Below are positions 1 through 64,000 of a stretch of DNA of 64,000 nt, one piece after another. Every line of letters begins with the position of its first letter. The stretch's first letter is position 1. Under the pieces are notes generated by a model that saw only the letters and a program-made list of their open reading frames with translations, searched no databases and was not told the DNA's origin. Origin of the DNA: Leucobacter ruminantium (GTDB lineage Bacteria; Actinomycetota; Actinomycetes; Actinomycetales; Microbacteriaceae); NCBI RefSeq assembly GCF_017565705.1, contig NZ_JAGDYL010000008.1, forward strand, positions 1 through 64,000. The letters are read 5' to 3'. The translations under genes were made by a program, and so were the position numbers.

Positions 1-205
<205 letters not shown>

Positions 206-356
206 TTCATACAAACCCATTGATGATCGACTTCAAACGGTCATGTGGATGAGGTTTGGCATAAGCGTAAGTAACGATGTTCGCGTCTGCTTTGTGGTTC
301 TTGACGTACGGCCACAACCCCCCACCACTCGTGTGGGGTTGGGTATGTCAATAGTG

Positions 357-474
357 TTTCGGTGGTTATAGCGTCAGGGAAACGCCCGGTCACATTCCGA
401 ACCCGGAAGCTAAGGCTGACAGCGCTGATGGTACTGCGAGGGGGACCTCGTGGGAGAGTAAGACACCGCCGAAC
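357..474 (+). rRNA. 5S ribosomal RNA
   Basis: A 5S-length stretch with the conserved CCGAACCCGGAAG core (about 398-410) and complementary ends (GGTGGTTATAGC at the start, ACACCGCC at the end). It follows the 23S gene in the usual bacterial order and is followed at once by a strong terminator. The ends are estimated to within a few bases. Confidence 0.93.
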
Positions 475-486
475 TTTCTTTGAAGA

Positions 487-520
487 GAAGGCCCTCACCG
501 GGTTACTGGTGAGGGCCTTC
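487..520 (+). terminator. rrn operon terminator hairpin
   Basis: Perfect 13-bp inverted repeat, 487-499 paired with 508-520, with an 8-base loop, directly after the 5S gene. The GC-rich stem is not followed by a long T run, which is common in high-GC actinobacteria. The 225 bases from here to metN hold no gene that I can support. Confidence 0.85.
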
Positions 521-674
521 CGCATTTCCCGGGAACGTTATCCTCCTGGGGGTCTCGGCCTCCGATGGTTCGACCCGGCTGTGCCTTCCCGTGCCAGCAG
601 ACGACGTCGCAATGTGACGGCGTGTGACGCACGACCAAACATGCTTCGCGCTTATCTCATATATTTATTGAGCC

Positions 675-680
675 TATACT
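675..680 (+). promoter_or_regulatory. possible -10 box for metNIQ
   Basis: TATACT lies in the only AT-rich patch of the metN leader, 68 bases before the GTG start. I see no convincing -35 box and no SAM-riboswitch fold, so any methionine control would probably be through a protein. Weak evidence. Confidence 0.35.
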
Positions 681-747
681 TCGGGTTCTGCCCGCGCCGA
701 TCGTCGGCCGCGCGACCCGTGCGGCGGGAGAGGAGCGCGCGGCCGAC

Positions 748-1710
748 GTGATCGAGATACGGAACGCCCGGAAGTCGTTCGGGGACCATGTGGTGCTCGA
801 CGGCATCGATCTCTCGATCGACCGCGGCGATGTCTTCGGCCTGATCGGCGTCAGCGGCGCGGGCAAGTCCACACTGCTGCGCTGCATCAACCGTCTCGAG
901 AGCCTCGACTCCGGCGAGATCATCGTCGACGGCGTGGACATCGGCTCGCTGGGCAAAGCGGAACTGCTGGAGTTCAGGCGCGGCATCGGCATGGTCTTCC
1001 AGCAGTTCTCGCTGCTCGAGCGGAAGAACGTCTACGACAACGTCTACTTCCCGCTGAAGTGCTCGGGCGCGAAGCGTTCGAAGGTCGATGGTCGCATCAA
1101 GGACATGCTCGAACTCGTCGGTCTCGGCGACAAGATGAAGGCGCTGCCCCGCGAGCTCAGCGGGGGACAGAAGCAGCGCGTGGCGATCGCCCGCGCGCTC
1201 GTCAGCGAGCCCTCCATCCTGCTCAGCGACGAGGCCACCTCCGCCCTCGATCCGAATATCACCGAGAGTGTTCTGGGCCTGCTGCGCAGGATCAACCGGG
1301 AGCTCGGCCTCACGATCGTGGTCGTGACCCATGAGGTGTCGGTGATGAAGGCAGCGTGCACCCGGATGGGGCTGCTGAACCACGGCCGGCTGCAGGCGCT
1401 CGGCACCTCCGAGGAGTTCTTCCTCGAGCACCCGGAGCTGCTCACCGAGTTCACCCGCGACGCAGGCTGGCTGCCGGACGCGGCGCCCGACGAGGCGCTG
1501 CTGCGCGTCGTGCTTCGAGAAGGCGGCGACGCGTCGCTCATCTCGGATCTCGCGATCCGCACAGGGGTGCGCTTCGAGATCTCGTGGGGCGGCTTCGACC
1601 GCTATGGCGAGTCGGTGGCCGGATCCTTCGTGCTCAAGGCGCCGCGTGGGCGCCTCGGCGAGGTCACGGCGGAGCTCGACGCGCTGGGCGCGCAGTGGCG
1701 GGAGGTCTGA
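748..1710 (+). CDS. metN: Methionine-type ABC importer, ATP-binding subunit MetN
   Basis: ATPase of a D/L-methionine type importer at the inner face of the membrane. The 320-residue protein has Walker A near residues 34-41 (GVSGAGKS), the Q-loop near 85, the signature LSGGQ at 138-142 and Walker B ending in Asp-Glu near 161-162. The last 75 or so residues form a NIL domain, the substrate-sensing domain typical of MetN. GTG start at 748 with GGGAGAGGAG about 12 bases upstream. It is the first gene of metN-metI-metQ; the ribosome site of metI overlaps its stop. Family known; exact substrate inferred. Confidence 0.93.
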   Translation: MIEIRNARKSFGDHVVLDGIDLSIDRGDVFGLIGVSGAGKSTLLRCINRLESLDSGEIIVDGVDIGSLGKAELLEFRRGIGMVFQQFSLLERKNVYDNVYFPLKCSGAKRSKVDGRIKDMLELVGLGDKMKALPRELSGGQKQRVAIARALVSEPSILLSDEATSALDPNITESVLGLLRRINRELGLTIVVVTHEVSVMKAACTRMGLLNHGRLQALGTSEEFFLEHPELLTEFTRDAGWLPDAAPDEALLRVVLREGGDASLISDLAIRTGVRFEISWGGFDRYGESVAGSFVLKAPRGRLGEVTAELDALGAQWREV

Positions 1711-1712
1711 GC

Positions 1713-2375
1713 GTGTACGACTACTCCTTCTGGGATCTGTGGGATCAGATCATCGTTCCCGGCCTCATCGACACGCTCATCATGCTGCTCGGGTCCGCCA
1801 TCACCTGCGGGCTCGTCGGCTTCGTCGTCGCGCTCGTGCTCGTCACCACCGACCCCCGCGGCCTGCGCCCGAACCGCGCCGTCTACGAGACGACGAGCAC
1901 CATCGTCGGACTGCTGTGGTCCCTCCCCTTCATCATCCTCGCGATCTCGATCATTCCGCTCACCCGCCTCGTGGTGGGTACCTCCATCGGTGTCTGGGCG
2001 GCGGTTTTCGCGATCACCTTCGCGGGCAGTCCGTTCATCGCACGCCTGCTCGAGTCGGCGTTCAAGGAGGTCAACCCGAGCCTGATCGAGGCGGCGCGAT
2101 CCCTCGGGGCGAGCGACTGGCAGATCACCTTCCGAGTCATCGTGCCCGAAGCGGTGCCCGCGATGGTGTCGCAGATGACGCTCGGCGTCATCACGCTGCT
2201 CGGCTTCACGACGGTCGCCGGCACCATCGGCGCGGGCGGCCTCGGCGCCGTCGCGCTCACCTACGGCTATCAGAACTTCAACGACCAGGTGATGTACGGC
2301 ACCGCATTGCTGCTCGTGATCATCGTGGTGATCATCCAGCTCGCGGGCAACGCCCTCTACCGCAAGATCAAGTAA
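1713..2375 (+). CDS. metI: Methionine-type ABC importer, permease MetI
   Basis: Membrane subunit of the MetNIQ importer, about 220 residues, the usual MetI length. It has about five hydrophobic segments and an EAA-type cytoplasmic loop (EAARSLGASDWQITFRVIVPEA, near residues 125-146) that docks on MetN. The GTG start at 1713 is chosen because GGAGGT, which overlaps the metN stop, lies 6 bases before it; the reading frame upstream is just the metN sequence in another frame. Very tight spacing to metN suggests translational coupling. Confidence 0.92.
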   Translation: MYDYSFWDLWDQIIVPGLIDTLIMLLGSAITCGLVGFVVALVLVTTDPRGLRPNRAVYETTSTIVGLLWSLPFIILAISIIPLTRLVVGTSIGVWAAVFAITFAGSPFIARLLESAFKEVNPSLIEAARSLGASDWQITFRVIVPEAVPAMVSQMTLGVITLLGFTTVAGTIGAGGLGAVALTYGYQNFNDQVMYGTALLLVIIVVIIQLAGNALYRKIK

Positions 2376-2422
2376 CCAGGACCTCGCTCGGTTCCGAGCG
2401 CAGACAGCAGAAGGACCACGTC

Positions 2423-3265
2423 ATGAAGAAGACCCTACGCACCCTCGCCGCCATCGCGGCGGTAGTCGGCCTCTCCGCCTCGCTCGCGGCCTGCTCCTCG
2501 AGCGGGAAGGACGACTTGGCGTCGGATGGCGAGGAGAAGACCTCCGTCAAGGTGGGCATCCTCGCGCGCGAGCAGCCCGAGATCGAATTCGTCGCCGAGC
2601 ACCTGAAGCAGCAGGGCGTCACGCTCGAGTTCCAGATCTTCGACGACAACATCGCGCTCAACCGCGCGACCGCCGAGGGCAGTCTCGACGCGAACTTCTT
2701 CCAGAACCAGACCTACCTCGACGCGCAGAACGAGAGCACCGGTCAGAACCTCCAGCCCTACGGCGACTGGCTGCAGACCACCGCGGTGCAGTTCGTGTCG
2801 AGCAAGGTCGACTCGATCGACGACTTGCCCGATGGTGCCTCGATCGGCATCGCCAACGATCAGGCCAACCGTGCGCGCGAGTTGCAGCTGCTCGCGGACA
2901 ACGGCCTGATCGAGCTCAGGGAGGGCGTCGAGAGCCCGTCCACGCTCGATATCACCGACAACCCGAAGAACATCAAGTGGGTCGAGGTCGATCCCCGCAG
3001 CCGCGTGGGCGCCTTTCCCGACCTCGATGCCATGACCGCCCCCTCGATCACCGTCTACCTGATGGAGGATCCGTCGGTGAACGTGCTCGCCGAGGAGACC
3101 CCCGAGGTCTACGAGACATACGGCGGCGTGCTCTGGGTCGTCCCCGACGGCACCGAGGATCTGCCCTGGCTCGACTCCGCGATCGAGTTCATGCAGTCAG
3201 ACGATTACAAGGACTGGCTCGAAGAGCACTACCAGGGCATCAAGAAGACCCCGCAGGCATCCTGA
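2423..3265 (+). CDS. metQ: Methionine-type ABC importer, substrate-binding lipoprotein MetQ
   Basis: Extracytoplasmic binding protein of the MetNIQ importer (NlpA/MetQ family), 280 residues. The N-terminus has a positively charged stretch, a hydrophobic core and a lipobox LAAC near residue 23, so it should be a lipoprotein anchored to the membrane. Start ATG 2423. It is the third gene of the operon, 47 bases after metI. NlpA proteins can also bind other amino acids or dipeptides, so the ligand is inferred from the family. Confidence 0.92.
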   Translation: MKKTLRTLAAIAAVVGLSASLAACSSSGKDDLASDGEEKTSVKVGILAREQPEIEFVAEHLKQQGVTLEFQIFDDNIALNRATAEGSLDANFFQNQTYLDAQNESTGQNLQPYGDWLQTTAVQFVSSKVDSIDDLPDGASIGIANDQANRARELQLLADNGLIELREGVESPSTLDITDNPKNIKWVEVDPRSRVGAFPDLDAMTAPSITVYLMEDPSVNVLAEETPEVYETYGGVLWVVPDGTEDLPWLDSAIEFMQSDDYKDWLEEHYQGIKKTPQAS

Positions 3266-3291
3266 CCTGCACAGAACGAGAGGAATCCGCA

Positions 3292-3666
3292 ATGGTCTCC
3301 GTTGTCGCAACCACAGATCTCCCGCTGGAGCGGGTCGATATCCCGGAGTTCGTCGAGCGCATCGGTGACGCCGCACGCATCGGTCTGGGCCTGCCGCCCG
3401 AGCTCCGCAGCGTCTATCTCGTGCCGCTCGCGAAGGAGTACACGACTGCGAAGGAGGGCTACGAGATCACCCTGGTGCTCTACAGCGCGCCGGGGAAGAC
3501 GATCGACCAGAAGCGTGCGGCGATCGTCGGTCTGAACGACGTCGTGCAAGCCTACGACTGGGGAGCCGAGGCCAAGGTGGTCGTCATCATCAAGGAGCAC
3601 GACCCGGAGAACGTCGGCGTCAACGGCGTGCTGCGCTGGGACGCGCTCAACCAGTCGAGCGCATAG
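3292..3666 (+). CDS. Tautomerase-superfamily-like protein lacking Pro-1
   Basis: A 124-residue cytoplasmic protein. The second half resembles the tautomerase/4-oxalocrotonate tautomerase fold: a stretch with the spacing of the Gln-Lys-Arg helix (TIDQKRAAIVGLNDVV, about 71-86) and a C-terminal strand-turn with the pattern NVGVNGVL. The family's catalytic proline, which follows the initiator Met, is absent: here the residue is Val, so a classical tautomerase mechanism is doubtful. It lies 26 bases after metQ and before an aldo/keto reductase, probably in the same transcript. Assignment by eye only; it could be an unrelated small alpha/beta protein. Confidence 0.6.
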   Translation: MVSVVATTDLPLERVDIPEFVERIGDAARIGLGLPPELRSVYLVPLAKEYTTAKEGYEITLVLYSAPGKTIDQKRAAIVGLNDVVQAYDWGAEAKVVVIIKEHDPENVGVNGVLRWDALNQSSA

Positions 3667-3736
3667 CGCGCATCCGGTGAGGGAGCGCGGGCGGCGGGCG
3701 CCCCGCCGCCCGCTTCGAGGAGGAATGAGGGGAACC

Positions 3737-4732
3737 ATGCGGTACCGGGAGATCGGGCACAGCGGAAAGCAGGCATCGGCGGTCACGTTCGGTGCAATGG
3801 GCATCGGGGGAGGGTTCCGCTACCCCGACGCCGACGATGAGGTGTCGATCGCAGCCGTGCACGCGGCCCTCGACGCAGGCATCACGACCTTCGACAGTGC
3901 CCCCGTCTACGGCTTCGGTCACAGCGAGGAGGTGCTCGGCCGCGCGCTCGCCGGCCGCCGCGACGATGTGGTGATCTCGACGAAGTGCGGTCTGTGGTGG
4001 GGAGACGACGAGGGATCGTACCGCTTCACCTGGGACGGGCACGAGGTGAAGCGCAACCTCAGTCCGCGGACCATCCGCATCGAGGTGGAGGAGAGCTTGC
4101 GCAGGCTCGGCACCGACCATATCGATGTCTACTACACGCACAACCCGGCGATGCCGCCCTTCGTGACCCCCATCGAGGACACGATCGAGGTGCTGCTGGA
4201 GCTGCGGGATCAGGGCAAGATCCTCGAGATCGGCGCGTCGAACTGTCCGCGCTCCGACGTGGAGGAGTATCTGGCGCGCGATGCGATCCAGATCGTGCAG
4301 CGCAAGTTCAGCCTGCTCGACCGCGGCGTGCGCACGGAGCTGCTGCCGTTCCTCGAAGAGCAGCAGCTCTCGCTGCACGCGTATTCACCGCTCGGCAACG
4401 GGTTGCTGAGCGGGCGCTTCAGCGCGACGAGCGAGGTCGAGCCGACCGGATCGCGCGACGCCGATCCGCTGTTCGGCGAGCACTTCCGGCGATCCCTCGC
4501 ATTCGTCGATGAGCTGCGAGCCGTGGCCGACGAGCTCGGCGCGACGGTGCCGGCGCTCTCGATCGCGTATCTGCTCGCCGTCTCCGATCGCGTGAACGTC
4601 ATCGCGGGCATCCGCAAGCCCTCGCACGTCGCCGACGCGGTCGCGGGCGCCGAGCTCGAACTGCCCGGGGGCACCGTCGAGCGGCTCGACGCCCTTGCCG
4701 ACGCCTTCGACGCGGATACCCGGTCCGCCTGA
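3737..4732 (+). CDS. Aldo/keto reductase
   Basis: NAD(P)H-dependent oxidoreductase of the aldo/keto reductase family, 331 residues, TIM barrel. The catalytic set is visible: Asp53 and Tyr58 in FDSAPVYG, Lys83 in STKCG, and a His in the YYTHNP strand. The group is close to L-fucose or galactose dehydrogenase and L-glyceraldehyde reductase types; the substrate is unknown. Start ATG 3737 is preferred over the ATG at 3725 because the purine-rich ribosome site then has proper spacing. Its stop overlaps the next start (TGATG), so it is coupled to the M20 hydrolase. Confidence 0.88.
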   Translation: MRYREIGHSGKQASAVTFGAMGIGGGFRYPDADDEVSIAAVHAALDAGITTFDSAPVYGFGHSEEVLGRALAGRRDDVVISTKCGLWWGDDEGSYRFTWDGHEVKRNLSPRTIRIEVEESLRRLGTDHIDVYYTHNPAMPPFVTPIEDTIEVLLELRDQGKILEIGASNCPRSDVEEYLARDAIQIVQRKFSLLDRGVRTELLPFLEEQQLSLHAYSPLGNGLLSGRFSATSEVEPTGSRDADPLFGEHFRRSLAFVDELRAVADELGATVPALSIAYLLAVSDRVNVIAGIRKPSHVADAVAGAELELPGGTVERLDALADAFDADTRSA

Positions 4733-5958
4733 TGCCGGCGACCGCGCTTCGCGATGCCTGGACGCCTGAACGCCTCGGGGCCGCGGTCGACGACTACGTC
4801 GGCTTCCACCGGAGCCCCGAGCTCTCGGGCCGGGAGCGCCGCACCGCAGAGAAGATCCGGGAACGCCTGACCGGGCTCGGGCTCGAGGTGCACGAGGTCG
4901 GCAGGCACGGCGTCGTCGGCGTGCTGCGCAACGGCGACGGACCCGTGGTCGCCTACCGCGCCGACACCGACGGCCTGCCCGTGCAGGAGGAGACAGGGCT
5001 GTCCTACGCGAGCACCGAGACCGCGGAGCTCGACGGTGCCGAGGTGCCCGTCATGCACGCCTGCGGGCACGACGCGCACATCGCGGTCGCGCTCGCGCTC
5101 GCGGGTCTCCTCTCCGCGAAGCGCGAGACCTGGTCGGGCACCGTCGTGTGGATCTTCCAGCCGGCCGAGGAGACGGCCGCGGGCGCCGCCGACATGGTCG
5201 CGGCGGGGCTGTGGGACCTGGTGCCCCGGCCGATCGCGGTGCTCGGCCAGCACATCACCGCGATCCCCGCCGGGCGGGTCAGCATCGGCTTCGGCGACAT
5301 CATGAATCTCGGTGACTCCTGGCGGGTCACGATCCGCGGCCGCGGCGCTCACGGCGCGAAGCCGCAGGAGTCGATCGACCCCATCGTGATCGCGGCTCAC
5401 ACGATCGTGCGACTGCAGACGGTCGTCTCGCGCGAGGTGGATCCCTCGCATCCGGCTGTCGTGACCGTCGGCCAGGTGCACGCGGGCACGAAGGAGAACG
5501 TCATCCCCGATGAAGCGGTGATCGCACTCAACGTGCGCACGCCCGACGCCGCGGTGCGGGAGCGCGTGGTCGCCGCGGTGCGCCGCATCGTCGACGCCGA
5601 GGCCGCTGCGGGCGGTGCCCCCGCGCCCGTGTTCGAGCGCATCAGCCGCTTCCCCCGCTGCTACAACGACCCGCAGCGGGCGGAGATCGCGGCGGCCGCG
5701 CTCGACGCGGAGTTCGGGGCGGCGTCGGTGGACCGATCCCTTCGCGCCACCGGCAGCGAGGACGTCGGCGCGCTCGCCGACGCGATCGGCGTGCCGCTGG
5801 TGTTCTGGATGTTCGGCGCCTACCGGCCGGGCCGCGAGTCGATGCCCGCGAACCACAGCCCGCACTTCGGCCCGGACGCCGAGGAGGCGGTCGACACGGG
5901 AGCCCGGGCGGGCCTCGCCGTGCTCGAACGCTTCCTCGCCGAGCCGACGGAAGGCTAG
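4732..5958 (+). CDS. M20 family amidohydrolase
   Basis: Metal-dependent amidohydrolase/carboxypeptidase (M20D group: hippurate hydrolase, N-acyl-amino-acid hydrolase, IAA-amino acid hydrolase), 408 residues. Metal ligands and catalytic residues are seen in MHACGHDAH (about 108-116) and in the FQPAEET segment (catalytic Glu-Glu near 155). The insert dimerisation domain is present (about 185-300). Coupled to the aldo/keto reductase by a one-base overlap. Following metNIQ, it may release an amino acid from an imported N-acyl form; this is inference. Confidence 0.88.
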   Translation: MPATALRDAWTPERLGAAVDDYVGFHRSPELSGRERRTAEKIRERLTGLGLEVHEVGRHGVVGVLRNGDGPVVAYRADTDGLPVQEETGLSYASTETAELDGAEVPVMHACGHDAHIAVALALAGLLSAKRETWSGTVVWIFQPAEETAAGAADMVAAGLWDLVPRPIAVLGQHITAIPAGRVSIGFGDIMNLGDSWRVTIRGRGAHGAKPQESIDPIVIAAHTIVRLQTVVSREVDPSHPAVVTVGQVHAGTKENVIPDEAVIALNVRTPDAAVRERVVAAVRRIVDAEAAAGGAPAPVFERISRFPRCYNDPQRAEIAAAALDAEFGAASVDRSLRATGSEDVGALADAIGVPLVFWMFGAYRPGRESMPANHSPHFGPDAEEAVDTGARAGLAVLERFLAEPTEG

Positions 5959-5965
5959 AGCTGGT

Positions 5966-6571
5966 TCAGGCTCCCGGAGCGCCCGCGTCGGTCGCGGTGA
6001 CGTCGGCGCGGTGGAAGTTCTGGAACGAGCGCGACGCCGTGGGCCCGCGCTGCCCGAGGTAGCGTGAGAAGGTCGCGCCCGCGCCGTAGGGCCGCTCGGC
6101 GGGCGACGACAGTCGGAAGAAGCACAGCTGCCCGATCTTCATGCCGGGCCACAGCCGAATGGGCAGCGTCGCAACGTTCGAGAGTTCGAGAGTGACGTGC
6201 CCCTCGAAGCCGGGATCGATGAAGCCGGCGGTCGAGTGGGTGAGCAGACCGAGACGGCCGAGCGAGCTCTTGCCCTCGAGCCGGGCCGCGATGTCGTCGG
6301 GCAGGCTCACCTGTTCGAAGGTCGAGCCGAGCACGAACTCGCCCGGGTGCAGGATGAACCCCTCCTCGGGGTCGACCTCGATGAGCCTCGTCAGCTCGGG
6401 CTGCTCCTCCGCCGGGTCGATCACCGGATACTTGTGGTTGTCGAAGAGGCGGAAATAGCGGTCGAGGCGCACGTCGACGCTCGACGGCTGCACCATCGAC
6501 GGTTCGCTGGGCGTCAGCCCGATGCGGCCGGAGGCGAGTTCTGCGTTGATGTCGCGGTCTGAGAGCAGCAC
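5966..6571 (-). CDS. dcd: dCTP deaminase, probably bifunctional (dCTP to dUMP)
   Basis: Pyrimidine nucleotide enzyme that makes dUMP for thymidylate synthesis. 201 residues; the conserved core [11 protein letters not shown] (100-110) and [14 protein letters not shown] (112-125) is intact. Length and motifs resemble the mycobacterial bifunctional dCTP deaminase/dUTPase rather than a dCTP deaminase that only makes dUTP; this is a family argument. The start is GTG at 6571: on the minus strand a TAGACT box (6583 down to 6578) lies exactly 6 bases before it and there is no ribosome-binding site, so the mRNA is probably leaderless. Confidence 0.93.
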
Positions 6572-6577
6572 AGACTC

Positions 6578-6583
6578 AGTCTA
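6578..6583 (-). promoter_or_regulatory. -10 box for leaderless dcd transcript
   Basis: TAGACT read on the minus strand, six bases before the GTG start of dcd. Transcription would begin at or next to the start codon. The same arrangement recurs at several other genes in the window. Confidence 0.6.
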
Positions 6584-6630
6584 GACGAGGCCCATCCGGG
6601 ACTCGCGCCGTCCGAGGGGTGCCCCGGGCA

Positions 6631-7461
6631 CTAGAAGAGGCGCAGCCTCGCGGGCGGGCGGAAGCCCGGCCCTGGCGCGCGCGGGGCTGCGCCCTCCGCG
6701 AGGGATCCCTCACCCGTGGCACCGCCCGCCCCGGCGGGGGCATCGACCTCGGCTGAGCGCTCGAGGCCTGCGCCCTCGGCGTCCACGCTCTCCGTGAGCG
6801 CGAAGAGCAGCTCGGCCAGCCGATCGCCGAGGCCCTCGAAGCCCGACTGCGCCTCGTCGCCGCCGAGAGCGGCTGCGCGCAGGGCCTGCTCGTAGACGCC
6901 GCTCAGCACGGGCATCGCGCGCTCGACGGGCAGCACGAAGCGGCGGCCGGCGGCGGCGATGACCTGCTCGACCGCGCCGGAGATGCTCGCGTAGAAGCGG
7001 TCCATGAACTCGTGGTGGCCCGGGGCGATGGAGGGATCGCGCATGGCGAGCAGCAGGAACTCGGCCTCCAGCACGAACCAAGCGGTGGCATCGCTCGACG
7101 GTGCGAAGAAGTCGACGATGTAGCGCGCTGCGTCCGATGGCGAGACGCAGCCGCGCTGCTCGCGCAGGGTGGGCTCGAGCTGGCGGGCCTTCGCCGCCAG
7201 ATCTTCGGCGCGGCGGTCGAACTCCCGCTCGAGCAGCGCGAGGAACAGCTGCTCCTTGCTCGAGAAGTTCGAGTAGAACGCGCCGCGCGTGAAGCCGGCC
7301 CTGGCGCAGATCGTCTCGACGGCCGCGCCCTGCAGCCCGTCCTCGGCGAAGACCTCGATCGCGGCGTCGAGCAGCCGCGCGCGGGTCTCCAGGCGGCGCG
7401 CGCTGGGGCTGCCGCTTTCAGGGCGGGGGAGCGGGGAGTCGGAGGCCATGACCATCATCAT
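6631..7461 (-). CDS. TetR family transcriptional repressor
   Basis: DNA-binding repressor, 276 residues. The N-terminal helix-turn-helix is clear (about residues 25-70: RLLDAAIEVFAEDG, then AGFTRGAFYSNFSSKEQL), followed by an all-helical ligand domain and a long low-complexity tail. It is divergent from the MMPL exporter gene, and a strong inverted repeat lies between them, so it very likely represses the exporter and itself. Start: a run of Met codons (7461, 7458, 7455, 7449) follows the operator region; 7461 is my choice and 7449 is equally possible. A start at 7521 would place the N-terminus inside the operator. Confidence 0.88.
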   Translation of the reverse strand: MMMVMASDSPLPRPESGSPSARRLETRARLLDAAIEVFAEDGLQGAAVETICARAGFTRGAFYSNFSSKEQLFLALLEREFDRRAEDLAAKARQLEPTLREQRGCVSPSDAARYIVDFFAPSSDATAWFVLEAEFLLLAMRDPSIAPGHHEFMDRFYASISGAVEQVIAAAGRRFVLPVERAMPVLSGVYEQALRAAALGGDEAQSGFEGLGDRLAELLFALTESVDAEGAGLERSAEVDAPAGAGGATGEGSLAEGAAPRAPGPGFRPPARLRLF

Positions 7462-7494
7462 CGCATGCTCAGCCCGTTCGGAGGCACAGCCGGA

Positions 7495-7528
7495 TACATT
7501 GGTGTATCGAAACCGATACACTCATGTA
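7495..7528. promoter_or_regulatory. TetR operator palindrome between the repressor and MMPL exporter
   Basis: Two 15-base arms (7495-7509 and 7514-7528) are inverted repeats with 13 of 15 matches around an AAAC spacer. The inner parts, GTGTATCG and CGATACAC, pair perfectly. It sits 31 bases before the MMPL start and 33 bases before the repressor start, as expected for a TetR operator covering both promoters. Confidence 0.8.
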
Positions 7529-7559
7529 TCGAAACGGTCGCCCATCCCGAAAGGACCGA

Positions 7560-10373
7560 ATGTCCACGCTGCTCTACGCGCTCGGCCGATGGGCGACGCG
7601 CGCGAAGTTCCTCGTGCTGGCGCTCTGGATCGCAGTGCTGGCGCTGCTCGGCGCAGGAGCCGTCTTCCTCGGTCAGGGCGCGAACGCCCCCATCACCATT
7701 CCGGGCACCGAATCGCAGGACGCGATCACCGAGCTCGGGCGCACCTTCCCAGAGGTGAGCGGGACGAGCGCCACGATCATCGTGGTCGCGGCCGACGGCG
7801 AACGCGTCGACGAGGCGCCCTACGAGGGCATCATCGCCGACGCGGCAGACCGGCTCGAGAACATCGCCGGCGTCACGGCGGTGCAGACGCCGTTCGCGGA
7901 GCTCGCGAGCGGAGGCCTCTCCGACGACGGCAGCGCCGCGCTCATCACCGTGCAGGTCGAAGGCGAGATGTCGAGCGTGCCAGACGAAACCGTCGAGGGC
8001 ATCGAGCGCGCAACCGAGGATATCGCCGAGGCGCTGCCCGACGGGGCGAAGGCCTCGTACGGCGGTGAGATGTTCTCCGCATCGGTGCCCGGCGTCAGCC
8101 CCACCGAGGCGGTCGGCGTGATCATCGCATTCATCGTCCTGGTGCTCACGCTCGGATCCCTCATCGCAGCGGGCATGCCGCTGCTCATCGCCCTGCTCGG
8201 CGTGGGCGTCTCGATCGCCGGCCTCTTCTTCGTCACGGCCTTCGTCGACCTCACCTCGACGACGCCCATGCTCGCCCTGATGCTCGGCCTCGCCGTCGGC
8301 ATCGACTACACGCTCTTCATCGTGAGCCGGCACCAGGAGCAGCTGCGAGCGGGCGCCGGCGTCGACGAATCGATCGCCAGAGCCACCGCGACGAGCGGTT
8401 CCGCCGTCGTCTTCGCAGGCCTCACCGTGATCATCGCGCTCGTCGGGCTCTCGGTCGCGGGCATCCCCTTCCTCACCGCGCTCGGTGTCGCCGCTGCCGC
8501 CGCCGTCGCGGTCGCCGTGCTCATCGCGATCACGCTCACGCCGGCCGTCATGGCGATGATCGGCCCGCGCATCCTGCCGAAGAAGCAGCGGCGGGCGGTA
8601 GCGCAGCCGACCCCTGAGCCTGTCGAAGGGGCGACTGCGTTCCCTTCGACAAGCTCAGGGAACGGGAACGGGAACGGGAACGGGAACGGGAACGGGAACG
8701 GGGAGGACCCGACCGCGACGCGCGCCGACCGCTTCTTCGCGGGCTGGGTGCGCGGTGTCACCCGCCGCCCGCTGCTCACGATCGTCGCGGTGCTCGTGGC
8801 CCTCGGCTTCGCCGCCGTCCCCGCGCTCGACCTGCGCCTCGCCCTCCCCAACGCCACGTCGCTCGCCGCAGACGACCCGGCGCGCGTCACCTACGAGCTC
8901 ACGGGCGAGCATTTCGGCGAGGGGTACAACGGACCGCTGCTGCTGACGGGCTCGATCATCGGCAGTGACGACCCGTTGGGCCTCATGGACGAGCTGAAGC
9001 GCGAGGTCGAGCGGGTGCCCGGCGTCGCCGATGTGCCCCTCGCGACCCCGAACCGGGGCGCCGACACCGGCATCATCCAGGTGGTTCCCGATGAGGGGCC
9101 GCACGCGCAGAGCACCACCGACCTCGTGCACGCGCTCCGCGACATGCACGACGAGTGGGAGCGCGAGTACGGCGTGAGTCTCGCCGTGACCGGTTTCACC
9201 GCCGTCGGCATCGACGTCTCGGCCATGCTCATGCAGGCACTGCTGCCCTTCGGCATCCTCGTCGTCGGTCTGTCGCTCGTGCTGCTCGCGATGGTGTTCC
9301 GCTCGGTATGGGTGCCGATCAAGGCGACGCTCGGCTACCTGCTGTCGGTCGGCGTCGCCTTCGGCGCCGTCGTCGCCGTGTTCCAGTGGGGCTGGCTCGC
9401 CGACGCGCTGCACGTGACCTCGACGGGGCCCGTGCTGAGCTTCATGCCGATCATCCTGATGGGCGTGCTCTTCGGGCTCGCGATGGACTACGAGGTGTTC
9501 CTCGTCTCGCGCATCCGCGAGGAGTACGTGCACGGTGCGAGCGCGCGCGACGCGATCCAGCGGGGCTTCGTCGGCAGCGCGAAGGTCGTGACGGCCGCCG
9601 CGCTCATCATGTTCGCCGTGTTCGCGGCGTTCGTGCCGGAGGGCGATCCCTCGATCAAGGTGATCGCGCTCGGCCTCGCCGTGGGCGTGTTCGTCGACGC
9701 CTTCATCGTGCGCATGACCCTGGTGCCCGCCGTGATGGCGCTGCTCGGCGACCGCGCCTGGTGGATGCCCAGGTGGCTCGCGAAGGCGCTGCCCGCATTC
9801 GACGTCGAGGGCGAGGGGCTCGCCCGCGAGCTCGAGCACGCTGACTGGCCGGGCGACCTGCCCGACGCTGCGATCGCGGCCGACGAGCTGCTGCTGCCGG
9901 GCGGGCACCGGGTGCGCCGGCTGAGGGTCGCGCGGGGCGAGGCGCTGTCGCTCGACGCGAGGGATCCCTCATCCCTGCCGCTGGCCCAGGCACTCACGGG
10001 CAGAGGAGCGCTCGTCGCGGGCACCCTGAAGGTCGATGGGCTGCTGCTGCCCGAGCGCGCTGCCTCTCTGCGGTCGCGGTCGGCCTGGGCGGCTCCCGAC
10101 TCGCTGCGCGATGCGGTGAGGGATCGCCCGGCCCTGCTGCTGCTCGATCTGCGGTCCGCGTCCGATGGGCCGCTGCCGCTCGAGCGCGTCGATGCGATGC
10201 GCTCGACGCTCGCCGCGTGGCGGGTGGCGGGCGAACGCGGCGGGGCGGCCACCCGCGCCGTGATCGTGCTCGGCGACCGCGAGCTCGCGGCGCGCGTGCT
10301 GCCCAGCGGCACCGCGCTCGTCGGGGCCGACGCGAACCTATTGGCCGACCGGATCGAAGAAGGAGTGCGATGA
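7560..10373 (+). CDS. MMPL/RND family transporter with a C-terminal vestigial ABC-ATPase-like extension
   Basis: Large membrane exporter, 937 residues, of the MMPL (RND-like) family; it has two halves, each with a periplasmic domain after the first helix and a helix bundle (about 180-340 and 550-740). The typical intracellular motifs DYTLFIVSRH and DYEVFLVSRIREE are both present. The cytoplasmic linker between halves carries an inserted palindrome and an Asn-Gly repeat (about residues 352-381). After residue 750 comes an extension not usual in MMPL proteins: it reads like an ABC ATPase stripped of Walker A (see findings). Start ATG 7560 has AAAGGA 6 bases upstream; an ATG at 7524 lies inside the operator. 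Coupled to the next gene by ATGA. Substrate unknown. Confidence 0.9.
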   Translation: MSTLLYALGRWATRAKFLVLALWIAVLALLGAGAVFLGQGANAPITIPGTESQDAITELGRTFPEVSGTSATIIVVAADGERVDEAPYEGIIADAADRLENIAGVTAVQTPFAELASGGLSDDGSAALITVQVEGEMSSVPDETVEGIERATEDIAEALPDGAKASYGGEMFSASVPGVSPTEAVGVIIAFIVLVLTLGSLIAAGMPLLIALLGVGVSIAGLFFVTAFVDLTSTTPMLALMLGLAVGIDYTLFIVSRHQEQLRAGAGVDESIARATATSGSAVVFAGLTVIIALVGLSVAGIPFLTALGVAAAAAVAVAVLIAITLTPAVMAMIGPRILPKKQRRAVAQPTPEPVEGATAFPSTSSGNGNGNGNGNGNGNGEDPTATRADRFFAGWVRGVTRRPLLTIVAVLVALGFAAVPALDLRLALPNATSLAADDPARVTYELTGEHFGEGYNGPLLLTGSIIGSDDPLGLMDELKREVERVPGVADVPLATPNRGADTGIIQVVPDEGPHAQSTTDLVHALRDMHDEWEREYGVSLAVTGFTAVGIDVSAMLMQALLPFGILVVGLSLVLLAMVFRSVWVPIKATLGYLLSVGVAFGAVVAVFQWGWLADALHVTSTGPVLSFMPIILMGVLFGLAMDYEVFLVSRIREEYVHGASARDAIQRGFVGSAKVVTAAALIMFAVFAAFVPEGDPSIKVIALGLAVGVFVDAFIVRMTLVPAVMALLGDRAWWMPRWLAKALPAFDVEGEGLARELEHADWPGDLPDAAIAADELLLPGGHRVRRLRVARGEALSLDARDPSSLPLAQALTGRGALVAGTLKVDGLLLPERAASLRSRSAWAAPDSLRDAVRDRPALLLLDLRSASDGPLPLERVDAMRSTLAAWRVAGERGGAATRAVIVLGDRELAARVLPSGTALVGADANLLADRIEEGVR
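8612..8702. repeat. REP-like palindrome plus hexamer repeat inside the MMPL gene
   Basis: Arms 8612-8630 and 8642-8660 are an inverted repeat of 19 bases with one mismatch around an 11-base loop (CCCTGAGCCTGTCGAAGGG and its partner). It runs directly into seven copies of a 6-base unit, AACGGG (8661-8702), encoding Asn-Gly repeats. Similar TTCGACA-GCTCAGGG palindromes are common dispersed repeats in high-GC bacteria, from memory and not checked. It is in frame and lies in the loop between the two MMPL halves. Confidence 0.85.
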
Positions 10374-12373
10374 GCCTCGAGATGACGTCGCTGCGCAGCG
10401 GCCGCCGGGTCGGATGGAGCCGTGTGCTCGGCCTGATCCTCGTGCCGCTCACGGTCGCCGGCGTGCTGCTGTGGGGGCTCTGGAACCCGCAGGATCGCCT
10501 CGAATCGGTCACGGCGGCGGTCGTGAACCTCGACGAGCCCGTCGAGCTCGACGGGCAGACCGTGCCGCTCGGCCGCGTGCTCGCGGGGGAGTTGATCGCG
10601 GGCGACGCCGAGCAGAACTTCACGTGGGTGCTCACCGATGAGGAGGACGCGTCTGCGGGCCTCGACGACGGCCGCTACGCCACCGTCGTCACCATCCCCG
10701 AGAACTTCTCGGCCGCTGCGACATCGCTCTCCGGCGATCCCGAGGAGGCCGAGCGGGCCACCATCGATATCTCGGAGAGCGACCGAGGGCGCCTCATCGA
10801 CACCGCGCTCTCGAACATCGTCACGAGCACGGCGACGAGCGTGCTCAACAGACAGCTGGGCGAGCAGTTCGTCGGCGGCGTCTTCGTCGGCATGAGCGAG
10901 CTCCACGGCGGCATCTCGGAGGCCGCGGACGGCGCATCGCAGCTCGCGGACGGCGGGGCCCGGCTCGCGGAAGGCGCCGGATCCCTCGCCGACGGAACAG
11001 CCCAGCTCGCCTCGGGCACCCAGCAGTTGGCGGGAGGCGCCTCGGAACTGGCGACCGGCGCCTCGGCGTACGTCGGAGGCGCGAAGACCCTCGCGGACTC
11101 CTACGCGCCGCTCGGCGCCGGGGCGACCGCGGCCGTGACCCAGCTGAAGACGATGATCGGTGCGCTGGGGCAGTTGCAGGCCGACTCGGCGGCGCCTCAG
11201 GGGCAGCTCGCCGAAGGCCTGCAGACCGTGGGGGCCGCGGTGCCGGCGTTCGCGGGCGATGGGACCGCCCAGAACCCGGGCAGGCTCGGAACGCTCTACG
11301 GCGAATGCCTCGCCTCGGGCGCGACGCAGACGTTCTGCGACACGATGCTTGCCGAGGTCGGCGGTTTCGCGCGGACCGTCGGCGGAGGCGCGCAGCAGGC
11401 GGGAGCCGGAGCGGCCGGACTGCAGGCGGCGCAGCAGACGTTCCAGGCGACGATCGCCGATCCGAACGCGCCGAGCGGCCCGTCTTCGGACCCCACCGCC
11501 CAGCTCGACCAGCTCATAGCCGGACTCGGAGCCTTCGGCGCCGGGCTGAACGACTTCGCGGCGCAGGGCGCGGCGCTGTCGGAGGGCGCCTCCCGGCTCG
11601 CCGCGGGAACATCCGAGCTCGCCGCGGGCACGCCGCAGCTCGCGGAGGGAGCGTCTCAGCTCGCCGACGGCGCATCGCAGTCGGCGACGGGCGCGGGCGA
11701 TCTCGCGACCGGTCTCGACGAGGCCGCCGCCGAGATCCCCGACTACAACAAGGCGCAGCGCGACCGCATCGCGGAGACCGCGCTCGCCCCCGTCGATGCG
11801 AAGGGCGCGAGCGACGAGCTCTTCAACTCGTCGGGCGTGCCGCTGTTCGCGGGGATCGCGCTCTGGGCTGGCGCGCTCGCCGCATTCCTGCTGCTCGCCC
11901 CGCTGTGGAGCCGCGCCCGCGACGCCGCGCGCGGGGTCGGCGCGATCACGCTGCGCAGCGCGGTTCCCGCGGTGCTGCTCGGCGCCGTGCAGGGGGTGCT
12001 CGCCGGTGTGATCCTGCCGATCGCCCTCGGCTATGACTTCGGCACGGCCGCGCGGTTCTTCGGCATCGCCGTGCTGGCGGGAGTCGCGTTCTCGCTCGTA
12101 GTGCAGGGGCTCTCGGCGCTGCTCGGCGGACTCGGGCGGTTCATCGCGTTCGCGCTGCTGGTCGTCGCATTCGCGGCGGGCATCGTGTCCACGACGCCCG
12201 GGGTGCTCGCCGCGGTGAGCGATGCGAGCCCGCTCGGTGCCGCGCTCGGCGGATTCCAGTCGATCGCGACGGGCGGCGCGGCGGGCGGCGCCGCCCTGCT
12301 GCTCGTGCTGTGGGGGCTGGGCGGCCTCGCGCTCACCGCGCTCGCCGTCGCCCGGGCACGTCGCGCGCACTGA
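10370..12373 (+). CDS. YhgE/Pip domain membrane protein
   Basis: 667-residue membrane protein of the YhgE/Pip family, related to phage infection proteins and to ABC-2 type transport proteins. One N-terminal membrane helix (about 18-38) is followed by a long outside domain and about five C-terminal helices (about 490-665). The outside part contains many degenerate repeats of the type LADGA/LAxGAS (about 185-245 and 415-470), predicted to form a long helical stalk. Coupled to the MMPL gene by ATGA, so the two probably form one export machine under the TetR repressor. Confidence 0.88.
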   Translation: MSLEMTSLRSGRRVGWSRVLGLILVPLTVAGVLLWGLWNPQDRLESVTAAVVNLDEPVELDGQTVPLGRVLAGELIAGDAEQNFTWVLTDEEDASAGLDDGRYATVVTIPENFSAAATSLSGDPEEAERATIDISESDRGRLIDTALSNIVTSTATSVLNRQLGEQFVGGVFVGMSELHGGISEAADGASQLADGGARLAEGAGSLADGTAQLASGTQQLAGGASELATGASAYVGGAKTLADSYAPLGAGATAAVTQLKTMIGALGQLQADSAAPQGQLAEGLQTVGAAVPAFAGDGTAQNPGRLGTLYGECLASGATQTFCDTMLAEVGGFARTVGGGAQQAGAGAAGLQAAQQTFQATIADPNAPSGPSSDPTAQLDQLIAGLGAFGAGLNDFAAQGAALSEGASRLAAGTSELAAGTPQLAEGASQLADGASQSATGAGDLATGLDEAAAEIPDYNKAQRDRIAETALAPVDAKGASDELFNSSGVPLFAGIALWAGALAAFLLLAPLWSRARDAARGVGAITLRSAVPAVLLGAVQGVLAGVILPIALGYDFGTAARFFGIAVLAGVAFSLVVQGLSALLGGLGRFIAFALLVVAFAAGIVSTTPGVLAAVSDASPLGAALGGFQSIATGGAAGGAALLLVLWGLGGLALTALAVARARRAH

Positions 12374-12457
12374 CACCGCGGTTCAGGGGGCGCTGCGCGG
12401 ACGAAGCGACAGCGCCGATCCCTCGCCGATTCACCGCGGGCACCCACGTTCGCGAGC

Positions 12458-12463
12458 TAGCCT
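12458..12463 (+). promoter_or_regulatory. -10 box for leaderless quinone oxidoreductase gene
   Basis: TAGCCT with exactly six bases to the ATG at 12470 and no ribosome-binding sequence between. One of the recurring TAnnnT-N6-RTG arrangements. Confidence 0.55.
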
Positions 12464-12469
12464 CGGATC

Positions 12470-13438
12470 ATGAACATGCGCGCGATCACGGTGACAGAGA
12501 CAGGCGGACCGGAGCGGCTCGAGATCGCAGAGGGGAGGGATCCGAGGGCCGCGGCGGGCGAACTGCTCGTCGAGACCCGAGCCATCGGCGTGAACTTCAT
12601 CGAGACGTATCAGCGCTCGGGCGTCTACGAAATGGACCTCCCCTTCGTGCCGGGGGCGGAGGCGAGCGGCACGGTGCTCGCCGTCGGCGAGGGCGTCGAC
12701 GGCTTCGCCGAGGGCGATCTCGTGACGACCGCCGAGGGGCGGGGCACCTACGCCGACCGCTTCGTCGTCGAGGCCGCGCGCGCCGTGAAGGTGCCGCAGG
12801 GCGTCTCGGCGGAAACCGCAGCAGCGTTGCCCCTGCAGGGACTCACCGCGCACTACCTCGCGACCTCCGCCGCGCACCCGCAGGAGGGCGACACGGTGCT
12901 CGTGCACGCCGGCGCCGGCGGCGTCGGCCTGCTGCTCACGCAGCTGCTCGTCTCGCGCGGCGTGCGCGTCATCACGACGGCCTCGACGCCCCAGAAGCGC
13001 GATCTCAGCCATGCCGCGGGCGCGGCCCATGTGCTCGAGTACGACGGCTTCGCGGAGCGGGCGAGGGATCTCACCGACGGTACGGGCGTCGCCGTGGTCT
13101 ACGACGGAGTCGGCAAGGACACCTTTGACGACTCGCTGCGCGCCCTCCGCGTGCGCGGCGAGATGGTGCTCTTCGGCGGGGCGAGCGGCCAGGTGCCGCC
13201 CTTCGATCTGCAGCGTCTGAACGCGGGCGGATCCCTGTCGATCACGCGGCCCTCGCTCGGCCACTTCCTGTTGACCCCGGAGGAGCGCGCCTGGCGCTAC
13301 CGCGAGCTGTTCGAGGCGATCGCGGCGGGGTCGCTCGACGTCAGGGTCGGCGCGCGGTTCCCGCTCGTCGAGGCCGCGGATGCGCACCGGGCGCTCGAGG
13401 GACGCAAGACGACGGGCAAGGTGCTGCTCGTCCCGTAG
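12470..13438 (+). CDS. NADPH:quinone oxidoreductase (zinc-free MDR family)
   Basis: 322-residue medium-chain dehydrogenase/reductase without structural zinc ligands, of the Qor type, which reduces quinones with NADPH in the cytosol. The nucleotide-binding motif HAGAGGVG is near 144-151 and the substrate-side signature GVNFIETYQRSGVY near 42-55. There is no ribosome site; TAGCCT ends six bases before the ATG at 12470, so the message looks leaderless. Another Met codon lies two codons downstream. A single gene between the exporter operon and the convergent lipoate ligase gene. Confidence 0.9.
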   Translation: MNMRAITVTETGGPERLEIAEGRDPRAAAGELLVETRAIGVNFIETYQRSGVYEMDLPFVPGAEASGTVLAVGEGVDGFAEGDLVTTAEGRGTYADRFVVEAARAVKVPQGVSAETAAALPLQGLTAHYLATSAAHPQEGDTVLVHAGAGGVGLLLTQLLVSRGVRVITTASTPQKRDLSHAAGAAHVLEYDGFAERARDLTDGTGVAVVYDGVGKDTFDDSLRALRVRGEMVLFGGASGQVPPFDLQRLNAGGSLSITRPSLGHFLLTPEERAWRYRELFEAIAAGSLDVRVGARFPLVEAADAHRALEGRKTTGKVLLVP

Positions 13439-13450
13439 CTGCCGGCCCGC

Positions 13451-14506
13451 CTACGGCACGCGGTAGATCCACTCCTCGGTCGCGAACTTCTGCTCGACGA
13501 GCCGCTCGGCCGCATCCCATTCGCCATCGGTGACGCGGCCCATCTGACCGCCGTGGCGCTGCCTGAACACGTCGACCATCTTCTCGATGATCTCCTCCCG
13601 TGCGAGGCCCGTTTGCGTGCGCAGCGGGTCGACCCGCTTCTGCGCGCTGGCCGTGCCCTTGTCCGAGAGCTTCTCGCGGCCGATGCGCAGCACCTGCGCC
13701 ATCACCGCGGTGTCCATGTCGTAGGCCATCGTCACGTGGTGCAGCACTGCGCCCGAGCCGAGGCGCTTCTGCGCGGCCCCGCCGATCTTGCCATGCGGGC
13801 TCGTGATGTCGTTGAGCGGCTTGTAGTGCGCGTCGATGCCGAGCGCCTGCAGCGCCTCGAGCACCCACTCGTCGAGGTAGGCGTAGGAGTCGGCGAAGCT
13901 CATGCCGCGCACGAGTTCGCCCGGCACGTAGAGGGCGTAGGTGATGCAGCCCTGCGGCTCCATGTACATCGCGCCGCCGCCCGAGATGCGGCGCACGATC
14001 TGTGCGTCGTGCGCGCGCAGCTGCTCCTCGTCGACCTCGTTCTTCACCGACTGGAAGCTGCCGATGAACACGGCGGGTTCGGTCCACTCCCAGATGCGCA
14101 GGGTCGGCCCGCGCAGCCCCTCGCCGACGGCGGCGGTCAGCACCTCGTCGAGCGCGGCGTTCAGGCGCGGAGCGATCGGCGGCTCGTGGATGATCTGCCA
14201 GTCGTAGTCGCGCCAGTGCGCGGCGCCCGTGACGGCTCGGCGGATGGCGACGCCGACCGAGTCGGGCGTGAAGCCGAGCAGGTGCACCTCGCTCGGGAGC
14301 GCGTGCTGGATCGCGGTGCCGAACTCCTCGATCGTGCTGCTGGGCGTCATGCCCTCGACGGCGGCGTCGATGCAGCCGAGCGCCTCGTCGGGTTCCAGGA
14401 AGAAATCGCCCGAGAGTCGGAAGTCGCTGATCCGACCGTCGACGAGTTCGAAATCGACGACGACCAGTTTGCCGCCGGGGACCTTGTACTCACCGTGCAT
14501 GCTCAT
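13451..14506 (-). CDS. Lipoate-protein ligase with N-terminal accessory domain (permuted LplB-LplA)
   Basis: Enzyme that attaches lipoate to E2/GcvH proteins; 351 residues. The catalytic domain is C-terminal, with RRISGGGAMYM and the lysine loop GKIGGAAQKR. The first 55 or so residues (GEYKVPGGKL, then LSGDFFLEPDEA) match the accessory C-terminal domain of LplA-type ligases, here placed in front. Start ATG 14506: on the minus strand TAATCT lies six bases before it, which argues for a leaderless message starting here rather than at the GTG two codons upstream. Convergent with the quinone oxidoreductase gene. Confidence 0.85.
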   Translation of the reverse strand: MSMHGEYKVPGGKLVVVDFELVDGRISDFRLSGDFFLEPDEALGCIDAAVEGMTPSSTIEEFGTAIQHALPSEVHLLGFTPDSVGVAIRRAVTGAAHWRDYDWQIIHEPPIAPRLNAALDEVLTAAVGEGLRGPTLRIWEWTEPAVFIGSFQSVKNEVDEEQLRAHDAQIVRRISGGGAMYMEPQGCITYALYVPGELVRGMSFADSYAYLDEWVLEALQALGIDAHYKPLNDITSPHGKIGGAAQKRLGSGAVLHHVTMAYDMDTAVMAQVLRIGREKLSDKGTASAQKRVDPLRTQTGLAREEIIEKMVDVFRQRHGGQMGRVTDGEWDAAERLVEQKFATEEWIYRVP

Positions 14507-14586
14507 AGTCACAGATTACGCCCAAGCACCCGGGAGGGGGAGCGGCAGCGCGCGGTTCGAGGGCGCCGGGGCGCGGCGAGGGATCC

Positions 14587-15459
14587 CTACTCCTGCCCGA
14601 TCCGCTCGAGCATCCAGGTCGCGAGCGCCGCGAATACCTCGTCGCGGTTCGTCTCGTTGAGCAGCTCGTGCCTCCCCTCGGGGAAGATCTTGACCGTCAC
14701 GTCGCGCACGCCCCGTTTGCGGTAGGCCTCGGCGAGCAGCCGCAGACCCTCGTCGCCGCGGCTGAGGGGATCTTCGGAGCCCGACACGATGAGGATCGGC
14801 ACGTCGGGTGCGAGGCCCGGCGCGGGCTTGCCGTAGAGCCGAAGACCGTCGGCCACGCCGAACAGCTTCAGCACGTCGGCGTAGAAGCACAGCGGGTCGG
14901 CCAGGAAGGCCTCGGCCACCGCGGGATCGCGGCTCAGCCACTCGTAGCCGTTCGCGCCCTCGCCGGCCCACTTCGCGTTGAGCGGGCCGCTCTCGAGGTG
15001 CTTGAAGGTGCGGAACGCGCTGCCGGACAGCACCACGGCATCCCACGCGCGCGGGTGCTCGTTCAGCAGCCGCTGCGTCATGAGCGAACCCCACGAGTGG
15101 CCGAACATGATCACGGGGAGGCCGGGGTGGCGATCCCTCGCGATGTCCGTCAGCCGGAGGATCGCGGCCTCCGTCGCCTTCAACCCGCCGGGCCCGAGGC
15201 GCCCGAGCTGGGAGAGATCGCCTCCGTGCTGCCGCCGCCCGGTCTCGCCGTGCCCGCGGTGGTCATCGGCGTAGACGGTGAAGCCGGCCGCCACGAGCGC
15301 CCGTGCGAAGGCTTCGTAGCGCTTCGCGTGCTCGCCGAGCCCGTGCGCGATCTGCACGACGCCCACGGGCTCGGCCGCCGCCCACTCGTATGCAGCGATC
15401 TCGACGCCCTCGGCGTCGGTGTAGTCGAACTCGGTGCGCCCGCTCGCCTCATTGGTCAT
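14587..15459 (-). CDS. Alpha/beta hydrolase, monoacylglycerol lipase type
   Basis: 290-residue serine hydrolase of the serine-aminopeptidase S33 / monoglyceride lipase group. HGLGEH near residues 39-44 forms the oxyanion hole, Ser122 sits in the nucleophile elbow GHSWG, Asp in GSEDPLS and His in EGRHELLNE complete the triad. No signal peptide, so it acts in the cytosol, probably releasing glycerol and fatty acid from monoglycerides. The start is uncertain: 15459 is preferred by family length, but an ATG at 15489 is in frame; neither has a clear ribosome site. Downstream of the amidohydrolase on the same strand. Confidence 0.85.
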   Translation of the reverse strand: MTNEASGRTEFDYTDAEGVEIAAYEWAAAEPVGVVQIAHGLGEHAKRYEAFARALVAAGFTVYADDHRGHGETGRRQHGGDLSQLGRLGPGGLKATEAAILRLTDIARDRHPGLPVIMFGHSWGSLMTQRLLNEHPRAWDAVVLSGSAFRTFKHLESGPLNAKWAGEGANGYEWLSRDPAVAEAFLADPLCFYADVLKLFGVADGLRLYGKPAPGLAPDVPILIVSGSEDPLSRGDEGLRLLAEAYRKRGVRDVTVKIFPEGRHELLNETNRDEVFAALATWMLERIGQE

Positions 15460-15516
15460 GGGTTCATTCTGGTGGTTGCGGCTGAGCATCGCCAGGGCCG
15501 GGCGCAGCGCCCTCCG

Positions 15517-17160
15517 CTACCGCGCGCGGAATGCGGTCTCGCCGTCGACGAGCGTGAACGACGCACCCGTGCCGAGCAGCGCTTCGGGCGCGTCGGAGAA
15601 CGCGTTCGCCGACCACGCCACGATGTGCGCGCGGTATCCCGTGGCGATGCGGCCGGCCTCGTGGTCGCGCTTCGTCGCGTAGGCGGTGCCGAGGGTCATG
15701 GCCTCGAGCGCATCGGCCGGTGCGAAGACGCGCTGCGGCTCGTAGGGATCGCGGCTCCGGTCGAGCACCGATCTCGCGGTGAGTGCGATGAAGAGGTTGT
15801 CCGGTGCCTCGTGAGGGGCCGTCGGGGCGTCCGTGCCGAGCGCGAGCGTCACGCCCGCCTCTCGGAACTTGTGCCACGGGAAGCCAGTGCGCGCCCGCTC
15901 GTCGCCCAGCACGGCCTGCCAGTTGTCGAGCACCGCCGGATCGCAGTGCACGGGCTGCATCGACGCGGTCACGCCGAGCGCGGCCATGCGGGCGATCGTG
16001 TCGTCGGCCACCGACTCCAGGTGCTCGACGCGGGGGCGGCGATCCGCGCGCGGACCGTTCACCCTGATGCACTCCTGCACCATGTCCAGTGCGATCGTGC
16101 TCGCCTCATCGCCGATCGCGTGCAGGGCGAGCTGCAGGCCGACCGCGTCGGCCGCGACCGCGACGGGAAGGGCGAACTCGCGCTCCCAGATGGGGCCGGG
16201 CATGGCGCCGTTCGCGTACGGCGCGCGCATGGCCGCCGTGCAGGCGTCGATGACGCCGTCGAGGATGAACTTCACACCGGTGATGCGCAGCCAGCGGTCG
16301 CCGTAGCGCGCCGCGAGCTCGTCGCGGTGGCGGGCGACCTCGGCGACCTGGGCGAGATCGGCGTCGAGATCGCCCGTCGCGGTGAGGAGCCAGTTGGCGT
16401 CGACGGGGAAGGGGAGGCGTCCGTCACGATCGAGCCGCCGCCGGTAGGTCTCGAGGTCGGCCTCGCCGAAGGACATCTCGGTGGCGCCGGTCACCCCCGT
16501 CGCGAGGTAGGCATCGCAGGCGGTGTCGAGAAAGCGGTCGCGATCGGCGTCGGTCGTCACCTGCTCCAGGTAGCCCCAGGCGTACTGCATCGCGGCCGTC
16601 TCGAGCAGGAAGCCCGTGGCGTCGCCGTGCTCGTCGCGCACGATCTCGCCGCCGACCGGGTCCGGCGTCTCCCGAGTGATCCCCATCGCATCGAGGGCGG
16701 CCGTGTTGACCCAGGAGGAGTGGAGGTCGTTCGCGTCGAGCAGCACGGGGATGTCGGGGACCACGGCGTCGAGCATCTCTCGGGTCGGTCGCTCGCCCTC
16801 CGGGAAGATGTCGAAACGCCAGCTCGTGCCGGTGATCCGCTGCGCGTCGGGGTTCGCGGCGCGTGCCGCGGCGAGGCGTTCCTGCACCTCGGCGACCGTC
16901 TCGGCGTCGCGCAGCTGCACCTTGCCGAGTGCCTCGCCGAGCATCAGCATGTGCACGTGCCCCTCGGTGACGCCCGGGGTGACGAGCGCGCCGCCGAGGT
17001 CGATCTCCTCGGATCCCTCGCCCGCCGCGAGACGCACGGCCTCGAGCGAGCCCGCCGCGAGGACGAGACCGCCGCGCACCGCGAGACTCTCGACGGGGGC
17101 GGTGCGCGCCTCGCCCGTGAAGACGTGCGCGTTGCGGTAGATCGTGACGTCTGAGGTCAT
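15517..17160 (-). CDS. Amidohydrolase family protein (YtcJ-like)
   Basis: 547-residue metal-dependent hydrolase of the amidohydrolase superfamily, YtcJ group. The HxH metal site appears as EGHVHML (about 67-73), a carboxylated-lysine-type strand and later His ligands (AIGDEAS region, RVEHLE) are present, and the metal-binding Asp is in LGTDAPTAPHEAP. Such enzymes cleave C-N bonds in amides or cyclic amides; the substrate is unknown. It precedes the lipase on the same strand and follows the AsnC gene after about 70 bases. Confidence 0.87.
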   Translation of the reverse strand: MTSDVTIYRNAHVFTGEARTAPVESLAVRGGLVLAAGSLEAVRLAAGEGSEEIDLGGALVTPGVTEGHVHMLMLGEALGKVQLRDAETVAEVQERLAAARAANPDAQRITGTSWRFDIFPEGERPTREMLDAVVPDIPVLLDANDLHSSWVNTAALDAMGITRETPDPVGGEIVRDEHGDATGFLLETAAMQYAWGYLEQVTTDADRDRFLDTACDAYLATGVTGATEMSFGEADLETYRRRLDRDGRLPFPVDANWLLTATGDLDADLAQVAEVARHRDELAARYGDRWLRITGVKFILDGVIDACTAAMRAPYANGAMPGPIWEREFALPVAVAADAVGLQLALHAIGDEASTIALDMVQECIRVNGPRADRRPRVEHLESVADDTIARMAALGVTASMQPVHCDPAVLDNWQAVLGDERARTGFPWHKFREAGVTLALGTDAPTAPHEAPDNLFIALTARSVLDRSRDPYEPQRVFAPADALEAMTLGTAYATKRDHEAGRIATGYRAHIVAWSANAFSDAPEALLGTGASFTLVDGETAFRAR

Positions 17161-17228
17161 GGGAGGACTCGCTTTCGTCTGAGTGGGGGCGTCGTGTCTT
17201 CGGCGTCCTGTGCCGATGGTAGCCCGGG

Positions 17229-17720
17229 TCAGGAGGGGGCGCCCACGCCCCAGCCGTAGGCGAGTTTGTGCGCCTTCAGCACGAAGAACGACTCGGTGTG
17301 GACCACGCCGGGGATCTTCTGCAGCGTGCCGAACATGAGATCGGTGTAGTGGTCGATGTCGCGGCAGACGACCTCGACCATGACATCGAAGCTGCCGCTC
17401 GTGAGCACCACGTAGCTCGTCTCGTGCAGCTCGGCCAGAGCCTCGCAGACCTCCGGGGCCGTGCCGGCCTCGCAGCTGATGCCGATGAGGGCGAGGCGGT
17501 CGAAGCCGATGTTGAGGGGGTTCGCGATGCCGACGATCTGGAAGAGTCCGCTGTCTTGCAGGCGCTGTACGCGGTAGCGCACCGATGAGGCCGAGACGTC
17601 GAGCTGCTGCGCGAGGATGCTGAAAGGGGTGCGCCCGTCGACCTGCAGCGCCGCGATGAGTTTGCGGTCCAGGTCATCGAGGTCGAGGTGGTGGGGCACC
17701 GCAGGCTCGCGCTCGGTCAT
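17229..17720 (-). CDS. Lrp/AsnC family transcriptional regulator
   Basis: 163 residues, the usual length. The N-terminal helix-turn-helix (about 10-55, LDDLDRKLIAALQVDGR, then SASSVRYRVQRLQDSG) is followed by a ligand-binding RAM domain (about 75-150). Such regulators sense amino acids or related amines. Start 17720 chosen over 17741 because AGGAGA lies six bases upstream. It sits between the amidohydrolase and an aldehyde dehydrogenase on the same strand and is the best candidate to control this amine-type locus; the tandem palindrome at 19441 could be its target. Confidence 0.9.
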   Translation of the reverse strand: MTEREPAVPHHLDLDDLDRKLIAALQVDGRTPFSILAQQLDVSASSVRYRVQRLQDSGLFQIVGIANPLNIGFDRLALIGISCEAGTAPEVCEALAELHETSYVVLTSGSFDVMVEVVCRDIDHYTDLMFGTLQKIPGVVHTESFFVLKAHKLAYGWGVGAPS

Positions 17721-17814
17721 GGGATCTCCTTCGCTCTCCATCGGGCCTTCATTGTATAGATCGGCGGCCCCGCAGATGCTGCGGGGCCGCCGGTTCTCTC
17801 AGTGCGAAACGCGC

Positions 17815-19278
17815 TCAGTCGCCGAGGTGGATCACGCTGGTGCGCAGATCGGTCATGTCGTACAGGGTGTGGATGCCGCCGATGCGTCCCCAGCCGGTGC
17901 CCTTGCCGCCTGCGCCGCCGAACGGCATGTTGATGTCCCACCATCCGTTCGACTCGTTGAGCAGCACCTGGCCGGTCTCGAGCTCGTCGAGGAAGCGGAA
18001 GCCGCGGTCGAGATCGCGCGTGAAGACCGCCGACTGCAGGCCGAGCGCGTCGGCGTTGGCGATGCGCAGCGCGTCGTCGTCATCCTGCGCGGTGAGGATC
18101 GGCAGTACGGGGCCGAACGACTCCTCGCGCGACAGCAGCGACTCCTCGGTCACGCCGTCGACGATGGTGAAGTCGTAGTAGAGGTCGGTGGCGAAACCCG
18201 AGGCGCGACCGCCGCCGAGCAGCACGTCGAAGCCGAGCGCGCGAGCCTCGGCCATGTGGCGGTCCATCTTGGCGGCGACGCCCTCGTTGTTCAGGGGGCC
18301 GAGGTTGACCGACTCGTCGAAGGGGTCGCCGATCTTCACGGTCTTGGCGTACTCGAGTGCGGCCTCGAGGAAGGCATCGTGGGCGTCTCGGTGCACGATG
18401 ACGCGCTCCGTGGCGCAGCACACCTGGCCGGCGCAGTAGAACGCGGAGTCGACCGCGGCCTTCGCCGCCCGGGTCATGTTGGCGTCGTCGAGCACGACGA
18501 CGGGGCCGTTGCCCGAGCACTCCATGACCGAGCGCTTGAGACCGGCCGTGGCCTGGATCTTCGCGCCGGTCGCCGAGGAGCCGATGAAGCCGATCGCGTG
18601 GATGCCCGGGTGCGAGACGAGCTTGGAGCCGAAGTCGCCCTCGCCGGGGAGGATGTTGACGAGGCCCTCGGGCAGCCCGGCCTCGGCGAGGTATTCCATC
18701 GCCTTCAGCACGGTGAGGGAGGTGTGCGTCGGCGGCTTCACGACGAGGGCGTTGCCCGTGGCGAGCCCGGGCGCCGCGAACTCGGTGAACATGAGGAGCG
18801 GGAAGTTCCAGGGCGTGATGATGCCCCAGGTGCCGACGGCCTCGCGGCGGGTGAACATGCGCTTCTGCGGGTCGGTCGAGGGGATGGTCTCGCCGTTCAG
18901 ACGCAGGGCGTCTTCGGAGTGGAGGTGGAAGAGCTGCGCGGCCTCGGTGATGTCGGCGCGCGACTCGGCGAGGGGCTTGCCCTGCTCGAGGGTCTGCAGC
19001 AGCGCGAGCTCCTCGATGTGCTCGCCGAGCTTGTCGCCGATGCGGTGGCAGATCTCGGCGCGCTTGGCGACGCCGATGCGGCGCCATTCGCGCTGCGCGC
19101 GATTCGCCGCGGCGACGGCGCGGTCGAGGTCGTCGGTCGTGGGGACCGGAAGCGAGGCGATGTGCTCTCCGGTCGCCGGGCTGACGATGTCGAAGCGCTC
19201 GCCGCCGGTGCCGTCGGTGTAGGCGCCGTCGATGAACAGCTGAGTCGTCGGGGTGGGGATCGAGTGTGGTGCAGACAT
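17815..19278 (-). CDS. NAD(P)-dependent aldehyde dehydrogenase
   Basis: 487 residues, ALDH superfamily. The catalytic Cys287 in GQVCCA and the general base Glu253 in VMECSGNG are in the right spacing, and the cofactor motif TPWNFP is at about 155-160. It oxidises an aldehyde to the acid; beside a PuuB-like oxidase, the likely substrate is an aminoaldehyde (inference). Start ATG 19278 has AGGAGA upstream; the longer frame to 19326 has no ribosome site. Divergent from the oxidase across a palindrome-bearing promoter region. Confidence 0.9.
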   Translation of the reverse strand: MSAPHSIPTPTTQLFIDGAYTDGTGGERFDIVSPATGEHIASLPVPTTDDLDRAVAAANRAQREWRRIGVAKRAEICHRIGDKLGEHIEELALLQTLEQGKPLAESRADITEAAQLFHLHSEDALRLNGETIPSTDPQKRMFTRREAVGTWGIITPWNFPLLMFTEFAAPGLATGNALVVKPPTHTSLTVLKAMEYLAEAGLPEGLVNILPGEGDFGSKLVSHPGIHAIGFIGSSATGAKIQATAGLKRSVMECSGNGPVVVLDDANMTRAAKAAVDSAFYCAGQVCCATERVIVHRDAHDAFLEAALEYAKTVKIGDPFDESVNLGPLNNEGVAAKMDRHMAEARALGFDVLLGGGRASGFATDLYYDFTIVDGVTEESLLSREESFGPVLPILTAQDDDDALRIANADALGLQSAVFTRDLDRGFRFLDELETGQVLLNESNGWWDINMPFGGAGGKGTGWGRIGGIHTLYDMTDLRTSVIHLGD

Positions 19279-19440
19279 CCGCACATCTCCTGTCGTCGTT
19301 GACCTGTGTAGTTCTTCAGCCACCATAACCCTGATGGTGCTGATTTCACAAGGTATTTGGCCTTGAGTTAGCGCATGTAATAATCTTTTGACGAATAATT
19401 GGTTGATTCAGCAGTTCACTGGACAAGGCATTTGCTCGAT

Positions 19441-19484
19441 TCGCGATCCCTATCGATAGGGATCGCGATCCCTGTCGATACGGG
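19441..19484. promoter_or_regulatory. 28-bp perfect palindrome with a second half-copy (operator candidate)
   Basis: 19441-19468 is a perfect palindrome centred on TATCGATA flanked by GATCCC/GGGATC. A second copy of the left half, GATCCCTGTCGATA, starts 22 bases on (19467), about two helical turns. It lies 60-100 bases before the oxidase start, in the divergent region with the aldehyde dehydrogenase. Tandem sites on one face of the helix fit a multimeric regulator such as the nearby AsnC protein. Confidence 0.7.
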
Positions 19485-19544
19485 GCGAATGCGGATGCCT
19501 CGTCCGGGGCGAGCTGACAACCGCCCCAGTCGAAGGAGACCGGC

Positions 19545-20993
19545 ATGGAACGCCCGACGCTTTTCGAAACAGCCGAACAGCGCGCAGACTTCGGCGCTGC
19601 CGCAGCAGCCGTCGCAGCAGCCGAACGCGTACCGTTCTGGCTCGACGACCTCGGCGCCGTGACGGAGGCCCCCGCGCTCGAGCGCGACACCGAGACCGAC
19701 CTCCTGGTGGTCGGCGGCGGCTTCTGCGGGCTGTGGACCGCGCTGCGCTCGAAGGAGCGCTACCCCGAGCGCGACGTCGTGCTCATCGAGTCGGAGCGGA
19801 TCGCCTGGGCGGCGTCGGGCCGCAACGGCGGCTTCTGCGAGCCGAGCCTCACCCACGGCCGCTCCAACGCCAGGATCCACCTGCCGCGGGAGATCGAGCT
19901 GTTGGAACGCCTCGGCGAGCAGAACCTCGAGGAACTGCTCAAGACGATCGACCGCTACGGGATCGACTGCGACGTCAAGCCGCACGGCGTCATCAAGCTC
20001 GCCACCGAACCGCATCAGGAGCAGGCGCTCCGATCCCTCGCCGAGGCCGACCCCACCGTTCGCCTGCTCGAGGGAGACGCACTGCAGCAGCAGGTGCGCA
20101 CGGCAGCGGCGCGTGTCGGCGGCTGGGCGACGGCCGACGGCGTGCTGCTGAACCCCGCCAAGCTCGCCCGCGGGCTCGCCGAGGCGTGCGCGAAGCTCGG
20201 CGTGCGCATCCACGAGCACACCCGCGCGACCCGACTCCGGGAGATCGGCCGGGGCGAAGGGGTGATCGTCTCCACGCCCCGCGCCCGCATCACCGCCCGC
20301 CACGTCGCACTCGCCACCAACGGCTTCCGCTCGCTGCTGCGCCGCAACCGCCTGCGCACCGTGCCCGTCTACGACTACGCCGTCGTCACCGAGCCGCTCA
20401 CCGCGGAGCAGCGCGAGAGCCTGGGCTGGCAGCTCGAACAGGGGGTGACCGACATGAACAGCCGCTTCCACTACATGCGGCTCCTCACCGACGCCGCGGG
20501 GCGCGACCGTCTGCTGCTCGGCGGTTACGACGCGATCTACCACTACGGGCGGCGGGTCAGGCCCGAGTACGACGTCAGCGAGCCCACCTTCAGACGTCTC
20601 GCCGTGCACCTCGGCGTGCTGTTCCCGCAGCTGGAGGGCATCCGGTTCACGCACGCGTGGGGCGGCATGATCGACACCTGCAGCCGGTTCTTCTCCTTCT
20701 TCACCCGGGCGCATCACGGTCAGGTCGTGTCGGCGAGCGGCTTCACCGGCCTCGGCGTCGCCTCGACTCGCTTCGCCGGCGACGTCATGCTCGATCTGCT
20801 CAACCGTGTGGACAACGAGCGCACCCGCTCGCGGCTCGTGCGCAAGCGGCCGATGCCGTTCCCTCCCGAGCCGTTCGTCTGGCCCGCCATCCGCTTCACC
20901 TCGGCGCAGATGGCGCGCGCCGACCGCCGCGGCGGCAAGCGCGGACCGTGGCTGTGGCTGCTCGAGAAGCTCAGGATGGGCTTCGACTCGTGA
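19545..20993 (+). CDS. FAD-dependent amine oxidase, gamma-glutamylputrescine oxidase (PuuB)-like
   Basis: 482-residue flavoprotein of the DAO family. The FAD motif VVGGGFCGL is near residues 55-63, and WAASGRNGGFCEP (about 87-99) is a hallmark of the PuuB/OrdL group. These enzymes oxidise amines such as gamma-glutamylputrescine to an aldehyde plus ammonia and hydrogen peroxide. The divergent aldehyde dehydrogenase would take the aldehyde on. Start ATG 19545 is preceded by GAAGGAGA. The stop overlaps the GTG of the first SMR gene (GTGA). Substrate not proven. Confidence 0.85.
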   Translation: MERPTLFETAEQRADFGAAAAAVAAAERVPFWLDDLGAVTEAPALERDTETDLLVVGGGFCGLWTALRSKERYPERDVVLIESERIAWAASGRNGGFCEPSLTHGRSNARIHLPREIELLERLGEQNLEELLKTIDRYGIDCDVKPHGVIKLATEPHQEQALRSLAEADPTVRLLEGDALQQQVRTAAARVGGWATADGVLLNPAKLARGLAEACAKLGVRIHEHTRATRLREIGRGEGVIVSTPRARITARHVALATNGFRSLLRRNRLRTVPVYDYAVVTEPLTAEQRESLGWQLEQGVTDMNSRFHYMRLLTDAAGRDRLLLGGYDAIYHYGRRVRPEYDVSEPTFRRLAVHLGVLFPQLEGIRFTHAWGGMIDTCSRFFSFFTRAHHGQVVSASGFTGLGVASTRFAGDVMLDLLNRVDNERTRSRLVRKRPMPFPPEPFVWPAIRFTSAQMARADRRGGKRGPWLWLLEKLRMGFDS

Positions 20994-21391
20994 TCCCTCG
21001 CGGGCTCAGGGCCGATGCGTTCCTCCTCTGCGCGATCGTCTCCGAGGTGACCGCCACCCTCAGTCTGAAGGCGCTGATGCGGGCGCCGTGGCTCGTGGTC
21101 GTCGTCGTCATCGGCTACGGCGCCTCCTTCGTGTTCCTCGCGCTCACGCTGCGGAACGGCAAGGGCATCGGCGTCGCCTACGGCATCTGGGGCGCGAGCG
21201 GCGTGGTGCTCACGGCGGTCGCCTCGTGGTGGCTCTTCGGCGAGGCGATCAGCCCCCTCATGGCGATCGGCTTCGCGCTCATCGCCTGCGGTGTGGTGGT
21301 CGTGGAGGTCGGGTCCGAACTGCACCGGCGTCGTGCCGGCCGCGACCGGGCCGCTGCCGCAGATGCGATCGAGGGGAGGGATCCCGCATGA
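20990..21391 (+). CDS. SMR family efflux subunit 1 (longer partner)
   Basis: Small multidrug resistance protein, 133 residues, four predicted membrane helices and a hydrophilic C-terminal tail of about 25 residues. The conserved Glu of helix 1 is present (IVSEVTATLSLK). GTG start 20990 overlaps the oxidase stop. The tail is longer than in a usual 105-residue SMR protein and marks it as one half of a heterodimer pair, as in EbrAB, YkkCD or MdtJI. The next gene overlaps by four bases. Confidence 0.87.
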   Translation: MIPRGLRADAFLLCAIVSEVTATLSLKALMRAPWLVVVVVIGYGASFVFLALTLRNGKGIGVAYGIWGASGVVLTAVASWWLFGEAISPLMAIGFALIACGVVVVEVGSELHRRRAGRDRAAAADAIEGRDPA

Positions 21392-21708
21392 TCGCCGCAT
21401 ACCTCGCGCTCGCCGGCGCCATCGGCGTCGAGGTGAGCGCCACGCTCGCGCTGCGCCACTCCGACGGATTCCGCCGCCGGCGCTGGATCGCGCCCGTGCT
21501 GCTCGGCTACGCGATCTCGTACGGTCTGCTCTACGTCTCGCTCGCCCACGGGATGCCGCTCGGCATCGCCTACGGGATCTGGGCCGCCTGCGGCGTCGCG
21601 CTCACCGCGATCCTCGCGCGCAAGCTCTTCAAGGAGCCGCTCACCCCGCTCATGGGAATAGGGATCGCGCTCATGATCTGCGGGGTCGTGCTCGTCGAGC
21701 TCGGATGA
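21388..21708 (+). CDS. SMR family efflux subunit 2 (short partner)
   Basis: 106-residue four-helix SMR protein with the essential helix-1 Glu (GVEVSATLAL, about 13-22) and the AYGIW motif of helix 3. Start ATG 21388 overlaps the stop of the partner gene (ATGA). Two adjacent SMR genes of unequal tail length usually encode a heterodimer. Since MdtJI exports spermidine and the operon begins with a PuuB-like oxidase, polyamine or amine export is a reasonable guess. Confidence 0.88.
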   Translation: MIAAYLALAGAIGVEVSATLALRHSDGFRRRRWIAPVLLGYAISYGLLYVSLAHGMPLGIAYGIWAACGVALTAILARKLFKEPLTPLMGIGIALMICGVVLVELG

Positions 21709-21714
21709 TCCTCC

Positions 21715-21905
21715 GCGCTGATCGAGCGAGTAAGCGACCCCGCTGGTCGAGCGAGCGCAGCGCTTCCGCCCGCCGGTTGAGCGAGCGCAGCCCCCGCTGG
21801 TCGAGCGAGCGCAGCGATCCTCGCCGGTTGAGCGAGCGCAGCGAGTCGAAATCGAGGGCCTTCCACGGCTTCGACTCGCTGACGCTCGCTCAACCGGCGG
21901 TATCG
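21715..21905. repeat. Dispersed GGTTGAGCGAGCGCAGCGAG repeat cluster
   Basis: Four direct copies of a GGT(T/C)GAGCGAGCGCAGC unit are followed by an inverted copy. The last direct copy (21824-21850) and the inverted one (21870-21897) form a near-perfect hairpin of about 27 bp. It fills the gap between two convergent genes and enters the 3' end of the MFS gene, giving its stop codon. Related copies are at 32045-32102, 36283-36303 (partial) and 50338-50482. Confidence 0.85.
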
Positions 21906-23167
21906 GCTTCGCTCGCTCGGTCGGCAGCGGTTGCCGCTGCGGGCTGCGGCGCGCGGCGCACGTCCTTCGCGAAGAGCGCCGCCACGAGGTTCAGCAGCAG
22001 CGTCGCGACGATCATCGCGACGAAGCCGGCCGTGTACTCGCCCGTCGCGTCTTTCACCGCACCCATGACGTAGGGGTAGACGAAGCCGCCGACGATGAAG
22101 CCGATGCCGAGCACGAACCCGTTGACCGCGCCGATCTTGCCGGTCGGTACGGAGTCGGCGGCGAGCGCGAGCGCGACGGGCATGCCGGTGTAGACGCCCA
22201 GGCCGACGACCGGCAGCAGGATCGCCACGAGTGCGTAGTTGCCCGACGCGAGGCTGATGGTCAGCAGCGCCATCGAGAGCGTCATCACCGCGCCGGCCGC
22301 GACGATGAGCGGCTTGCGGCGGTTCATGCGGTCGGAGATCAGGCCGAACAGGATCGACGGGATGATGCCGAAGATCACGTACAGGGATGCGAGCAGGCCG
22401 GCGAGAGTGGGATCCCACCCGGCCTCCTCGATGAGGATGGTCGGCATCCACACGGCGACGATCGCGAAGATGCCCCACTCGCCGATGAAGAAGAGGGCGG
22501 CGACGAGCACGTTGCGGCTGAGGAGCCAGCTGATCGTGGAGCGGCCGTCGGCGTCGGCGTCGGCGACGGCCGCGGCCTCGCCGGCGTCGTCGCGCGGGGC
22601 GTCCTTCAGGAAGATCGCGGCGATGACGAAGACGACGGCGAGGAAGACGCCGCCGATGGCGGAGCCGGTCTGCCAGCCGAATGCGGTGAGCACGATCGCG
22701 AACGCGTAGAGGGAGAGGTAGGAGCCGATGCCGTCGGAGGTGAACATGATGCCCAGGGCGATGCCGCTCCTGCGCTCGCGCTCGAACCAGTTGATCGCCA
22801 TCGTGTAAGGGCCGACGAAGAGCAGGCCGACGCCGAGTCCGCTGATGGCGCGGCCGAGCATGAGCACGAGGTAGTCGGGCGCCCACGCGAACATGAGCTG
22901 CCCGATGAGCGCGGCGACGATGCCGATGAGGATGATCTTCTTGATGCCGATGCGGTCGCCGATCACGCCGGCGAAGGGCAGCACCAGGCCGCCGACGAGG
23001 GCGGTGATCGAGCCGAGCAGGCCCGCCTGGGCGCTGCTGAGCTCGAACTGGTCGAGGATGTCGAGGAGGCTGACGCTCCAGCCGATGTATGGGATGAAGC
23101 AGGCGATCAGCACCAGGTAGGAGAGGGCCAGCATCACCCATTTGGTCGCGGGGCTCGTGGTCTGCAT
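21890..23167 (-). CDS. MFS transporter
   Basis: 425-residue major facilitator superfamily permease with about 12 helices, split in two halves by a central loop (about 200-225). The signature between helices 2 and 3, GDRIGIKK (about 72-79), is present. It resembles anion:cation symporter or sugar-phosphate-type MFS carriers; the substrate is unknown. Start ATG 23167 is chosen as the first Met before the helix; the frame is open to 23239. The last residues (about RASEADTAG) and the stop come from the dispersed repeat. Confidence 0.86.
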   Translation of the reverse strand: MQTTSPATKWVMLALSYLVLIACFIPYIGWSVSLLDILDQFELSSAQAGLLGSITALVGGLVLPFAGVIGDRIGIKKIILIGIVAALIGQLMFAWAPDYLVLMLGRAISGLGVGLLFVGPYTMAINWFERERRSGIALGIMFTSDGIGSYLSLYAFAIVLTAFGWQTGSAIGGVFLAVVFVIAAIFLKDAPRDDAGEAAAVADADADGRSTISWLLSRNVLVAALFFIGEWGIFAIVAVWMPTILIEEAGWDPTLAGLLASLYVIFGIIPSILFGLISDRMNRRKPLIVAAGAVMTLSMALLTISLASGNYALVAILLPVVGLGVYTGMPVALALAADSVPTGKIGAVNGFVLGIGFIVGGFVYPYVMGAVKDATGEYTAGFVAMIVATLLLNLVAALFAKDVRRAPQPAAATAADRASEADTAG

Positions 23168-23368
23168 GTGCGCGTCACTTTCTGTTCTCAACGTCGAGAA
23201 ACCGCTGGGGCGGCCAGGGATCTGAATCCGTGTCAACAACTCAATCGCATCTGATTAGCTGTATGAGCAGAAATCTACACCTGTTCTTGCTGAATTGCTA
23301 GAAGAATGGGGATCGGTCTTGTTTCCTCAGCGAAACCCTGCTCTCCTCCCTTGTTGAGCGCGGCTCGG

Positions 23369-23374
23369 TACACT
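23369..23374 (+). promoter_or_regulatory. -10 box for leaderless hydroxyacid dehydrogenase gene
   Basis: TACACT, six bases before the start codon at 23381; no Shine-Dalgarno sequence. Confidence 0.55.
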
Positions 23375-23380
23375 CGGGCC

Positions 23381-24316
23381 ATGCCTGATCTCGTCGTCTC
23401 TCTGCCCACGGACCCCGGCCTGCGCGAATCCCTGGAGGGGGCTCCGGGCGTCGAATTCGTCACCTGGGATCTCGATGGGCCCGCCCCCGTCGACCGGATC
23501 GACATCGCCGTGCCGCCCTACTGGGGCGGCGCCAGACGCCTCTCGCGGCTCGGCGAGGTCGAGGTGGGGCTCGTGCAGTGGCAGTCGATCGGGTACAACG
23601 GCGTCGACCGGCACCTGCCCGAGGGGCTCCCCTTCGCGAACGCCGCGACCGTGCACGAGACCTCGACGGCCGAGCTCGCGCTCGCGCTGACGCTCGCCGC
23701 GCAGCGCGGGCTGCCCGAGTTCGTGCGCGCGGGCGACGAGCACAGGTGGCAGCTGCGATCCTTCCCCAGCCTCGCGGATCGGCGGGTGCTGCTCGTCGGC
23801 TACGGCGGCGTCGGCAAGGCGATCGAGGCGCGGCTCTCCGGGTTCGAGGTCGAGGTCACCCGCGTGGCCCGCAGCGCCCGCGAGGAGCGCAACCTCGCGG
23901 GCGAGACCGTGTCGGTGCACGCCTTCTCCGAGCTGCGCGACTGTCTCGTCGGCGCGGAGGTCGTGATCCTCGCGGTGCCGCTGACCCCCGAGACTCAGCA
24001 CCTCATCGACGGTGATGCGCTCGCCGCGATGCCCGATGGGGCGCTGCTCGTCAACGTCGCGCGCGGCCCCGTCGTCGACACGGACGCGCTCGTCGCCGAA
24101 CTGCGCAGCGGGCGTCTGCGGGCCGCGCTCGACGTCACGGACCCCGAGCCTCTACCGGAGGATCACCCGCTCTGGGACTGCCCCGGCGTGCTCGTGACCC
24201 CGCACGTCGGGGGAGACTCCTCGGCGATGCTGCCGCGCATGGTCGCGCTGATCCGCAGGCAGATCGACCGGATGCGGGCCGGCGAGGCACCCGAGAACCT
24301 CGTGCTCGGCGGCTGA
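23381..24316 (+). CDS. D-isomer 2-hydroxyacid dehydrogenase
   Basis: 311-residue NAD(P)-dependent dehydrogenase. The cofactor motif GYGGVGKAIE is near residues 144-153. The catalytic triad is intact: Arg in NVARGPVVD, Glu in DVTDPEPLPEDHPL and His in VTPHVGGDS. Such enzymes act on D-2-hydroxy acids or, in reverse, on 2-keto acids such as glyoxylate. TACACT ends exactly six bases before the ATG 23381 and there is no ribosome site, so it is probably leaderless. A single gene, divergent from the MFS gene. Confidence 0.9.
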   Translation: MPDLVVSLPTDPGLRESLEGAPGVEFVTWDLDGPAPVDRIDIAVPPYWGGARRLSRLGEVEVGLVQWQSIGYNGVDRHLPEGLPFANAATVHETSTAELALALTLAAQRGLPEFVRAGDEHRWQLRSFPSLADRRVLLVGYGGVGKAIEARLSGFEVEVTRVARSAREERNLAGETVSVHAFSELRDCLVGAEVVILAVPLTPETQHLIDGDALAAMPDGALLVNVARGPVVDTDALVAELRSGRLRAALDVTDPEPLPEDHPLWDCPGVLVTPHVGGDSSAMLPRMVALIRRQIDRMRAGEAPENLVLGG

Positions 24317-24364
24317 GGCGGCGAAGCGCCCGGCCGCGGCGATCGCTCGGGCGCGCCAGTGTGC

Positions 24365-24439
24365 GGTGGGGCAGGTTATTCGCCGTGGGGCGCGTTGCCT
24401 TCGAACGCAACGCGCCCCGCGAGGAATAGTGCGCCCCAC
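24365..24439. repeat. Nested 75-bp hairpin after the dehydrogenase gene
   Basis: An inner perfect 12-bp stem (24386-24397 with 24406-24417) is enclosed by an outer imperfect inverted repeat whose ends are GTGGGGC and GCCCCAC (24365-24371, 24433-24439). It may end the upstream transcript or be a small palindromic repeat. No T run follows. Confidence 0.7.
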
Positions 24440-24498
24440 GGTCTTGGTGTGCCGCGGCCCGCAGGTGCCGCGGGGGATCGAGAGCGCGACTGCCGCGC

Positions 24499-24657
24499 CT
24501 CTCGCTGATCCCGACCTTCGCCTTTCTGAAGATCAACGGGCTGCGCCCGACACTCACCAACGACGAGGCCTTCGACCTGGTGCTCGCGGTCGCGCAGTCG
24601 CGGCTCGAACTCGAGGAGATCGCGGCCGTGCTCGCGGCGAACGTCGAATCGGTGTGA
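24499..24657 (+). pseudogene. Remnant of a Fic/Doc-family (death-on-curing) toxin, C-terminal part
   Basis: The frame ending at the TGA 24655-24657 reads FAFLKINGLRPTLTNDEAFD and then LVLAVA, which is how the last third of Doc-type toxins looks. The upstream part with the Fic motif HPFxxGNKR is missing, replaced by the hairpin at 24365. About 50 residues remain without a start or ribosome site. I see no antitoxin. It is probably a decayed toxin-antitoxin locus. Confidence 0.65.
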
Positions 24658-24715
24658 GCGCGCTCCGACGTTTCGGGCCGCACCGGACCGCGTCTCCGCT
24701 CGGCGGCATCGCAGG

Positions 24716-24721
24716 TAGACT
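24716..24721 (+). promoter_or_regulatory. possible -10 box for glyS
   Basis: TAGACT, 83 bases before the glyS ATG. Here, unlike the leaderless genes, a 5' leader and a GGAG ribosome site follow. No T-box-like structure is apparent to me. Confidence 0.45.
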
Positions 24722-24804
24722 GGGGGATCGGCGCGTCAGGATCCCTTGCGAAATCCGCGCCCGATTCCCAAGATCCCCGCTTGCCCCTTGGAGTGAAACA
24801 GAAC

Positions 24805-26190
24805 ATGGCTGAGCAGTCCCGCCTCGACAAGGTCATCGCCCTCGCCCGCCACCGCGGCTTCGTCTTCCAGGCGGGTGAGATCTACGGCGGCTCGCGCTCG
24901 GCCTGGGACTACGGCCCCCTCGGCACCGCACTCAAGGAGAACATCAAGCGCCAGTGGTGGAAGTCCATGGTGCAGAAGCGCGATGACGTGGTCGGCATCG
25001 ACTCCTCGGTGATCCTGCCGAAGCAGGTGTGGGAGGCCTCGGGCCACGTCGAGGTCTTCAGCGACCCGCTCGTCGAGTGCCTGCAGTGCCACAAGCGCCA
25101 GCGCGAGGACCACCTCATCGAGGCCTACGAGGAGAAGCACGGCCGCGAGCCCGAGAACGGCATGGCCGACATCGTCTGCGTGCACTGCGGAACCCGCGGC
25201 CAGTGGACCGAGCCCCGCGCCTTCTCCGGCCTGCTCAAGACCTACCTCGGCCCCGTCGACGACGAGGCCGGCATGCACTACCTGCGCCCCGAGACCGCGC
25301 AGGGCATCTTCGTGAACTTCGCGAACGTGCTGCAGGCGGCGCGCATGAAGCCCCCGTTCGGCATCGGCCAGATCGGCAAGAGCTTCCGCAACGAGATCAC
25401 GCCGGGCAACTTCATCTTCCGCACCCGCGAGTTCGAGCAGATGGAGATGGAGTTCTTCGTCGAGCCGGGCACCGACGAGGAGTGGCAGGAGTACTGGATG
25501 AACGAGCGCATGGCGTGGTACGTCGGCCTCGGCATCGACCCCGAGAACCTGCGCTTCTACGAGCACCCCAAGGAGAAGCTCTCCCACTACTCCAAGCGCA
25601 CCGCCGACATCGAGTACCGCTTCGGTTTCACCGGCAGCGAGTGGGGCGAGCTCGAGGGCATCGCGAACCGCACCGACTTCGACCTCTCGACGCACTCGAA
25701 GCACTCGGGCAAGGATCTCAGCTACTTCGACCAGCCGAAGAACGAGCGGTGGACGCCCTACGTCATCGAGCCCGCAGCCGGCCTCACCCGCTCGCTCATG
25801 GCGTTCCTCGTCGACGCCTACCGCGAGGAGGAGGTGCCGAACGCGAAGGGCGGCACCGACAAGCGCACGGTGCTCGGCCTCGACCCCCGCCTCGCGCCTA
25901 TCAAGGCCGCGGTGCTGCCGCTCAGCCGCAACGAGCGGCTCTCGCCCCTCGCCCGCGAGGTCGCGGCCGATCTGCGCGAGGACTGGAACATCGACTTCGA
26001 CGACGCCGGCGCGATCGGTCGCCGTTACCGCCGTCAGGACGAGATCGGCACGCCGTTCTGCGTGACGGTCGACTTCGACTCGCTCGACGACAACGCGGTG
26101 ACCGTGCGCGAGCGCGACACGATGCAGCAGGAGCGCGTGCCGCTCTCCGGTCTGCACGCCTACCTGGCGGAGCGACTGCGCGGCGCGTAG
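24805..26190 (+). CDS. glyS: Glycine--tRNA ligase (alpha2 type)
   Basis: Charges tRNA-Gly with glycine in the cytosol. 461 residues, class II synthetase of the single-chain homodimeric type found in actinobacteria. Motif 2 ([20 protein letters not shown] region, about 197-216) and motif 3 (the [10 protein letters not shown] region near 328-337) are present. Two Cys pairs, CLQC and CVHC near residues 94 and 132, look like a zinc site. Start ATG 24805 with TTGGAG upstream; the open frame extends to 24781 without support. Confidence 0.96.
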
Positions 26191-26280
26191 CGCCGGAAGC
26201 AGCCGCTCCGGTGCCGCACACGGCGGCAGCCCACGGAGCGGAGCGAGGGGCGGGAGCGACTGCGCGGCGCGTAGCGCCGG
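26170..26280 (+). repeat. 27-bp direct repeat of the glyS 3' end
   Basis: The last glyS codons plus stop (26170-26196) are repeated exactly at 26254-26280, 84 bases on. The sequence between contains a partly related GC-rich stretch. It looks like a small tandem duplication of the 3' end. Confidence 0.85.
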
Positions 26281-26306
26281 CCGCGGTTCTCGCGAGAATG
26301 TCAGAG

Positions 26307-26350
26307 GCGTAGGGCAGGATCTTCAGCGAGGGATCCTGCCCTACGCTTTT
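26307..26350 (+). terminator. Rho-independent terminator after glyS
   Basis: Perfect 14-bp stem (26307-26320 with 26333-26346), 12-base loop, followed by TTTT. It ends 20 bases before the start of the CAAX protease gene and is the clearest intrinsic terminator in the window. Confidence 0.85.
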
Positions 26351-26370
26351 CTCCACCGAAAGGGATCGAG

Positions 26371-27870
26371 ATGACCAGCACCGGCCCAGAAGCGCCGGCC
26401 CCCGCCGCGCCCGCGAACTGGGCGTGGGCGCAGCAGGCGCGGCCGACCCGGGTGGTCGAGACCGAGCCGCTCGAGTATCACCGGCTGTACCGCGGTGTCA
26501 CGAGCTATCGGTGGTGGAAGCCGCTGGTGGTGGCGCTGCTCGCCGCCACCTTCTACCTGCTCGCCACGCTCGTGGTCTCCGCGATCTGGGTGGCGCTGAT
26601 CCTGGTGCAGAATCCCGATCTGCTCGGAGGCGACCCGCTGGTGTTCGCCGACGCGCTCACCGCCGAGTTGGCCCTCGACACGCAGAAGCCGCTCTCGATC
26701 CTCATGGGCCTGCTCTCGGTCATCGTGATGATCCCTTCGGTGTGGCTCACCATGCTCGTGATGGGCGTACGGCCGCGCGGCCGCGTCTGGTCGGTGGCGC
26801 TGAAGATCCGTTGGAAGCTGCTGTTCGCGTGCATCGGGCTCGCGGTGGGCGCGGTGTTCCTGATGAACCTGCTCGGCATCGCACTCGAACTCGCCTTCGA
26901 CCCGTCACTGCTCGAGCAGCCGGGGGCCGGGTCGGGCTCCGCGGAGACGCAGGCGCCCGCGTTCGACTTCGGGGCCGCACTGCTCTCCATGCTCTTCGTG
27001 GTGCTGCTCATGCCGTTGCAGGCGACCGCCGAAGAGTTGATGTTCCGTGGCATGCTCGCCCAGGTGGTGGGCGCCTGGACGAAGAACCCGGGGCTCTACA
27101 TCTCGGTGAGCGCGGGGTACGCCCTGCTCGCCGGTGCGGTGTTCTTCTTCTCCGGTGGGGAGGGTTTCACGAGCTTCGCGATCGTCTCGGCGGTCTTCGC
27201 GGCGCTCGCCCTCGTCGCGGGCCGTCTCACGGGCTCGCCGTTCCTGCCGATCTTCGTGCCCTCGCTCCTCTTCGCGCTCATGCACATCTACACCTTCTGG
27301 GGCATGCTGGCCGTCGGTCTCATGGGGCTCGTGGCGGCGTGGACCACCTGGCGCACCGGCGGGCTCGAAGCCGCCATCGCGATCCACGTCATGAACAACC
27401 TGGTGGCCTTCGGATTCATGGCGGCGGCGATCGGGGGCGAGACGGCGCAGACCGCGGACGCGGGAGGCGGGCCGGGCTCGGCGATCGGGCAGTTGCTCGG
27501 GCTGCTGCTCTACGCGTGGATCGTCGCGGTCGTCTTCCGCGCCGGCCGCTACGGCCGCACTCGAATCGACCTGGTCGAGGTGCCCGTGGAAACGGGCTGG
27601 GAGGCGCCCCCGGCGGAATCGGCGCAGGGCGTGCCTGGCTTCGCACCGCAGGCACCCGTGGCAATCGAAACGCTCGACACGGTTCGCGCGCCTGGAGAAT
27701 CGGCCGCGCCCGATTCCGACGGAGGGCGGATGCAGCCGGGCGGGGCCGTGGAGGATGACGGAGCCAAGGAGCACGGCGGGGCCGCGAAGCATGACGGAGC
27801 CGTGGAGCACGGCGGGGCCGCTGACAGCGGTTCTTCCGACGCGGAAGCGGCGCGAGGAGAGAATCGATGA
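26371..27870 (+). CDS. CPBP family intramembrane metalloprotease (CAAX protease-like)
   Basis: 499 residues with about eight membrane helices in the first 390. The family motifs are visible: AEELMFRG (EExxxR), LLFALMH (FxxxH) and HVMNN (HxxxN). These proteases cut membrane proteins or act in bacteriocin self-immunity; the substrate here is unknown. The C-terminal 110 residues are soluble and end in degenerate repeats rich in Asp, Gly, His and Ala, encoded by about 30-bp DNA repeats. ATG 26371 follows GAAAGGGAT. Coupled to the next gene by ATGA. Confidence 0.88.
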   Translation: MTSTGPEAPAPAAPANWAWAQQARPTRVVETEPLEYHRLYRGVTSYRWWKPLVVALLAATFYLLATLVVSAIWVALILVQNPDLLGGDPLVFADALTAELALDTQKPLSILMGLLSVIVMIPSVWLTMLVMGVRPRGRVWSVALKIRWKLLFACIGLAVGAVFLMNLLGIALELAFDPSLLEQPGAGSGSAETQAPAFDFGAALLSMLFVVLLMPLQATAEELMFRGMLAQVVGAWTKNPGLYISVSAGYALLAGAVFFFSGGEGFTSFAIVSAVFAALALVAGRLTGSPFLPIFVPSLLFALMHIYTFWGMLAVGLMGLVAAWTTWRTGGLEAAIAIHVMNNLVAFGFMAAAIGGETAQTADAGGGPGSAIGQLLGLLLYAWIVAVVFRAGRYGRTRIDLVEVPVETGWEAPPAESAQGVPGFAPQAPVAIETLDTVRAPGESAAPDSDGGRMQPGGAVEDDGAKEHGGAAKHDGAVEHGGAADSGSSDAEAARGENR

Positions 27871-29282
27871 CCGCCGAGAGGATCGCGTCGCTCGACGCAT
27901 GCGTGGTCGGCGACAGCCTGCCCGCCTTCGCCGCGGCACTCGAGCTCGCCGAGGTCGGCCTGCGCGTGCGAGTGCTGCTGCCCGGCGCAGGCGTGTGGCC
28001 GGAGACCGGGGAGCCGGATCCCGACCACGCGCTCACGGCGCTCCTCGATCGCATCGCCGCACCGATCTCCGGGGGCGGCCCGGCCGTTCCCGCAGCGCTT
28101 CCGACGGCCGAGGCCCCGGGGCGCGTGCTCATGGCCGATGCCCGTGGCGGATGGTCGCCGGTGCCGCAACCCTCGGTCTTCGGCATCCCGGCTGTGCCCG
28201 CATCCTCGGAGTCGCTCGCGTTCCTCCGCGGCGGTGCCGCGGTGCGCGCCTATCTCGACAGGGTGAAACCCCTGCTCACGATCGGCAAGACGCACGAACT
28301 CGGGCGTCTCGTGCACCTGCGCATGGGTGAGGCCGTGTTCGACCGTCTCGTCGCACCACTGGTGCGCGAGCGCTTCGGAGTCGCGGATGTCGAGGTCGCG
28401 GTCGCGGCACCCGGCCTGAACGAGGCGCTCACGCTGGCCGGATCCCTCTCGGGAGCGGTGCTCGCATACTCCGAACGGCATGTTGCACGTGAAACTCGGG
28501 TCGCGCCCGCGGGCGGCTGGCCCGCGCTGCGGGCGGCGCTCATGGACCGGCTCGCCCTCTACGGTGTCGAGCTCTTCGAACTCGACGCCGCTGCTGACCT
28601 CGTGGACGGCATCACCGGCACCGGCTTCGAGGTCGAGACCGGGCAGGGATCCTGGGCCGTGCGCCACGGAGACGAGGCCTGCGAGGCCCAGGCTCTTGTG
28701 GTCGACACCAGCGTGCGGCTCCCGGTGGCACTCGCCGAGGCGCTGGCGGTGCTGCGCCCGACCAACCGGCGTGCGCGCACCGTCGTTCCCGTCACGGGTA
28801 CCGGCGCTCAGGTCGAGGCCGTCGCGGCGGCGTCCGCCGATGCGCACGCCGCTGATGCGCCCGCAGATGCACTCGCTGATGCGCTCAGCACGGTCGAGGC
28901 GTCGGGAGGGGCCTGGTCCGTGCGTCTGGTTCGAGAGCACGACGGCGGTATGGTCGCCCGACTGGCCGGCCCCGCGGTCACCTCGGAAGACGCGGAATGC
29001 GCGACAGGTGCTGCAAGCGCTGCGGGCGAAGCGAGGACGGTGCTCGAGGCCGCGGGGCTCACCGCGCTCTCCCCTCTTCGCGTCGAGTGGCGCGCAGCGC
29101 CCTACGTCTCGTTGGCGGAGCGCGACGCCGCCCGTGCGCGGCTCGTCGGCGAACGCGAGGCCGACCCGAGTCTGCTCGCGGTGGGCCGAGAGCTGCACGG
29201 CGATGACCTCGCGGTCGCGGTGGCCGATGCGACCGCGTCGGCCACCGCGCTCCGCCGCAGGCTCACCGGCATCTCGGACTGA
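27867..29282 (+). CDS. Degenerate protoporphyrinogen-oxidase-like (HemY-like) protein
   Basis: 471 residues. The overall layout resembles an FAD-dependent HemY/monoamine-oxidase-type protein: an N-terminal Rossmann-like strand-helix, then the GEAVFDRLVAPLVRERFG helix (about 157-174) typical of bacterial protoporphyrinogen oxidases, and a C-terminal strand-helix. The dinucleotide motif GxGxxG is missing (GDSLPAFAAA instead), so FAD binding is doubtful. The C-terminal third has an Ala/Asp-rich insert. It lies about 1.5 kb before hemD. It may be a pseudoenzyme of heme synthesis; I am not sure of the family. Confidence 0.6.
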   Translation: MTAERIASLDACVVGDSLPAFAAALELAEVGLRVRVLLPGAGVWPETGEPDPDHALTALLDRIAAPISGGGPAVPAALPTAEAPGRVLMADARGGWSPVPQPSVFGIPAVPASSESLAFLRGGAAVRAYLDRVKPLLTIGKTHELGRLVHLRMGEAVFDRLVAPLVRERFGVADVEVAVAAPGLNEALTLAGSLSGAVLAYSERHVARETRVAPAGGWPALRAALMDRLALYGVELFELDAAADLVDGITGTGFEVETGQGSWAVRHGDEACEAQALVVDTSVRLPVALAEALAVLRPTNRRARTVVPVTGTGAQVEAVAAASADAHAADAPADALADALSTVEASGGAWSVRLVREHDGGMVARLAGPAVTSEDAECATGAASAAGEARTVLEAAGLTALSPLRVEWRAAPYVSLAERDAARARLVGEREADPSLLAVGRELHGDDLAVAVADATASATALRRRLTGISD

Positions 29283-29465
29283 GCTTCGCCCGGGTGGGAC
29301 GCTCGATCGCTCGGCCTCCTGCCGCACCCATCCGAGACGTCGACTCTGCCAACGGCGGGGTAGCCTAACCCAGAGCTATATGGCGGTCAAGGCATGTATC
29401 GCGACTTTCTCGGGGCGAGTAGGCTTGAGGGCAGTTTCTGAACATCGCTATCGGTGGGAGGCAGT

Positions 29466-29957
29466 ATGAAGGGCAAGATCGCATTCGTGCTCGGTGCGGC
29501 AGTCGGATACGTGCTCGGAAGTCGAGCCGGCCGCGAACGCTACGAGCAGATCAAGCGCGGTGCCCGGACGGTGTGGAACACCCCACCGGTGCAGCGCGGC
29601 GTCGAGGCCGTGCAGGGCGTCGCCCAGGGACAGATCGATCGTCTGAAAGACGCCGCTGTGCAGGCAGGCAAGAACCTCCTCAGCGGCTCGGGTCGTGGTT
29701 CCGCGGGCAGCGCCGCGGGGGCTCGCTCGGTCTCGGAGAGTACTCCGAACTCCTCCTCCGACGGCTCTGCCTCGGGCACCGGTCGTTCGGGCGGGAAGGT
29801 CTCGGGAAGCGCGGCGTCCGGCGGCGATGCTGCGGGTGCGTCGTCGAACTCGTCGCAGTCGAGCAGCGCGAAGAAGCCGAGCCGCGCCAAGTCTGGCGCT
29901 TCGAAGCCCGGCGGCTCCACGGCGGGTGACTCCGCCGACGTCGGCGGTGCCGCATGA
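29466..29957 (+). CDS. YtxH-like membrane-associated protein with Ser-rich tail
   Basis: 163 residues. The N-terminal hydrophobic stretch (FVLGAAVGYVLGSRAGR, about 6-22) followed by a basic amphipathic region is typical of YtxH-type proteins; residues 75-163 are a low-complexity Ser/Gly/Ala tail. ATG 29466 has GGGAGG eight bases upstream. It begins a run of three coupled envelope genes; possibly a stress-related membrane protein. Function unknown. Confidence 0.75.
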   Translation: MKGKIAFVLGAAVGYVLGSRAGRERYEQIKRGARTVWNTPPVQRGVEAVQGVAQGQIDRLKDAAVQAGKNLLSGSGRGSAGSAAGARSVSESTPNSSSDGSASGTGRSGGKVSGSAASGGDAAGASSNSSQSSSAKKPSRAKSGASKPGGSTAGDSADVGGAA

Positions 29958-30406
29958 GCCGTAGGAAGGATCAGCCCGGCACCTTCGAGCTGCTGGCCCG
30001 CCTGCCGCAGCAGATCGTCGCGCTCGTGAAGATCGAGTACGAGAACGCGAAGCGCGAGATGATCGCGAAGGCGAAGAACGCCGGCATCGGCGCAGGTGCG
30101 ATCCTCGTCGCACTGTTCTTCCTGTTCTTCATGCTCGAGGCGCTCGTCATCGCCGCGATCGCCGCGCTCGCGCTCGTCTGGCCGTGGTGGGCGGCGGCGC
30201 TCGCCGTTGCGGGCGCGCTGCTGCTGCTCGCCGCCGCGGCCGTGCTCGCGGGCATCGCGTTGATCAAGCGCGGCAACCCCGTTCCCGAGGAGACGCTCGA
30301 ACGGGTCGGAGAGGACTTCGAAGCCGTAGGCGAGGTGCGCATCAACGCCGAGCCACGAGAATCGTCGCATCTGCCGCATCCCGGCGGAGAAGGGAACTGG
30401 CGATGA
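29954..30406 (+). CDS. Phage-holin-superfamily III-like membrane protein
   Basis: 150 residues with two strong membrane helices (about 47-72 and 78-100) between charged ends. This fits the actinobacterial 'phage holin family' proteins (Pfam Phage_holin_3_6), which are chromosomal and are not evidence of a prophage. It overlaps the previous gene by four bases and the next by four, so the three small genes are one operon. Role unknown, likely envelope. Confidence 0.8.
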   Translation: MSRRKDQPGTFELLARLPQQIVALVKIEYENAKREMIAKAKNAGIGAGAILVALFFLFFMLEALVIAAIAALALVWPWWAAALAVAGALLLLAAAAVLAGIALIKRGNPVPEETLERVGEDFEAVGEVRINAEPRESSHLPHPGGEGNWR

Positions 30407-30663
30407 ACGCGCACGACCGGCAGCACGGAATCGATGAGGCGGCCCGTGCTCGCGCCGAGCTCTACCAGACGCTCGGCCAGCTCCAGGACCGTTTGAACTA
30501 TGCGCGGCGCGTCGACGAGGCGGTTGCGGACGCGCGCGTCCGCCTGGCCGCGGAACAGCGCGAGCGTCCCGTCGTGTTCGCCGCGGGGGTGGCCGGTGTC
30601 GCTGCCATCGCCGGTCTGGCGGTCTGGGGCGCCGTCAGTGCGGTGATGAAGCGATTCGGCTGA
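30403..30663 (+). CDS. DUF3618-like small membrane protein
   Basis: 86 residues: a helical N-terminal half (RARAELYQTLGQLQDRLNYA, about 15-34) and one C-terminal membrane helix. This is the DUF3618 layout, a family often encoded next to holin-family and YtxH-like proteins in actinobacteria, as here. Start overlaps the previous stop (ATGA). Confidence 0.8.
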   Translation: MNAHDRQHGIDEAARARAELYQTLGQLQDRLNYARRVDEAVADARVRLAAEQRERPVVFAAGVAGVAAIAGLAVWGAVSAVMKRFG

Positions 30664-30833
30664 ACAGGTCACAGTTCGGTTTCGTTCCGGTTCCGCGAGG
30701 CGCTCGTTTTGCGTCCTCGCTGAAGCAGGGTAAGAATAGGGGAAAGCCGGGAACGCTCCCGGACCCGGGCCTTTCCGGTGCGCGAGCACGTAGGAAGGGC
30801 CCCAAGCGATTATGTGTCGAGTGAGTGGGGTAT

Positions 30834-31628
30834 ATGTCGGCTGAGGCGAAACCGCTCAGTGGTCTGCGTGTGCTCGTTCCCCGTGGCGGGACCTGGGGCA
30901 ACCTGGTATCCAAGGCCCTGCGCGAGCAGGGAGCGCAGACGGTGATCGCTCCGCTGGTCGACTTCGCTCACACGAGCGAAGAGGACAAGCTCGTCCAGGC
31001 GCTCAAGGAGCTCGAGGAGGGGCGCTTCGACTGGTTGACGGCCACGAGCTCGACCGTCGCCGATGTGCTGCAGCACCACAACGCGGTCATCCACCCCGAT
31101 ACGAAGGTCGCGGTGGTCGGAGAGGCCACGGCCGTTGCCTTCCGCGACGCCGGTTATCCCATCACCCGCACGCCGCACGAGGACAACAATACGACGCACG
31201 CGCTGCTCGAAGAGTGGCCGGAGATCGACTCGGGCGAGGTGCTGCGCGTGCTGACGCTGCGGTCGGACGTCGCCACCCCCGTGCTCACGACCGGCCTGCT
31301 GAGCCGAGGCCATGACGTCACGCCCGTGCTCGCGTTCCGTACCGTGGGTGTTCCGGCCTCGGTGCACATCCGCGAGGACATCGAGTCCGGGCGCATCAAC
31401 GCCCTGCTCGTCGCCTCGCCGAAGATCGCGATGGAGGTGGCGGAGCAGTTCCCGAACCTGCCCGAGACGACCATCCTCGCCTGCGTCGGCGTCAATGCCC
31501 ACGAGACTGCCGTTTCGCTGGGCCTGCCTCTGGAAGCCGACGACAGCTCCCACCCCCTTCACAAGCAGAAGCAGGCCGTCGTAGACACCGTCGAGTCGGT
31601 CATCGACCAGAGCGATACCCTCGACTAG
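30834..31628 (+). CDS. hemD: Uroporphyrinogen-III synthase
   Basis: Closes hydroxymethylbilane to uroporphyrinogen III in heme and cobamide synthesis. 264 residues, with the two-domain HemD layout: LSGLRVLVPRGG at the N-terminus, TATSSTVADVL near 65-75 and ACVGVNAHETAVSLGLP near 217-233. Sequence conservation in this family is low but the marks fit. ATG 30834 is preferred to GTG 30825. The 170-base gap before it holds a short hairpin near 30755 and no gene. No other hem gene is in the window apart from the HemY-like protein. Confidence 0.85.
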   Translation: MSAEAKPLSGLRVLVPRGGTWGNLVSKALREQGAQTVIAPLVDFAHTSEEDKLVQALKELEEGRFDWLTATSSTVADVLQHHNAVIHPDTKVAVVGEATAVAFRDAGYPITRTPHEDNNTTHALLEEWPEIDSGEVLRVLTLRSDVATPVLTTGLLSRGHDVTPVLAFRTVGVPASVHIREDIESGRINALLVASPKIAMEVAEQFPNLPETTILACVGVNAHETAVSLGLPLEADDSSHPLHKQKQAVVDTVESVIDQSDTLD

Positions 31629-31637
31629 GCTGAACGC

Positions 31638-32048
31638 ATGGCTCGAGTCGAGGTGCATCAGGACCGGGTGGTGATCCGGCTCACCGCGGCCGAGCAGTTG
31701 ACGGCCTTCCGCAGACGAGACATCTCGCTCGACCGTTCCGCGATCTCCTCCGCCATCATCACGGACGATCCGTGGGTCTGGATCCGCGGCGTGCGCGCTC
31801 CCGGAACCCACGTGCCCGGCAGGCTCGCGACCGGAACCTGGCGCAATTCCGCAGGCCGTGACTTCGTGCTCGCCAGGTCGGGCCGCGACGCCGTCGTGAT
31901 CGATCTCGACCTGCCGGGGCACCGCGGGGAGCGGGGCTGGATCGGTGAATTCGACGAGTTCTCGCGGGTGATCGTCTCGACGACTCACGCTGCCGAACTC
32001 ATCAGCGCGCTGAGGCTCGAAGGCGACGAGGCAGTGGTCATGGACTGA
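31638..32048 (+). CDS. Uncharacterised protein, possible bacterial PH-like fold
   Basis: 136 residues, no signal peptide or membrane helix. Strand-rich, with PGTHVPGRLATGTWR and DFVLARSGRDAVVIDL in the middle and a C-terminal helix after SRVIVSTTHAAEL, which resembles PH-like folds; this is weak. TAGGCT, which includes the hemD stop TAG, ends six bases before its ATG, so it is probably leaderless despite following hemD by only nine bases. Its own stop lies in a copy of the dispersed GAGCGAGCG repeat. Confidence 0.6.
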   Translation: MARVEVHQDRVVIRLTAAEQLTAFRRRDISLDRSAISSAIITDDPWVWIRGVRAPGTHVPGRLATGTWRNSAGRDFVLARSGRDAVVIDLDLPGHRGERGWIGEFDEFSRVIVSTTHAAELISALRLEGDEAVVMD

Positions 32049-32102
32049 GCGAGCGCCCGTCGCTCCTCGCGCGACACGGCGCTCGCTCGCTCGACCAGCG
32101 GG
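32045..32102. repeat. Dispersed GAGCGAGCG inverted repeat copy
   Basis: CTGAGCGAGCG at the left and CGCTCGCTCGACCAGCGGGG at the right form an imperfect inverted repeat between two convergent genes. It belongs to the family at 21715 and 50338. The left arm contains the TGA stop of the upstream gene. Confidence 0.7.
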
Positions 32103-32135
32103 GGAGATGACGCCGGACCGGCGGGTGCGCGATCG

Positions 32136-32711
32136 TCAGTCGCGCACGAGCACGATGTCCTCAAGCGGGAGGCGGGTGCGGGGCGCGGTCTCGCGCTCGC
32201 GCAGCGTCTCGGACAGCTGCTCGGCGTCGCCGATCGCGCCGATCGCGGTGATCGAGACCGGCACGAGACGCTCGTCGAGTTCGAAGGCGGTGCGGATGGC
32301 CTCGCGGTCGAAGCCGCCCATCTGGTGGGTGTAGAACCCCTCGGCGTGCGCCTGCACGCTCAGGTGCGCGACGGCCTGGCCCAGGTCGTACTCCGCCCAG
32401 GGACGATCCTTGCCCTCGGCGTCGGTCGTCTCGGCGATGTTCACGATGAGCGCGGCGGCGGCGCCCGCCCAGGTGCGGTTGAAACCCATGAGCGTGTCTT
32501 CGACCTTGGCGAAGCTCTCGCCGCCTCGGCGGGCGATGATGAACCGCCACGGCTGCGTGTTGTTCGCGCTCGGCGCCCAGCGCGCAGCCTCCATGATGCC
32601 GCGCAGCGCGCCCTCGGGGAAGGTGTGGTCGGTGTCGAAGGCGCGGGGGCTCCAGCGCTCGGCGAGCGGTTCGATCACGGGTGCGCTGGTCTGGGCGGTG
32701 CGTGGGGTCAT
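32136..32711 (-). CDS. Nitroreductase family protein
   Basis: 191-residue FMN-dependent oxidoreductase. The N-terminal SPRAFD and WAPSANNTQPWRF (about 22-27 and 45-57) are the FMN phosphate and isoalloxazine binding parts of the family, and the C-terminal SITAIG strand is present. It reduces nitro, quinone or related compounds with NAD(P)H. ATG 32711 has GAGGAG upstream. It is separated by 80 bases from the AEC transporter gene on the same strand and may belong to the same transcript. Confidence 0.88.
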   Translation of the reverse strand: MTPRTAQTSAPVIEPLAERWSPRAFDTDHTFPEGALRGIMEAARWAPSANNTQPWRFIIARRGGESFAKVEDTLMGFNRTWAGAAAALIVNIAETTDAEGKDRPWAEYDLGQAVAHLSVQAHAEGFYTHQMGGFDREAIRTAFELDERLVPVSITAIGAIGDAEQLSETLRERETAPRTRLPLEDIVLVRD

Positions 32712-32791
32712 GCGGGTGGTCTCCTCGGGACGATGGGGTGTTCCGCACTTCTGCAACCGCGGTAAGACCGCGGCTATTCCCGCGCGGCCTC

Positions 32792-33709
32792 TCAGCCGAG
32801 CAGCCAGGCGATCCCCGCGATCACGGGCAGCGAGGCGAACGTGGTGAGGAAGACCGTGTCGCGCACCATCGTCTCGCTGCGGCGGTAGGTCGCGGCGTAA
32901 TTGTAGACGTTCTGCGCCGTGGGCAGGGCGGCGATCACGGTGGCGACGAACACCTCGTGCGGCCCGAGCCCGAGCGCCTTCGCGAGGAGCCAGGCGATGA
33001 GCGGCATGAGCAGCACCTTCAGGCCGGCGGCGCTGAAGACGGCGGCCCTGCCCGTGCCCGGCTGCAGCGCGCGCTGGCCCCGGAGCGAGACGCCGAAGCT
33101 CAGCAGCACCATCGGGATGGCGGCGGCTCCGAGCATCTCCACGGGTGCGCTCACGAGTTCCGGCACCTGCGCGCCCAGGAGCGCGACCACGAGGCCCGCC
33201 ACCGAGCCGAGGATGATCGGGTTCGAAGTGGCGCGCCCGAGCGCGACGAGGAAGCCCCGGGAGTTGCCGCGCGTGCTCTCCAGGATCGACAGCACGGCCG
33301 GGGCGAACACGACGAGCTGCACGAGCAGCAGCGGTGCCACGTAGGCCGCGTCGCCCAGGATGTAGACGGCGACGGGCAGGCCCAGATTGTTCGAGTTGAC
33401 GTAGCCCGCGCAGGTCGCTCCGAGCGTCGTGCTCGCGAGGTCGCGGCGGAACCAGAGCCGGGATGAGACGACGAAGAGCGCTGCGACGATGAGCGCCGCG
33501 AGGCTCGTGACCAGGATGACGGGGGAGAGGATCACCGAGGGATCGCTCGTGCTCAGCACCGAGAACAGCAGCGCCGGGGTGGCCACGTAGAAGGCCGTGC
33601 TGTTGAGCACGCGGCGCTGCTCGCCCTCCACGACGCGGAAGACGGCGGCGAGGTAGCCGGCGCCGATGATCCCGAGGATCACGGCGAAGCCCTGCAGCAC
33701 TCCCAGCAT
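32792..33709 (-). CDS. AEC family transporter (permease)
   Basis: 305-residue membrane protein of the auxin efflux carrier superfamily, ten helices in two halves. Bacterial members carry malonate, malate and other organic acids rather than auxin. Conserved polar residues are seen in YVNSNNLGLP and in LPTAQNVYNYA. It lies nine bases after the TPP enzyme gene, which suggests that its substrate feeds the pathway encoded by that operon. Confidence 0.88.
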   Translation of the reverse strand: MLGVLQGFAVILGIIGAGYLAAVFRVVEGEQRRVLNSTAFYVATPALLFSVLSTSDPSVILSPVILVTSLAALIVAALFVVSSRLWFRRDLASTTLGATCAGYVNSNNLGLPVAVYILGDAAYVAPLLLVQLVVFAPAVLSILESTRGNSRGFLVALGRATSNPIILGSVAGLVVALLGAQVPELVSAPVEMLGAAAIPMVLLSFGVSLRGQRALQPGTGRAAVFSAAGLKVLLMPLIAWLLAKALGLGPHEVFVATVIAALPTAQNVYNYAATYRRSETMVRDTVFLTTFASLPVIAGIAWLLG

Positions 33710-33718
33710 GCGCGGCCG

Positions 33719-35407
33719 TCAGTGCCCGCGAAAGGCTTCGGCGAGCCACCACGCTCCGCCGTCGGAGGCGATGCGGGCATCGAGCACGAGCGGGCGCGAG
33801 GGATCCCTGTCGAGCCACTCGCGCACCGCGACGAGGTCGGAGGGGCGCCGCACGGTGACGCCCTCGGCGCCGAAGCCGCGCGCGATGCTCGCGATGTCGG
33901 CGTGCGGGAATGTCACGGTGCCGAGGTCGACGGTCTCGTCGGTGCCGAAGTGGTGCACCTCGGCGCCGTAGGCGTCGTCGTCGTACACCACCACGAGCAG
34001 CGGCAGGCCGAGCCGGACGGCCGTCTCGAGCTCCGCGACCCCCATGAGGAAGCCGCCGTCTCCCGTGCCGAGCACGGGCAGGCGGTCGGGGCGCGCGACG
34101 GCGGCGCCGATCGCGGTCGCGAGGCCGAGCCCGATCGACTGGAAGGCCTGGGTGAAGCAGAAGCCGTGCTCGTCGGGCACGTCGAGGTACGCGGAGGGGT
34201 AGCCCATGAAGTTGCCGGAGTCGACCGAGACGATGCGCTCGGCCGGCAGCATCGCGTTCAGCTCGCGGCTGAGCACGCGCGGGTCGATGAGCTGCTCGCC
34301 GTCGGCGCTCGTGCCGGAGAGGTCGGGCGGGTCGAGCGGCGCATCGGCCCACCGGGCCGAGGCCGCGATGCGCGCGGCGATCTCGGGCGTGCGATACCGG
34401 GGCGAGGGATCCGCGCCGAATCGCGTGAGCGCGTCGAGCACCGCCGTCGCGGTGCTCGCGGAGTCGCCCAGCACTCCGAGGTCGATCGGGCGCCGCGCCC
34501 CGAGCGCTGCGGGGTCGAGGTCGACCTGCACCACGCGGGTCGCATCGCCGATGAGCCGGCCGTGGCGCATGGTCCACATGTTGAGCGCGCAGCCGAAACC
34601 GATGATCAGATCGGCCTCCGAGATGAGCTCCGCCGCGAGCGGCGAGGAGAATCCGCCGGAGATCCCGAGGTCGTAGGGGTCGCCGCGGAAGAGTCCCTTG
34701 GCGACGGCCGACGTCGCGAGGAGCGCGCCGCTCGCCGACGCGAGGGCTCGCAGTTCGTGGCCTGCGTGGCGCGCGCCGCGCCCGGCGACGAACACGGGCC
34801 GTTCCGAGCTCGAGATGAGCGCCGCGAGCGCGGCGACGGCGTCTTCGTCGGCGCACGGCTGCACTGGTGGGAGGGGCGGGGTGAGGGTTTCGAGCGCTGC
34901 AAAGGCCTCGGGAGGCGCGGGCTTCGCCTGCACGTCGATCGGCAGGTTCAGCACGACGGTGCGCCGTTCGTCGCGCGCTGCGCGGAAGGCGCGCACGACG
35001 TCGGCGAGGGCGCTCTCGGGGGAGTGCACGCGGTGCGCGTCGGCGGTGACCGAACGGGCGAGGCCGTCCTGGTCCATCGAGAAGTTGGAGCCGACGGCGG
35101 CTGCGGAGGCCTCCGCGGCGAGCACGATCACGGGCGTGCGGCTCTTCGCGGCCTCGCCGATCCCCGTCGCCGCGTTGGTGAGGCCGCAACCCTGGTGCAC
35201 CGAGACGAGGCCGACCGTGCCCGACATGCGCGAGAAGGCGTCGGCCATGGTCGCAGCACCGCCCTCGTGGCGGGTCGCGGTGAACGGCACACCCGCCGAT
35301 CGCAGGGCGGCGGTCACCGCGAAGTTGCCGGAGCCGACGACGCCGAAGCAGTGCCCGGCGCCCAGCCTCGCGAGCGCGCGACCGACGAGGTCGGCGACGG
35401 TGGCCAC
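33719..35407 (-). CDS. Thiamine-diphosphate-dependent 2-keto-acid decarboxylase / acetolactate synthase-like enzyme
   Basis: 562 residues with the three-domain layout of this family. The catalytic Glu48 is in ATRHEGGAA; the ThDP motif begins at about 449 with GDGGF and ends near the Asp of VVYDDDAYG. The nearest kinds are benzoylformate or isatinate-type decarboxylases and acetolactate synthase relatives; glyoxylate carboligase is unlikely, as that enzyme has Val in place of the Glu. GTG 35407 is chosen because it follows the cyclase stop by four bases with GAGGCG upstream. Predicted to split carbon dioxide from a 2-keto acid to give an aldehyde. Confidence 0.85.
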   Translation of the reverse strand: MATVADLVGRALARLGAGHCFGVVGSGNFAVTAALRSAGVPFTATRHEGGAATMADAFSRMSGTVGLVSVHQGCGLTNAATGIGEAAKSRTPVIVLAAEASAAAVGSNFSMDQDGLARSVTADAHRVHSPESALADVVRAFRAARDERRTVVLNLPIDVQAKPAPPEAFAALETLTPPLPPVQPCADEDAVAALAALISSSERPVFVAGRGARHAGHELRALASASGALLATSAVAKGLFRGDPYDLGISGGFSSPLAAELISEADLIIGFGCALNMWTMRHGRLIGDATRVVQVDLDPAALGARRPIDLGVLGDSASTATAVLDALTRFGADPSPRYRTPEIAARIAASARWADAPLDPPDLSGTSADGEQLIDPRVLSRELNAMLPAERIVSVDSGNFMGYPSAYLDVPDEHGFCFTQAFQSIGLGLATAIGAAVARPDRLPVLGTGDGGFLMGVAELETAVRLGLPLLVVVYDDDAYGAEVHHFGTDETVDLGTVTFPHADIASIARGFGAEGVTVRRPSDLVAVREWLDRDPSRPLVLDARIASDGGAWWLAEAFRGH

Positions 35408-35411
35408 GCGG

Positions 35412-36185
35412 TTACGCCTCGACGAGCGCGTAGACGCGCGCCGGGCTGCCCGTGCCGCCGACGATCGGCAGCGGAGCCACCACGATCGCCGCGCCCTTCG
35501 CGGGCAGCAGGGCCAGGTTCTGCAGCGAGGTGATGCCGTACTTGTCGGCGCCGAGCAGGTGGTAGTGCATCGGGAACGGCGGGTCGAGTTCGGCGCCGCG
35601 GCCCGCGTCGATGCCGACGGTCTCGACGCCGACGCCCGAGATCTCGGGACGCCCCGCGAGCCATGCGGCGCACTCGGCGGTGAACCCCGGCGTGTGCGAG
35701 CCGGTCTCGTCGGCATTCAGGAACGCCTCCTGCGAGTCGGCGAAGCGGTCCCAGCCGGTGCGCAGCAGCAGCCAGGTGCCCGGCTCGAACGAGCCGTGCT
35801 CGGCCTCCCACGCCTCGATGTGAGCGATGTCGAGCAGGAAGTCGTTGTCGGCCGAGGCGCTCGTCGTGAAGTCGAGCACCGCGGCGGGCCCGATGAGGCG
35901 GGCGGGCGGGATCTCCGAAACGTCGCGCCCCTCGCGTCCGCTGATCCAGTGCACCGGCGCATCGATGTGCGTGCCGATGTGCTCGCCCGTGTGGATGTTC
36001 GCGTGCTTCCAGAAGGGGCCGGGCTCGTCGTACTCGCTCACGGTCTCGAGCGAGAAGTCGATGAGGTTCGCGAAGGGATCGGGAAGCCGCAGCGTCGGCG
36101 TCGACGCGTGCAGCTTGTTGGTGAGGTCGACGACGCGGAGCGACCCCGATCCGATGGCGCCGAGCAGTTCGGGGATGAGGGACAT
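35412..36185 (-). CDS. Cyclase family metal hydrolase (kynurenine formamidase / isatin hydrolase type)
   Basis: 257 residues of the cyclase family (Pfam PF04199). The metal-binding motif HxGTHxDxPxH is complete at residues 69-79 (HIGTHIDAPVH). Known members hydrolyse N-formylkynurenine or isatin. Isatin hydrolase products are 2-keto acids that a ThDP enzyme can decarboxylate, and such a gene follows directly here, so an isatin-like substrate is an attractive inference. Start ATG 36185 with GAGGATCCC upstream. The regulator gene ends 109 bases before it. Confidence 0.87.
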   Translation of the reverse strand: MSLIPELLGAIGSGSLRVVDLTNKLHASTPTLRLPDPFANLIDFSLETVSEYDEPGPFWKHANIHTGEHIGTHIDAPVHWISGREGRDVSEIPPARLIGPAAVLDFTTSASADNDFLLDIAHIEAWEAEHGSFEPGTWLLLRTGWDRFADSQEAFLNADETGSHTPGFTAECAAWLAGRPEISGVGVETVGIDAGRGAELDPPFPMHYHLLGADKYGITSLQNLALLPAKGAAIVVAPLPIVGGTGSPARVYALVEA

Positions 36186-36294
36186 GGGATCCTCCTCGGT
36201 GCACCTGGGTGCGGATATGACGGATGCCGTTCCAGGCTACCGCGACGGGGGCGGAGGGACCGCCGACGGTTCCGACTCGTCGCAGGCTCCTCGC

Positions 36295-37194
36295 TCAACC
36301 GGTGGACGGAGCCGCGGAAGAGGCCCCCGCGCCGAGGGACCGCGAGAGGGCCGCGCCCGCCTGCCGCACGATCGTCGCGAGCGCGTCGACCCGCTCGCCC
36401 AGGCGCTCCTGCGGCCCGCTCACGTTGAGCGCGGCCACGATGCGCCCCGTGTGATCGTGCACCGGTGACGAGACGCCGATGACACCGGCCTCGAACTCGC
36501 CCTCGATGACGGCGTATCCGTTGCGCCGGATGCGACCGACCTCCTCCCAGAGCGAGTCGTAGTCGAGCACCCGGGCGTCGGCGGACGGGGGCGTCTCGAG
36601 CAGGAAGAACGGATTCGACTCCCGGTCGAAGGCCTCGCGGCCGATGACGGTCTCGTCGCGACCGTGCTCGTCGTACCAGGCGCGCAGTGATCCCTCGTCC
36701 CACTCGCTCACCAGCACGCGCCCCGATGAGGTGCGCCACGCCGCGGTCGTGACGCCCTCCCAGCCGGCCGAGCGCAGTTCGTGCGGGCTCAGCTCGCTCG
36801 CGAGGGTGAGCACGTTGCCGTGGGCGAGCACGCAGAGGTGGCTCGTCTCGTGCGTCGCGCGCACGAGCCCGCGCAGCACCGGCCTGCCGAGCCGCACGAG
36901 CTGCGCCTCCGCGGTGCGGGCGGCGAGCGCGAAGATGCGGGGGCCTACGGCGTAGCGGCCGCTGTCGGGGTCGCGCGAGGCGAGCCCTGCGGCGGCGAGG
37001 GTCGAGAGGGCGCGCGACACCACGGTCTTGCTCCGCCCGGTGAGTCGCGCGAGCTCGGTGACGCCCATCCCGCCCGCCCGCGCGGAGGCCTCGCCTGCGA
37101 GCAGCTCCAGCAGCTCGATGTCGCGGCCGAGGCCGGCCGAGTTCTTGCGACCGGCGGCGGCGACCGAGGGAGCGGACTCGAGGGCGTGAGGCAT
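36295..37194 (-). CDS. IclR family transcriptional regulator
   Basis: 299-residue regulator. The winged helix-turn-helix is near residues 22-80 (MGVTELARLTGRSKTVVSRA) and the effector domain follows (about 100-285), ending with LNVSGPQERL. IclR proteins usually control aromatic or small-acid degradation. ATG 37194 has GGAGA upstream. It is divergent from fae and upstream of the cyclase operon, so it can reach both; a palindrome at 37256 is its candidate site. Its stop codon is inside a partial dispersed repeat (36283-36303). Confidence 0.9.
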   Translation of the reverse strand: MPHALESAPSVAAAGRKNSAGLGRDIELLELLAGEASARAGGMGVTELARLTGRSKTVVSRALSTLAAAGLASRDPDSGRYAVGPRIFALAARTAEAQLVRLGRPVLRGLVRATHETSHLCVLAHGNVLTLASELSPHELRSAGWEGVTTAAWRTSSGRVLVSEWDEGSLRAWYDEHGRDETVIGREAFDRESNPFFLLETPPSADARVLDYDSLWEEVGRIRRNGYAVIEGEFEAGVIGVSSPVHDHTGRIVAALNVSGPQERLGERVDALATIVRQAGAALSRSLGAGASSAAPSTG

Positions 37195-37255
37195 GAGCGA
37201 GGTCTCCGATCTGCTGGGAGCGTACGTCGGCTCGACAATACTGGATCTAGGCCCG

Positions 37256-37281
37256 ATATGCGCAACATCAATTGCGTATAT
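37256..37281. promoter_or_regulatory. Candidate IclR operator palindrome
   Basis: Arms ATATGCGCAA (37256-37265) and TTGCGTATAT (37272-37281) are inverted repeats with 9 of 10 matches and a six-base spacer, in the divergent region between the IclR gene and fae. It is the only AT-rich palindrome there. Confidence 0.65.
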
Positions 37282-37358
37282 AGTTCCCACCTCCCTATCG
37301 TTTCCGGCGTCAGTTGCAACGCCGCCGCAGGGCGGTTCGAACGAGGGAGTGGAATCCG

Positions 37359-37892
37359 ATGACGGAGAGCATTCAACTCGGCGAGAGCTTCGTCGGAGAC
37401 GGAGTCAACGCCGCCCACATCAACACCGTGCTCGGTGAGCGCCAGGGGCCGGTGGGCACCGCCTGGGCCACCGCGCTCGCCAGCCCGAGCGAGGGCTTCG
37501 TGCCTTTCGTCGCGGTGCTGCAGCCCTCGCTGCCGGTGAAGCCCATGACGCTCTTCGTCGCGAAGGCCTCGCCCGCGAACGATCTGCACGGAACCGCCAT
37601 CTGGGGCCCCGCGCAGGCGGGAGTCGCAGCCGGCGTCGCCGATGCCGTCGCGGAGGGGATCATCCCCGAGTCGTACACCGAGACGCACGCGCTCATCGCG
37701 GCCGTCTGGGTGAACCCGGGCACCGACGACCTCGACGCGATCTACCGCAACAACCGCGAGGCCACGCGCCGAGCGCTCGAGGCAGGCGCCGCGAACGCGC
37801 CGAGCGCCGAGGCCGTCATCGCCGCGCGCAACGCGCCCCGCAATCCCTTCTACACCCCGAGCGAGGAGGTCGCCGCAGATGTCGCACGCTGA
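37359..37892 (+). CDS. Formaldehyde-activating enzyme (Fae) homologue
   Basis: 177 residues, close in length to Fae (about 170). Fae joins formaldehyde to tetrahydromethanopterin in methylotrophs. Conserved parts are GESFVGDGVNAAHIN (8-22, including the proposed catalytic His at 20), a LPVKP stretch, the GPAQAGVAAGVADAVAEGI segment (about 88-106) and a C-terminal NNREATRRA helix. The window shows no methanopterin or other methylotrophy gene. Start ATG 37359 has GAGGGAG upstream. It overlaps the next gene by 14 bases. The family is firm; the substrate is open. Confidence 0.85.
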   Translation: MTESIQLGESFVGDGVNAAHINTVLGERQGPVGTAWATALASPSEGFVPFVAVLQPSLPVKPMTLFVAKASPANDLHGTAIWGPAQAGVAAGVADAVAEGIIPESYTETHALIAAVWVNPGTDDLDAIYRNNREATRRALEAGAANAPSAEAVIAARNAPRNPFYTPSEEVAADVAR

Positions 37893-38856
37893 TCTCACGA
37901 AGCGCCCGATCGTCGGCTTCATCGGCCTGGGCAACATGGGCTCCGGCATGAGCCGCAACCTGCAGGAGAGCGGCTTCCGCCTCGTCGTCACGGACCTGCG
38001 GCGCGAAGCCGCCGAGTCGCTGCTCGCGGGCGGCGCCGAATGGGCCGACACCGCCGCCGAGGTCGCCCGCCGATCCGACGTCGTCATCACCATGCTGCCC
38101 ACCCCGCGCATCGTCTCGGCCGCGCTCCACGGCGAGAACGGCATCCTCGCGGGCCTCTCTGCCGGCAAGACCTGGATCGACATGTCCACCTCCGTGCCCG
38201 AGGTCGCCGACGGCGTTCGGGAGGAGGCCGAGGCCCGCGGCATCCGCGTCGTCGACGCCCCGGTGAGCGGCATGTCGGTGGGCGCCGCGAGCGGCATGCT
38301 GCAGATCTTCGTGGGAGCCGATCCCGAGGTCTTCGCCGAACTGCTCCCGGTCTTCGAGGCCATGGGCGATCCAGAGCGCATCATCAACGTCGGCGGCCAC
38401 GGCGCGGGCTACGCGGTGAAGCTCATGATCAATCAGCTGTGGTTCTCGCACCTCGTCGCCACCGCCGAGGTGCTCGCGATCGGAACCGCTGCCGGCGTCG
38501 ACCTCGATGTGCTGCGCCGCTCGCTCATCGCGAGCCCCGCCAACAGCAACTTCCTCGAGCGCGATGTGCTCTCGATCCTGGAGCACGGCGACTACGACGA
38601 GGGCTTCGCGATCGCCCTCGCCTGCAAGGACCTCGGGCTGTCGAGCGATCTGGCCCGCTCCGTCGGCGTTCCGAGCGAGCTGTCGGCGCTCGTCGAGCAG
38701 GTGTTCCGCCGGGCGCGGCGCTCCTACGGCGACCGGGCGGGCGAGATGACGCCCTTCAAGCTGTACGAGGATCTGCTCGGCACCGAGCTGCGCCTCGGCG
38801 CGGGCGCCTCATCGGGCGAGGGATCCGCCACCGTCGCCGAGGGGGTCGCCGCATGA
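37879..38856 (+). CDS. NAD(P)-dependent beta-hydroxyacid dehydrogenase (3-hydroxyisobutyrate dehydrogenase type)
   Basis: 325 residues. GxGxxG appears as GLGNMG (16-21), the substrate loop as DAPVSGM (about 126-132) and the catalytic Lys181 with Asn185 in GYAVKLMINQ. The family includes 3-hydroxyisobutyrate dehydrogenase, tartronate-semialdehyde reductase and related enzymes. Its reading frame overlaps fae by 14 bases and the aldehyde dehydrogenase by four, so all three are coupled. The direction and substrate are not known. Confidence 0.9.
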   Translation: MSHADLTKRPIVGFIGLGNMGSGMSRNLQESGFRLVVTDLRREAAESLLAGGAEWADTAAEVARRSDVVITMLPTPRIVSAALHGENGILAGLSAGKTWIDMSTSVPEVADGVREEAEARGIRVVDAPVSGMSVGAASGMLQIFVGADPEVFAELLPVFEAMGDPERIINVGGHGAGYAVKLMINQLWFSHLVATAEVLAIGTAAGVDLDVLRRSLIASPANSNFLERDVLSILEHGDYDEGFAIALACKDLGLSSDLARSVGVPSELSALVEQVFRRARRSYGDRAGEMTPFKLYEDLLGTELRLGAGASSGEGSATVAEGVAA

Positions 38857-40313
38857 GCGCGCTTCCCGAGCGCACCCCGACCGGCCTCTTCATCGGCGGG
38901 GAGTGGCGCGACGCCGAGGGCGGAGCCACCCTCGACGTGCTGAACCCGGCAACAGGCGAGGTGCTGGCCACGATCGCGAGCGCGACCGAGTCCGACGGCG
39001 CAGCCGCACTCGATGCGGCCGTCGCAGCGCAGGAGGAGTGGGCCGCCACCGCGCCCCGCGAGCGCGCGGAGATCCTGCGCCGCGCCTTCGAGCTGACGAT
39101 CGCGCGCAAGGAGGAGCTGGCCCGCATCATCACCCTCGAGATGGGCAAGCCCCTCGCCGAATCGCTCGGAGAGGTGGCCTACGGCGCCGAGTTCCTGCGC
39201 TGGTTCTCGGAGGAGGCCGTGCGCATCGACGGGCGCTACACGGTGTCGCCCGACGGGAAGAACCGCCTGCTCGTGCTGCACCGCCCGGTCGGCCCGAGTC
39301 TGTTCGTCACGCCGTGGAACTTCCCGCTGGCCATGGCCACCCGCAAGATCGCACCCGCGCTCGCAGCGGGCTGCACCTCGGTGCTGAAGCCGGCGCAGCA
39401 GACCCCGCTCACGGCGCTCTACTTCGCCGCGATCCTGGCCGAGGCCGGCGTGCCCGCCGGCGTCGTGAACGTCATCCCGACGTCGACCGCGGGCAGGGTC
39501 ACCGGTCCCATCATCGCCGACCCGCGCCTGCGCAAGCTGTCGTTCACGGGCTCCACCGAGGTGGGCAAGCGCCTCATCCGCGACTCGGCGGAACAGGTGC
39601 TCAAGGTGTCGATGGAGCTGGGCGGCAACGCGCCCTTCATCGTCTTCGAGGACGCAGACGTCGACGCCGCGGTCGAGGGCGCGCTCGTCGCGAAGCTGCG
39701 CAACGGCGGCGAGGCCTGCGTGGCCGCGAATCGCATGCTCGTGCACGAGAGCGTCATCGAGGAGTTCAGCTCGAAGCTGAGCGCCCGCATGGCGGCGTAC
39801 GTGCAGGGCTCCGGCCTCGAGGAGGGCGTGATGATCGGCCCGCTGATCGACGAGGCCACCCGGGAGAAGGTCGACGAGCTCGTGCACCAGGCCGTCGCAG
39901 ACGGGGCCGACCTGGAGATCGGCGGCCGGGCGCCCGACGGCCCGGGTTTCTTCTATCCGCCCACCGTACTGACCGGCGTGCCGGCCGATGCCCGCATCCT
40001 GAACGAGGAGATCTTCGGGCCGGTGGCGCCGATCGTCTCGTTCGCGGATGAGGCCGAGGCCGTGCGCCTGGCCAACGCGAGCGAGTACGGTCTCGTCGCC
40101 TTCGCCTACACGCGCGACCTGAACCGCGCGCTGCGCCTCGCCGAGCGCATCGAGACCGGCATGTTCGGTCTCAACACCGGACTCGTCTCGAACCCGGCCG
40201 CGCCGTTCGGCGGAGTGAAGCAGTCGGGCCTCGGCCGTGAGGGCGGTGCCGAGGGCATCTTCGAGTTCCTCGAGACCGTCTACGTCGGCATCGCCGACCC
40301 GCTCGCGTCCTGA
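38853..40313 (+). CDS. NAD(P)-dependent aldehyde dehydrogenase (succinate-semialdehyde type)
   Basis: 486 residues, ALDH superfamily, close to succinate-semialdehyde dehydrogenases. Catalytic Cys289 in GGEACVAANR, Glu255 in MELGGNAP, cofactor motif TPWNFP (about 153-158). ATG 38853 overlaps the previous stop (ATGA). It would oxidise an aldehyde made by the dehydrogenase or by the decarboxylase operon. The GGEACVAANR form (not GQxC) is typical of the GabD group. Confidence 0.92.
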   Translation: MSALPERTPTGLFIGGEWRDAEGGATLDVLNPATGEVLATIASATESDGAAALDAAVAAQEEWAATAPRERAEILRRAFELTIARKEELARIITLEMGKPLAESLGEVAYGAEFLRWFSEEAVRIDGRYTVSPDGKNRLLVLHRPVGPSLFVTPWNFPLAMATRKIAPALAAGCTSVLKPAQQTPLTALYFAAILAEAGVPAGVVNVIPTSTAGRVTGPIIADPRLRKLSFTGSTEVGKRLIRDSAEQVLKVSMELGGNAPFIVFEDADVDAAVEGALVAKLRNGGEACVAANRMLVHESVIEEFSSKLSARMAAYVQGSGLEEGVMIGPLIDEATREKVDELVHQAVADGADLEIGGRAPDGPGFFYPPTVLTGVPADARILNEEIFGPVAPIVSFADEAEAVRLANASEYGLVAFAYTRDLNRALRLAERIETGMFGLNTGLVSNPAAPFGGVKQSGLGREGGAEGIFEFLETVYVGIADPLAS

Positions 40314-40329
40314 CGAGCGGCGCTCCCTC

Positions 40330-41256
40330 TCAGCGGCCCCGGCCCGGCTGCCCCTGCAGGCGCCGGGCCGGGGTCGGGTCGAGCACCGCGGCGGCCTCGT
40401 CGGCGATGATCGCGGAGAGCGCATCGAGCACCGGCGAACGCAGATTCCACCGCTGCCAGTAGAGGGGGAGTTCGACGGGCGCCCCCGGCCTGAGATCGGT
40501 GAAGCGGCCGGCGGCGATCCCTTCGGCGCACTGGCGCTCGGGAAGCATGCCCCATCCCATGCCGAGCTCGATCGCGGTGGCGAACTCCGCAGAGGACGGC
40601 ACGTAGTGGCGGGGCGGGTCGATGCGGGCGCGCGTGACCGACGAGATGAAGCGCTGCTGGAACATGTCCTGCCGATCGAACTCCATCATGGGGGCGGCTC
40701 CGAGGGTATCGGCCGTGATGCCCGCGGCGAAGTGCTCGGCGGCGAAGTCGGGTGCCGCGACCGCGTGGTAGCGATCGACGCCGAGCAGCGTCGAGGTGCA
40801 GCCGGGCACCGCCGCGGCCGTCGCGGTCAGCGCCGCCATCGCCTCGCCGTTGCGCAGCCGCGCGGTCGAGACGGTCTCGTCGGCTCGCAGCACTTCGAAG
40901 CGCGCTCCCGTCTCCCGCGCGGCTCGCGCGAGCGCGGGGACGACCCAGGTCGCGAGCGAATCCGCGTTGACGACGAGCGGCACGAGGGATCCCGACTGGC
41001 CTCCGCCCAGTTCGGCGGCGACGTCGTCCGCGATCCGGGCGAGCTGCCGCGCTGCGCGCAGCACCGCGGATCCCGCCTCGGTGACCTCGACGGGGCGCGT
41101 GCGCCGCAGCAGTACGGTGCCCACGCGCTGCTCCATGGCGCGCACCCGCTGACTCACGGCGGAGGGGGTGATGTGCAGGTGCCGGGCGGCGCCTTCGAAG
41201 CTGCCCTCGTCGACGATCGCCGCGAAGGTGCCCAGGTGCTCGACCGGCAGATCCAT
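40330..41256 (-). CDS. lysG: LysR-type regulator of the lysine/arginine exporter (LysG/ArgP)
   Basis: 308 residues, LysR family. The helix-turn-helix is at about 16-60 (GSFEGAARHLHITPSAVSQRV) and the effector domain follows. It is divergent from lysE, the usual LysG-LysE layout, in which LysG activates lysE when basic amino acids accumulate. ATG 41256 has an excellent ribosome site AAGGAGGAG, so the longer frame to 41289 is not used. The intergenic region is AT-rich near 41275-41300 and should hold the LysG site. Confidence 0.9.
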   Translation of the reverse strand: MDLPVEHLGTFAAIVDEGSFEGAARHLHITPSAVSQRVRAMEQRVGTVLLRRTRPVEVTEAGSAVLRAARQLARIADDVAAELGGGQSGSLVPLVVNADSLATWVVPALARAARETGARFEVLRADETVSTARLRNGEAMAALTATAAAVPGCTSTLLGVDRYHAVAAPDFAAEHFAAGITADTLGAAPMMEFDRQDMFQQRFISSVTRARIDPPRHYVPSSAEFATAIELGMGWGMLPERQCAEGIAAGRFTDLRPGAPVELPLYWQRWNLRSPVLDALSAIIADEAAAVLDPTPARRLQGQPGRGR

Positions 41257-41337
41257 CGCTCCTCCTTCTGAAGTATTGCTTATGTACATTCAGAATATGC
41301 AGTGACGCTGAAGTAGCGCGAGCCGGTTCGCGCCCCG

Positions 41338-41343
41338 TAACGT
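41338..41343 (+). promoter_or_regulatory. -10 box for lysE, leaderless
   Basis: TAACGT ends seven bases before the GTG at 41351 and there is no ribosome site. Confidence 0.5.
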
Positions 41344-41350
41344 CGTCTCC

Positions 41351-41965
41351 GTGATCCTCCCCCTTCTCGTCGGCGCAGGCAGCGGCCTCTCCCTCATCGT
41401 CGCCATCGGCGCCCAGAACGCCTTCGTGCTGCGCCAGGGCATCCGCCGCGAGCACGTGCTCCCCGTCGTGCTCATCTGCGGGCTCACCGACGCGCTCCTC
41501 GAATTCCTCGGCGTCGCGGGAATCGGCTTCGTCGTGCAGCGCGCGCCCGTCGTGCTCGAGGTCGTGCGGTGGGGCGGAGTCGCGTTCCTGCTCTGGTACG
41601 CCTGGACGGCGGCGAGGCGCGCCATGCGGCCGGAAGCGCTCGTCGCGGGCGAGGGATCGGGGGGCTCTCTCAAGAAGACGGTGCTCGCCTGCCTCGCCAT
41701 CACCTACCTCAACCCGCACGTCTACCTCGACACGATGGTGCTGATGGGCTCCATCGGTAACGCGCAGGGCGATCCCGCGCGGTGGTGGTTCGTCGCGGGC
41801 GGCGCGCTCGCGAGCATCGTCTGGTTCTTCCTGCTCGGCTACGGCGCGCGGGCGCTCACCCGCTTCTTCGCGACGCCGCGATCGTGGCAGGTGCTCGACG
41901 CGCTCGTCGCCGTGGTCATGCTGGCGATCGCGGCGCGCCTCGCCTTCGGGGGCGTCGGGGTCTGA
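41351..41965 (+). CDS. lysE: LysE family amino acid exporter
   Basis: 204-residue membrane exporter for lysine and arginine, with about six helices. The N-terminal GAGSGLSLIVAIGAQNAFVLRQG (about 8-30) and the LNPHVYLDT motif (about 119-127) are typical of LysE/ArgO. GTG start at 41351 with a nearby TAACGT box and no ribosome site. Divergent lysG supports the assignment. Confidence 0.93.
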   Translation: MILPLLVGAGSGLSLIVAIGAQNAFVLRQGIRREHVLPVVLICGLTDALLEFLGVAGIGFVVQRAPVVLEVVRWGGVAFLLWYAWTAARRAMRPEALVAGEGSGGSLKKTVLACLAITYLNPHVYLDTMVLMGSIGNAQGDPARWWFVAGGALASIVWFFLLGYGARALTRFFATPRSWQVLDALVAVVMLAIAARLAFGGVGV

Positions 41966-41983
41966 GCGGCCCCGATCGTGCGT

Positions 41984-42739
41984 TCAGTGCCCGGGAGCGG
42001 GCGCGAGCCGGTAGAGCACCTCGGGCCTGCCGCGGCGCCCGTAGCGGTGCGAGAGGTCGATGCTGCCCGCATCGACCAGGTAGTCGAGATAGCGCCGCGC
42101 CGTCGCCCGCGAGATCGAGCAGCGCTCGGCCAGCTCGGCCGCGGTCACCGGGACCACCGGGTCGAGCGACGCCAGCACCCGCTGCAGCGTCACCTCGGCC
42201 AGGCCCTTGGGCAACTCCTCGAGCGGCGGCGATCCCTCGCCGGCCGAGCGGCTTGGCGCCCGCTCCGCACCCGGCACCCTGATGCGCCCGGTCGAGAGCA
42301 GCCGGTCGATCTCGCCCTGACCGAGCGGCCGCTCGCGGTCGCCGGCCTCGCGCTCCCGCCGCTCCGCCCGATAGACGCCGAGGCGATCCCTCAAGGCCTC
42401 CTGGGTGAACGGCTTCACGAGGTACCCGACGACGTGCGCCGCGAGCGCCTGCCGCACCGTCACCTGATCGCGCGACGAGCTGATCACCAGCACATCGGGC
42501 GAGTCGGCTCCGAGGGTGCGGAGACGGTTGAGCACCTCGACGCCGCTGATGTCGGGAAGGCGCATGTCGAGCAGCATGAGGTCGACGCCCCCGTGGGCAC
42601 CGTGCTCCACGGCCGCCCGTCCGGTGCCGACCGCGGCCACGAGAGCGAAACCGGGGGTCTCCGCGACGAAGCGGCTGTGCAGGCGGCGGGCCCCCGGGTC
42701 GTCGTCGACCACGAGCACGCGGATATCGTTGGCCGTCAT
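41984..42739 (-). CDS. Response regulator, CitB/DcuR family
   Basis: 251 residues. Receiver domain at about 1-125 with acidic cluster VVDDD (10-14), phosphoacceptor Asp58 in MLLDMRLP and Lys in YLVKPF. The C-terminal half has the CitB/DctR-type DNA-binding helix-turn-helix (AELAERCSISRATARRYL). These regulators control C4- or C6-carboxylate uptake. It overlaps the kinase gene by four bases, and the divergent tctCBA genes are the likely target. Confidence 0.9.
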   Translation of the reverse strand: MTANDIRVLVVDDDPGARRLHSRFVAETPGFALVAAVGTGRAAVEHGAHGGVDLMLLDMRLPDISGVEVLNRLRTLGADSPDVLVISSSRDQVTVRQALAAHVVGYLVKPFTQEALRDRLGVYRAERREREAGDRERPLGQGEIDRLLSTGRIRVPGAERAPSRSAGEGSPPLEELPKGLAEVTLQRVLASLDPVVPVTAAELAERCSISRATARRYLDYLVDAGSIDLSHRYGRRGRPEVLYRLAPAPGH

Positions 42740-43974
42740 CTCCGCACCCCCATGTCGAATCTGAAGCACGCCCCTCCGAGGGCGGAGCGGCCGAGCTCCA
42801 CCGTTCCGCGGTGCGCAGCGACCGTGCGGCGCACGAGGTCGAGGCCGATCCCCCGCCCGGCACCCGAGGGATCCGGCTTCGACGAGAAGCCCCGCGAGAA
42901 GACGCGCTCGACGTCCTTCGGGTCGACCCCCGGACCGTCGTCCTCGACGGTGCCGTGCAGACGGCCGTCGCGCTCCACCAGCGCGCAGCGCACGAGCGAG
43001 GAGCCCGCCTCGCCCGCGTTGCGGCAGAGGTTCGCGAGCACGAGCGTCACGTCTCCTCCGAGCTCGGAGGAGACGTCGATCGCGGTCTCCAGCCGGGTGC
43101 CGACGGCCCCGAGCTCGGCGCGCAGCGCTTCGAGCGTCGCCCGCAGCAGCGGCTGATCGTGCGTCGCGTCGTCGGCCGACTCCGTCAGCACCGGCGCCGC
43201 CTCGGCGATGTAGGCGAGGGCGTCGTCGGTGTCGCCGTGCGAGACGAGGCCGTGGATCACGTGCAGCCGCGTGTGGAACTCGTGGGACTGCTCGCGGAGT
43301 GCGGCCGCTGTGCGCCGCACGCCCTCGAGCTCGCGCGCCGCCTCGTCGAAGCGGCGGAAGCGGCGCAGCAGGGCTGCGGCGATCAGCGAGCTCGCGAGGG
43401 TGCCGGCCAGGAGGGAACCGAACGCCCACGGAAGCAGGCGGCCGAGCGCTTCGTCGAAGTCCTCGGCGATGCGGGTCTCGAGGATGCCGACGGAGAGCGT
43501 GCCGATGATCGCACCGCCCGGGCCGCGCACCGGAACCTTCGCGCGCAGCGTGGGCCCCAGCGTGCCGGTCTCGGTGCCGAGGAACTCCTCGCCCGCCAGC
43601 ACGTCCGACGGATCGGTCGAGACCGGCCGCCCCCGCTCCTCGGGAGAGGGATGCGTGATCCGCAGCCCCCGATCGTCGGTGATGACGACGTAGTCGACGC
43701 CCGCTGCGCGCTCGACGACATCGGCGAGGGGCTGCAGCTCCCGCGTCGCAGCGGCGAGATCGCCGTCGGCATCGCTCAGCGCCCCGCGCACCTGATCCAG
43801 AGCGGCGAGGCTCGTGGCGACCGCCCGCACGCGCTCGGCCGTGGCCTCGCGCACGCTCCGCTCCTGCACGGCGACCGCGATGGCCGTGGTGACGCCCACG
43901 CAGACGAGCACGATGAGGCAGGGCAGCAGCAGCACGCCGATGCGGGCGGCGCGCGACGATCCCTGTCGAGACAT
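42736..43974 (-). CDS. Sensor histidine kinase, CitA/DcuS family
   Basis: 412 residues. Two membrane helices (about 14-35 and 182-203) flank a periplasmic PAS-like (CitA-type) sensor domain. The phosphoacceptor His231 is in the SHEFHTRLHVIHGL motif typical of the family; N-box NLCRNAGEA and G boxes DDGPGV and GRGIGLDLV follow. ATG 43974 has GGAGG upstream. It should sense a carboxylate such as citrate and drive the response regulator encoded after it. Confidence 0.92.
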   Translation of the reverse strand: MSRQGSSRAARIGVLLLPCLIVLVCVGVTTAIAVAVQERSVREATAERVRAVATSLAALDQVRGALSDADGDLAAATRELQPLADVVERAAGVDYVVITDDRGLRITHPSPEERGRPVSTDPSDVLAGEEFLGTETGTLGPTLRAKVPVRGPGGAIIGTLSVGILETRIAEDFDEALGRLLPWAFGSLLAGTLASSLIAAALLRRFRRFDEAARELEGVRRTAAALREQSHEFHTRLHVIHGLVSHGDTDDALAYIAEAAPVLTESADDATHDQPLLRATLEALRAELGAVGTRLETAIDVSSELGGDVTLVLANLCRNAGEAGSSLVRCALVERDGRLHGTVEDDGPGVDPKDVERVFSRGFSSKPDPSGAGRGIGLDLVRRTVAAHRGTVELGRSALGGACFRFDMGVRR

Positions 43975-44109
43975 GGGAGCCACCTCCTGCACCCGCCCTC
44001 CGTGCGTATCTATGAGCACAATTCTCGGTGTGGTACCACGCACGACGAACTGCTGTCATCTTAGTAGCCGGTGTGCGGCGACGACGGAGTCCGCACGGAG
44101 GAGCTGAAC

Positions 44110-45135
44110 ATGACGGAAGACGTTCAAGAACAGGGCGCGGCGCCCCCGGGCACGAAGACGAGGCGAACCGTGTTCCGGATCATCGGCGGCGCGGTGGCCG
44201 CCGCGGCGATCGGCATCGCGAGCTACGGGTCGATCAGCTCGGCAGCCGCAGGCCAGGACATCCACACCTCGATGACGATCATCGCCCCGGCAGCGGCCGG
44301 CGGCGGCTGGGACACGGTCGCGCGCGAGATGCAGCAGGCTCAGAAGGCCAACTCGCTCGTCAACAACGTGCAGGTGGTCAACATGCCGGGAGCCGGCGGC
44401 ACCATCGCCCTCGGCAACGTCTCGACGCTCGAAGGGCAGGCGAACAACCTCATGGTCGGCGGCACCGGCCTGCTCGCCGCGACGATCCAGTACGGCTCGG
44501 CGGCGACCCTCGACGACGTCACCTCGCTCGCCGTGCTCTTCGAGGAGTACGACGTGGTCGTCGTGCCGGCGGACTCGCCGTACGAGACCCTCGACGACCT
44601 CGTGGAGGCCTGGCGGGACGACCCCAAGTCGATCCCCTGGACCGGAGGCGGATCGTTCGATCAGCTCGTCGTCGCCGATCTCGCGCTCGCCGCGGGGATC
44701 GACCCCGTCGACACGACCTACATCTCGTCCGACGGTGGTGGCGAAGCCATTCAGGCGCTGCTCAACGGCACCGCCGGCGCGGCGACGGGCGGCTACTCCG
44801 ACAACGTCGACCAGATCGAGTCCGGCCGCCTGCGCGCCCTTGCGCTCGTCGCCGAGGAGCCCGTCGAGGGCATCGATATCCCGACCGCGCGCGATCAGGG
44901 CTTCGACGTCACCCTCACCAACTGGCGCATGGTCGCCGCGCCTGCGGGGATCACGGATGAGGAGACCGAGCAGCTCGCCGAGCTCGTGCTCGAGACCACC
45001 GAGACGCCCGAGTGGCGCGACGCGATCGACCGCTACCGCTGGGCCGAGCGCGTGATCACCGGCGACGAGCTCTCCGAGTTCCTCATCGAGGAGCGGAAGC
45101 GCATCGAACTGCTGTACGAGGAGATGGGCCAATGA
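44110..45135 (+). CDS. tctC: Tripartite tricarboxylate transporter, substrate-binding protein TctC
   Basis: 341-residue extracytoplasmic binding protein of the Bug/TctC family. An N-terminal signal region contains TRRTVFRIIGG and a hydrophobic core (about 22-40); the family marks PAAAGGGWDTVAR and NMPGAGGT follow (about 60-100). ATG 44110 has GGAGGAG upstream, so the earlier ATG-like frames are not used. The 135-base divergent region with the kinase holds a GTGGTACCAC palindrome (44030-44039), a weak operator candidate. The substrate is probably citrate or another tri/dicarboxylate. Confidence 0.92.
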   Translation: MTEDVQEQGAAPPGTKTRRTVFRIIGGAVAAAAIGIASYGSISSAAAGQDIHTSMTIIAPAAAGGGWDTVAREMQQAQKANSLVNNVQVVNMPGAGGTIALGNVSTLEGQANNLMVGGTGLLAATIQYGSAATLDDVTSLAVLFEEYDVVVVPADSPYETLDDLVEAWRDDPKSIPWTGGGSFDQLVVADLALAAGIDPVDTTYISSDGGGEAIQALLNGTAGAATGGYSDNVDQIESGRLRALALVAEEPVEGIDIPTARDQGFDVTLTNWRMVAAPAGITDEETEQLAELVLETTETPEWRDAIDRYRWAERVITGDELSEFLIEERKRIELLYEEMGQ

Positions 45136-45773
45136 TGCCGTCGAACAACCCCACGGCCGTGTCGTCCGTGATGGGCGAGGAATTCGAGACCGGCACCGCC
45201 GGCTCGACCGGGGAACTGCTGAAGAACCTCGCGATGCCCGCGATCACCGCGGCCTTCGCGACCTACCTGCTGATCGGCCTGTTCACCATGCGCGTGCCCG
45301 AGGGAACCGTGTTCCCCGGCCCGAAGTTCTTCCCGGGCATCATCACGGCAGGCCTCTACCTGTTCGCGATCCTGCTGGCCGTCGGCGCGGTGCGGAAGCA
45401 CCGAGCGGGTGCCGACGCGCTCGTCCCCGCCGGCGTCGAGGGCCCGACGGACGACCCCGACGCCGAGGGCCTCGAGGGATCCCTGCTCCTCACCGATGAG
45501 GGCGCCGAGCCGGCCTCGTCGTCGGGCGCGGTGCACTGGCCGTCGCTCGCGTGGATCGTCGGCGCCTTCATCGGCTTCGCCCTGCTGCTCACGGTGCTCG
45601 GCTGGATCATCGCCGCGGCGCTGCTCTTCTGGTGCGTCGCCCGCGGCTTCGGCTCCGAGCGCGTGCTGGGCAACCTCGTGGTGGGGCTCACGGTGGCCTC
45701 GCTCAGCTACATCCTCTTCGACATGCTGCTCGGACTTTCGCTGCCCTCGGGCATTCTGGGCTGGGGGTTCTGA
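45132..45773 (+). CDS. tctB: Tripartite tricarboxylate transporter, small membrane subunit TctB
   Basis: 213 residues, four hydrophobic segments (about 38-56, 70-88, 140-160, 185-205). Between helices 2 and 3 is an acidic soluble loop of about 40 residues that is longer than usual. Start ATG 45132 overlaps the tctC stop. It is the small subunit paired with TctA. Confidence 0.9.
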   Translation: MMPSNNPTAVSSVMGEEFETGTAGSTGELLKNLAMPAITAAFATYLLIGLFTMRVPEGTVFPGPKFFPGIITAGLYLFAILLAVGAVRKHRAGADALVPAGVEGPTDDPDAEGLEGSLLLTDEGAEPASSSGAVHWPSLAWIVGAFIGFALLLTVLGWIIAAALLFWCVARGFGSERVLGNLVVGLTVASLSYILFDMLLGLSLPSGILGWGF

Positions 45774-45774
45774 C

Positions 45775-47292
45775 ATGGACGCACTGCAACTGCTCGCCGA
45801 CGGCTTCGCCGGCGCACTCACCTGGCAGAACCTCATGTGGGTGGTCATCGGCTGCCTGCTCGGCACCGCCGTGGGCGTCATGCCCGGCCTCGGATCGTCG
45901 ATGGCGGTGGCCCTGCTGCTGCCGATGACCTTCGCCCTCGAACCGACCGCCGCGTTCATCATGTTCTCGGGCGTCTACTTCGGCGGCCTCTTCGGCGACT
46001 CCACCATGAGCATCCTCATGAACATGCCCGGCCAGGCCTCGGCGATCGCCTCCACATTCGAGGGGCACAAGATGGCCCTCGACGGGCGCGCGGCGCAGGC
46101 GCTCGCGACCGCGGCGATCGGCGCCTTCACCGGCGGCTTCATCGCCTCGATCGTCGTCGTCTTCGCGGCGCCGCTGCTCGCCGAGTTCTCGACCAAGTTC
46201 GGTCCGGCCGAGTTCTTCGCGCTGGCGCTGTTCGCCTTCGTCGCGACCTCGTCCGTCGTCACCGACAGCCCCCTCAAGGGCATGGTCTCCCTCTTCCTCG
46301 GACTCGGCATCGCCGTGGTCGGCGTCGACGGCGTCTCGGGCGCACCGCGCTTCACCTACGACTCCCCGAACCTGTTCGACGGCATCTCGCTCGTCACCGT
46401 GACGGTCGCGATCCTGGCGCTCGGCGAGGTGATCTACGTCGCGTGCCTCCAGCGGCACATCGCGGGCGGCAGGCTCATCCGCCCGAAGGGGCGGCCGTGG
46501 CTCTCGGGCGCCGAGTTCCGCGAGGCGCTGCCTGCCTGGCTGCGCGGCACCGCGATCGGCCTCCCGTTCGGCGTCGTGCCGGCCGGCGGCTCGGAGATCC
46601 CGACCTTCCTCGCCTTCGGCCTCGAGAAGAAGCTCGACGCCCGCCGCAAGAACCCGAAGTTCGGCAAGGGCGCGATCCGCGGCCTCGCGGCTCCCGAGGC
46701 GGCGGGCAACTCGACGACGGGCATGGCGATGGGAGCCCTGCTGGCGCTCGGCCTGCCGATCTCGGCGACGGCCGCCATCATGCTCGCGGCCTTCCGCCAG
46801 TACGGTCTGCAGCCGGGCCCGCTGCTCTTCGAGCGCTCCTCCGACCTGGTCTGGGCGCTGCTCGCGAGCTTCTTCATCGCGATGGTCGTGCTGCTCATCC
46901 TGAACCTGCCGTTCGCGATGCTGTGGGCGAAGCTGCTGCTGATCCCTCGCCCCATGCTCTACGCGGGCATCACCGTGGTCTGCGCGCTCGGCATCTACGC
47001 GACGTCGGGGAAGACCTTCGACCTGCTGCTGCTGCTCGCGATCGGCCTCGTCGGCTTCGTGATGCGGGCCGCCGACTACCCGCTCGCACCGCTCATCATC
47101 GGCATGGTGCTCGGCCCGCTCGCCGAGACGAGCCTGCGCGACGCCGCGATGAGCGCGAACGGCGACTTCGGGGTGCTGTTCCAGGGGCCGATCGCACTGT
47201 CGCTCTACGCCCTGCTGCTGCTCGTCGTGGCCTACGCCGTGCGCGGCCGCATCGTGGCGCGGAAGCGGGAGCGGGCTCTGGCCGAGGTCTGA
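45775..47292 (+). CDS. tctA: Tripartite tricarboxylate transporter, large permease TctA
   Basis: 505-residue membrane permease with about 11-12 helices. The N-terminal GTAVGVMPGLGSSMAVALLLP (about 30-50) and the second-half PFGVVPAGGSEIP and PEAAGNSTTG motifs are typical TctA marks. It starts one base after the tctB stop and closes the tctCBA operon, which is followed by a strong hairpin. Confidence 0.94.
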   Translation: MDALQLLADGFAGALTWQNLMWVVIGCLLGTAVGVMPGLGSSMAVALLLPMTFALEPTAAFIMFSGVYFGGLFGDSTMSILMNMPGQASAIASTFEGHKMALDGRAAQALATAAIGAFTGGFIASIVVVFAAPLLAEFSTKFGPAEFFALALFAFVATSSVVTDSPLKGMVSLFLGLGIAVVGVDGVSGAPRFTYDSPNLFDGISLVTVTVAILALGEVIYVACLQRHIAGGRLIRPKGRPWLSGAEFREALPAWLRGTAIGLPFGVVPAGGSEIPTFLAFGLEKKLDARRKNPKFGKGAIRGLAAPEAAGNSTTGMAMGALLALGLPISATAAIMLAAFRQYGLQPGPLLFERSSDLVWALLASFFIAMVVLLILNLPFAMLWAKLLLIPRPMLYAGITVVCALGIYATSGKTFDLLLLLAIGLVGFVMRAADYPLAPLIIGMVLGPLAETSLRDAAMSANGDFGVLFQGPIALSLYALLLLVVAYAVRGRIVARKRERALAEV

Positions 47293-47352
47293 GCCGTTCG
47301 AGAGCGCGGGGCCGCGCCGAGCCGAGCCTCAAGCACCGAACTGGAGACACGA

Positions 47353-47384
47353 GAAGGGCGGGCCCGGAAACGGGCCCGCCCTTC
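47353..47384. terminator. Bidirectional terminator between tctA and the DUF4870 gene
   Basis: Perfect 14-bp stem (47353-47366 with 47371-47384) with GAAA loop. It is symmetric between two convergent genes and can serve both, although no T run of more than two bases follows on either side. Confidence 0.85.
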
Positions 47385-47401
47385 TTCGCATGCCGCGAAG
47401 G

Positions 47402-48004
47402 CTACTTGACCATCGGGATATTGAAGATGAACCCCGGCTGTTCGCCCCTGCGGTAGCCCTCGGGGGCCTTCACCGCGGCGATGATGTGGAACACGAAGAG
47501 CACGATCTGCGCGAGCCACAGCAGCACGGCGATGAGCCAGCCGATGTAGGGGATCCATCCGACCACCACGATGCCCACGTATGCGATCGTGCGCACGAGC
47601 GAGAAGTTGAGGTTGTCGCGGTGGTAGGCGTAGGCCTGCGGATTGCCCTTGTCCTTCTCGATGAGGAAGAAGATCAGGGCCGGCAGCCAGACGAAGAACA
47701 CGGAGAGCCAGTAGTTGAGCGTGATGTTGCTCACCGGGTCTGCGGCGGGAGCCTGCTGGTACCCACCGGCCGGGGGCTGCTGGTATCCGGCGGCGGGAGG
47801 CTGCTGGTAGCCGCCGGCGGGCTGCTGGTAGCCGCCGGGCGGCGCCTGCTGGTACTGCGGCGGCTGGGGAGCCTGCGGCGGCTGCGGGGCCTCGTACTGC
47901 GGCTGCGCCTGCGGTGGCTGGGGCTGCTGCGGCGGCTCGGGCTGCTGGCCGGTCGCACCGGTCTCGGGGCCGGCCTGGCCGTCCTCCGGGGGCAGTGTGG
48001 TCAT
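47402..48004 (-). CDS. DUF4870 membrane protein with Pro/Gln-rich N-terminus
   Basis: 200 residues. The first 90 are Pro, Gln, Tyr and Gly rich, with repeats of the type GGYQQPP (about 58-85). The rest has three membrane helices with the family marks NYWLSVFFVWLPALIFFLIEKD and AYAYHRDNLNFSLVRTI. Role unknown; the disordered head may sit at the membrane face. The ATG has GGAAGAGGT upstream. Confidence 0.85.
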   Translation of the reverse strand: MTTLPPEDGQAGPETGATGQQPEPPQQPQPPQAQPQYEAPQPPQAPQPPQYQQAPPGGYQQPAGGYQQPPAAGYQQPPAGGYQQAPAADPVSNITLNYWLSVFFVWLPALIFFLIEKDKGNPQAYAYHRDNLNFSLVRTIAYVGIVVVGWIPYIGWLIAVLLWLAQIVLFVFHIIAAVKAPEGYRRGEQPGFIFNIPMVK

Positions 48005-48123
48005 GGCGGTACCTCTTCCGGGAGTATCTGACGGATCACAACGACCGTACCGCAGGAACGCACGCGTTGAAAGAGGAAGCGCCGCCGTCGGGCGAGGGCG
48101 CCGGCGCGTTCCCGCGGCTCGGT

Positions 48124-48813
48124 TCAGAAGACGTCGGGGCTGGGCGCTGCCGTCTGCAGGATCGTGACGTCCGCGTGGCGATCGAAGCGGTAGCCGGTGC
48201 CGCGCACGGTGCGCACGATGTCCTGGTACTGGGCGAGCTTCACGCGCAGTCGGCGCACGTGCACATCGATGGTGCGCTCGTTCGGCACTTCCTCGGCGGG
48301 GGCGTCGGCCCAGAGGCCCGAGATGAGCTCCTCGCGGCTGATGGTGCGCCCCTCGCGCAGCACGAGGTACTGCAGCAGCTCGAACTCGCGGAAGGTGAGC
48401 GCGGCGGGAACGTTGTCGAGCAGCACCCGCTTGCGCGAGAGGTCGAGGGTCACGCCGCTCGCGGCTCGGTCCTTGGAGTCGGCCTCGGCCTGCTTCTGGC
48501 GGGCCTGGGCCGCCGGGTCGCCGAGGGCGAGGCGCACGACCTCGACGTCGCGGCCGCCGGTGCCCTCGGGGGCGAGCGCGACGGCGGCGTAGGTCTCGGC
48601 GGCGGGGGCGAGCTGCGCGACGAGCTCCTTGAGCCGGCTGACGATGGCTCCGAGCTTCGGGTCGCCCTCGGCGATCTTGTCGTCGGCGAGGCCGACGTAG
48701 AGGGCGAAGCCGCGCACCTCGGTGCCCTCGGGCACGTGGCGCTCGGGCGCGGGGCGGGCGGGGATCTCGGCGGTGAGGTCGGGGCGGGCGGTGCGGATGG
48801 TGGTGGCGTTCAT
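48124..48813 (-). CDS. OmpR/PhoB-type winged-helix transcription factor without receiver domain
   Basis: 229 residues. The C-terminal part (about 135-220) is a PhoB-type DNA-binding domain: LTFREFELLQYLV, ISREELISGLW, then VHVRRLRVKL and VRGTGYRFD. In place of a phosphoreceiver domain the first 125 residues contain a different sequence, with no Asp site (RGFALYVGLADDKI near 34-47). Start ATG 48813 is chosen; the frame is open upstream to 49044 but that part looks noncoding. It may be a phosphorylation-independent global regulator. Confidence 0.82.
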   Translation of the reverse strand: MNATTIRTARPDLTAEIPARPAPERHVPEGTEVRGFALYVGLADDKIAEGDPKLGAIVSRLKELVAQLAPAAETYAAVALAPEGTGGRDVEVVRLALGDPAAQARQKQAEADSKDRAASGVTLDLSRKRVLLDNVPAALTFREFELLQYLVLREGRTISREELISGLWADAPAEEVPNERTIDVHVRRLRVKLAQYQDIVRTVRGTGYRFDRHADVTILQTAAPSPDVF

Positions 48814-49127
48814 GATGATGTCCTCGAAGAAGTGCTGTCGTGCCGAGGCGATGCGGGCCTGCGGCAGAGGTGCAAAGCGATTGCGTGATGCGAGCGGCCG
48901 GGATGCGGCGCGGATGACTCGCGGGGAGTGCCCGGAACGGGCGCGTGGCTCAGGTCGAACCTGCGGGTTCGACGCAACGCGCGCAGATGAAGTGTTCTGC
49001 AGTTCAGTGCGCGTTGCGCATGAGCATTCGACAGCACATGACATCGCGACCGGCCATCATCATGCCGGTCTGCCCAAAGTTCACCTCGAAGGCGGACTGG
49101 GTGCGAATGATGTCATGCATAACGCAC

Positions 49128-49157
49128 AGTTAAGCAAAGTTTCGCTCGACGTGTCAA
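49128..49157 (-). promoter_or_regulatory. Promoter candidate for the winged-helix gene
   Basis: Read on the minus strand: TTGACA at 49157-49152, an 18-base spacer and TTAACT at 49133-49128. It lies over 300 bases before the gene. The 379-base gap 48814-49192 is more AT-rich than its neighbours and contains several small dyads but no gene I can support, so a long 5' leader is likely. Confidence 0.5.
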
Positions 49158-49192
49158 GCGGCGATCCTTGAAAGGGCGAGGGATCGACCGGA

Positions 49193-49831
49193 TCAGTGGT
49201 CGACGGTGCCGTAGAGGCGGTCGCCCGCGTCGCCGAGGCCGGGCGTGATGAACGCCTGATCGGTGAGGCCGTCGTCGAGGGCGCCCAGCACGAGCGTCAC
49301 CCTGCGGTCGCCCGCCGCTTTGCGGATCGCCTCGACGCCCTCGGGGGTGCCGAGCACGCAGATCGCCGTGACGTCGTCGGCGCCGCGTGCGAACAGGAAC
49401 TCGATCGCGGCCGCGAGGGATCCGCCCGTCGCCAGCATGGGGTCGAGCACGAAGCACTGGCGGCCCGCGAGCGATTCGGGCAGCCGCTCGGCGTAGGTCG
49501 TCGGCTCGAGCGTCTCCTCGTCGCGCACCATGCCGAGGAAGCCGACCTCGGCGGTGGGCACGAGCTTCACCATGCCCTCGAGCATGCCGAGGCCCGCGCG
49601 CAGGATGGGCACGATGAGCGGCAGAGGCTCGCTCAGGCGCACGCCCGTCGTCGGCGATACCGGGGTGACGATCTCGCACGGCTCGACGCGTACCTCGCGG
49701 GTCGCCTCGTAGGCGAGCAGCGTCATGAGCTCCTCGATGAGCAGCCGGAAGGTCGGCTGCGGCGTGTTCTTGTCGCGCAGCACCGTCAGCTTGTGGGTGA
49801 TGAGGGGGTGGTCCGCAACGAAGACTCGCAT
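49193..49831 (-). CDS. upp: Uracil phosphoribosyltransferase
   Basis: Salvage enzyme: uracil + PRPP to UMP. 212 residues. PRPP-binding motif [11 protein letters not shown] near 127-137, and the uracil-binding C-terminus with [12 protein letters not shown]. Start ATG 49831: on the minus strand TAGGAT lies six bases before it and there is no ribosome site, so it is probably leaderless, sharing a -10 region with tadA. Confidence 0.96.
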
Positions 49832-49836
49832 GCGCC

Positions 49837-49843
49837 TATCCTA
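49837..49843. promoter_or_regulatory. Shared bidirectional -10 box for upp and tadA
   Basis: TATCCTA reads as TATCCT on the plus strand (six bases before the tadA GTG) and TAGGAT on the minus strand (six bases before the upp ATG). Both genes lack ribosome sites and are only 17 bases apart. Confidence 0.55.
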
Positions 49844-49848
49844 TTGCG

Positions 49849-50322
49849 GTGCGCACCATCCCTCCATCGCCCGCGGAACTCGCCGCGATGGAGCGCGCCC
49901 TCGCCGAAGCCCGCATCGCGGCTGCCGAGGGCGAGGTCCCGGTCGGGGCGGTCGTACTCGGCCCCGGCGGAGAAGTCATCGGCTCCGGACGCAACTCCCG
50001 CGAGCTCGACAGGGATCCCACCGCGCACGCCGAGGTGCTCGCCATCCGGGAGGCGGCACTCGTGCTCGGCGGACGCCTGCTCGACGGCTGCACCCTCGTC
50101 GTGACGCTCGAGCCGTGCACGATGTGCGCGGGAACGATCCTCGCCGCGCGCATCCCGCGCGTGGTCTTCGGGGCGTGGGACGAGAAGGCGGGAGCCGCGG
50201 GAAGCGTGTACGACCTGTTGCGCGACGGCAGACTGCCCCACCCGGTGCCCGAGGTCGCGGCAGGCGTGCGCGCCGAGGAGTGCGCCGCCCTGCTGCGCGA
50301 TTTCTTCGAGCGGCGCCGCTGA
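49849..50322 (+). CDS. tadA: tRNA-specific adenosine deaminase (A34 to inosine)
   Basis: 157 residues. Zinc-binding and catalytic motifs are complete: HAEVLAIREA (HAE, about 60-69) and EPCTMCAG (PCxxC, about 85-92). It makes inosine at the wobble position of tRNA-Arg. GTG start at 49849 without ribosome site; leaderless. The usual pairing with a tRNA-modification role fits its length and the short C-terminal helix; a guanine or cytosine deaminase is less likely. Confidence 0.92.
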   Translation: MRTIPPSPAELAAMERALAEARIAAAEGEVPVGAVVLGPGGEVIGSGRNSRELDRDPTAHAEVLAIREAALVLGGRLLDGCTLVVTLEPCTMCAGTILAARIPRVVFGAWDEKAGAAGSVYDLLRDGRLPHPVPEVAAGVRAEECAALLRDFFERRR

Positions 50323-50337
50323 GCGCAGCCCCCTACC

Positions 50338-50482
50338 CGCTGGCTGAGCGAGCGCAACGAGTCGAAACCCGGGGCCGCTCCCTATGATTTCGACTCGCTC
50401 CGCTCGCTCAATCAGCGGAAGGTGACGGCTTCGCCTCGCTCAAGCAGCGGAAGACTCGCTGGCGCTCGCTCAGTCGGCGGGC
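50338..50482. repeat. Dispersed GAGCGAGCGCAACGAGTCGAAA repeat cluster
   Basis: A long hairpin (50338-50366 with 50388-50417, about 29-base arms with few mismatches) is followed by two further inverted half-units ending at about 50482. It sits between the convergent tadA and ABC ATPase genes; the last half-unit carries the ATPase stop codon and its final few codons. Confidence 0.85.
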
Positions 50483-51558
50483 GCGACCGTGACCGGTTCG
50501 GGCGAGAACGCGACCGCGACGCGGTCGCCCGCCGCGAACGCCGCATCGGCGCCGTGCTGAGAGGCCAGCGTCACTCCGTCGTCGAACTGCACGACGGTGC
50601 GGCGGATCGCCCCGAGGAATCCGCTCGACACCACGACCGCCTCGAGCGCGGAAGGCGTGCCCGCGGCGGCGGATCCCTCGCCCGCGATGGGAGCGAGGCG
50701 CACGTGCTCGGGACGCAGATAGGCCGTGACGCGCGAGTCCGCCGCCGCACCGCCCGCGATCACCGGGAGCGCGGCACCGCGCACCACCACCCGATCGCCC
50801 GAGAGCTCGCCCTCGATGCGGTTCGAGAGCCCCACGAAGTCGGCCACGAACGGCGAGTTCGGGCGGCGGTAGAGCTCCTCCGGCGTGCCGAGCTGGGCGA
50901 TGCGGCCGCCTTCCATGACCGCGACACGGTCTGAGACCGCGAGCGCCTCTTCTTGGTCGTGGGTCACGAACACCGTGGTGATGCCGAGCTCCGTCTGAAT
51001 CGCACGGATCTGCTCGCGCAGCCGCACGCGCACCTTCGCGTCGAGCGCCGAGAGCGGTTCGTCGAGCAGGAGCGCGCGCGGCCTGGTGACGAGCGCGCGG
51101 GCGAGCGCGACGCGCTGCTGCTGCCCGCCGGACAGCTCGTGCGGGAATCGTTCGGCGAGGTGCGACAGGCCGACGATCTCGAGCATCTCGGCGCTGCGGC
51201 TCGCCCGCTCCTCCTTCGCGATGCGCCGCATGCTCAGCCCGAACTCGACGTTGCGCGCGACCGTGAGGTGCGGGAAGAGCGAGTACTGCTGGAACACCAT
51301 GCCGATGTCGCGACGGTTCACGGGCACATCCGTGACGTCCTGCTCGCCGATCAGCACGCGGCCGCCCGAGACGGCCTCGAGACCCGCGATGCAGCGCAGC
51401 GCGGTCGTCTTGCCGCAGCCGGAGGGCCCGAGCAGGCAGACGAGTTCGCCCGGCTCGAGCGCGAGATCGACGCCGTGCAGCACCGTCGTCGAGCCGTAGG
51501 CCTTCGTGACCTGCTCCAGGCGGACGGATGAACCGGCGGATGAGGGGGTGGTGGGCAC
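50470..51558 (-). CDS. ABC importer ATP-binding protein (Fe3+/polyamine/thiamine type)
   Basis: 362 residues. Walker A GPSGCGKTT (about 44-52), signature LSGGQQQR, Walker B RALLLDEPLSALD and the H-loop THDQEE are intact. The C-terminal TOBE domain (about 275-360) is typical of the PotA/FbpC group. GTG start 51558 with AGGAG upstream, one base after the permease stop. It powers the two permeases encoded just before it. Substrate uncertain within this class. Confidence 0.92.
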   Translation of the reverse strand: MPTTPSSAGSSVRLEQVTKAYGSTTVLHGVDLALEPGELVCLLGPSGCGKTTALRCIAGLEAVSGGRVLIGEQDVTDVPVNRRDIGMVFQQYSLFPHLTVARNVEFGLSMRRIAKEERASRSAEMLEIVGLSHLAERFPHELSGGQQQRVALARALVTRPRALLLDEPLSALDAKVRVRLREQIRAIQTELGITTVFVTHDQEEALAVSDRVAVMEGGRIAQLGTPEELYRRPNSPFVADFVGLSNRIEGELSGDRVVVRGAALPVIAGGAAADSRVTAYLRPEHVRLAPIAGEGSAAAGTPSALEAVVVSSGFLGAIRRTVVQFDDGVTLASQHGADAAFAAGDRVAVAFSPEPVTVAPAD

Positions 51559-51559
51559 G

Positions 51560-52396
51560 TCAGGACTCCTCGGAGTGGGTGGAACGGGTGCGGCGGCGCG
51601 CGCGGCGCCTCGGCGGGCCGCCGGTGCTGCTCACCGCGAGCAGCACGAGGAAGGCGCCGACGAGCGACAGCAGCGAGACGATGACCGCGACGAACGGATC
51701 GGATTTCGAGACCTGCAGCAGAGCGACCTGCAGGGTGGTGCGGTTGAGCAGCGACGAGACTGTGAACTCGCCGAGCACGATCGCGATGGTCAGCAGCGAG
51801 GCGGCCAGCAGCCCCCGGCGCACGCCGGGGGCGATGACGCGCACGAGCACCGTGCCCCACCCCGCGCCGAGCGAGCGCGCGGCCTCGGCCCGGGTGCGGG
51901 CATCCATGCCGTGCAGGTCGGCGACGATCGCCCGGTAGGCGAACGGCAGCACGAGCACGCCGTAGGCGAGACTCAGCGACCACACGCCCGAGCCGAACAT
52001 CTGCCCGATCACTCGGTAGATCGGCGCGAAGCCGACCACCAGCACGATCGCGGGGATCGCGATCGGCAGCACCGTCAGCAGGTCGAGGGCGCGCTGCAGC
52101 CTCGGGAAGCGCAGGTGCACGAGCACGATCGTCGGGAAGAAGAGCGCGAGCACGATGACGAGCGAGAGGCCCGCGAGCACGAACGAGTTGCCGATGCCCT
52201 TGAACAGGACGCGGTACTTGCGCGCGTTCTCGGGGTCGAAGAGCGCGGCCCAGTGCTCGGCGCCGTAGCCGCCCGACGTCTGCCGCAGCGTGAACTCGAG
52301 CATCGCCAGGAGAGGGATCAGGAAGACGCCGCCGATGATCGCGATGACGGTGTAGGAGACCGCGCGCGAGGGACGGCCGGGAACTCTCGCGCTCAT
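51560..52396 (-). CDS. ABC importer permease 2
   Basis: 278-residue permease of the PotC/FbpB class, about six helices, with an EAA loop (AEAARSLGAGWGTVLVRVIAPGV, near 165-187). The C-terminus ends in a basic tail of about 20 residues. It overlaps the other permease gene by four bases (ATGA) and ends one base before the ATPase start. Confidence 0.9.
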   Translation of the reverse strand: MSARVPGRPSRAVSYTVIAIIGGVFLIPLLAMLEFTLRQTSGGYGAEHWAALFDPENARKYRVLFKGIGNSFVLAGLSLVIVLALFFPTIVLVHLRFPRLQRALDLLTVLPIAIPAIVLVVGFAPIYRVIGQMFGSGVWSLSLAYGVLVLPFAYRAIVADLHGMDARTRAEAARSLGAGWGTVLVRVIAPGVRRGLLAASLLTIAIVLGEFTVSSLLNRTTLQVALLQVSKSDPFVAVIVSLLSLVGAFLVLLAVSSTGGPPRRRARRRTRSTHSEES

Positions 52397-53238
52397 CGCT
52401 GCCACCTCGCGGCCCTGGCCATGAGACGGCCGTAGACGAGCATGACGATGGTCATCACGACGATCATGCCCAGGGCCAGCACGCCCGCGGTGCCGGCGTT
52501 GCTGCCGCCGGTCTCGCCGATGAGCGCCGCACGGATCTGGAGCGGAACGATCTGGGATCCCTGGCTGATGAGAGCTGCCGCCGTCGCATACGACGAGAAC
52601 GCGTTCGCGAAGAGCAGCAGCAGCGAGCCGAGGAAGGCGGGGGCGAGCACGGGCAGGCCGACGCGGGTCCAGTACGACCAGCTCGAACCGCCGAGCGTGG
52701 CCACCGCCTCGGCCCAGCCCGGCTTGAGCGCGCTGACAGCCGGAAGGAAGGTGATCACCATGAGCGGCACCTGGAAGTAGAGGTAGGGCAGCACGAGGCC
52801 GGGCAGTTCGTAGAGCCACACGCCGCCCGAGTAGATGTCGATGCCGAGTCGGTCGCGCAGGATCACGGTGACGATGCCCTGGATGCCGATGGTCGCGATG
52901 AATGCGAACGCGAGCATGACGCCGCCGAACTGGGCGAGCACGGAGCTCGCCGAGTCGACGATGCGACGCAAGGGGCCGCGCTCGGAGAGCGGGGCGAGCG
53001 CCCAGCACAGCACCGCGCCGATCAGGGCGCCGAACACCGCGGTGAGCGCGCTGACCCACACGCTCGCGCCGAATGCCTCTCCGGTCGCCGGAGTGAACAG
53101 CACGCCCAGGTTCTGCAGCGTGAAGCCGTCGGCGCTGAAGAAGCCGCTGCCGACCGCGAGCAGCGTCGGCACCGCGAGGAAGAGCAGCACGTAGACCGCG
53201 AACGGCGCGAGCCCGAGTGCCGGGAGAAGACGTTTCAT
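52393..53238 (-). CDS. ABC importer permease 1
   Basis: 281-residue permease of the PotB class with six helices and an EAA loop (AEAVATLGGSSWSYWTRVGLPV, near 175-196). First helix at the N-terminus (about 5-28). It follows the binding protein gene after a strong hairpin and overlaps permease 2 by four bases. Confidence 0.9.
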   Translation of the reverse strand: MKRLLPALGLAPFAVYVLLFLAVPTLLAVGSGFFSADGFTLQNLGVLFTPATGEAFGASVWVSALTAVFGALIGAVLCWALAPLSERGPLRRIVDSASSVLAQFGGVMLAFAFIATIGIQGIVTVILRDRLGIDIYSGGVWLYELPGLVLPYLYFQVPLMVITFLPAVSALKPGWAEAVATLGGSSWSYWTRVGLPVLAPAFLGSLLLLFANAFSSYATAAALISQGSQIVPLQIRAALIGETGGSNAGTAGVLALGMIVVMTIVMLVYGRLMARAARWQR

Positions 53239-53264
53239 GGTTTCGAGAGTAACGAAGGGAAGGC

Positions 53265-53297
53265 GCAGGCCCCGCGAGCCGGGCTCGCGGGGCCTGC
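53265..53297 (-). terminator. Hairpin between binding protein and permease genes
   Basis: Near-perfect inverted repeat with arms of about 14-16 bases, GCAGGCCCCGCGAG and CTCGCGGGGCCTGC. No T run follows. In this position it probably stabilises or partly ends the transcript, so that the binding protein is made in excess over the permeases. Confidence 0.7.
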
Positions 53298-53307
53298 GGC
53301 GCGACCG

Positions 53308-54441
53308 CTACTTGATCGTGTTCGCCCAGCGCTCGGCGAGCACCGCGTTGGCGGCCTCCGTCTGCGCCTGGTCGGGCGAGATCCAGTCGGCGCTGTCCGT
53401 GCCGAAGGTCGCCTCCTCGATGAGCTTCTCGTCGACGGCGCCCGACTCCTTCAGCGCATCGACGCGCACGGGAACGGCGTTCGCCTCGAGGAAGAGCGCC
53501 TGCGCCTCGTCCGAGAAGATCCACTCCTGCCACAGGCGGGCGGCGGCGGGGTGCGGGGCGTCCTTGTTGATCGCCTCGTTGTAGAAGGAGACGTAGGCGG
53601 GGCCGGGCAGCACCGTCGTCTCCCAGCTCGGCTTGTCCTTCGCCGCGGCGACGTTGTTGAACGACCAGTCGAACACGGCGGGGGTCTCGCCCGAGGCGAT
53701 CGTCGCCGGGGTCGGGTCGAGCGTCAGGAAGTTGCCGGCCTGGCGCAGCTCGCCCACGAAGTCGACGCCCGGGCCGAAGTCGTCGACGCCTCCGCCGTTC
53801 AGCGCCGAGATCCAGCCGACGGCCGCGAACGCCGCTCCCGCCTGCGTGGGATCGCCGTTCAGCGCCACCGCGCCGCGGTAGCCGTCGCCGAGCAGATCCT
53901 GCAGCTCCTTCGGCTCGTCGAGCTTGTCGGAGTCGTAACCGAGCGACATGATGCCCGAGTAGTTGTTCACCCAGAGGCCGGTGGCCTCCTTGTTGGCATC
54001 GGGGATCTCGTCCCAGGTCTCCACCTGGTAGGGGGCGAACTTGTCGGTGTTCTCGAGCGCGACCGCGGTGCCGAGGTCGAAGACGTCGGGGGCGGTGTCC
54101 TGGCCCTTGAGGTTCTCGGCGGCCTGGATCTCCTCGGCGCTCGACGCGTCGGGCGATGCCGAGTTCACGACGATCCCGTACTCGTCCTCGAACGCGGCGA
54201 TGATCTCGCCGTAGTTCGCCCAATCCTCGGGCAGTGCGATGACGTTCAGCTCGCCCTCCGCCTGGGCCGCCTCGATCAGGCCGTCGAGCCCGCCGAAGTC
54301 GGCGGCGCTCGTCGCGGTCGCGGCGTCGACATCGGAGCCGCTTCCTCCCGAGTCGCCGCCCGAGCAGGCGGCCAGGCTGCCTCCGATGACGAGCGCGGTC
54401 GCCGCGAGGGCGGTGGAGCGCAGAATCACGCGTGACTTCAC
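53308..54441 (-). CDS. ABC importer substrate-binding lipoprotein
   Basis: 377-residue extracytoplasmic binding protein (family 1/PotD-like) with a signal peptide and lipobox LAAC (about 22-25). Conserved ligand-cleft stretch GLWVNNYSGIMSLGYDS about 150-166 lies in the PotD/Fbp type arrangement. GTG start 54441 has AAGGGG upstream. It opens the four-gene importer operon. The ligand may be a polyamine, iron complex, thiamine or aminoethylphosphonate; no neighbour settles it. Confidence 0.88.
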   Translation of the reverse strand: MKSRVILRSTALAATALVIGGSLAACSGGDSGGSGSDVDAATATSAADFGGLDGLIEAAQAEGELNVIALPEDWANYGEIIAAFEDEYGIVVNSASPDASSAEEIQAAENLKGQDTAPDVFDLGTAVALENTDKFAPYQVETWDEIPDANKEATGLWVNNYSGIMSLGYDSDKLDEPKELQDLLGDGYRGAVALNGDPTQAGAAFAAVGWISALNGGGVDDFGPGVDFVGELRQAGNFLTLDPTPATIASGETPAVFDWSFNNVAAAKDKPSWETTVLPGPAYVSFYNEAINKDAPHPAAARLWQEWIFSDEAQALFLEANAVPVRVDALKESGAVDEKLIEEATFGTDSADWISPDQAQTEAANAVLAERWANTIK

Positions 54442-54590
54442 AGTGGATCCCCTTCCATTCGTGATGAGAGGCGGATCCGAGAGCCCGAAGCCCCGGCATT
54501 CCGCCTCGTCCTTACCTTCTCAGCGTATGAGAGACGGGTGGACCGAATGAATCGAATCGGTAACGTCCGGGTGAACGGGGCCGGAACGCG

Positions 54591-54635
54591 ACCGCCCCGA
54601 TCCCTCGCACGACAGCGGCGAGGGATCGGGGCGGT
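54591..54635. terminator. 18-bp perfect hairpin carrying two inverted GAGGGATC motifs
   Basis: 54591-54608 pairs perfectly with 54618-54635 around a nine-base loop. Each arm contains one GAGGGATC octamer. It lies directly after the stop of the small gene at 54666 (minus strand) and may end its transcript, although no T run follows. Confidence 0.7.
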
Positions 54636-54665
54636 GAGGCGCGAGGGACCGGGTGCTCGAATCGG

Positions 54666-54968
54666 TCAGTTGCTCGACAGCAGCACGATCGAGCTGGTCG
54701 AAGGGGTCGCCGCGTTCGGATCGATGTAGACATCCGGCTCGAGGTAGATCTTGCCCGCCGACGGCACGGCCGACTGCACGCGATGCTTCGCCTGCAGCAG
54801 CAGCACCGACACCTCCCGCATGGTCAGGTCCGGGGCGAGATCGACCTTCGCCGCGATCAGGGATTCTCCGTCGGCCTCGCCGATGGTCAGGCTGATCACC
54901 TTCGAGATGTTCGAGCTCTCGAGCAGAGCCGCCTCGATCCTCGCCCGGTCTTCGCTGGTCGTGGTCAT
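54666..54968 (-). CDS. Small protein resembling a stand-alone CDF cytoplasmic domain
   Basis: 100 residues, no signal or membrane segment. The order strand (SLTIGEADGESLIAAKVDL), helix (LTMREVSVLLLQAKHRVQSA), strand (GKIYLEPDVY) is that of the ferredoxin-like dimer domain at the end of cation diffusion facilitators, but no transporter part is attached. ATG 54968 has GAGGAAGG upstream. Divergent from proC. Function unknown; the fold call is from the sequence pattern only. Confidence 0.6.
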   Translation of the reverse strand: MTTTSEDRARIEAALLESSNISKVISLTIGEADGESLIAAKVDLAPDLTMREVSVLLLQAKHRVQSAVPSAGKIYLEPDVYIDPNAATPSTSSIVLLSSN

Positions 54969-55071
54969 GCCGATCCCTTCCTCGCTGAGTGATGCCGCCG
55001 CGACACATTCTATGCCGCCCACCTTCCAGGAGGCGCATGACCCGGCCGCCGCGTTCTCTAGACTGGTCGGC

Positions 55072-55938
55072 ATGGACGAGAACGCGGCGCCGACGGCGCA
55101 GGCCGGGGTCGAACTTCCGAGCACCGCCATGATCGGCGTGGGATCGATGGGAGGGGCGATCCTCGAGGGGTTGCGTGCACCCGGTCTGAGCATCCCCAAG
55201 CCGATCGCCGTCACGACGCGTTCGGCCGAGAGCGCGCGGCAATACGCGGACGCCGACGACGTCGCGGCATACGCGGGCGAGACCGAGCCCGATGCCAACC
55301 GTATCGCGGTTCGCGGCGCCGGCCTCGTGGTGCTCGGCGTGAAGCCGTGGATGATCGTCGACGTGGCGCGAGGGATCGCGGACGCGCTCGAACCTGGGGC
55401 GATCGTCGTGAGCGTCGCCGCGGGTGTTCCCAGCGCCGCGATCGAGGCCGTGCTGCCGGCGGGGGTGCAGGTGGTGCGCGCCATGCCGAACACGCCGTCG
55501 CACATCGGCCGCGGGGTGACCGGCGTCGCCGGCGGCGCCTCGGCCACCGCAGCCGCCGTCGAGACGGTGCGAGCGCTGTTCGAGACCGTCGGTTCGGTGC
55601 TCGTCGTACGCGAGGAGCAGATCAACGACATCGCGGCGGTCTCGGGATCCGGCCCGGCCTACCTCTTCCTCTACGCCGAGGAGATGATGGCGGCCGCGGA
55701 GCGCCTCGGCTTCGACCCCGCACAGGCGCGCACCCTCGTCGAGGGCACGATCGCGGGGGCCGCGGAACTGCTGGTGCGCAGCGGTGAGGAACCGGCGCAG
55801 CTGCGCCGGAACGTCACGAGCCCGAAGGGCACGACGGAGCAGGCGATCAAGGTGCTGCAGGCCGCCGGCTGGGGCGAGCTGTTCGACCGGGCACTCGCGG
55901 CGAACATCCGCCGTTCCGAGGAACTGGCCGCGCAGTAG
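55072..55938 (+). CDS. proC: Pyrroline-5-carboxylate reductase
   Basis: Last step of proline synthesis. 288 residues. NAD(P) motif MIGVGSMGGAIL (about 20-31), VKPWM near 90, the AMPNTP motif near 141 and the C-terminal signature SGSGPAYLFLYAEEM through TSPKGTTEQAI. TAGACT ends seven bases before ATG 55072 without a ribosome site, so it is probably leaderless; the open frame extends further upstream without support. Confidence 0.95.
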   Translation: MDENAAPTAQAGVELPSTAMIGVGSMGGAILEGLRAPGLSIPKPIAVTTRSAESARQYADADDVAAYAGETEPDANRIAVRGAGLVVLGVKPWMIVDVARGIADALEPGAIVVSVAAGVPSAAIEAVLPAGVQVVRAMPNTPSHIGRGVTGVAGGASATAAAVETVRALFETVGSVLVVREEQINDIAAVSGSGPAYLFLYAEEMMAAAERLGFDPAQARTLVEGTIAGAAELLVRSGEEPAQLRRNVTSPKGTTEQAIKVLQAAGWGELFDRALAANIRRSEELAAQ

Positions 55939-55952
55939 CGGCGGATCCCTCG

Positions 55953-56618
55953 CTATCCGATCGTCGCGAAGCGCTCCACATCGGCCGCGGTGCCGCTCAC
56001 GATGATGAGATCGTGGGGCGAGATCACGGTGTCCTGGGTCGCGTGGGTGAACGGCTGCCCCGGAGTCTTCACACCGACGACGGTGACACGGTAGCGCGTG
56101 CGCACGCCGCTCTCCTTGAGCGCCCGGCCCCGGATCGAGCGGGGCGGGTACATCTTGGCGATGACGTAGTTGTCGTCGAACTGGATGAAGTCGAGCATGC
56201 TGCCGCTGAGCAGGTGGGCCACACGCTCGCCGGCCTCGCGCTCGGGGTAGATGACGTGGTTCACGCCGATGCGCTCGAGAATCTTGCCGTGCGACAGCGA
56301 GATCGCCTTCGCCCAGATCTGCGGAACCCCGAGGTCGACCAGGTTCGCCGCGATGAGCACGCTCGACTCGATCGAAGCGCCCGTCGCGACCACGGCGATC
56401 TGGAACTCATCGGCGCCGATCTGCTCGAGCGCCTCGATCGAGCGCGCGTCGGCCTGCACCGCGTGGGTCACGCGGTCGGCCCACTTCTGCACGAGCGCCA
56501 TGTCGGTGTCGACGACGAGCACCTCGCGGTCCTGACGGTCCAACTGACCCGCCGTCGCGGCGCCGAAGCGCCCCAGGCCGATGACGATCACCGGTGCGTC
56601 ACTGCGAATGTCAACCAA
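55953..56618 (-). CDS. trkA: Potassium uptake regulatory subunit TrkA/KtrA (RCK)
   Basis: 221 residues: N-terminal RCK Rossmann domain with VIGLGRFGAATA (about 11-22) and ligand Asp in VVDTD, then a C-terminal TrkA_C domain (about 135-221). It binds nucleotides and gates the TrkH/KtrB channel. The start is TTG at 56618, with AGAAAGGCAG upstream; that start region is the third copy of a tandem repeat. It lies after trkH on the same strand. Confidence 0.93.
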   Translation of the reverse strand: MVDIRSDAPVIVIGLGRFGAATAGQLDRQDREVLVVDTDMALVQKWADRVTHAVQADARSIEALEQIGADEFQIAVVATGASIESSVLIAANLVDLGVPQIWAKAISLSHGKILERIGVNHVIYPEREAGERVAHLLSGSMLDFIQFDDNYVIAKMYPPRSIRGRALKESGVRTRYRVTVVGVKTPGQPFTHATQDTVISPHDLIIVSGTAADVERFATIG

Positions 56619-56682
56619 CGGTCTGCCTTTCTCGAGGTGCGATCACCGGTGCGGCGGTGAGCCCATTGCGAATGTCAACCAA
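56611..56682 (-). CDS. Leader mini-ORF 2 (23 codons) in the trkH-trkA junction
   Basis: Same structure as mini-ORF 1, with VDIRNG at the start and RERQTVG at the end; its TGA (56613-56611) lies five bases past the trkA TTG. Has AGAAAGGCAG upstream, as trkA does. Expression is inference. Confidence 0.45.
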   Translation of the reverse strand: MVDIRNGLTAAPVIAPRERQTVG

Positions 56683-56746
56683 CGGTCTGCCTTTCTCGAG
56701 GCGGGATCGCCGTCGCAGCGGCGACCCCGCTGCGAATGTCAACCAA
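56675..56746 (-). CDS. Leader mini-ORF 1 (23 codons) in the trkH-trkA junction
   Basis: TTG start overlapping the trkH stop (TTGGTTGA), followed by VDIRSG, ending RERQTVG and TGA. The TGA lies five bases after the start TTG of the next copy. The first codons repeat those of trkA. I propose that it is translated by ribosomes leaving trkH; there is no direct evidence of expression. Confidence 0.45.
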   Translation of the reverse strand: MVDIRSGVAAATAIPPRERQTVG

Positions 56747-58175
56747 CGATCGGCCTCTCTTCCGGGAGCCTGAACAGGCGGGAACGGCTCGTCGCTGCGA
56801 TGGCCGAGGCCATCGTCACGGTGCCCACCCTGCCGAGCCACATGGTGGCGACGATGATGTACTTGCCCGATTCGGGCAGTTCGCCAGACAACCCCGTCGA
56901 CAGCCCGCACGTGCCGAAGGCCGAGATGACCTCGAAGAGCGCGACGTCGAGCGAGACGCGGGTGATGTGCATGATGGCGGTGGTCGAGACGAGCACGATC
57001 GTCGCGCCCCAGATGAGGACGGAGACCGCGACGCGCAGCACTTCGTTCGGAATGCTGCGGCCGAAGGCCTGCATGTCGCGGTAGCCGCGCGCCTCGGCGT
57101 AGGCCGCGATGAAGAGCACCGCGATCGTGGTGACCTTGATGCCGCCCGCGGTCGATGCCGAACCGCCGCCGACGAACATGAGCATGTCGACGACGAGCAG
57201 CGTCGAGCCGTGCATCTCGAGCGGATCGATGATGCCGAGGCCGCCCGAGCGGGTCATGATCGACATGTAGCCCGCGCTGAACATCGTCTGCCCGAAGTTC
57301 TGCGAGCCGAACGTCGCCGGATTGTCCGCCTCGAGCGCCGCGATGAGCAGCCAGCCGAAGATCACGAAGATGATCGTCGTGGTGAGGGTCAGCTTGGTGT
57401 GCAGGCCGAGGCGTTTGTGCGCCCGCCAGCCGCCTCCCGTCACATAGCGGTAGAGGGCGAAGATCACCGGGAAGCCGATGCTGCCGAGGAACACGCCGAC
57501 CGCGAGCACGCTGAGCAGGTAGATGTCGGTCTCGAACGGCGCGAGGCCGCCCGGCAAGGGTACGAAGCCGGTGTTCGTGAACGACGAGGCCGCGAGGTAG
57601 AAGCCGTCCCAGAGGGAGCGCCAGAAGCTATAGCCCTCGGCCATGAGGCGCGGCGCGATCAGCGCCGTGAGCGCGAGCTCGATGACGAGCACGCTCGTCG
57701 CGACCGAGGCGAGCAGGCCGCCGATGTCGCCGAGCCCGACGGCCTGGCTCTCGGACGCGCCCTTGGCCATGCGCATCGGGTTGGTGTCGCCGGCGGCGAG
57801 GAGGCGTTGGCGCAGACCCAGGCGCCGCGTCACGGTGAGCCCCAGGATGCTCGCGAGCGTCAGCACGCCGATGCCGCCGATCTGGAGACCGGCGAGGATC
57901 ACGAGGTCGCCGAAGAGCGACCAGTGGGTGGCCATGTCCACCGTCGAGAGACCGGTGACGCAGATGGCCGAAACCGCCGTGAACAGCGCGTCGGCGAGCG
58001 GGGTGACCGATCCCTCGCGGCTCGAGATGGGCAGGGAGAGCAGCAGCGTCCAGGCCAGGATGAGCGCCGTGAAGACGAGGATGGCGAAGCGCGGAGGCGA
58101 CGAGTGGACCAGCGCGCCCACCCACGATCCGTGGGCCGGGGCGGGGGCCCGGCGTCGCATGAAGCGTGCCCTCAC
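56739..58175 (-). CDS. trkH: Potassium uptake channel subunit TrkH/KtrB
   Basis: 478-residue K+ translocating subunit of the Trk/Ktr/HKT family. It has four repeated helix-pore-helix units; pore glycines are seen in AICVTGLST, SSFTNTGFVP, SIMTRSGGLG and SAFGTCGLSTG. GTG start 58175 with AAGGAG upstream. It pairs with TrkA encoded next. Its stop overlaps the first copy of the duplicated junction. Confidence 0.94.
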   Translation of the reverse strand: MRARFMRRRAPAPAHGSWVGALVHSSPPRFAILVFTALILAWTLLLSLPISSREGSVTPLADALFTAVSAICVTGLSTVDMATHWSLFGDLVILAGLQIGGIGVLTLASILGLTVTRRLGLRQRLLAAGDTNPMRMAKGASESQAVGLGDIGGLLASVATSVLVIELALTALIAPRLMAEGYSFWRSLWDGFYLAASSFTNTGFVPLPGGLAPFETDIYLLSVLAVGVFLGSIGFPVIFALYRYVTGGGWRAHKRLGLHTKLTLTTTIIFVIFGWLLIAALEADNPATFGSQNFGQTMFSAGYMSIMTRSGGLGIIDPLEMHGSTLLVVDMLMFVGGGSASTAGGIKVTTIAVLFIAAYAEARGYRDMQAFGRSIPNEVLRVAVSVLIWGATIVLVSTTAIMHITRVSLDVALFEVISAFGTCGLSTGLSGELPESGKYIIVATMWLGRVGTVTMASAIAATSRSRLFRLPEERPIVG

Positions 58176-58265
58176 GGCTCCTTCTTTCCGGCGTATCGAA
58201 TGCGAATGCTGCTGTCATGCTACACACCCGACCCGCTTGCGCGCGGCTCCGGTACCCTTGAACGC

Positions 58266-58745
58266 ATGCCAGATATTTTCGGAGTCATCGCCGACGCCAC
58301 GCGTCGCGACATCCTGCAGGTGCTGCTCGAGAAGCATCTCCAGGACGGCGAGATCAGCGTGTCCGAAATCGTCGGCCAGCTGGAGATCAGCCAGCCCACG
58401 GTCTCGAAGCACCTCAAGGTGCTCCGCGAAGCGGAGCTCGTCACCGTTCGCGAGGAGGGGCAGCACCGCTTCTACTCGCTCGATCCCGAGCCGCTCGAGA
58501 TGGTCGAGGACTTCGTGATCCCCTTCCTGTCGGCGGGCTTCGACACCGAGGTGACGGTCGAGTACCTCTCCGAGAGCGGCGAGCGGGTCCCGGGGCCCGA
58601 GGGCGCCGACGACTTCGCCGAGGCGGAGCAAGGCGAGGTGCTGCCCGAGGAGGCGGCCGCTGCGGCCGAGCGCATCGGACGTGCTGCGGCACGCGCCGAG
58701 GTGCGAGTCAAGGAGCTGGTCGCGCGCTTCAAGCTGCGGGCCTGA
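58266..58745 (+). CDS. ArsR-type helix-turn-helix regulator
   Basis: 159 residues. The N-terminal winged helix (about 5-75: DATRRDILQVLL, then LEISQPTVSKHLKVLREAELV and HRFYSLD) is ArsR-type; residues 90-159 form an acidic, helical tail, and no metal-binding Cys pair is seen. It may be the actinobacterial SCO3269-like or a SmtB relative. TACCCT ends seven bases before ATG 58266 without a ribosome site, so it is probably leaderless. Divergent from trkH. Confidence 0.85.
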   Translation: MPDIFGVIADATRRDILQVLLEKHLQDGEISVSEIVGQLEISQPTVSKHLKVLREAELVTVREEGQHRFYSLDPEPLEMVEDFVIPFLSAGFDTEVTVEYLSESGERVPGPEGADDFAEAEQGEVLPEEAAAAAERIGRAAARAEVRVKELVARFKLRA

Positions 58746-58777
58746 GCGCCGAGTTCGCGCTCGTCCCCGTCCGCGAG

Positions 58778-58783
58778 TAATAT
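58778..58783 (+). promoter_or_regulatory. possible -10 box for the bS22 gene
   Basis: TAATAT, about 55 bases before the GTG at 58838. A ribosome site TGAGGTAACC follows just before the gene. Confidence 0.4.
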
Positions 58784-58837
58784 GTATGTCTTGTGGGCCA
58801 CGCTACCGGTCGGCCCGAGAGACGTTGTGAGGTAACC

Positions 58838-58936
58838 GTGGGTTCAGTCATCAAGAAGCGCCGCAAGCGCATGTCCAAGAAGAAGCACCGCAAGCTGCTT
58901 CGCAAGACGCGTCACCAGCGCCGCAACAAGAAGTAG
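58838..58936 (+). CDS. Small ribosomal protein bS22 (AURKAIP1/COX24-type)
   Basis: 32 residues, of which about two thirds are Lys, Arg or His: it starts [20 protein letters not shown] and ends RRNKK. This matches the actinobacterial small-subunit protein bS22 first seen in mycobacterial ribosome structures. GTG start at 58838 with TGAGGTAACC before it. Too short to be picked by length alone. A hairpin with a TTTT tail follows. Confidence 0.88.
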
Positions 58937-58959
58937 TCGCCGCCCTCGGGGAGCGATGC

Positions 58960-58990
58960 AGGCGCCGGGCCCTCGGGCTCGGCGCCTTTT
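58960..58990 (+). terminator. Rho-independent terminator after bS22
   Basis: Stem AGGCGCCG (58960-58967) with CGGCGCCT (58980-58987) around a 12-base loop that can extend the pairing, then TTTT. Confidence 0.8.
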
Positions 58991-59047
58991 CTCGTGCGCG
59001 GGCGTCTGTTCGCGCGTCGGAACCCGCTCTCGATAGACTGGTGCATC

Positions 59048-59341
59048 GTGAAGACCGCGCTGATCACCCTCATCGGCAAGCCCGGCTGCCACCTCTGCGA
59101 CGACGCCAGGGCGGTGATCGACGAGGTGCGCGCCGAGCTCTCGGGGCGAGGGATCCCGACGGAGTTCGCGGAGCTCGACATCCTGACGGATCCCGAGCTC
59201 GCAAGGCTGCACTCCGAGGACATCCCCGTCGTGCAGATCGACGGTCGCAGGCATGCGATTCACCGGGTGGATCCGTCGCGATTCTCAGCCGCCGTCGAGC
59301 GCGCGGCGAGGAAGCGCCGCTTGCCGTTCCTGTCCCGTTAG
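59048..59341 (+). CDS. Glutaredoxin family protein (NrdH/DUF836-like)
   Basis: 97 residues, thioredoxin fold. Redox pair Cys14-X-X-Cys17 in GKPGCHLCDDA, cis-Pro in DIPVVQIDG. This form is common as an uncharacterised glutaredoxin-like protein in actinobacteria. GTG 59048 is chosen; TAGACT lies eight bases before it and there is no ribosome site. It follows bS22 after a terminator, so it has its own promoter. Confidence 0.85.
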   Translation: MKTALITLIGKPGCHLCDDARAVIDEVRAELSGRGIPTEFAELDILTDPELARLHSEDIPVVQIDGRRHAIHRVDPSRFSAAVERAARKRRLPFLSR

Positions 59342-59412
59342 CCGTCGGCGCCCAGGGCCGAGGGCCGGCGGAAGTCGCCCGCACCACCCAGAAACCGTAA
59401 AGAGGAACCCGA

Positions 59413-59715
59413 ATGACCCTGCGCCACATCGTGAGTTGGAAGCTGAGCGGCGAGACCCGCGAGCAGCGCGACGCCCAGGCCGGCGAGATCGCCGACGCCC
59501 TGCTGCGCCTGAACGGCGTGGTGCCGAGCGTGCGCGCGCTCGACGTGCGCCGCAACGAACTGTTCGACGGCGACAACTACGACGTGACGCTGATCGCCGA
59601 CTTCGACGACGCCGACGGGCTCGCCGCCTACGCCTCGCACCCCGAGCACCTCGTCGCCGTCGACGTCGTGAAGCGGTACGCGATCGGGCGTGTCGCCACC
59701 GACTTCACGGTCTGA
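59413..59715 (+). CDS. Dabb (stress-responsive alpha/beta barrel) family protein
   Basis: 100 residues. Starts with LRHIVSWKL and has the ADFDDADGLAAYASHPEH motif (about 62-79) typical of Dabb domains, which form dimeric barrels. Function unknown, possibly a stress or small oxygenase-like role. ATG 59413 follows AAAGAGGAA. Convergent with the SDR gene. Confidence 0.9.
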   Translation: MTLRHIVSWKLSGETREQRDAQAGEIADALLRLNGVVPSVRALDVRRNELFDGDNYDVTLIADFDDADGLAAYASHPEHLVAVDVVKRYAIGRVATDFTV

Positions 59716-59726
59716 GGGTAACGGGG

Positions 59727-60419
59727 TCAGTGTCTGGCGATCTCGACGCGCGGACGCACGGCGAGATCGGTGATCTGCACGTCGGCCGGAGCGTCGACGA
59801 CGAAGCGCACTGCCTCGGCGACCGACTCGGGGCGGATGCACCGCGAGGCATCGGCGCGATCGCCCGCGAGCCCCTGCCACATCTCGGTGTCGGTGGGGCC
59901 CGGCGCGACCGTGGCGACGCGCACCCGGTGCGGTTCCTCGTCGATGCGCAGCACGTCTGCGACCGCCTTGAGCGCGTGCTTGGTCGCCGTGTAGATCGCG
60001 TTCCCCGGCGCCGGCCGGGTGCTCGCCCCGGAGCCGATGAAGACCACCGTGCCGCGCGACTCGCGCAGCAGGGGAAGCGCGAGGCGGGTGAGCACGGCCT
60101 GCGCCGTGACGTTCACGGCGAAGTGCTCGGCCCACTCCTCGGCGGGAGCGTCGGCGACGGGGTAGGCGCGCGCGATGGCCGCCGCGTTCACGAGCACGTC
60201 GAGCCGTTCGAGGCCCGCGACCCCGCCGGCGAGCCCGGTCTCGTCGGTGATGTCGAGCCGCCACTTCTCGGCGCCGGTGTCGGCGGCCACGGCGTCGAGG
60301 CGGTCGGCGTTGCGGCCGACGGCGACGACGCGATGCGTGCGCGCCAGGTCGCGGACGATCTCACGGCCCATGCCTCCGGTGGCTCCGGTGACGAGGGCGA
60401 CGGGACGGGAAACGGTCAT
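59727..60419 (-). CDS. Short-chain dehydrogenase/reductase
   Basis: 230 residues, classical SDR. Cofactor motif TGATGGMG (11-18), NAAAIA-type motif (VNAAAIA near 83), Ser of GSGAS near 136 and the catalytic YxxxK (YTATK) near 149. It oxidises or reduces an alcohol or keto group; the substrate is unknown. ATG 60419 with GAGGAG upstream overlaps the stop of the large FAD protein gene (ATGA), so they are co-translated. Confidence 0.9.
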   Translation of the reverse strand: MTVSRPVALVTGATGGMGREIVRDLARTHRVVAVGRNADRLDAVAADTGAEKWRLDITDETGLAGGVAGLERLDVLVNAAAIARAYPVADAPAEEWAEHFAVNVTAQAVLTRLALPLLRESRGTVVFIGSGASTRPAPGNAIYTATKHALKAVADVLRIDEEPHRVRVATVAPGPTDTEMWQGLAGDRADASRCIRPESVAEAVRFVVDAPADVQITDLAVRPRVEIARH

Positions 60420-62542
60420 CTGGGACTCCTCACGGTGCGAAGGGCGCTGCGCGCGACCCGGTCGGTCTCCCTCAGCATAGGGGGGTCTGTGCCCGGCATC
60501 GGGCTGATGATGGTGCCGTGCACCGCCTCGTCGACGGGGATTCCCGCGATGTGCACGCTCGGATCGGGGGAGCCGTCGGCGCGCAGCAGTCGACCGGTTT
60601 CGACCTCGAGATCGAACGCCCCGGTCGCGACGGGGGATCCCTGCCGGGTCGTCACCTCGAAGGCCCGGGCGCGCCCGCTCGCGAGCAGGCTCTGCGCGAG
60701 CGGGTCGGCCGTCTCGGCGAGGCGGTGGGCGTGCATCCAAGCGTCGATCAGCACGGGGGCCGTCACCTCGGAGTCGATGACCGCCTCGGAGCGGGCTGTG
60801 AAGCCCTCGGGACCGAGTTCGACGCGCGCCTCGGGTCCGATGAAGTGCACGAGCCCCTGCCCGGCGAGTGCGAGCAGCTGCCGGTTGCGGAAGGCGGGCG
60901 GGCCGGAACCCACCATGCCGCCGAGATCGAGGAGCATCCGGTAGCCGGAGTCGCGCGACTCCGCGTCGAAGCCGCCGAGGGTGCCGACATCGCCGGCCAG
61001 CGCCCGCGCCGCGCTGATCGACCAGAGCCCGGCCTTGATCGCGCTGTCGTGGCCGAGGTCGGCCTCGCGGAGGTCATCGGCCACCCGTCGGGCGACCCAC
61101 GCGTCGAACGCGGCGGGTGAATCGAAGCGCTCGTGCACGGGGCGCATCTCGGCCGGGAGATCGAGGCGGTCAGCCGGGTCCGGGATGCAGCGTGCCGCGG
61201 CCGCCCCGATGCGCTCGGCCGTGCCGATGAGGGCTGCGAACTCGCGGGAGACCTCCGGCGCCGACGCGCGGGCCGGCGAGGGATCCCCGTCCGCGCCCTG
61301 CCCGGCCAGTTCGCGCGTGAGCGCGGCTTCGATCTCGGTCCTGAGCTCGACGCTCGTCGCCGTGACGGCCGATGGGCGGACGCGGAGCAGCGTCTCGGCG
61401 TGGTCGAGGTACGCGTCGGCCACGATGCGGGGCCACAGCTGCCGGTCGAAGTCGATGGGGCGCGGCGCCGACGCCCAGTCGGCCGAGCGGGCGAAGCGCT
61501 GCGCGGGCGACGGCGGCAGCGAGCCGTAGAGCGTTTTCGCGCGGAACGGCACCCCGCGCCGCGAGGTGATGTGCAGCACGGGCTCGCGGCCCGACGGCTC
61601 GTAGCGCAGCCCGCCCGGTGCCTCCGGGTCGTCGATGAAGCGGCCGCCGCGGCCGATCGTGAGAAGCGCCATCGCATCGAAGAAACCCATGCCCAGGCCG
61701 CGCACGATGGCGTGGGCCCCCGGCGCGACGCGCTCGAACGGCTGCTCCGCGGGGCTCTCGGGGCGCACCCACACGAGCTCGGGCCGTTCGGCGAGCCGTG
61801 CTTCGAAGTCCTGTTCGGCGGGTGTGGAAGCGCGCGGCATCCAGCCGGCCGCGATGATCACTGCGTCGGCGGCGACACTGCTGCCATCGGCGAGCAGCAC
61901 CGTATCGGGGCCGGAGCCGGAACCGGAACCGGCATCTGGGCCGGAGGCCGCGCCCGCCGGGCGACGCGTGTCGGCCTCTACGCCGACAGCCCGGCTGCGG
62001 TGCCGCACGACGCGCACGCGCCGCGGCAGCTCCGCGAGCGCGCGGGAGTAGCACCAGGCGAGGTACTCGCCGTAGAGCGCGCGGCTCGGGTGCGACTCGG
62101 GGCGCATCGTCGCGAGTTCGTCGCGGTAATCGGCCGCGAGCCTCGCGCGCACCGGGTGCGCTGCGAAGGTCGCGACGTGCGCGGGCGGCAGGGATCCCTC
62201 GCCCGATGCCCGCGATCCCTCGCCCGCCCGCCCGCCGTCGCGCACGAGCACGCACCACTCGTAGAGCGTGGGGCCCGGCCGCACGGGCCCCGCAACCGTG
62301 CTGCCCGGCTCGGTGAACAGCGTGACCGCGTGCGCGAGCGTGTTCATGCACAGCTCGCGGTCCTGGTCGGTACGCCAGATGCGCCCTGCGCCCGACTGCG
62401 CCTCGTCGATCACGTGGAGCTCGAGCGGTGCATCGCCCGGCAGGACCTCGTCGAGGTTCGCGCCGAGGCGCTCGATGAGCGAGGTGCCCCGGGGGCCCGC
62501 GCCGATGATGGCGATGGAGGGAGTGCGGGGCGCGGAAGGCAT
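60416..62542 (-). CDS. FAD/NAD(P)-binding oxidoreductase, large
   Basis: 708 residues. An N-terminal dinucleotide motif IIGAGPRGTSL (about 10-20) and family-typical ELCMNTLAHAVTLF follow; this looks like the FAD-NAD(P)-binding (Pfam NAD_binding_9) group of large flavoproteins. The middle (about 200-215) holds a Gly/Ser-rich low-complexity insert. ATG 62542 is chosen: TATAAC ends six bases before it, suggesting a leaderless message, and the frame to 62623 has no support. It is divergent from a peptide-type binding protein gene that often neighbours such proteins. Confidence 0.8.
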   Translation of the reverse strand: MPSAPRTPSIAIIGAGPRGTSLIERLGANLDEVLPGDAPLELHVIDEAQSGAGRIWRTDQDRELCMNTLAHAVTLFTEPGSTVAGPVRPGPTLYEWCVLVRDGGRAGEGSRASGEGSLPPAHVATFAAHPVRARLAADYRDELATMRPESHPSRALYGEYLAWCYSRALAELPRRVRVVRHRSRAVGVEADTRRPAGAASGPDAGSGSGSGPDTVLLADGSSVAADAVIIAAGWMPRASTPAEQDFEARLAERPELVWVRPESPAEQPFERVAPGAHAIVRGLGMGFFDAMALLTIGRGGRFIDDPEAPGGLRYEPSGREPVLHITSRRGVPFRAKTLYGSLPPSPAQRFARSADWASAPRPIDFDRQLWPRIVADAYLDHAETLLRVRPSAVTATSVELRTEIEAALTRELAGQGADGDPSPARASAPEVSREFAALIGTAERIGAAAARCIPDPADRLDLPAEMRPVHERFDSPAAFDAWVARRVADDLREADLGHDSAIKAGLWSISAARALAGDVGTLGGFDAESRDSGYRMLLDLGGMVGSGPPAFRNRQLLALAGQGLVHFIGPEARVELGPEGFTARSEAVIDSEVTAPVLIDAWMHAHRLAETADPLAQSLLASGRARAFEVTTRQGSPVATGAFDLEVETGRLLRADGSPDPSVHIAGIPVDEAVHGTIISPMPGTDPPMLRETDRVARSALRTVRSPR

Positions 62543-62693
62543 GGATCCGTTATACGCGGAGCGCGCTCGGATGCGCGAGGCAGATGACCGAATGTAACGA
62601 CGGGCGCGGTCGACGGCGTTCATGAACTTCTGTTACACCGATACTTTCTTCTGAGTTATATCTCGCATAACAATAGCTTGTCCCGCTCGGGCC

Positions 62694-62709
62694 CCCGCGA
62701 ATTCGCGGG
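62694..62709. repeat. 16-bp perfect palindrome in the leader of the binding-protein gene
   Basis: CCCGCGAATTCGCGGG lies 12 bases before the ribosome site (AAGGAG) of the next gene. It may be an operator or a hairpin in the leader. A second dyad, GTTAT and ATAAC with seven bases between, lies nearby at about 62655-62671. Confidence 0.65.
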
Positions 62710-62734
62710 CACATCACACTCAGAAGGAGTTCCC

Positions 62735-64000
62735 ATGAAGAAGCGCCGTGTCGCCTGGATCGGAGCCATCGCGGCCGTTGCGATCGCGATGACCGGCTGC
62801 TCCGCGGGTGCGGGCGAGGGGGAGTCGTCGGGAGGCGGCACGCTCACCTACCTCGAACCGCAGACCTGGATCACGCTCTACCCGCCGCAGGGCGGCTTCT
62901 ATCCGAACGGCGGCGTGATCAACCAGATCACCGACCGCCTGCTCTGGCAGAACCCCGAGACCCTCGAGCTCGAGCCCTGGATCGCCGCCGAGCTGCCAGA
63001 GGTCAACGCCGACGCCACCGAGTACGTCTTCAAGCTGCGCGAGGGCGTCACCTACTCGGACGGCACCCCGCTCGACGCCGAGAACGTCGTGAAGAACATC
63101 GACCTCTTCGGCAAGGGCGACCCCGACCGCGGCCTGCCGGTCTCCGAGGCCATCAACAACTACGACCACGGCGAGGTCGTCGACGAGCACACAGTGAGGT
63201 TCGTCTTCAGCGCCCCGTCGCCCGGCTTCGCGCAGGCCGTCTCCACGATCAACTCGGGCCTGCTCTCGAACGCGACGCTCGACCGCACGAGCGAGGAGTT
63301 CGGCCCGGGCAACGCGACGGAGATCATCGGCAGCGGTCCCTTCGTGATCGAGGACGAGAAGATCGGAAGCGAGCTCTCGCTCAAGACCCGAGAGGACTAC
63401 GACTGGGCGCCGGAGTCGCGCGAGCACCAGGGCGCGGCGCGCATCGACGGGGTCGATTTCATCGTCGCGAGCGAGGCCAGCGTGCGCGTCGGCACCGTGG
63501 TCTCGGGACAGGCGGATGTCGCGCGCACCATCCCCGCGCCCGACGAGAAGCAGTTCGACGCCGACGGCCTCGGCCTCGTGGCCGCGGCGACCAACGGCGT
63601 CGACAACAGCCTGAACTTCCGCTTCGGCCATCCGCTGCTGCAGGACATCCGTGTGCGGCAGGCGCTCATCGCCGGCATCGACCGCGAGGCTATCGTCGAT
63701 ACGCTCTTCACCGAGAACTATCCGCTCGCCACCGGCATCCTCGCCAAGAGCGCGCGCGGTTACACCGACACGTCGAGCTTCTACGTCTACGACCAGGACC
63801 GGGCGAAGCAGCTGCTCGACGAGGCGGGCTGGAAGCCGGGCGCCGATGGGATCCGCGAGAAGGACGGGCAGAAGCTCGAGCTCACCTTCAACGAGGCGCT
63901 GCCGCAGCCGCGCTCGAAGGAGGTCGTGACCCTCATCCAGGAACAGCTGGCGGAGATCGGCGTCGGCGTGAAGATCTTCCCCGGAGACCAGGTCGCGCAG
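62735..64000 (+). CDS. Peptide/nickel-type ABC transporter substrate-binding lipoprotein (partial)
   Basis: The first 422 codons are in the window; the 3' end is beyond it. Signal peptide with lipobox MTGC (about 19-22), then an SBP_bac_5 fold with LREGVTYSDGTPLDAENVV (about 96-114), VVDEHTVRFVFSAPSPGFAQ and the GIDREAIVDTLF helix. The sequence reads like the binding proteins of the KPN_01854 group (TIGR04028), which are encoded next to flavin enzymes. ATG 62735 has AAGGAG upstream. Ligand unknown. Confidence 0.88.
   Translation, partial: MKKRRVAWIGAIAAVAIAMTGCSAGAGEGESSGGGTLTYLEPQTWITLYPPQGGFYPNGGVINQITDRLLWQNPETLELEPWIAAELPEVNADATEYVFKLREGVTYSDGTPLDAENVVKNIDLFGKGDPDRGLPVSEAINNYDHGEVVDEHTVRFVFSAPSPGFAQAVSTINSGLLSNATLDRTSEEFGPGNATEIIGSGPFVIEDEKIGSELSLKTREDYDWAPESREHQGAARIDGVDFIVASEASVRVGTVVSGQADVARTIPAPDEKQFDADGLGLVAAATNGVDNSLNFRFGHPLLQDIRVRQALIAGIDREAIVDTLFTENYPLATGILAKSARGYTDTSSFYVYDQDRAKQLLDEAGWKPGADGIREKDGQKLELTFNEALPQPRSKEVVTLIQEQLAEIGVGVKIFPGDQVAQ

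Follow-up and report, generated by a model that had tools for sequence, protein, structure and literature searches.

The formaldehyde-activating enzyme (Fae) of methylotrophs is a formaldehyde-capturing enzyme, which normally works with a methanopterin cofactor. In a 2024 paper (PMC11748545), three of five Fae groups, namely groups 2-4, are described as being without known function, and THF transfer or sensing is suggested for them. The Fae-like protein considered here, which is encoded in the window (the whole 64,000-nucleotide stretch of Leucobacter ruminantium DNA that was analysed), likewise appears to lie outside the two groups of known function, and the sequence set of that paper includes actinomycetes, whereas the sections consulted give neither operon context nor pathway for groups 2-4.

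Compared with M. extorquens Fae, the window fae gene was found in an operon with dehydrogenase genes and not with mch, and its genome was found to lack Mch. With a probability of about 0.45, the Fae cassette would encode half of the enzymes by which a small alcohol with a carboxylate and an amine group is broken down, and the Fae-like protein would act on the aldehyde. The earlier note had called the pathway undescribed, and no description was found in the literature searched. The name "formaldehyde-activating enzyme" was found in two papers to denote the glutathione-dependent Gfa, which belongs to an unrelated family.

The Fae-like protein and the methanopterin genes

The gene of the Fae-like protein was located at 37359..37892 on the + strand, and its product of 177 amino acids was assigned to a putative methanopterin-independent subfamily on the basis of profiles, fold, tree and residues. 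The protein was found to match PF08714 with 172.7 bits (cut-off 27) and TIGR03126 with 150.6 bits (cut-off 118.05). Likeness to M. extorquens Fae (1y5y/1y60) was found in family and in fold, with Z of 23.4-23.8 and 34-36% identity (Z 23.4 and 34% for 1y60), followed by matches mostly to EF-G-like and spliceosomal domains with Z of 8-9, which show the common fold only. Both proteins were found to contain the AHI(D/N) motif around His20, a residue that the earlier note had reported as kept and that is presumably catalytic, together with a common Thr/Lys/Gln core, whereas D22, Q77, H119, W120 and H162 of the methanopterin-type Fae were found to be replaced in the window protein. These positions, chosen as invariant in five methanopterin-type Fae rows, contained D22N (50/52), Q77H (51/52), H119N/D (52/52), W120P (51/52) and H162N (50/52) in 52 non-methanopterin rows, which span actinobacteria and proteobacteria and were counted after L024, L025 and L032, which duplicate L019, L017 and L014, respectively, and L027 (a near copy of L026) had been dropped. 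Across the 52 rows H20 (51/52), T64, K69 and Q86 (52/52 each) were found to be conserved, and this near invariance suggests catalysis.

The phylogenetic comparison with methylotroph Fae that had been proposed earlier placed the window protein outside the methanopterin-type rows, seven of which were split from the 52 others with a support of 100/100 and a branch length of 3.75, followed by the nesting of the window row among the OpuC/AGPS-cluster rows with a support of 99/96, in a tree whose bootstrap was unsettled and several of whose rows lay on long branches. Among the seven, mch was seen adjoining three, in Azoarcus, Azospirillum and Phyllobacterium, and the rest were classed by literature (M. 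extorquens) or similarity.

No methanopterin genes had been seen in the window, and the wider search agreed with this: in 12 genomes, the window's own included, Mch was absent and RFAP synthase was absent above cut-off, control archaea being positive for both. Four weak RFAP synthase matches were found below the cut-off, including one from the window's genome, and the Mpt_N profile search was uninformative since no control was matched. A methanopterin-independent role for the window Fae homologue is therefore supported as a prediction. In total, Mch was absent from all 28 of the Fae-bearing Actinomycetota genomes examined; despite this, database records and profiles name such proteins formaldehyde-activating enzyme, and the fae label can mislead surveys in which fae is used as a marker of methylotrophy.

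The operon and the adjoining cyclase genes

The fae gene was found to overlap by 14 bases the gene of a HIBADH-family (beta-hydroxyacid) dehydrogenase (37879..38856, + strand; PF03446 and PF14833), followed by an overlap of four bases with the gene of an SSADH-like aldehyde dehydrogenase (ALDH; 38853..40313, + strand; PF00171), and these coordinates agree with the overlaps given in the earlier note. The operon faces the gene of an IclR regulator (36295..37194, - strand; PF01614/PF09339, codon-scored gene call) across a 26-base palindrome, ATATGCGCAACATCAATTGCGTATAT (37256..37281). No promoter was obtained from a sigma-70 scan of 35300-40500, and in the same region two overlapping terminator-like sites were found inside the ALDH gene, against 1.0 expected.

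The IclR gene is followed on the - strand by the genes of an isatin-hydrolase-like cyclase (35412..36185; PF04199, 5nmp), a ThDP-dependent decarboxylase/lyase (33719..35407; PF02776/PF00205/PF02775), an AEC transporter (32792..33709; PF03547) and a nitroreductase-family protein (32136..32711; PF00881), which ends this cyclase operon. Pfam matches agree with the identities proposed earlier for the IclR, cyclase, ThDP and AEC genes. The cyclase was found to be 45% identical to isatin hydrolase (5nmp, 4j0n; 114/254, E 2e-69 for 5nmp) and to contain the same HxGTHxDxPxH motif; this activity is predicted, and the ThDP enzyme may likewise be an isatinate decarboxylase. Both are read as neighbours lying outside the proposed pathway, as the transporter and nitroreductase genes are neighbours.

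A tblastn search of 39 Fae loci, a set in which three loci occur twice and L026 and L027 are near copies, gave no match to the genes of the cyclase, the ThDP enzyme, the AEC transporter or the nitroreductase. Twelve Leucobacter genomes besides the window's own were found to contain an orthologue of the ThDP enzyme with at least 58% identity (as a partial or split match in three of them), as were G073 and G076, and Fae was found in none of these 14 genomes. The ThDP gene was found to be adjoined by the cyclase gene in all seven loci inspected and by the AEC transporter gene in six, and a nitroreductase-family gene was matched in five of the seven short loci. In one genome (G026, locus L114) argP-lysE comes immediately after the cyclase operon, and the locus was found to align to window positions 32134-36198, 36223-36244 and from 40391 onward, with 23 bases separating its last two aligned blocks. 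The IclR-Fae-HIBADH-ALDH stretch is absent from it and is probably an inserted cassette (36245..40390, breakpoints approximate). Insertion is the most likely reason for the adjacency of cassette and cyclase operon, and the cassette was probably gained horizontally.

Conserved partners and the glyceryl-ether module

By tblastn over the 39 Fae loci, relatives of HIBADH were found in 21/39, of ALDH in 37/39 and of IclR in 20/39. The ALDH match of L034 was only 36% identical, and the sole ALDH near the Fae of this locus was found to lack the SSADH residues; one Leucobacter cluster, L013, was found to contain no ALDH match. The operon of Fae with two dehydrogenases, as described in the earlier note, is thus an arrangement kept across Fae loci, and the recurrence of this gene order with IclR in related genomes is more than chance. 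Within 8 kb of Fae, a dehydrogenase belonging to any of four families was found in 41/52 loci (the AKR counted at L014 being a different gene), ALDH in 39/52 (a class mixing several ALDH kinds) and both in 38/52, HIBADH being replaced at other loci by AKR, Fe-ADH or Zn-ADH. A HalD-type 2-oxoglutarate enzyme was found as the Fae partner in eight of the 52 loci, some on short contigs, with no four-family dehydrogenase or ALDH near, and L079 and L089 contained none of these partners; a role tied to dehydrogenases and ALDH does not cover all Fae loci. The transporters found at the 52 loci were OpuC (14), MFS (18), Dpp (5) and APC (3), and an enolase-superfamily gene recurred in 10/52. No betaine-lipid gene was found among the annotated neighbours, which were annotated in part, with gene calls beyond the window made by codon-score scripts.

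The best PDB matches of the HIBADH protein were tartronate semialdehyde reductase (1vpd) and 2-hydroxymethylglutarate dehydrogenase (3cky), and 4-hydroxybutyrate activity presumably occurs in this family. The nearest solved structure to the window ALDH was GabD, the E. coli SSADH (3jz4), with which it has in common the Arg-Arg-Ser residues that we take to be the SSADH carboxylate site and that are kept in the SSADH-like ALDH rows, whereas its NCBIfam score is under the SSADH cut-off (559.6 against 646.35) and the second Cys of the CVC is missing. These carboxylate residues point to an acid semialdehyde rather than formaldehyde as the ALDH substrate.

In related genomes a single cluster was found to combine Fae, HIBADH and ALDH, an ABC importer of the OpuC type for quaternary amines, and a triad of kinase, SDR and AGPS-like protein. 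The window's own genome (G000) was found to contain, on contig C1, an IclR gene, four ABC genes and the SDR, AGPS-like (87%) and FGGY kinase genes together, without Fae-HIBADH-ALDH. The AGPS-like profile match to alkyl-DHAP synthase (AGPS, 4bby) was 4e-56 over positions 49-477 of 487, and the HHHG.GK.R..W motif, which we take to be catalytic, was found in 11/11 AGPS-like proteins, whereas these, as against AGPS, are bacterial and lie in a catabolic-looking cluster with FGGY kinase and SDR. For the FGGY kinase, matches to xylulokinase, AI-2 kinase and glycerol kinase were found, each scoring under its cut-off, and in G024 a G3P-responsive antiterminator (PF04309, 1e-59) was found adjoining the triad. 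The triad reads as a putative glyceryl-ether cleavage module, in which the AGPS-like protein is inferred to cleave the ether rather than form it.

Within the genus the AGPS-like protein was found in 7/54 genomes (G056 with a weak match of 207 bits left out, and the gene of G034 in two pieces), all seven containing Fae, which was found in 11/54 (Fisher 1.9e-6). Without the three linked cases, 4/4 AGPS-like genomes contained Fae (Fisher 2.8e-4), both values being uncorrected for kinship and overstating independence since the unlinked G009, G024 and G034 are close kin. In the phylum sample Fae was found in 17/396 and the AGPS-like protein in 3/396 (four best candidates scored per genome), both occurring in 1/396, the window's own genome, and G092 contained the AGPS-like protein without Fae. 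The predicted linkage of the two halves is well supported within the genus and weaker in the phylum.

The window IclR was found to be related to the IclR adjoining the other half on contig C1, and the half-site ATATNCNCAAC of the palindrome recurs once upstream of the ABC operon there. The half-site was picked after the sequences had been viewed, and chance values are thus too favourable; at L097, 32/200 shuffles were matched with one mismatch allowed, and exact matches were also found at unrelated places in L040, L075, L076 and L079. The palindrome is a possible IclR operator. It lies between the fae operon and the IclR gene only if the latter starts near 37194; a longer reading frame, possible from a GTG at 37290, would include it.

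Proposed pathway and competing explanations

In the proposed pathway the kinase would phosphorylate a glyceryl ether, followed by oxidation at C2 to alkyl-DHAP, from which the AGPS-like protein would give DHAP and an alcohol R-OH by exchange or by hydrolysis. The HIBADH enzyme would turn the alcohol into an aldehyde and the SSADH-like enzyme the aldehyde into an acid, and the Fae-like protein would act on the aldehyde, probably in a carbon-nitrogen bond step with amine release by elimination or carbinolamine/iminium hydrolysis, using His20, Thr64, Lys69 and Gln86 and no methanopterin. We know of no biochemical precedent for this Fae chemistry. Judged from the gene clusters, membership of the Fae-like protein in an amine-compound pathway is fairly probable, its reaction on the aldehyde as proposed is tentative, and its handling of an aldehyde with another partner is plausible. 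Among known compounds, glyceryl-N,N,N-trimethylhomoserine, which forms the head group of the betaine lipid DGTS, would fit, and the substrate may be such a head group. PF11899, taken here to be BtaA, was absent from all eight genomes searched, so the organism seems not to make DGTS by that route. Recruitment of the Fae fold as a C-N lyase or iminium/carbinolamine hydrolase in the complete breakdown of betaine-lipid head groups, from uptake, phosphorylation, oxidation and AGPS-like cleavage through aldehyde and amine release to a C4 dicarboxylate, is a speculative and rather improbable extension. Among the literature matches listed, judged by titles and the starts of abstracts, no described pathway for bacterial breakdown of betaine-type glyceryl ethers was found; the cluster suggests a route, and for one or more kinds of Fae without known function it names partners and a class of substrates open to testing.

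An unlikely alternative is that the Fae-like protein handles formaldehyde with tetrahydrofolate or a thiol to give methylene-THF, the dehydrogenases belonging to a formaldehyde-releasing pathway. At L045, L085 and L087, Fae and the HalD-type partner were found to follow the same four genes, namely two genes named purH and mdh by eye, as permease and H-NS genes were, one gene resembling those of acyltransferases, and metF (passing TIGR00676 in L085); the 2-oxoglutarate hydroxylase could act as a demethylase, and methanotroph Fae1-2 is modelled as THF-linked in PMC11748545. However, purH-metF-mdh may be housekeeping neighbours, no demethylase or monooxygenase was found among the recurrent annotated neighbour families of the dehydrogenase-type clusters, and the carboxylate residues of the ALDH point away from formaldehyde. 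Less weight still is given to a non-catalytic binder of an aldehyde or pterin-like ligand, a sensor, or a scaffold for the two dehydrogenases, which would suit a small protein in an overlapping operon with many residues around the conserved core differing from Fae, sensing being among the roles suggested in PMC11748545, but which accords poorly with four almost invariant, presumably catalytic residues.

The earlier proposal that the divergent ThDP decarboxylase makes the aldehyde which Fae binds or condenses did not hold up and is now very improbable, adjacency across the IclR gene being all that favours it against the absence of the cyclase-operon genes from 39 Fae loci, the retention of the operon in Leucobacter without Fae and the G026 locus without the cassette. 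An ordinary methanopterin-dependent Fae has the passed TIGR03126 cut-off and the Fae fold on its side and is scarcely credible in view of the missing Mch, the lack of RFAP synthase above cut-off and the tree position.

Three other routes were not favoured over the amine-bearing alcohol pathway. DMSP cleavage was set aside on the SSADH-like ALDH and the recurrent enolase-superfamily gene, and formaldehyde production by N-demethylation on the lack of a demethylase among the recurrent annotated neighbours in dehydrogenase-type clusters. Sugar-acid (Weimberg-type) breakdown was set aside on the amine or amino-acid type of the importer in 17/52 loci (OpuC 14, APC 3), the MFS and Dpp types at other loci being unspecific.

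The Fae-like protein and the methanopterin pathway

The gene positions and overlaps proposed earlier for Fae (37359-37892), HIBADH (37879-38856) and ALDH (38853-40313), all on the forward strand, were borne out and the families were confirmed by profile matches; the palindrome claimed at 37256-37281 was also found to be real. The Fae fold was confirmed for the window protein (Foldseek E 3e-16 to 1y60), and its structural model (pLDDT 76.8, with residues 41-70 and their surroundings predicted poorly) was found to match 1y5y with a VIA Z of 23.8 and an rmsd of 2.0 over 154 aligned residues. The tree of 59 rows contained seven methanopterin-type rows (Azoarcus, Azospirillum, Phyllobacterium, M. 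extorquens, two Methylocystis and one Rhizobium, the last three assigned by similarity) on one side of a branch with a length of 3.75 and a support of 100/100. Among the 52 other Fae rows, His20 was conserved in 51 and Thr64, Lys69 and Gln86 in 52 each, and the residues Asp22, Gln77, His119, Trp120 and His162 (window protein numbering), invariant in five methanopterin-type rows, were replaced in 50-52 of the 52.

Fae of the Azoarcus, Azospirillum and Phyllobacterium plasmids was found in methanopterin operons, adjoining mch. The earlier note had seen no methanopterin genes, which was borne out for two markers: Mch was found in 0/28 Fae-bearing Actinomycetota (the window's genome, 11 relatives and 16 further genomes), and none of 12 genomes had an RFAP synthase match above the cut-off, the four weak matches being presumably other GHMP-fold proteins. 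An ordinary Fae was rejected for the window protein on these two markers, the tree split and the residue replacements. PMC11748545 describes Fae homologues in five groups, three of them without known function.

Fae was present in 12 of the 100 genomes of the relatives set (11/54 within the genus) and in 17 of the 396 genomes of the phylum-wide sample, own genome counted in both sets, and more distant members were found in Paraburkholderia, Caballeronia, Burkholderia, Dyella and Ensifer. We read this scattered occurrence as the mark of an accessory pathway that moves between genomes.

Gene contexts of Fae and the AGPS-like triad

Of the 52 loci, 41 had a gene of the HIBADH, AKR, Fe-ADH or Zn-ADH family no more than 8 kb from Fae, and 39 had an ALDH gene in that range. 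Both were present in 38/52. The alcohol dehydrogenase thus comes from unrelated families in different loci, but its class of function is constant. The SSADH-like ALDHs adjoining Fae contained conserved Arg, Arg and Ser, the carboxylate-binding residues of SSADH, and their conservation suggests that the substrate of these enzymes probably carries a carboxylate. The three residues were not kept in five other ALDH rows, including the only ALDH near Fae in locus L034.

An enolase-superfamily gene was added in 10 of the 52 loci. The loci of genus g151 (L080 1-9950, L092 and L078) contained, together with Fae, genes for an ALDH, a ureohydrolase, a class-III aminotransferase and (by eye) an amino-acid permease, and L080 and L092 also had enolase-superfamily and Fe-ADH genes; the ureohydrolase and aminotransferase of L080 passed the agmatinase and GABA-transaminase cut-offs. 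These clusters suggest that small amino acids, amino alcohols and C4 semialdehydes are involved. In a second context (8/52 loci: L045 5140-6338 and L081-L087, e.g. L082 8586-9919), Fae was directly paired with a HalD-family 2-oxoglutarate enzyme, assigned by Pfam in three of the eight loci and by similarity in the rest, with the HFD metal motif seen in three. Three such loci stand after purH, metF and mdh (metF by profile in L085, the others by eye). Ahead of the Paraburkholderia Fae operons (L037 3248-9395 and kin) lie genes for a regulator that is sigma-54-type by eye and a hydrolase with a beta-lactamase fold according to Pfam, and a small gene of 96 aa that is H-NS-like by eye.

The full cluster of Leucobacter celer, several Microbacterium, Naasia and Lentzea was found to contain an IclR gene and, divergent from it and in this order, four OpuC-type ABC genes, Fae, HIBADH, ALDH, SDR, an FAD enzyme and an FGGY kinase. 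The binding protein of the importer was an OpuAC/OsmF relative. The FAD enzyme profile matched AGPS 4bby at 4e-56 over 49-477 of 487 positions and glycolate oxidase at 9e-39 in the N-terminal part, and the motif HHHG.GK.R..W was conserved in 11/11 FAD enzymes; judged by sequence, the enzyme is a relative of AGPS and not solely of the glycolate-oxidase type. The SDR/AGPS-like/FGGY triad (L034 10693-14422; L097 8844-12603; L098 5961-9772) was found in Actinomycetes and one Acidimicrobiaceae genome and has the appearance of a bacterial module for cleaving glyceryl ethers. A G3P-responsive antiterminator (PF04309) adjoins the triad in G024 (L098), and ORFs resembling it by eye do so in genomes G009 and G034. 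The AGPS-like gene of G034 lies in two pieces (C1:2714231-2715669, L100) and is therefore probably broken there. On a megaplasmid of Streptomyces clavuligerus (L050 5514-12790), the genes for the ABC importer are grouped with those for Fae, HIBADH and SSADH.

A search of the window's genome with the AGPS-like protein gave an 87% match on contig C1, a single 486-aa ORF in which one TGA was flagged in that alignment and none by profile search. This locus (L097) contained, in this order, E1/E2 dehydrogenase genes, an IclR gene whose product matches the IclR of L015 at 73%, the four ABC genes and the genes for SDR, the AGPS-like protein and FGGY, which is the L. celer cluster minus Fae-HIBADH-ALDH; the missing three genes are in the window. 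At the start of each half stand an IclR gene and a site divergent from it, and ATATNCNCAAC is common to the two sites, a half-site chosen post hoc and weak alone for L097 (near match in 32/200 shuffles too). Within the genus, Fae is present in 7/7 of the genomes that carry the AGPS-like gene, unlinked in four, a count uncorrected for kinship. In the phylum sample, with four candidates per genome scored, Fae was present in one of three AGPS-like genomes and 16/17 Fae genomes gave no AGPS-like match; Fae therefore appears common to several upstream pathways. E1/E2-type 2-oxoacid dehydrogenase genes adjoin the cluster in three Leucobacter (L014 1474-5224, L015 and L097 759-4290) and similar genes stand near Fae in two distant loci (L083 3622-7015 and L036 14605-18135), possibly by chance.

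Candidate substrate and reaction

Together, the kinase, SDR and AGPS-like enzyme of the triad would act on a glyceryl ether by phosphorylation and by oxidation at C2, and an alcohol would be set free from the alkyl-DHAP so formed. The three-gene core, in its simplest reading, would take an alcohol to the aldehyde and then to the acid, and the aldehyde would be the substrate of the Fae-like protein. Fae reversibly joins an aldehyde to an amine with loss of water, and a family member that splits or rearranges the carbon-nitrogen link of an amino-aldehyde would not be far removed from this chemistry. If the substrate were, for example, 2-(trimethylammonio)-4-oxobutanoate, trimethylamine would leave by beta-elimination, and the SSADH-like enzyme could convert the unsaturated semialdehyde so formed to fumarate.

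The main rival is the transfer of formaldehyde to tetrahydrofolate by the Fae-like protein. The carbon-nitrogen step on an amino-aldehyde is given a probability of about 0.3; glyceryl-betaine as the pathway substrate is a similarly tentative proposal, and the combination of this reaction with this substrate is less probable still. Among the matches listed from the open-licence literature, judged by titles and abstract starts, no description of this cluster was found under Fae in actinobacteria, non-methylotrophs or Burkholderia or under its operon partners, nor under betaine-lipid catabolism with AGPS or AGPS with FGGY or Fae.

The cassette and its divergent neighbour

The earlier note had linked the divergent decarboxylase to Fae, and this link did not hold. 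The cyclase, ThDP, AEC and nitroreductase genes had no match in any of 39 Fae loci (0/39), and the operon exists in Leucobacter without Fae: ThDP orthologues of at least 58% identity were found in 12 other Leucobacter genomes (matches partial or split in G030, G038 and G050), G073 and G076, none of which contains Fae. In the seven ThDP loci inspected, the cyclase was adjoining in 7/7, AEC in 6/7 and nitroreductase in 5/7; beyond the cyclase, other genes were found in L113, L115, L116 and L118. The cyclase operon is thus a bystander to the Fae cassette. The cyclase is related to isatin hydrolase (114/254 residues identical to 5nmp, E 2e-69) and the ThDP enzyme is far from solved structures (best E 9e-41). 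From their families we infer a route from isatin to isatinate and on to 2-aminobenzaldehyde, and the operon (32136-36185) may serve isatin/isatinate degradation.

Genome G026 aligns with the window in three blocks, one ending at 36198, one at 36223-36244 and one starting at 40391; just 23 bases separate the last two in G026, and argP-lysE come next as they do in the window. The approximately 4.1-kb IclR-Fae-HIBADH-ALDH cassette was therefore gained in the window's genome or lost in G026, and gain is likelier because few genomes have the cassette and because, elsewhere, its genes are part of another cluster. The argP-lysE genes (40330-41965) adjoin a stretch (41984-47292) that encodes a two-component system with a Cache domain and, in divergent orientation, all parts of a TctCBA tricarboxylate transporter.
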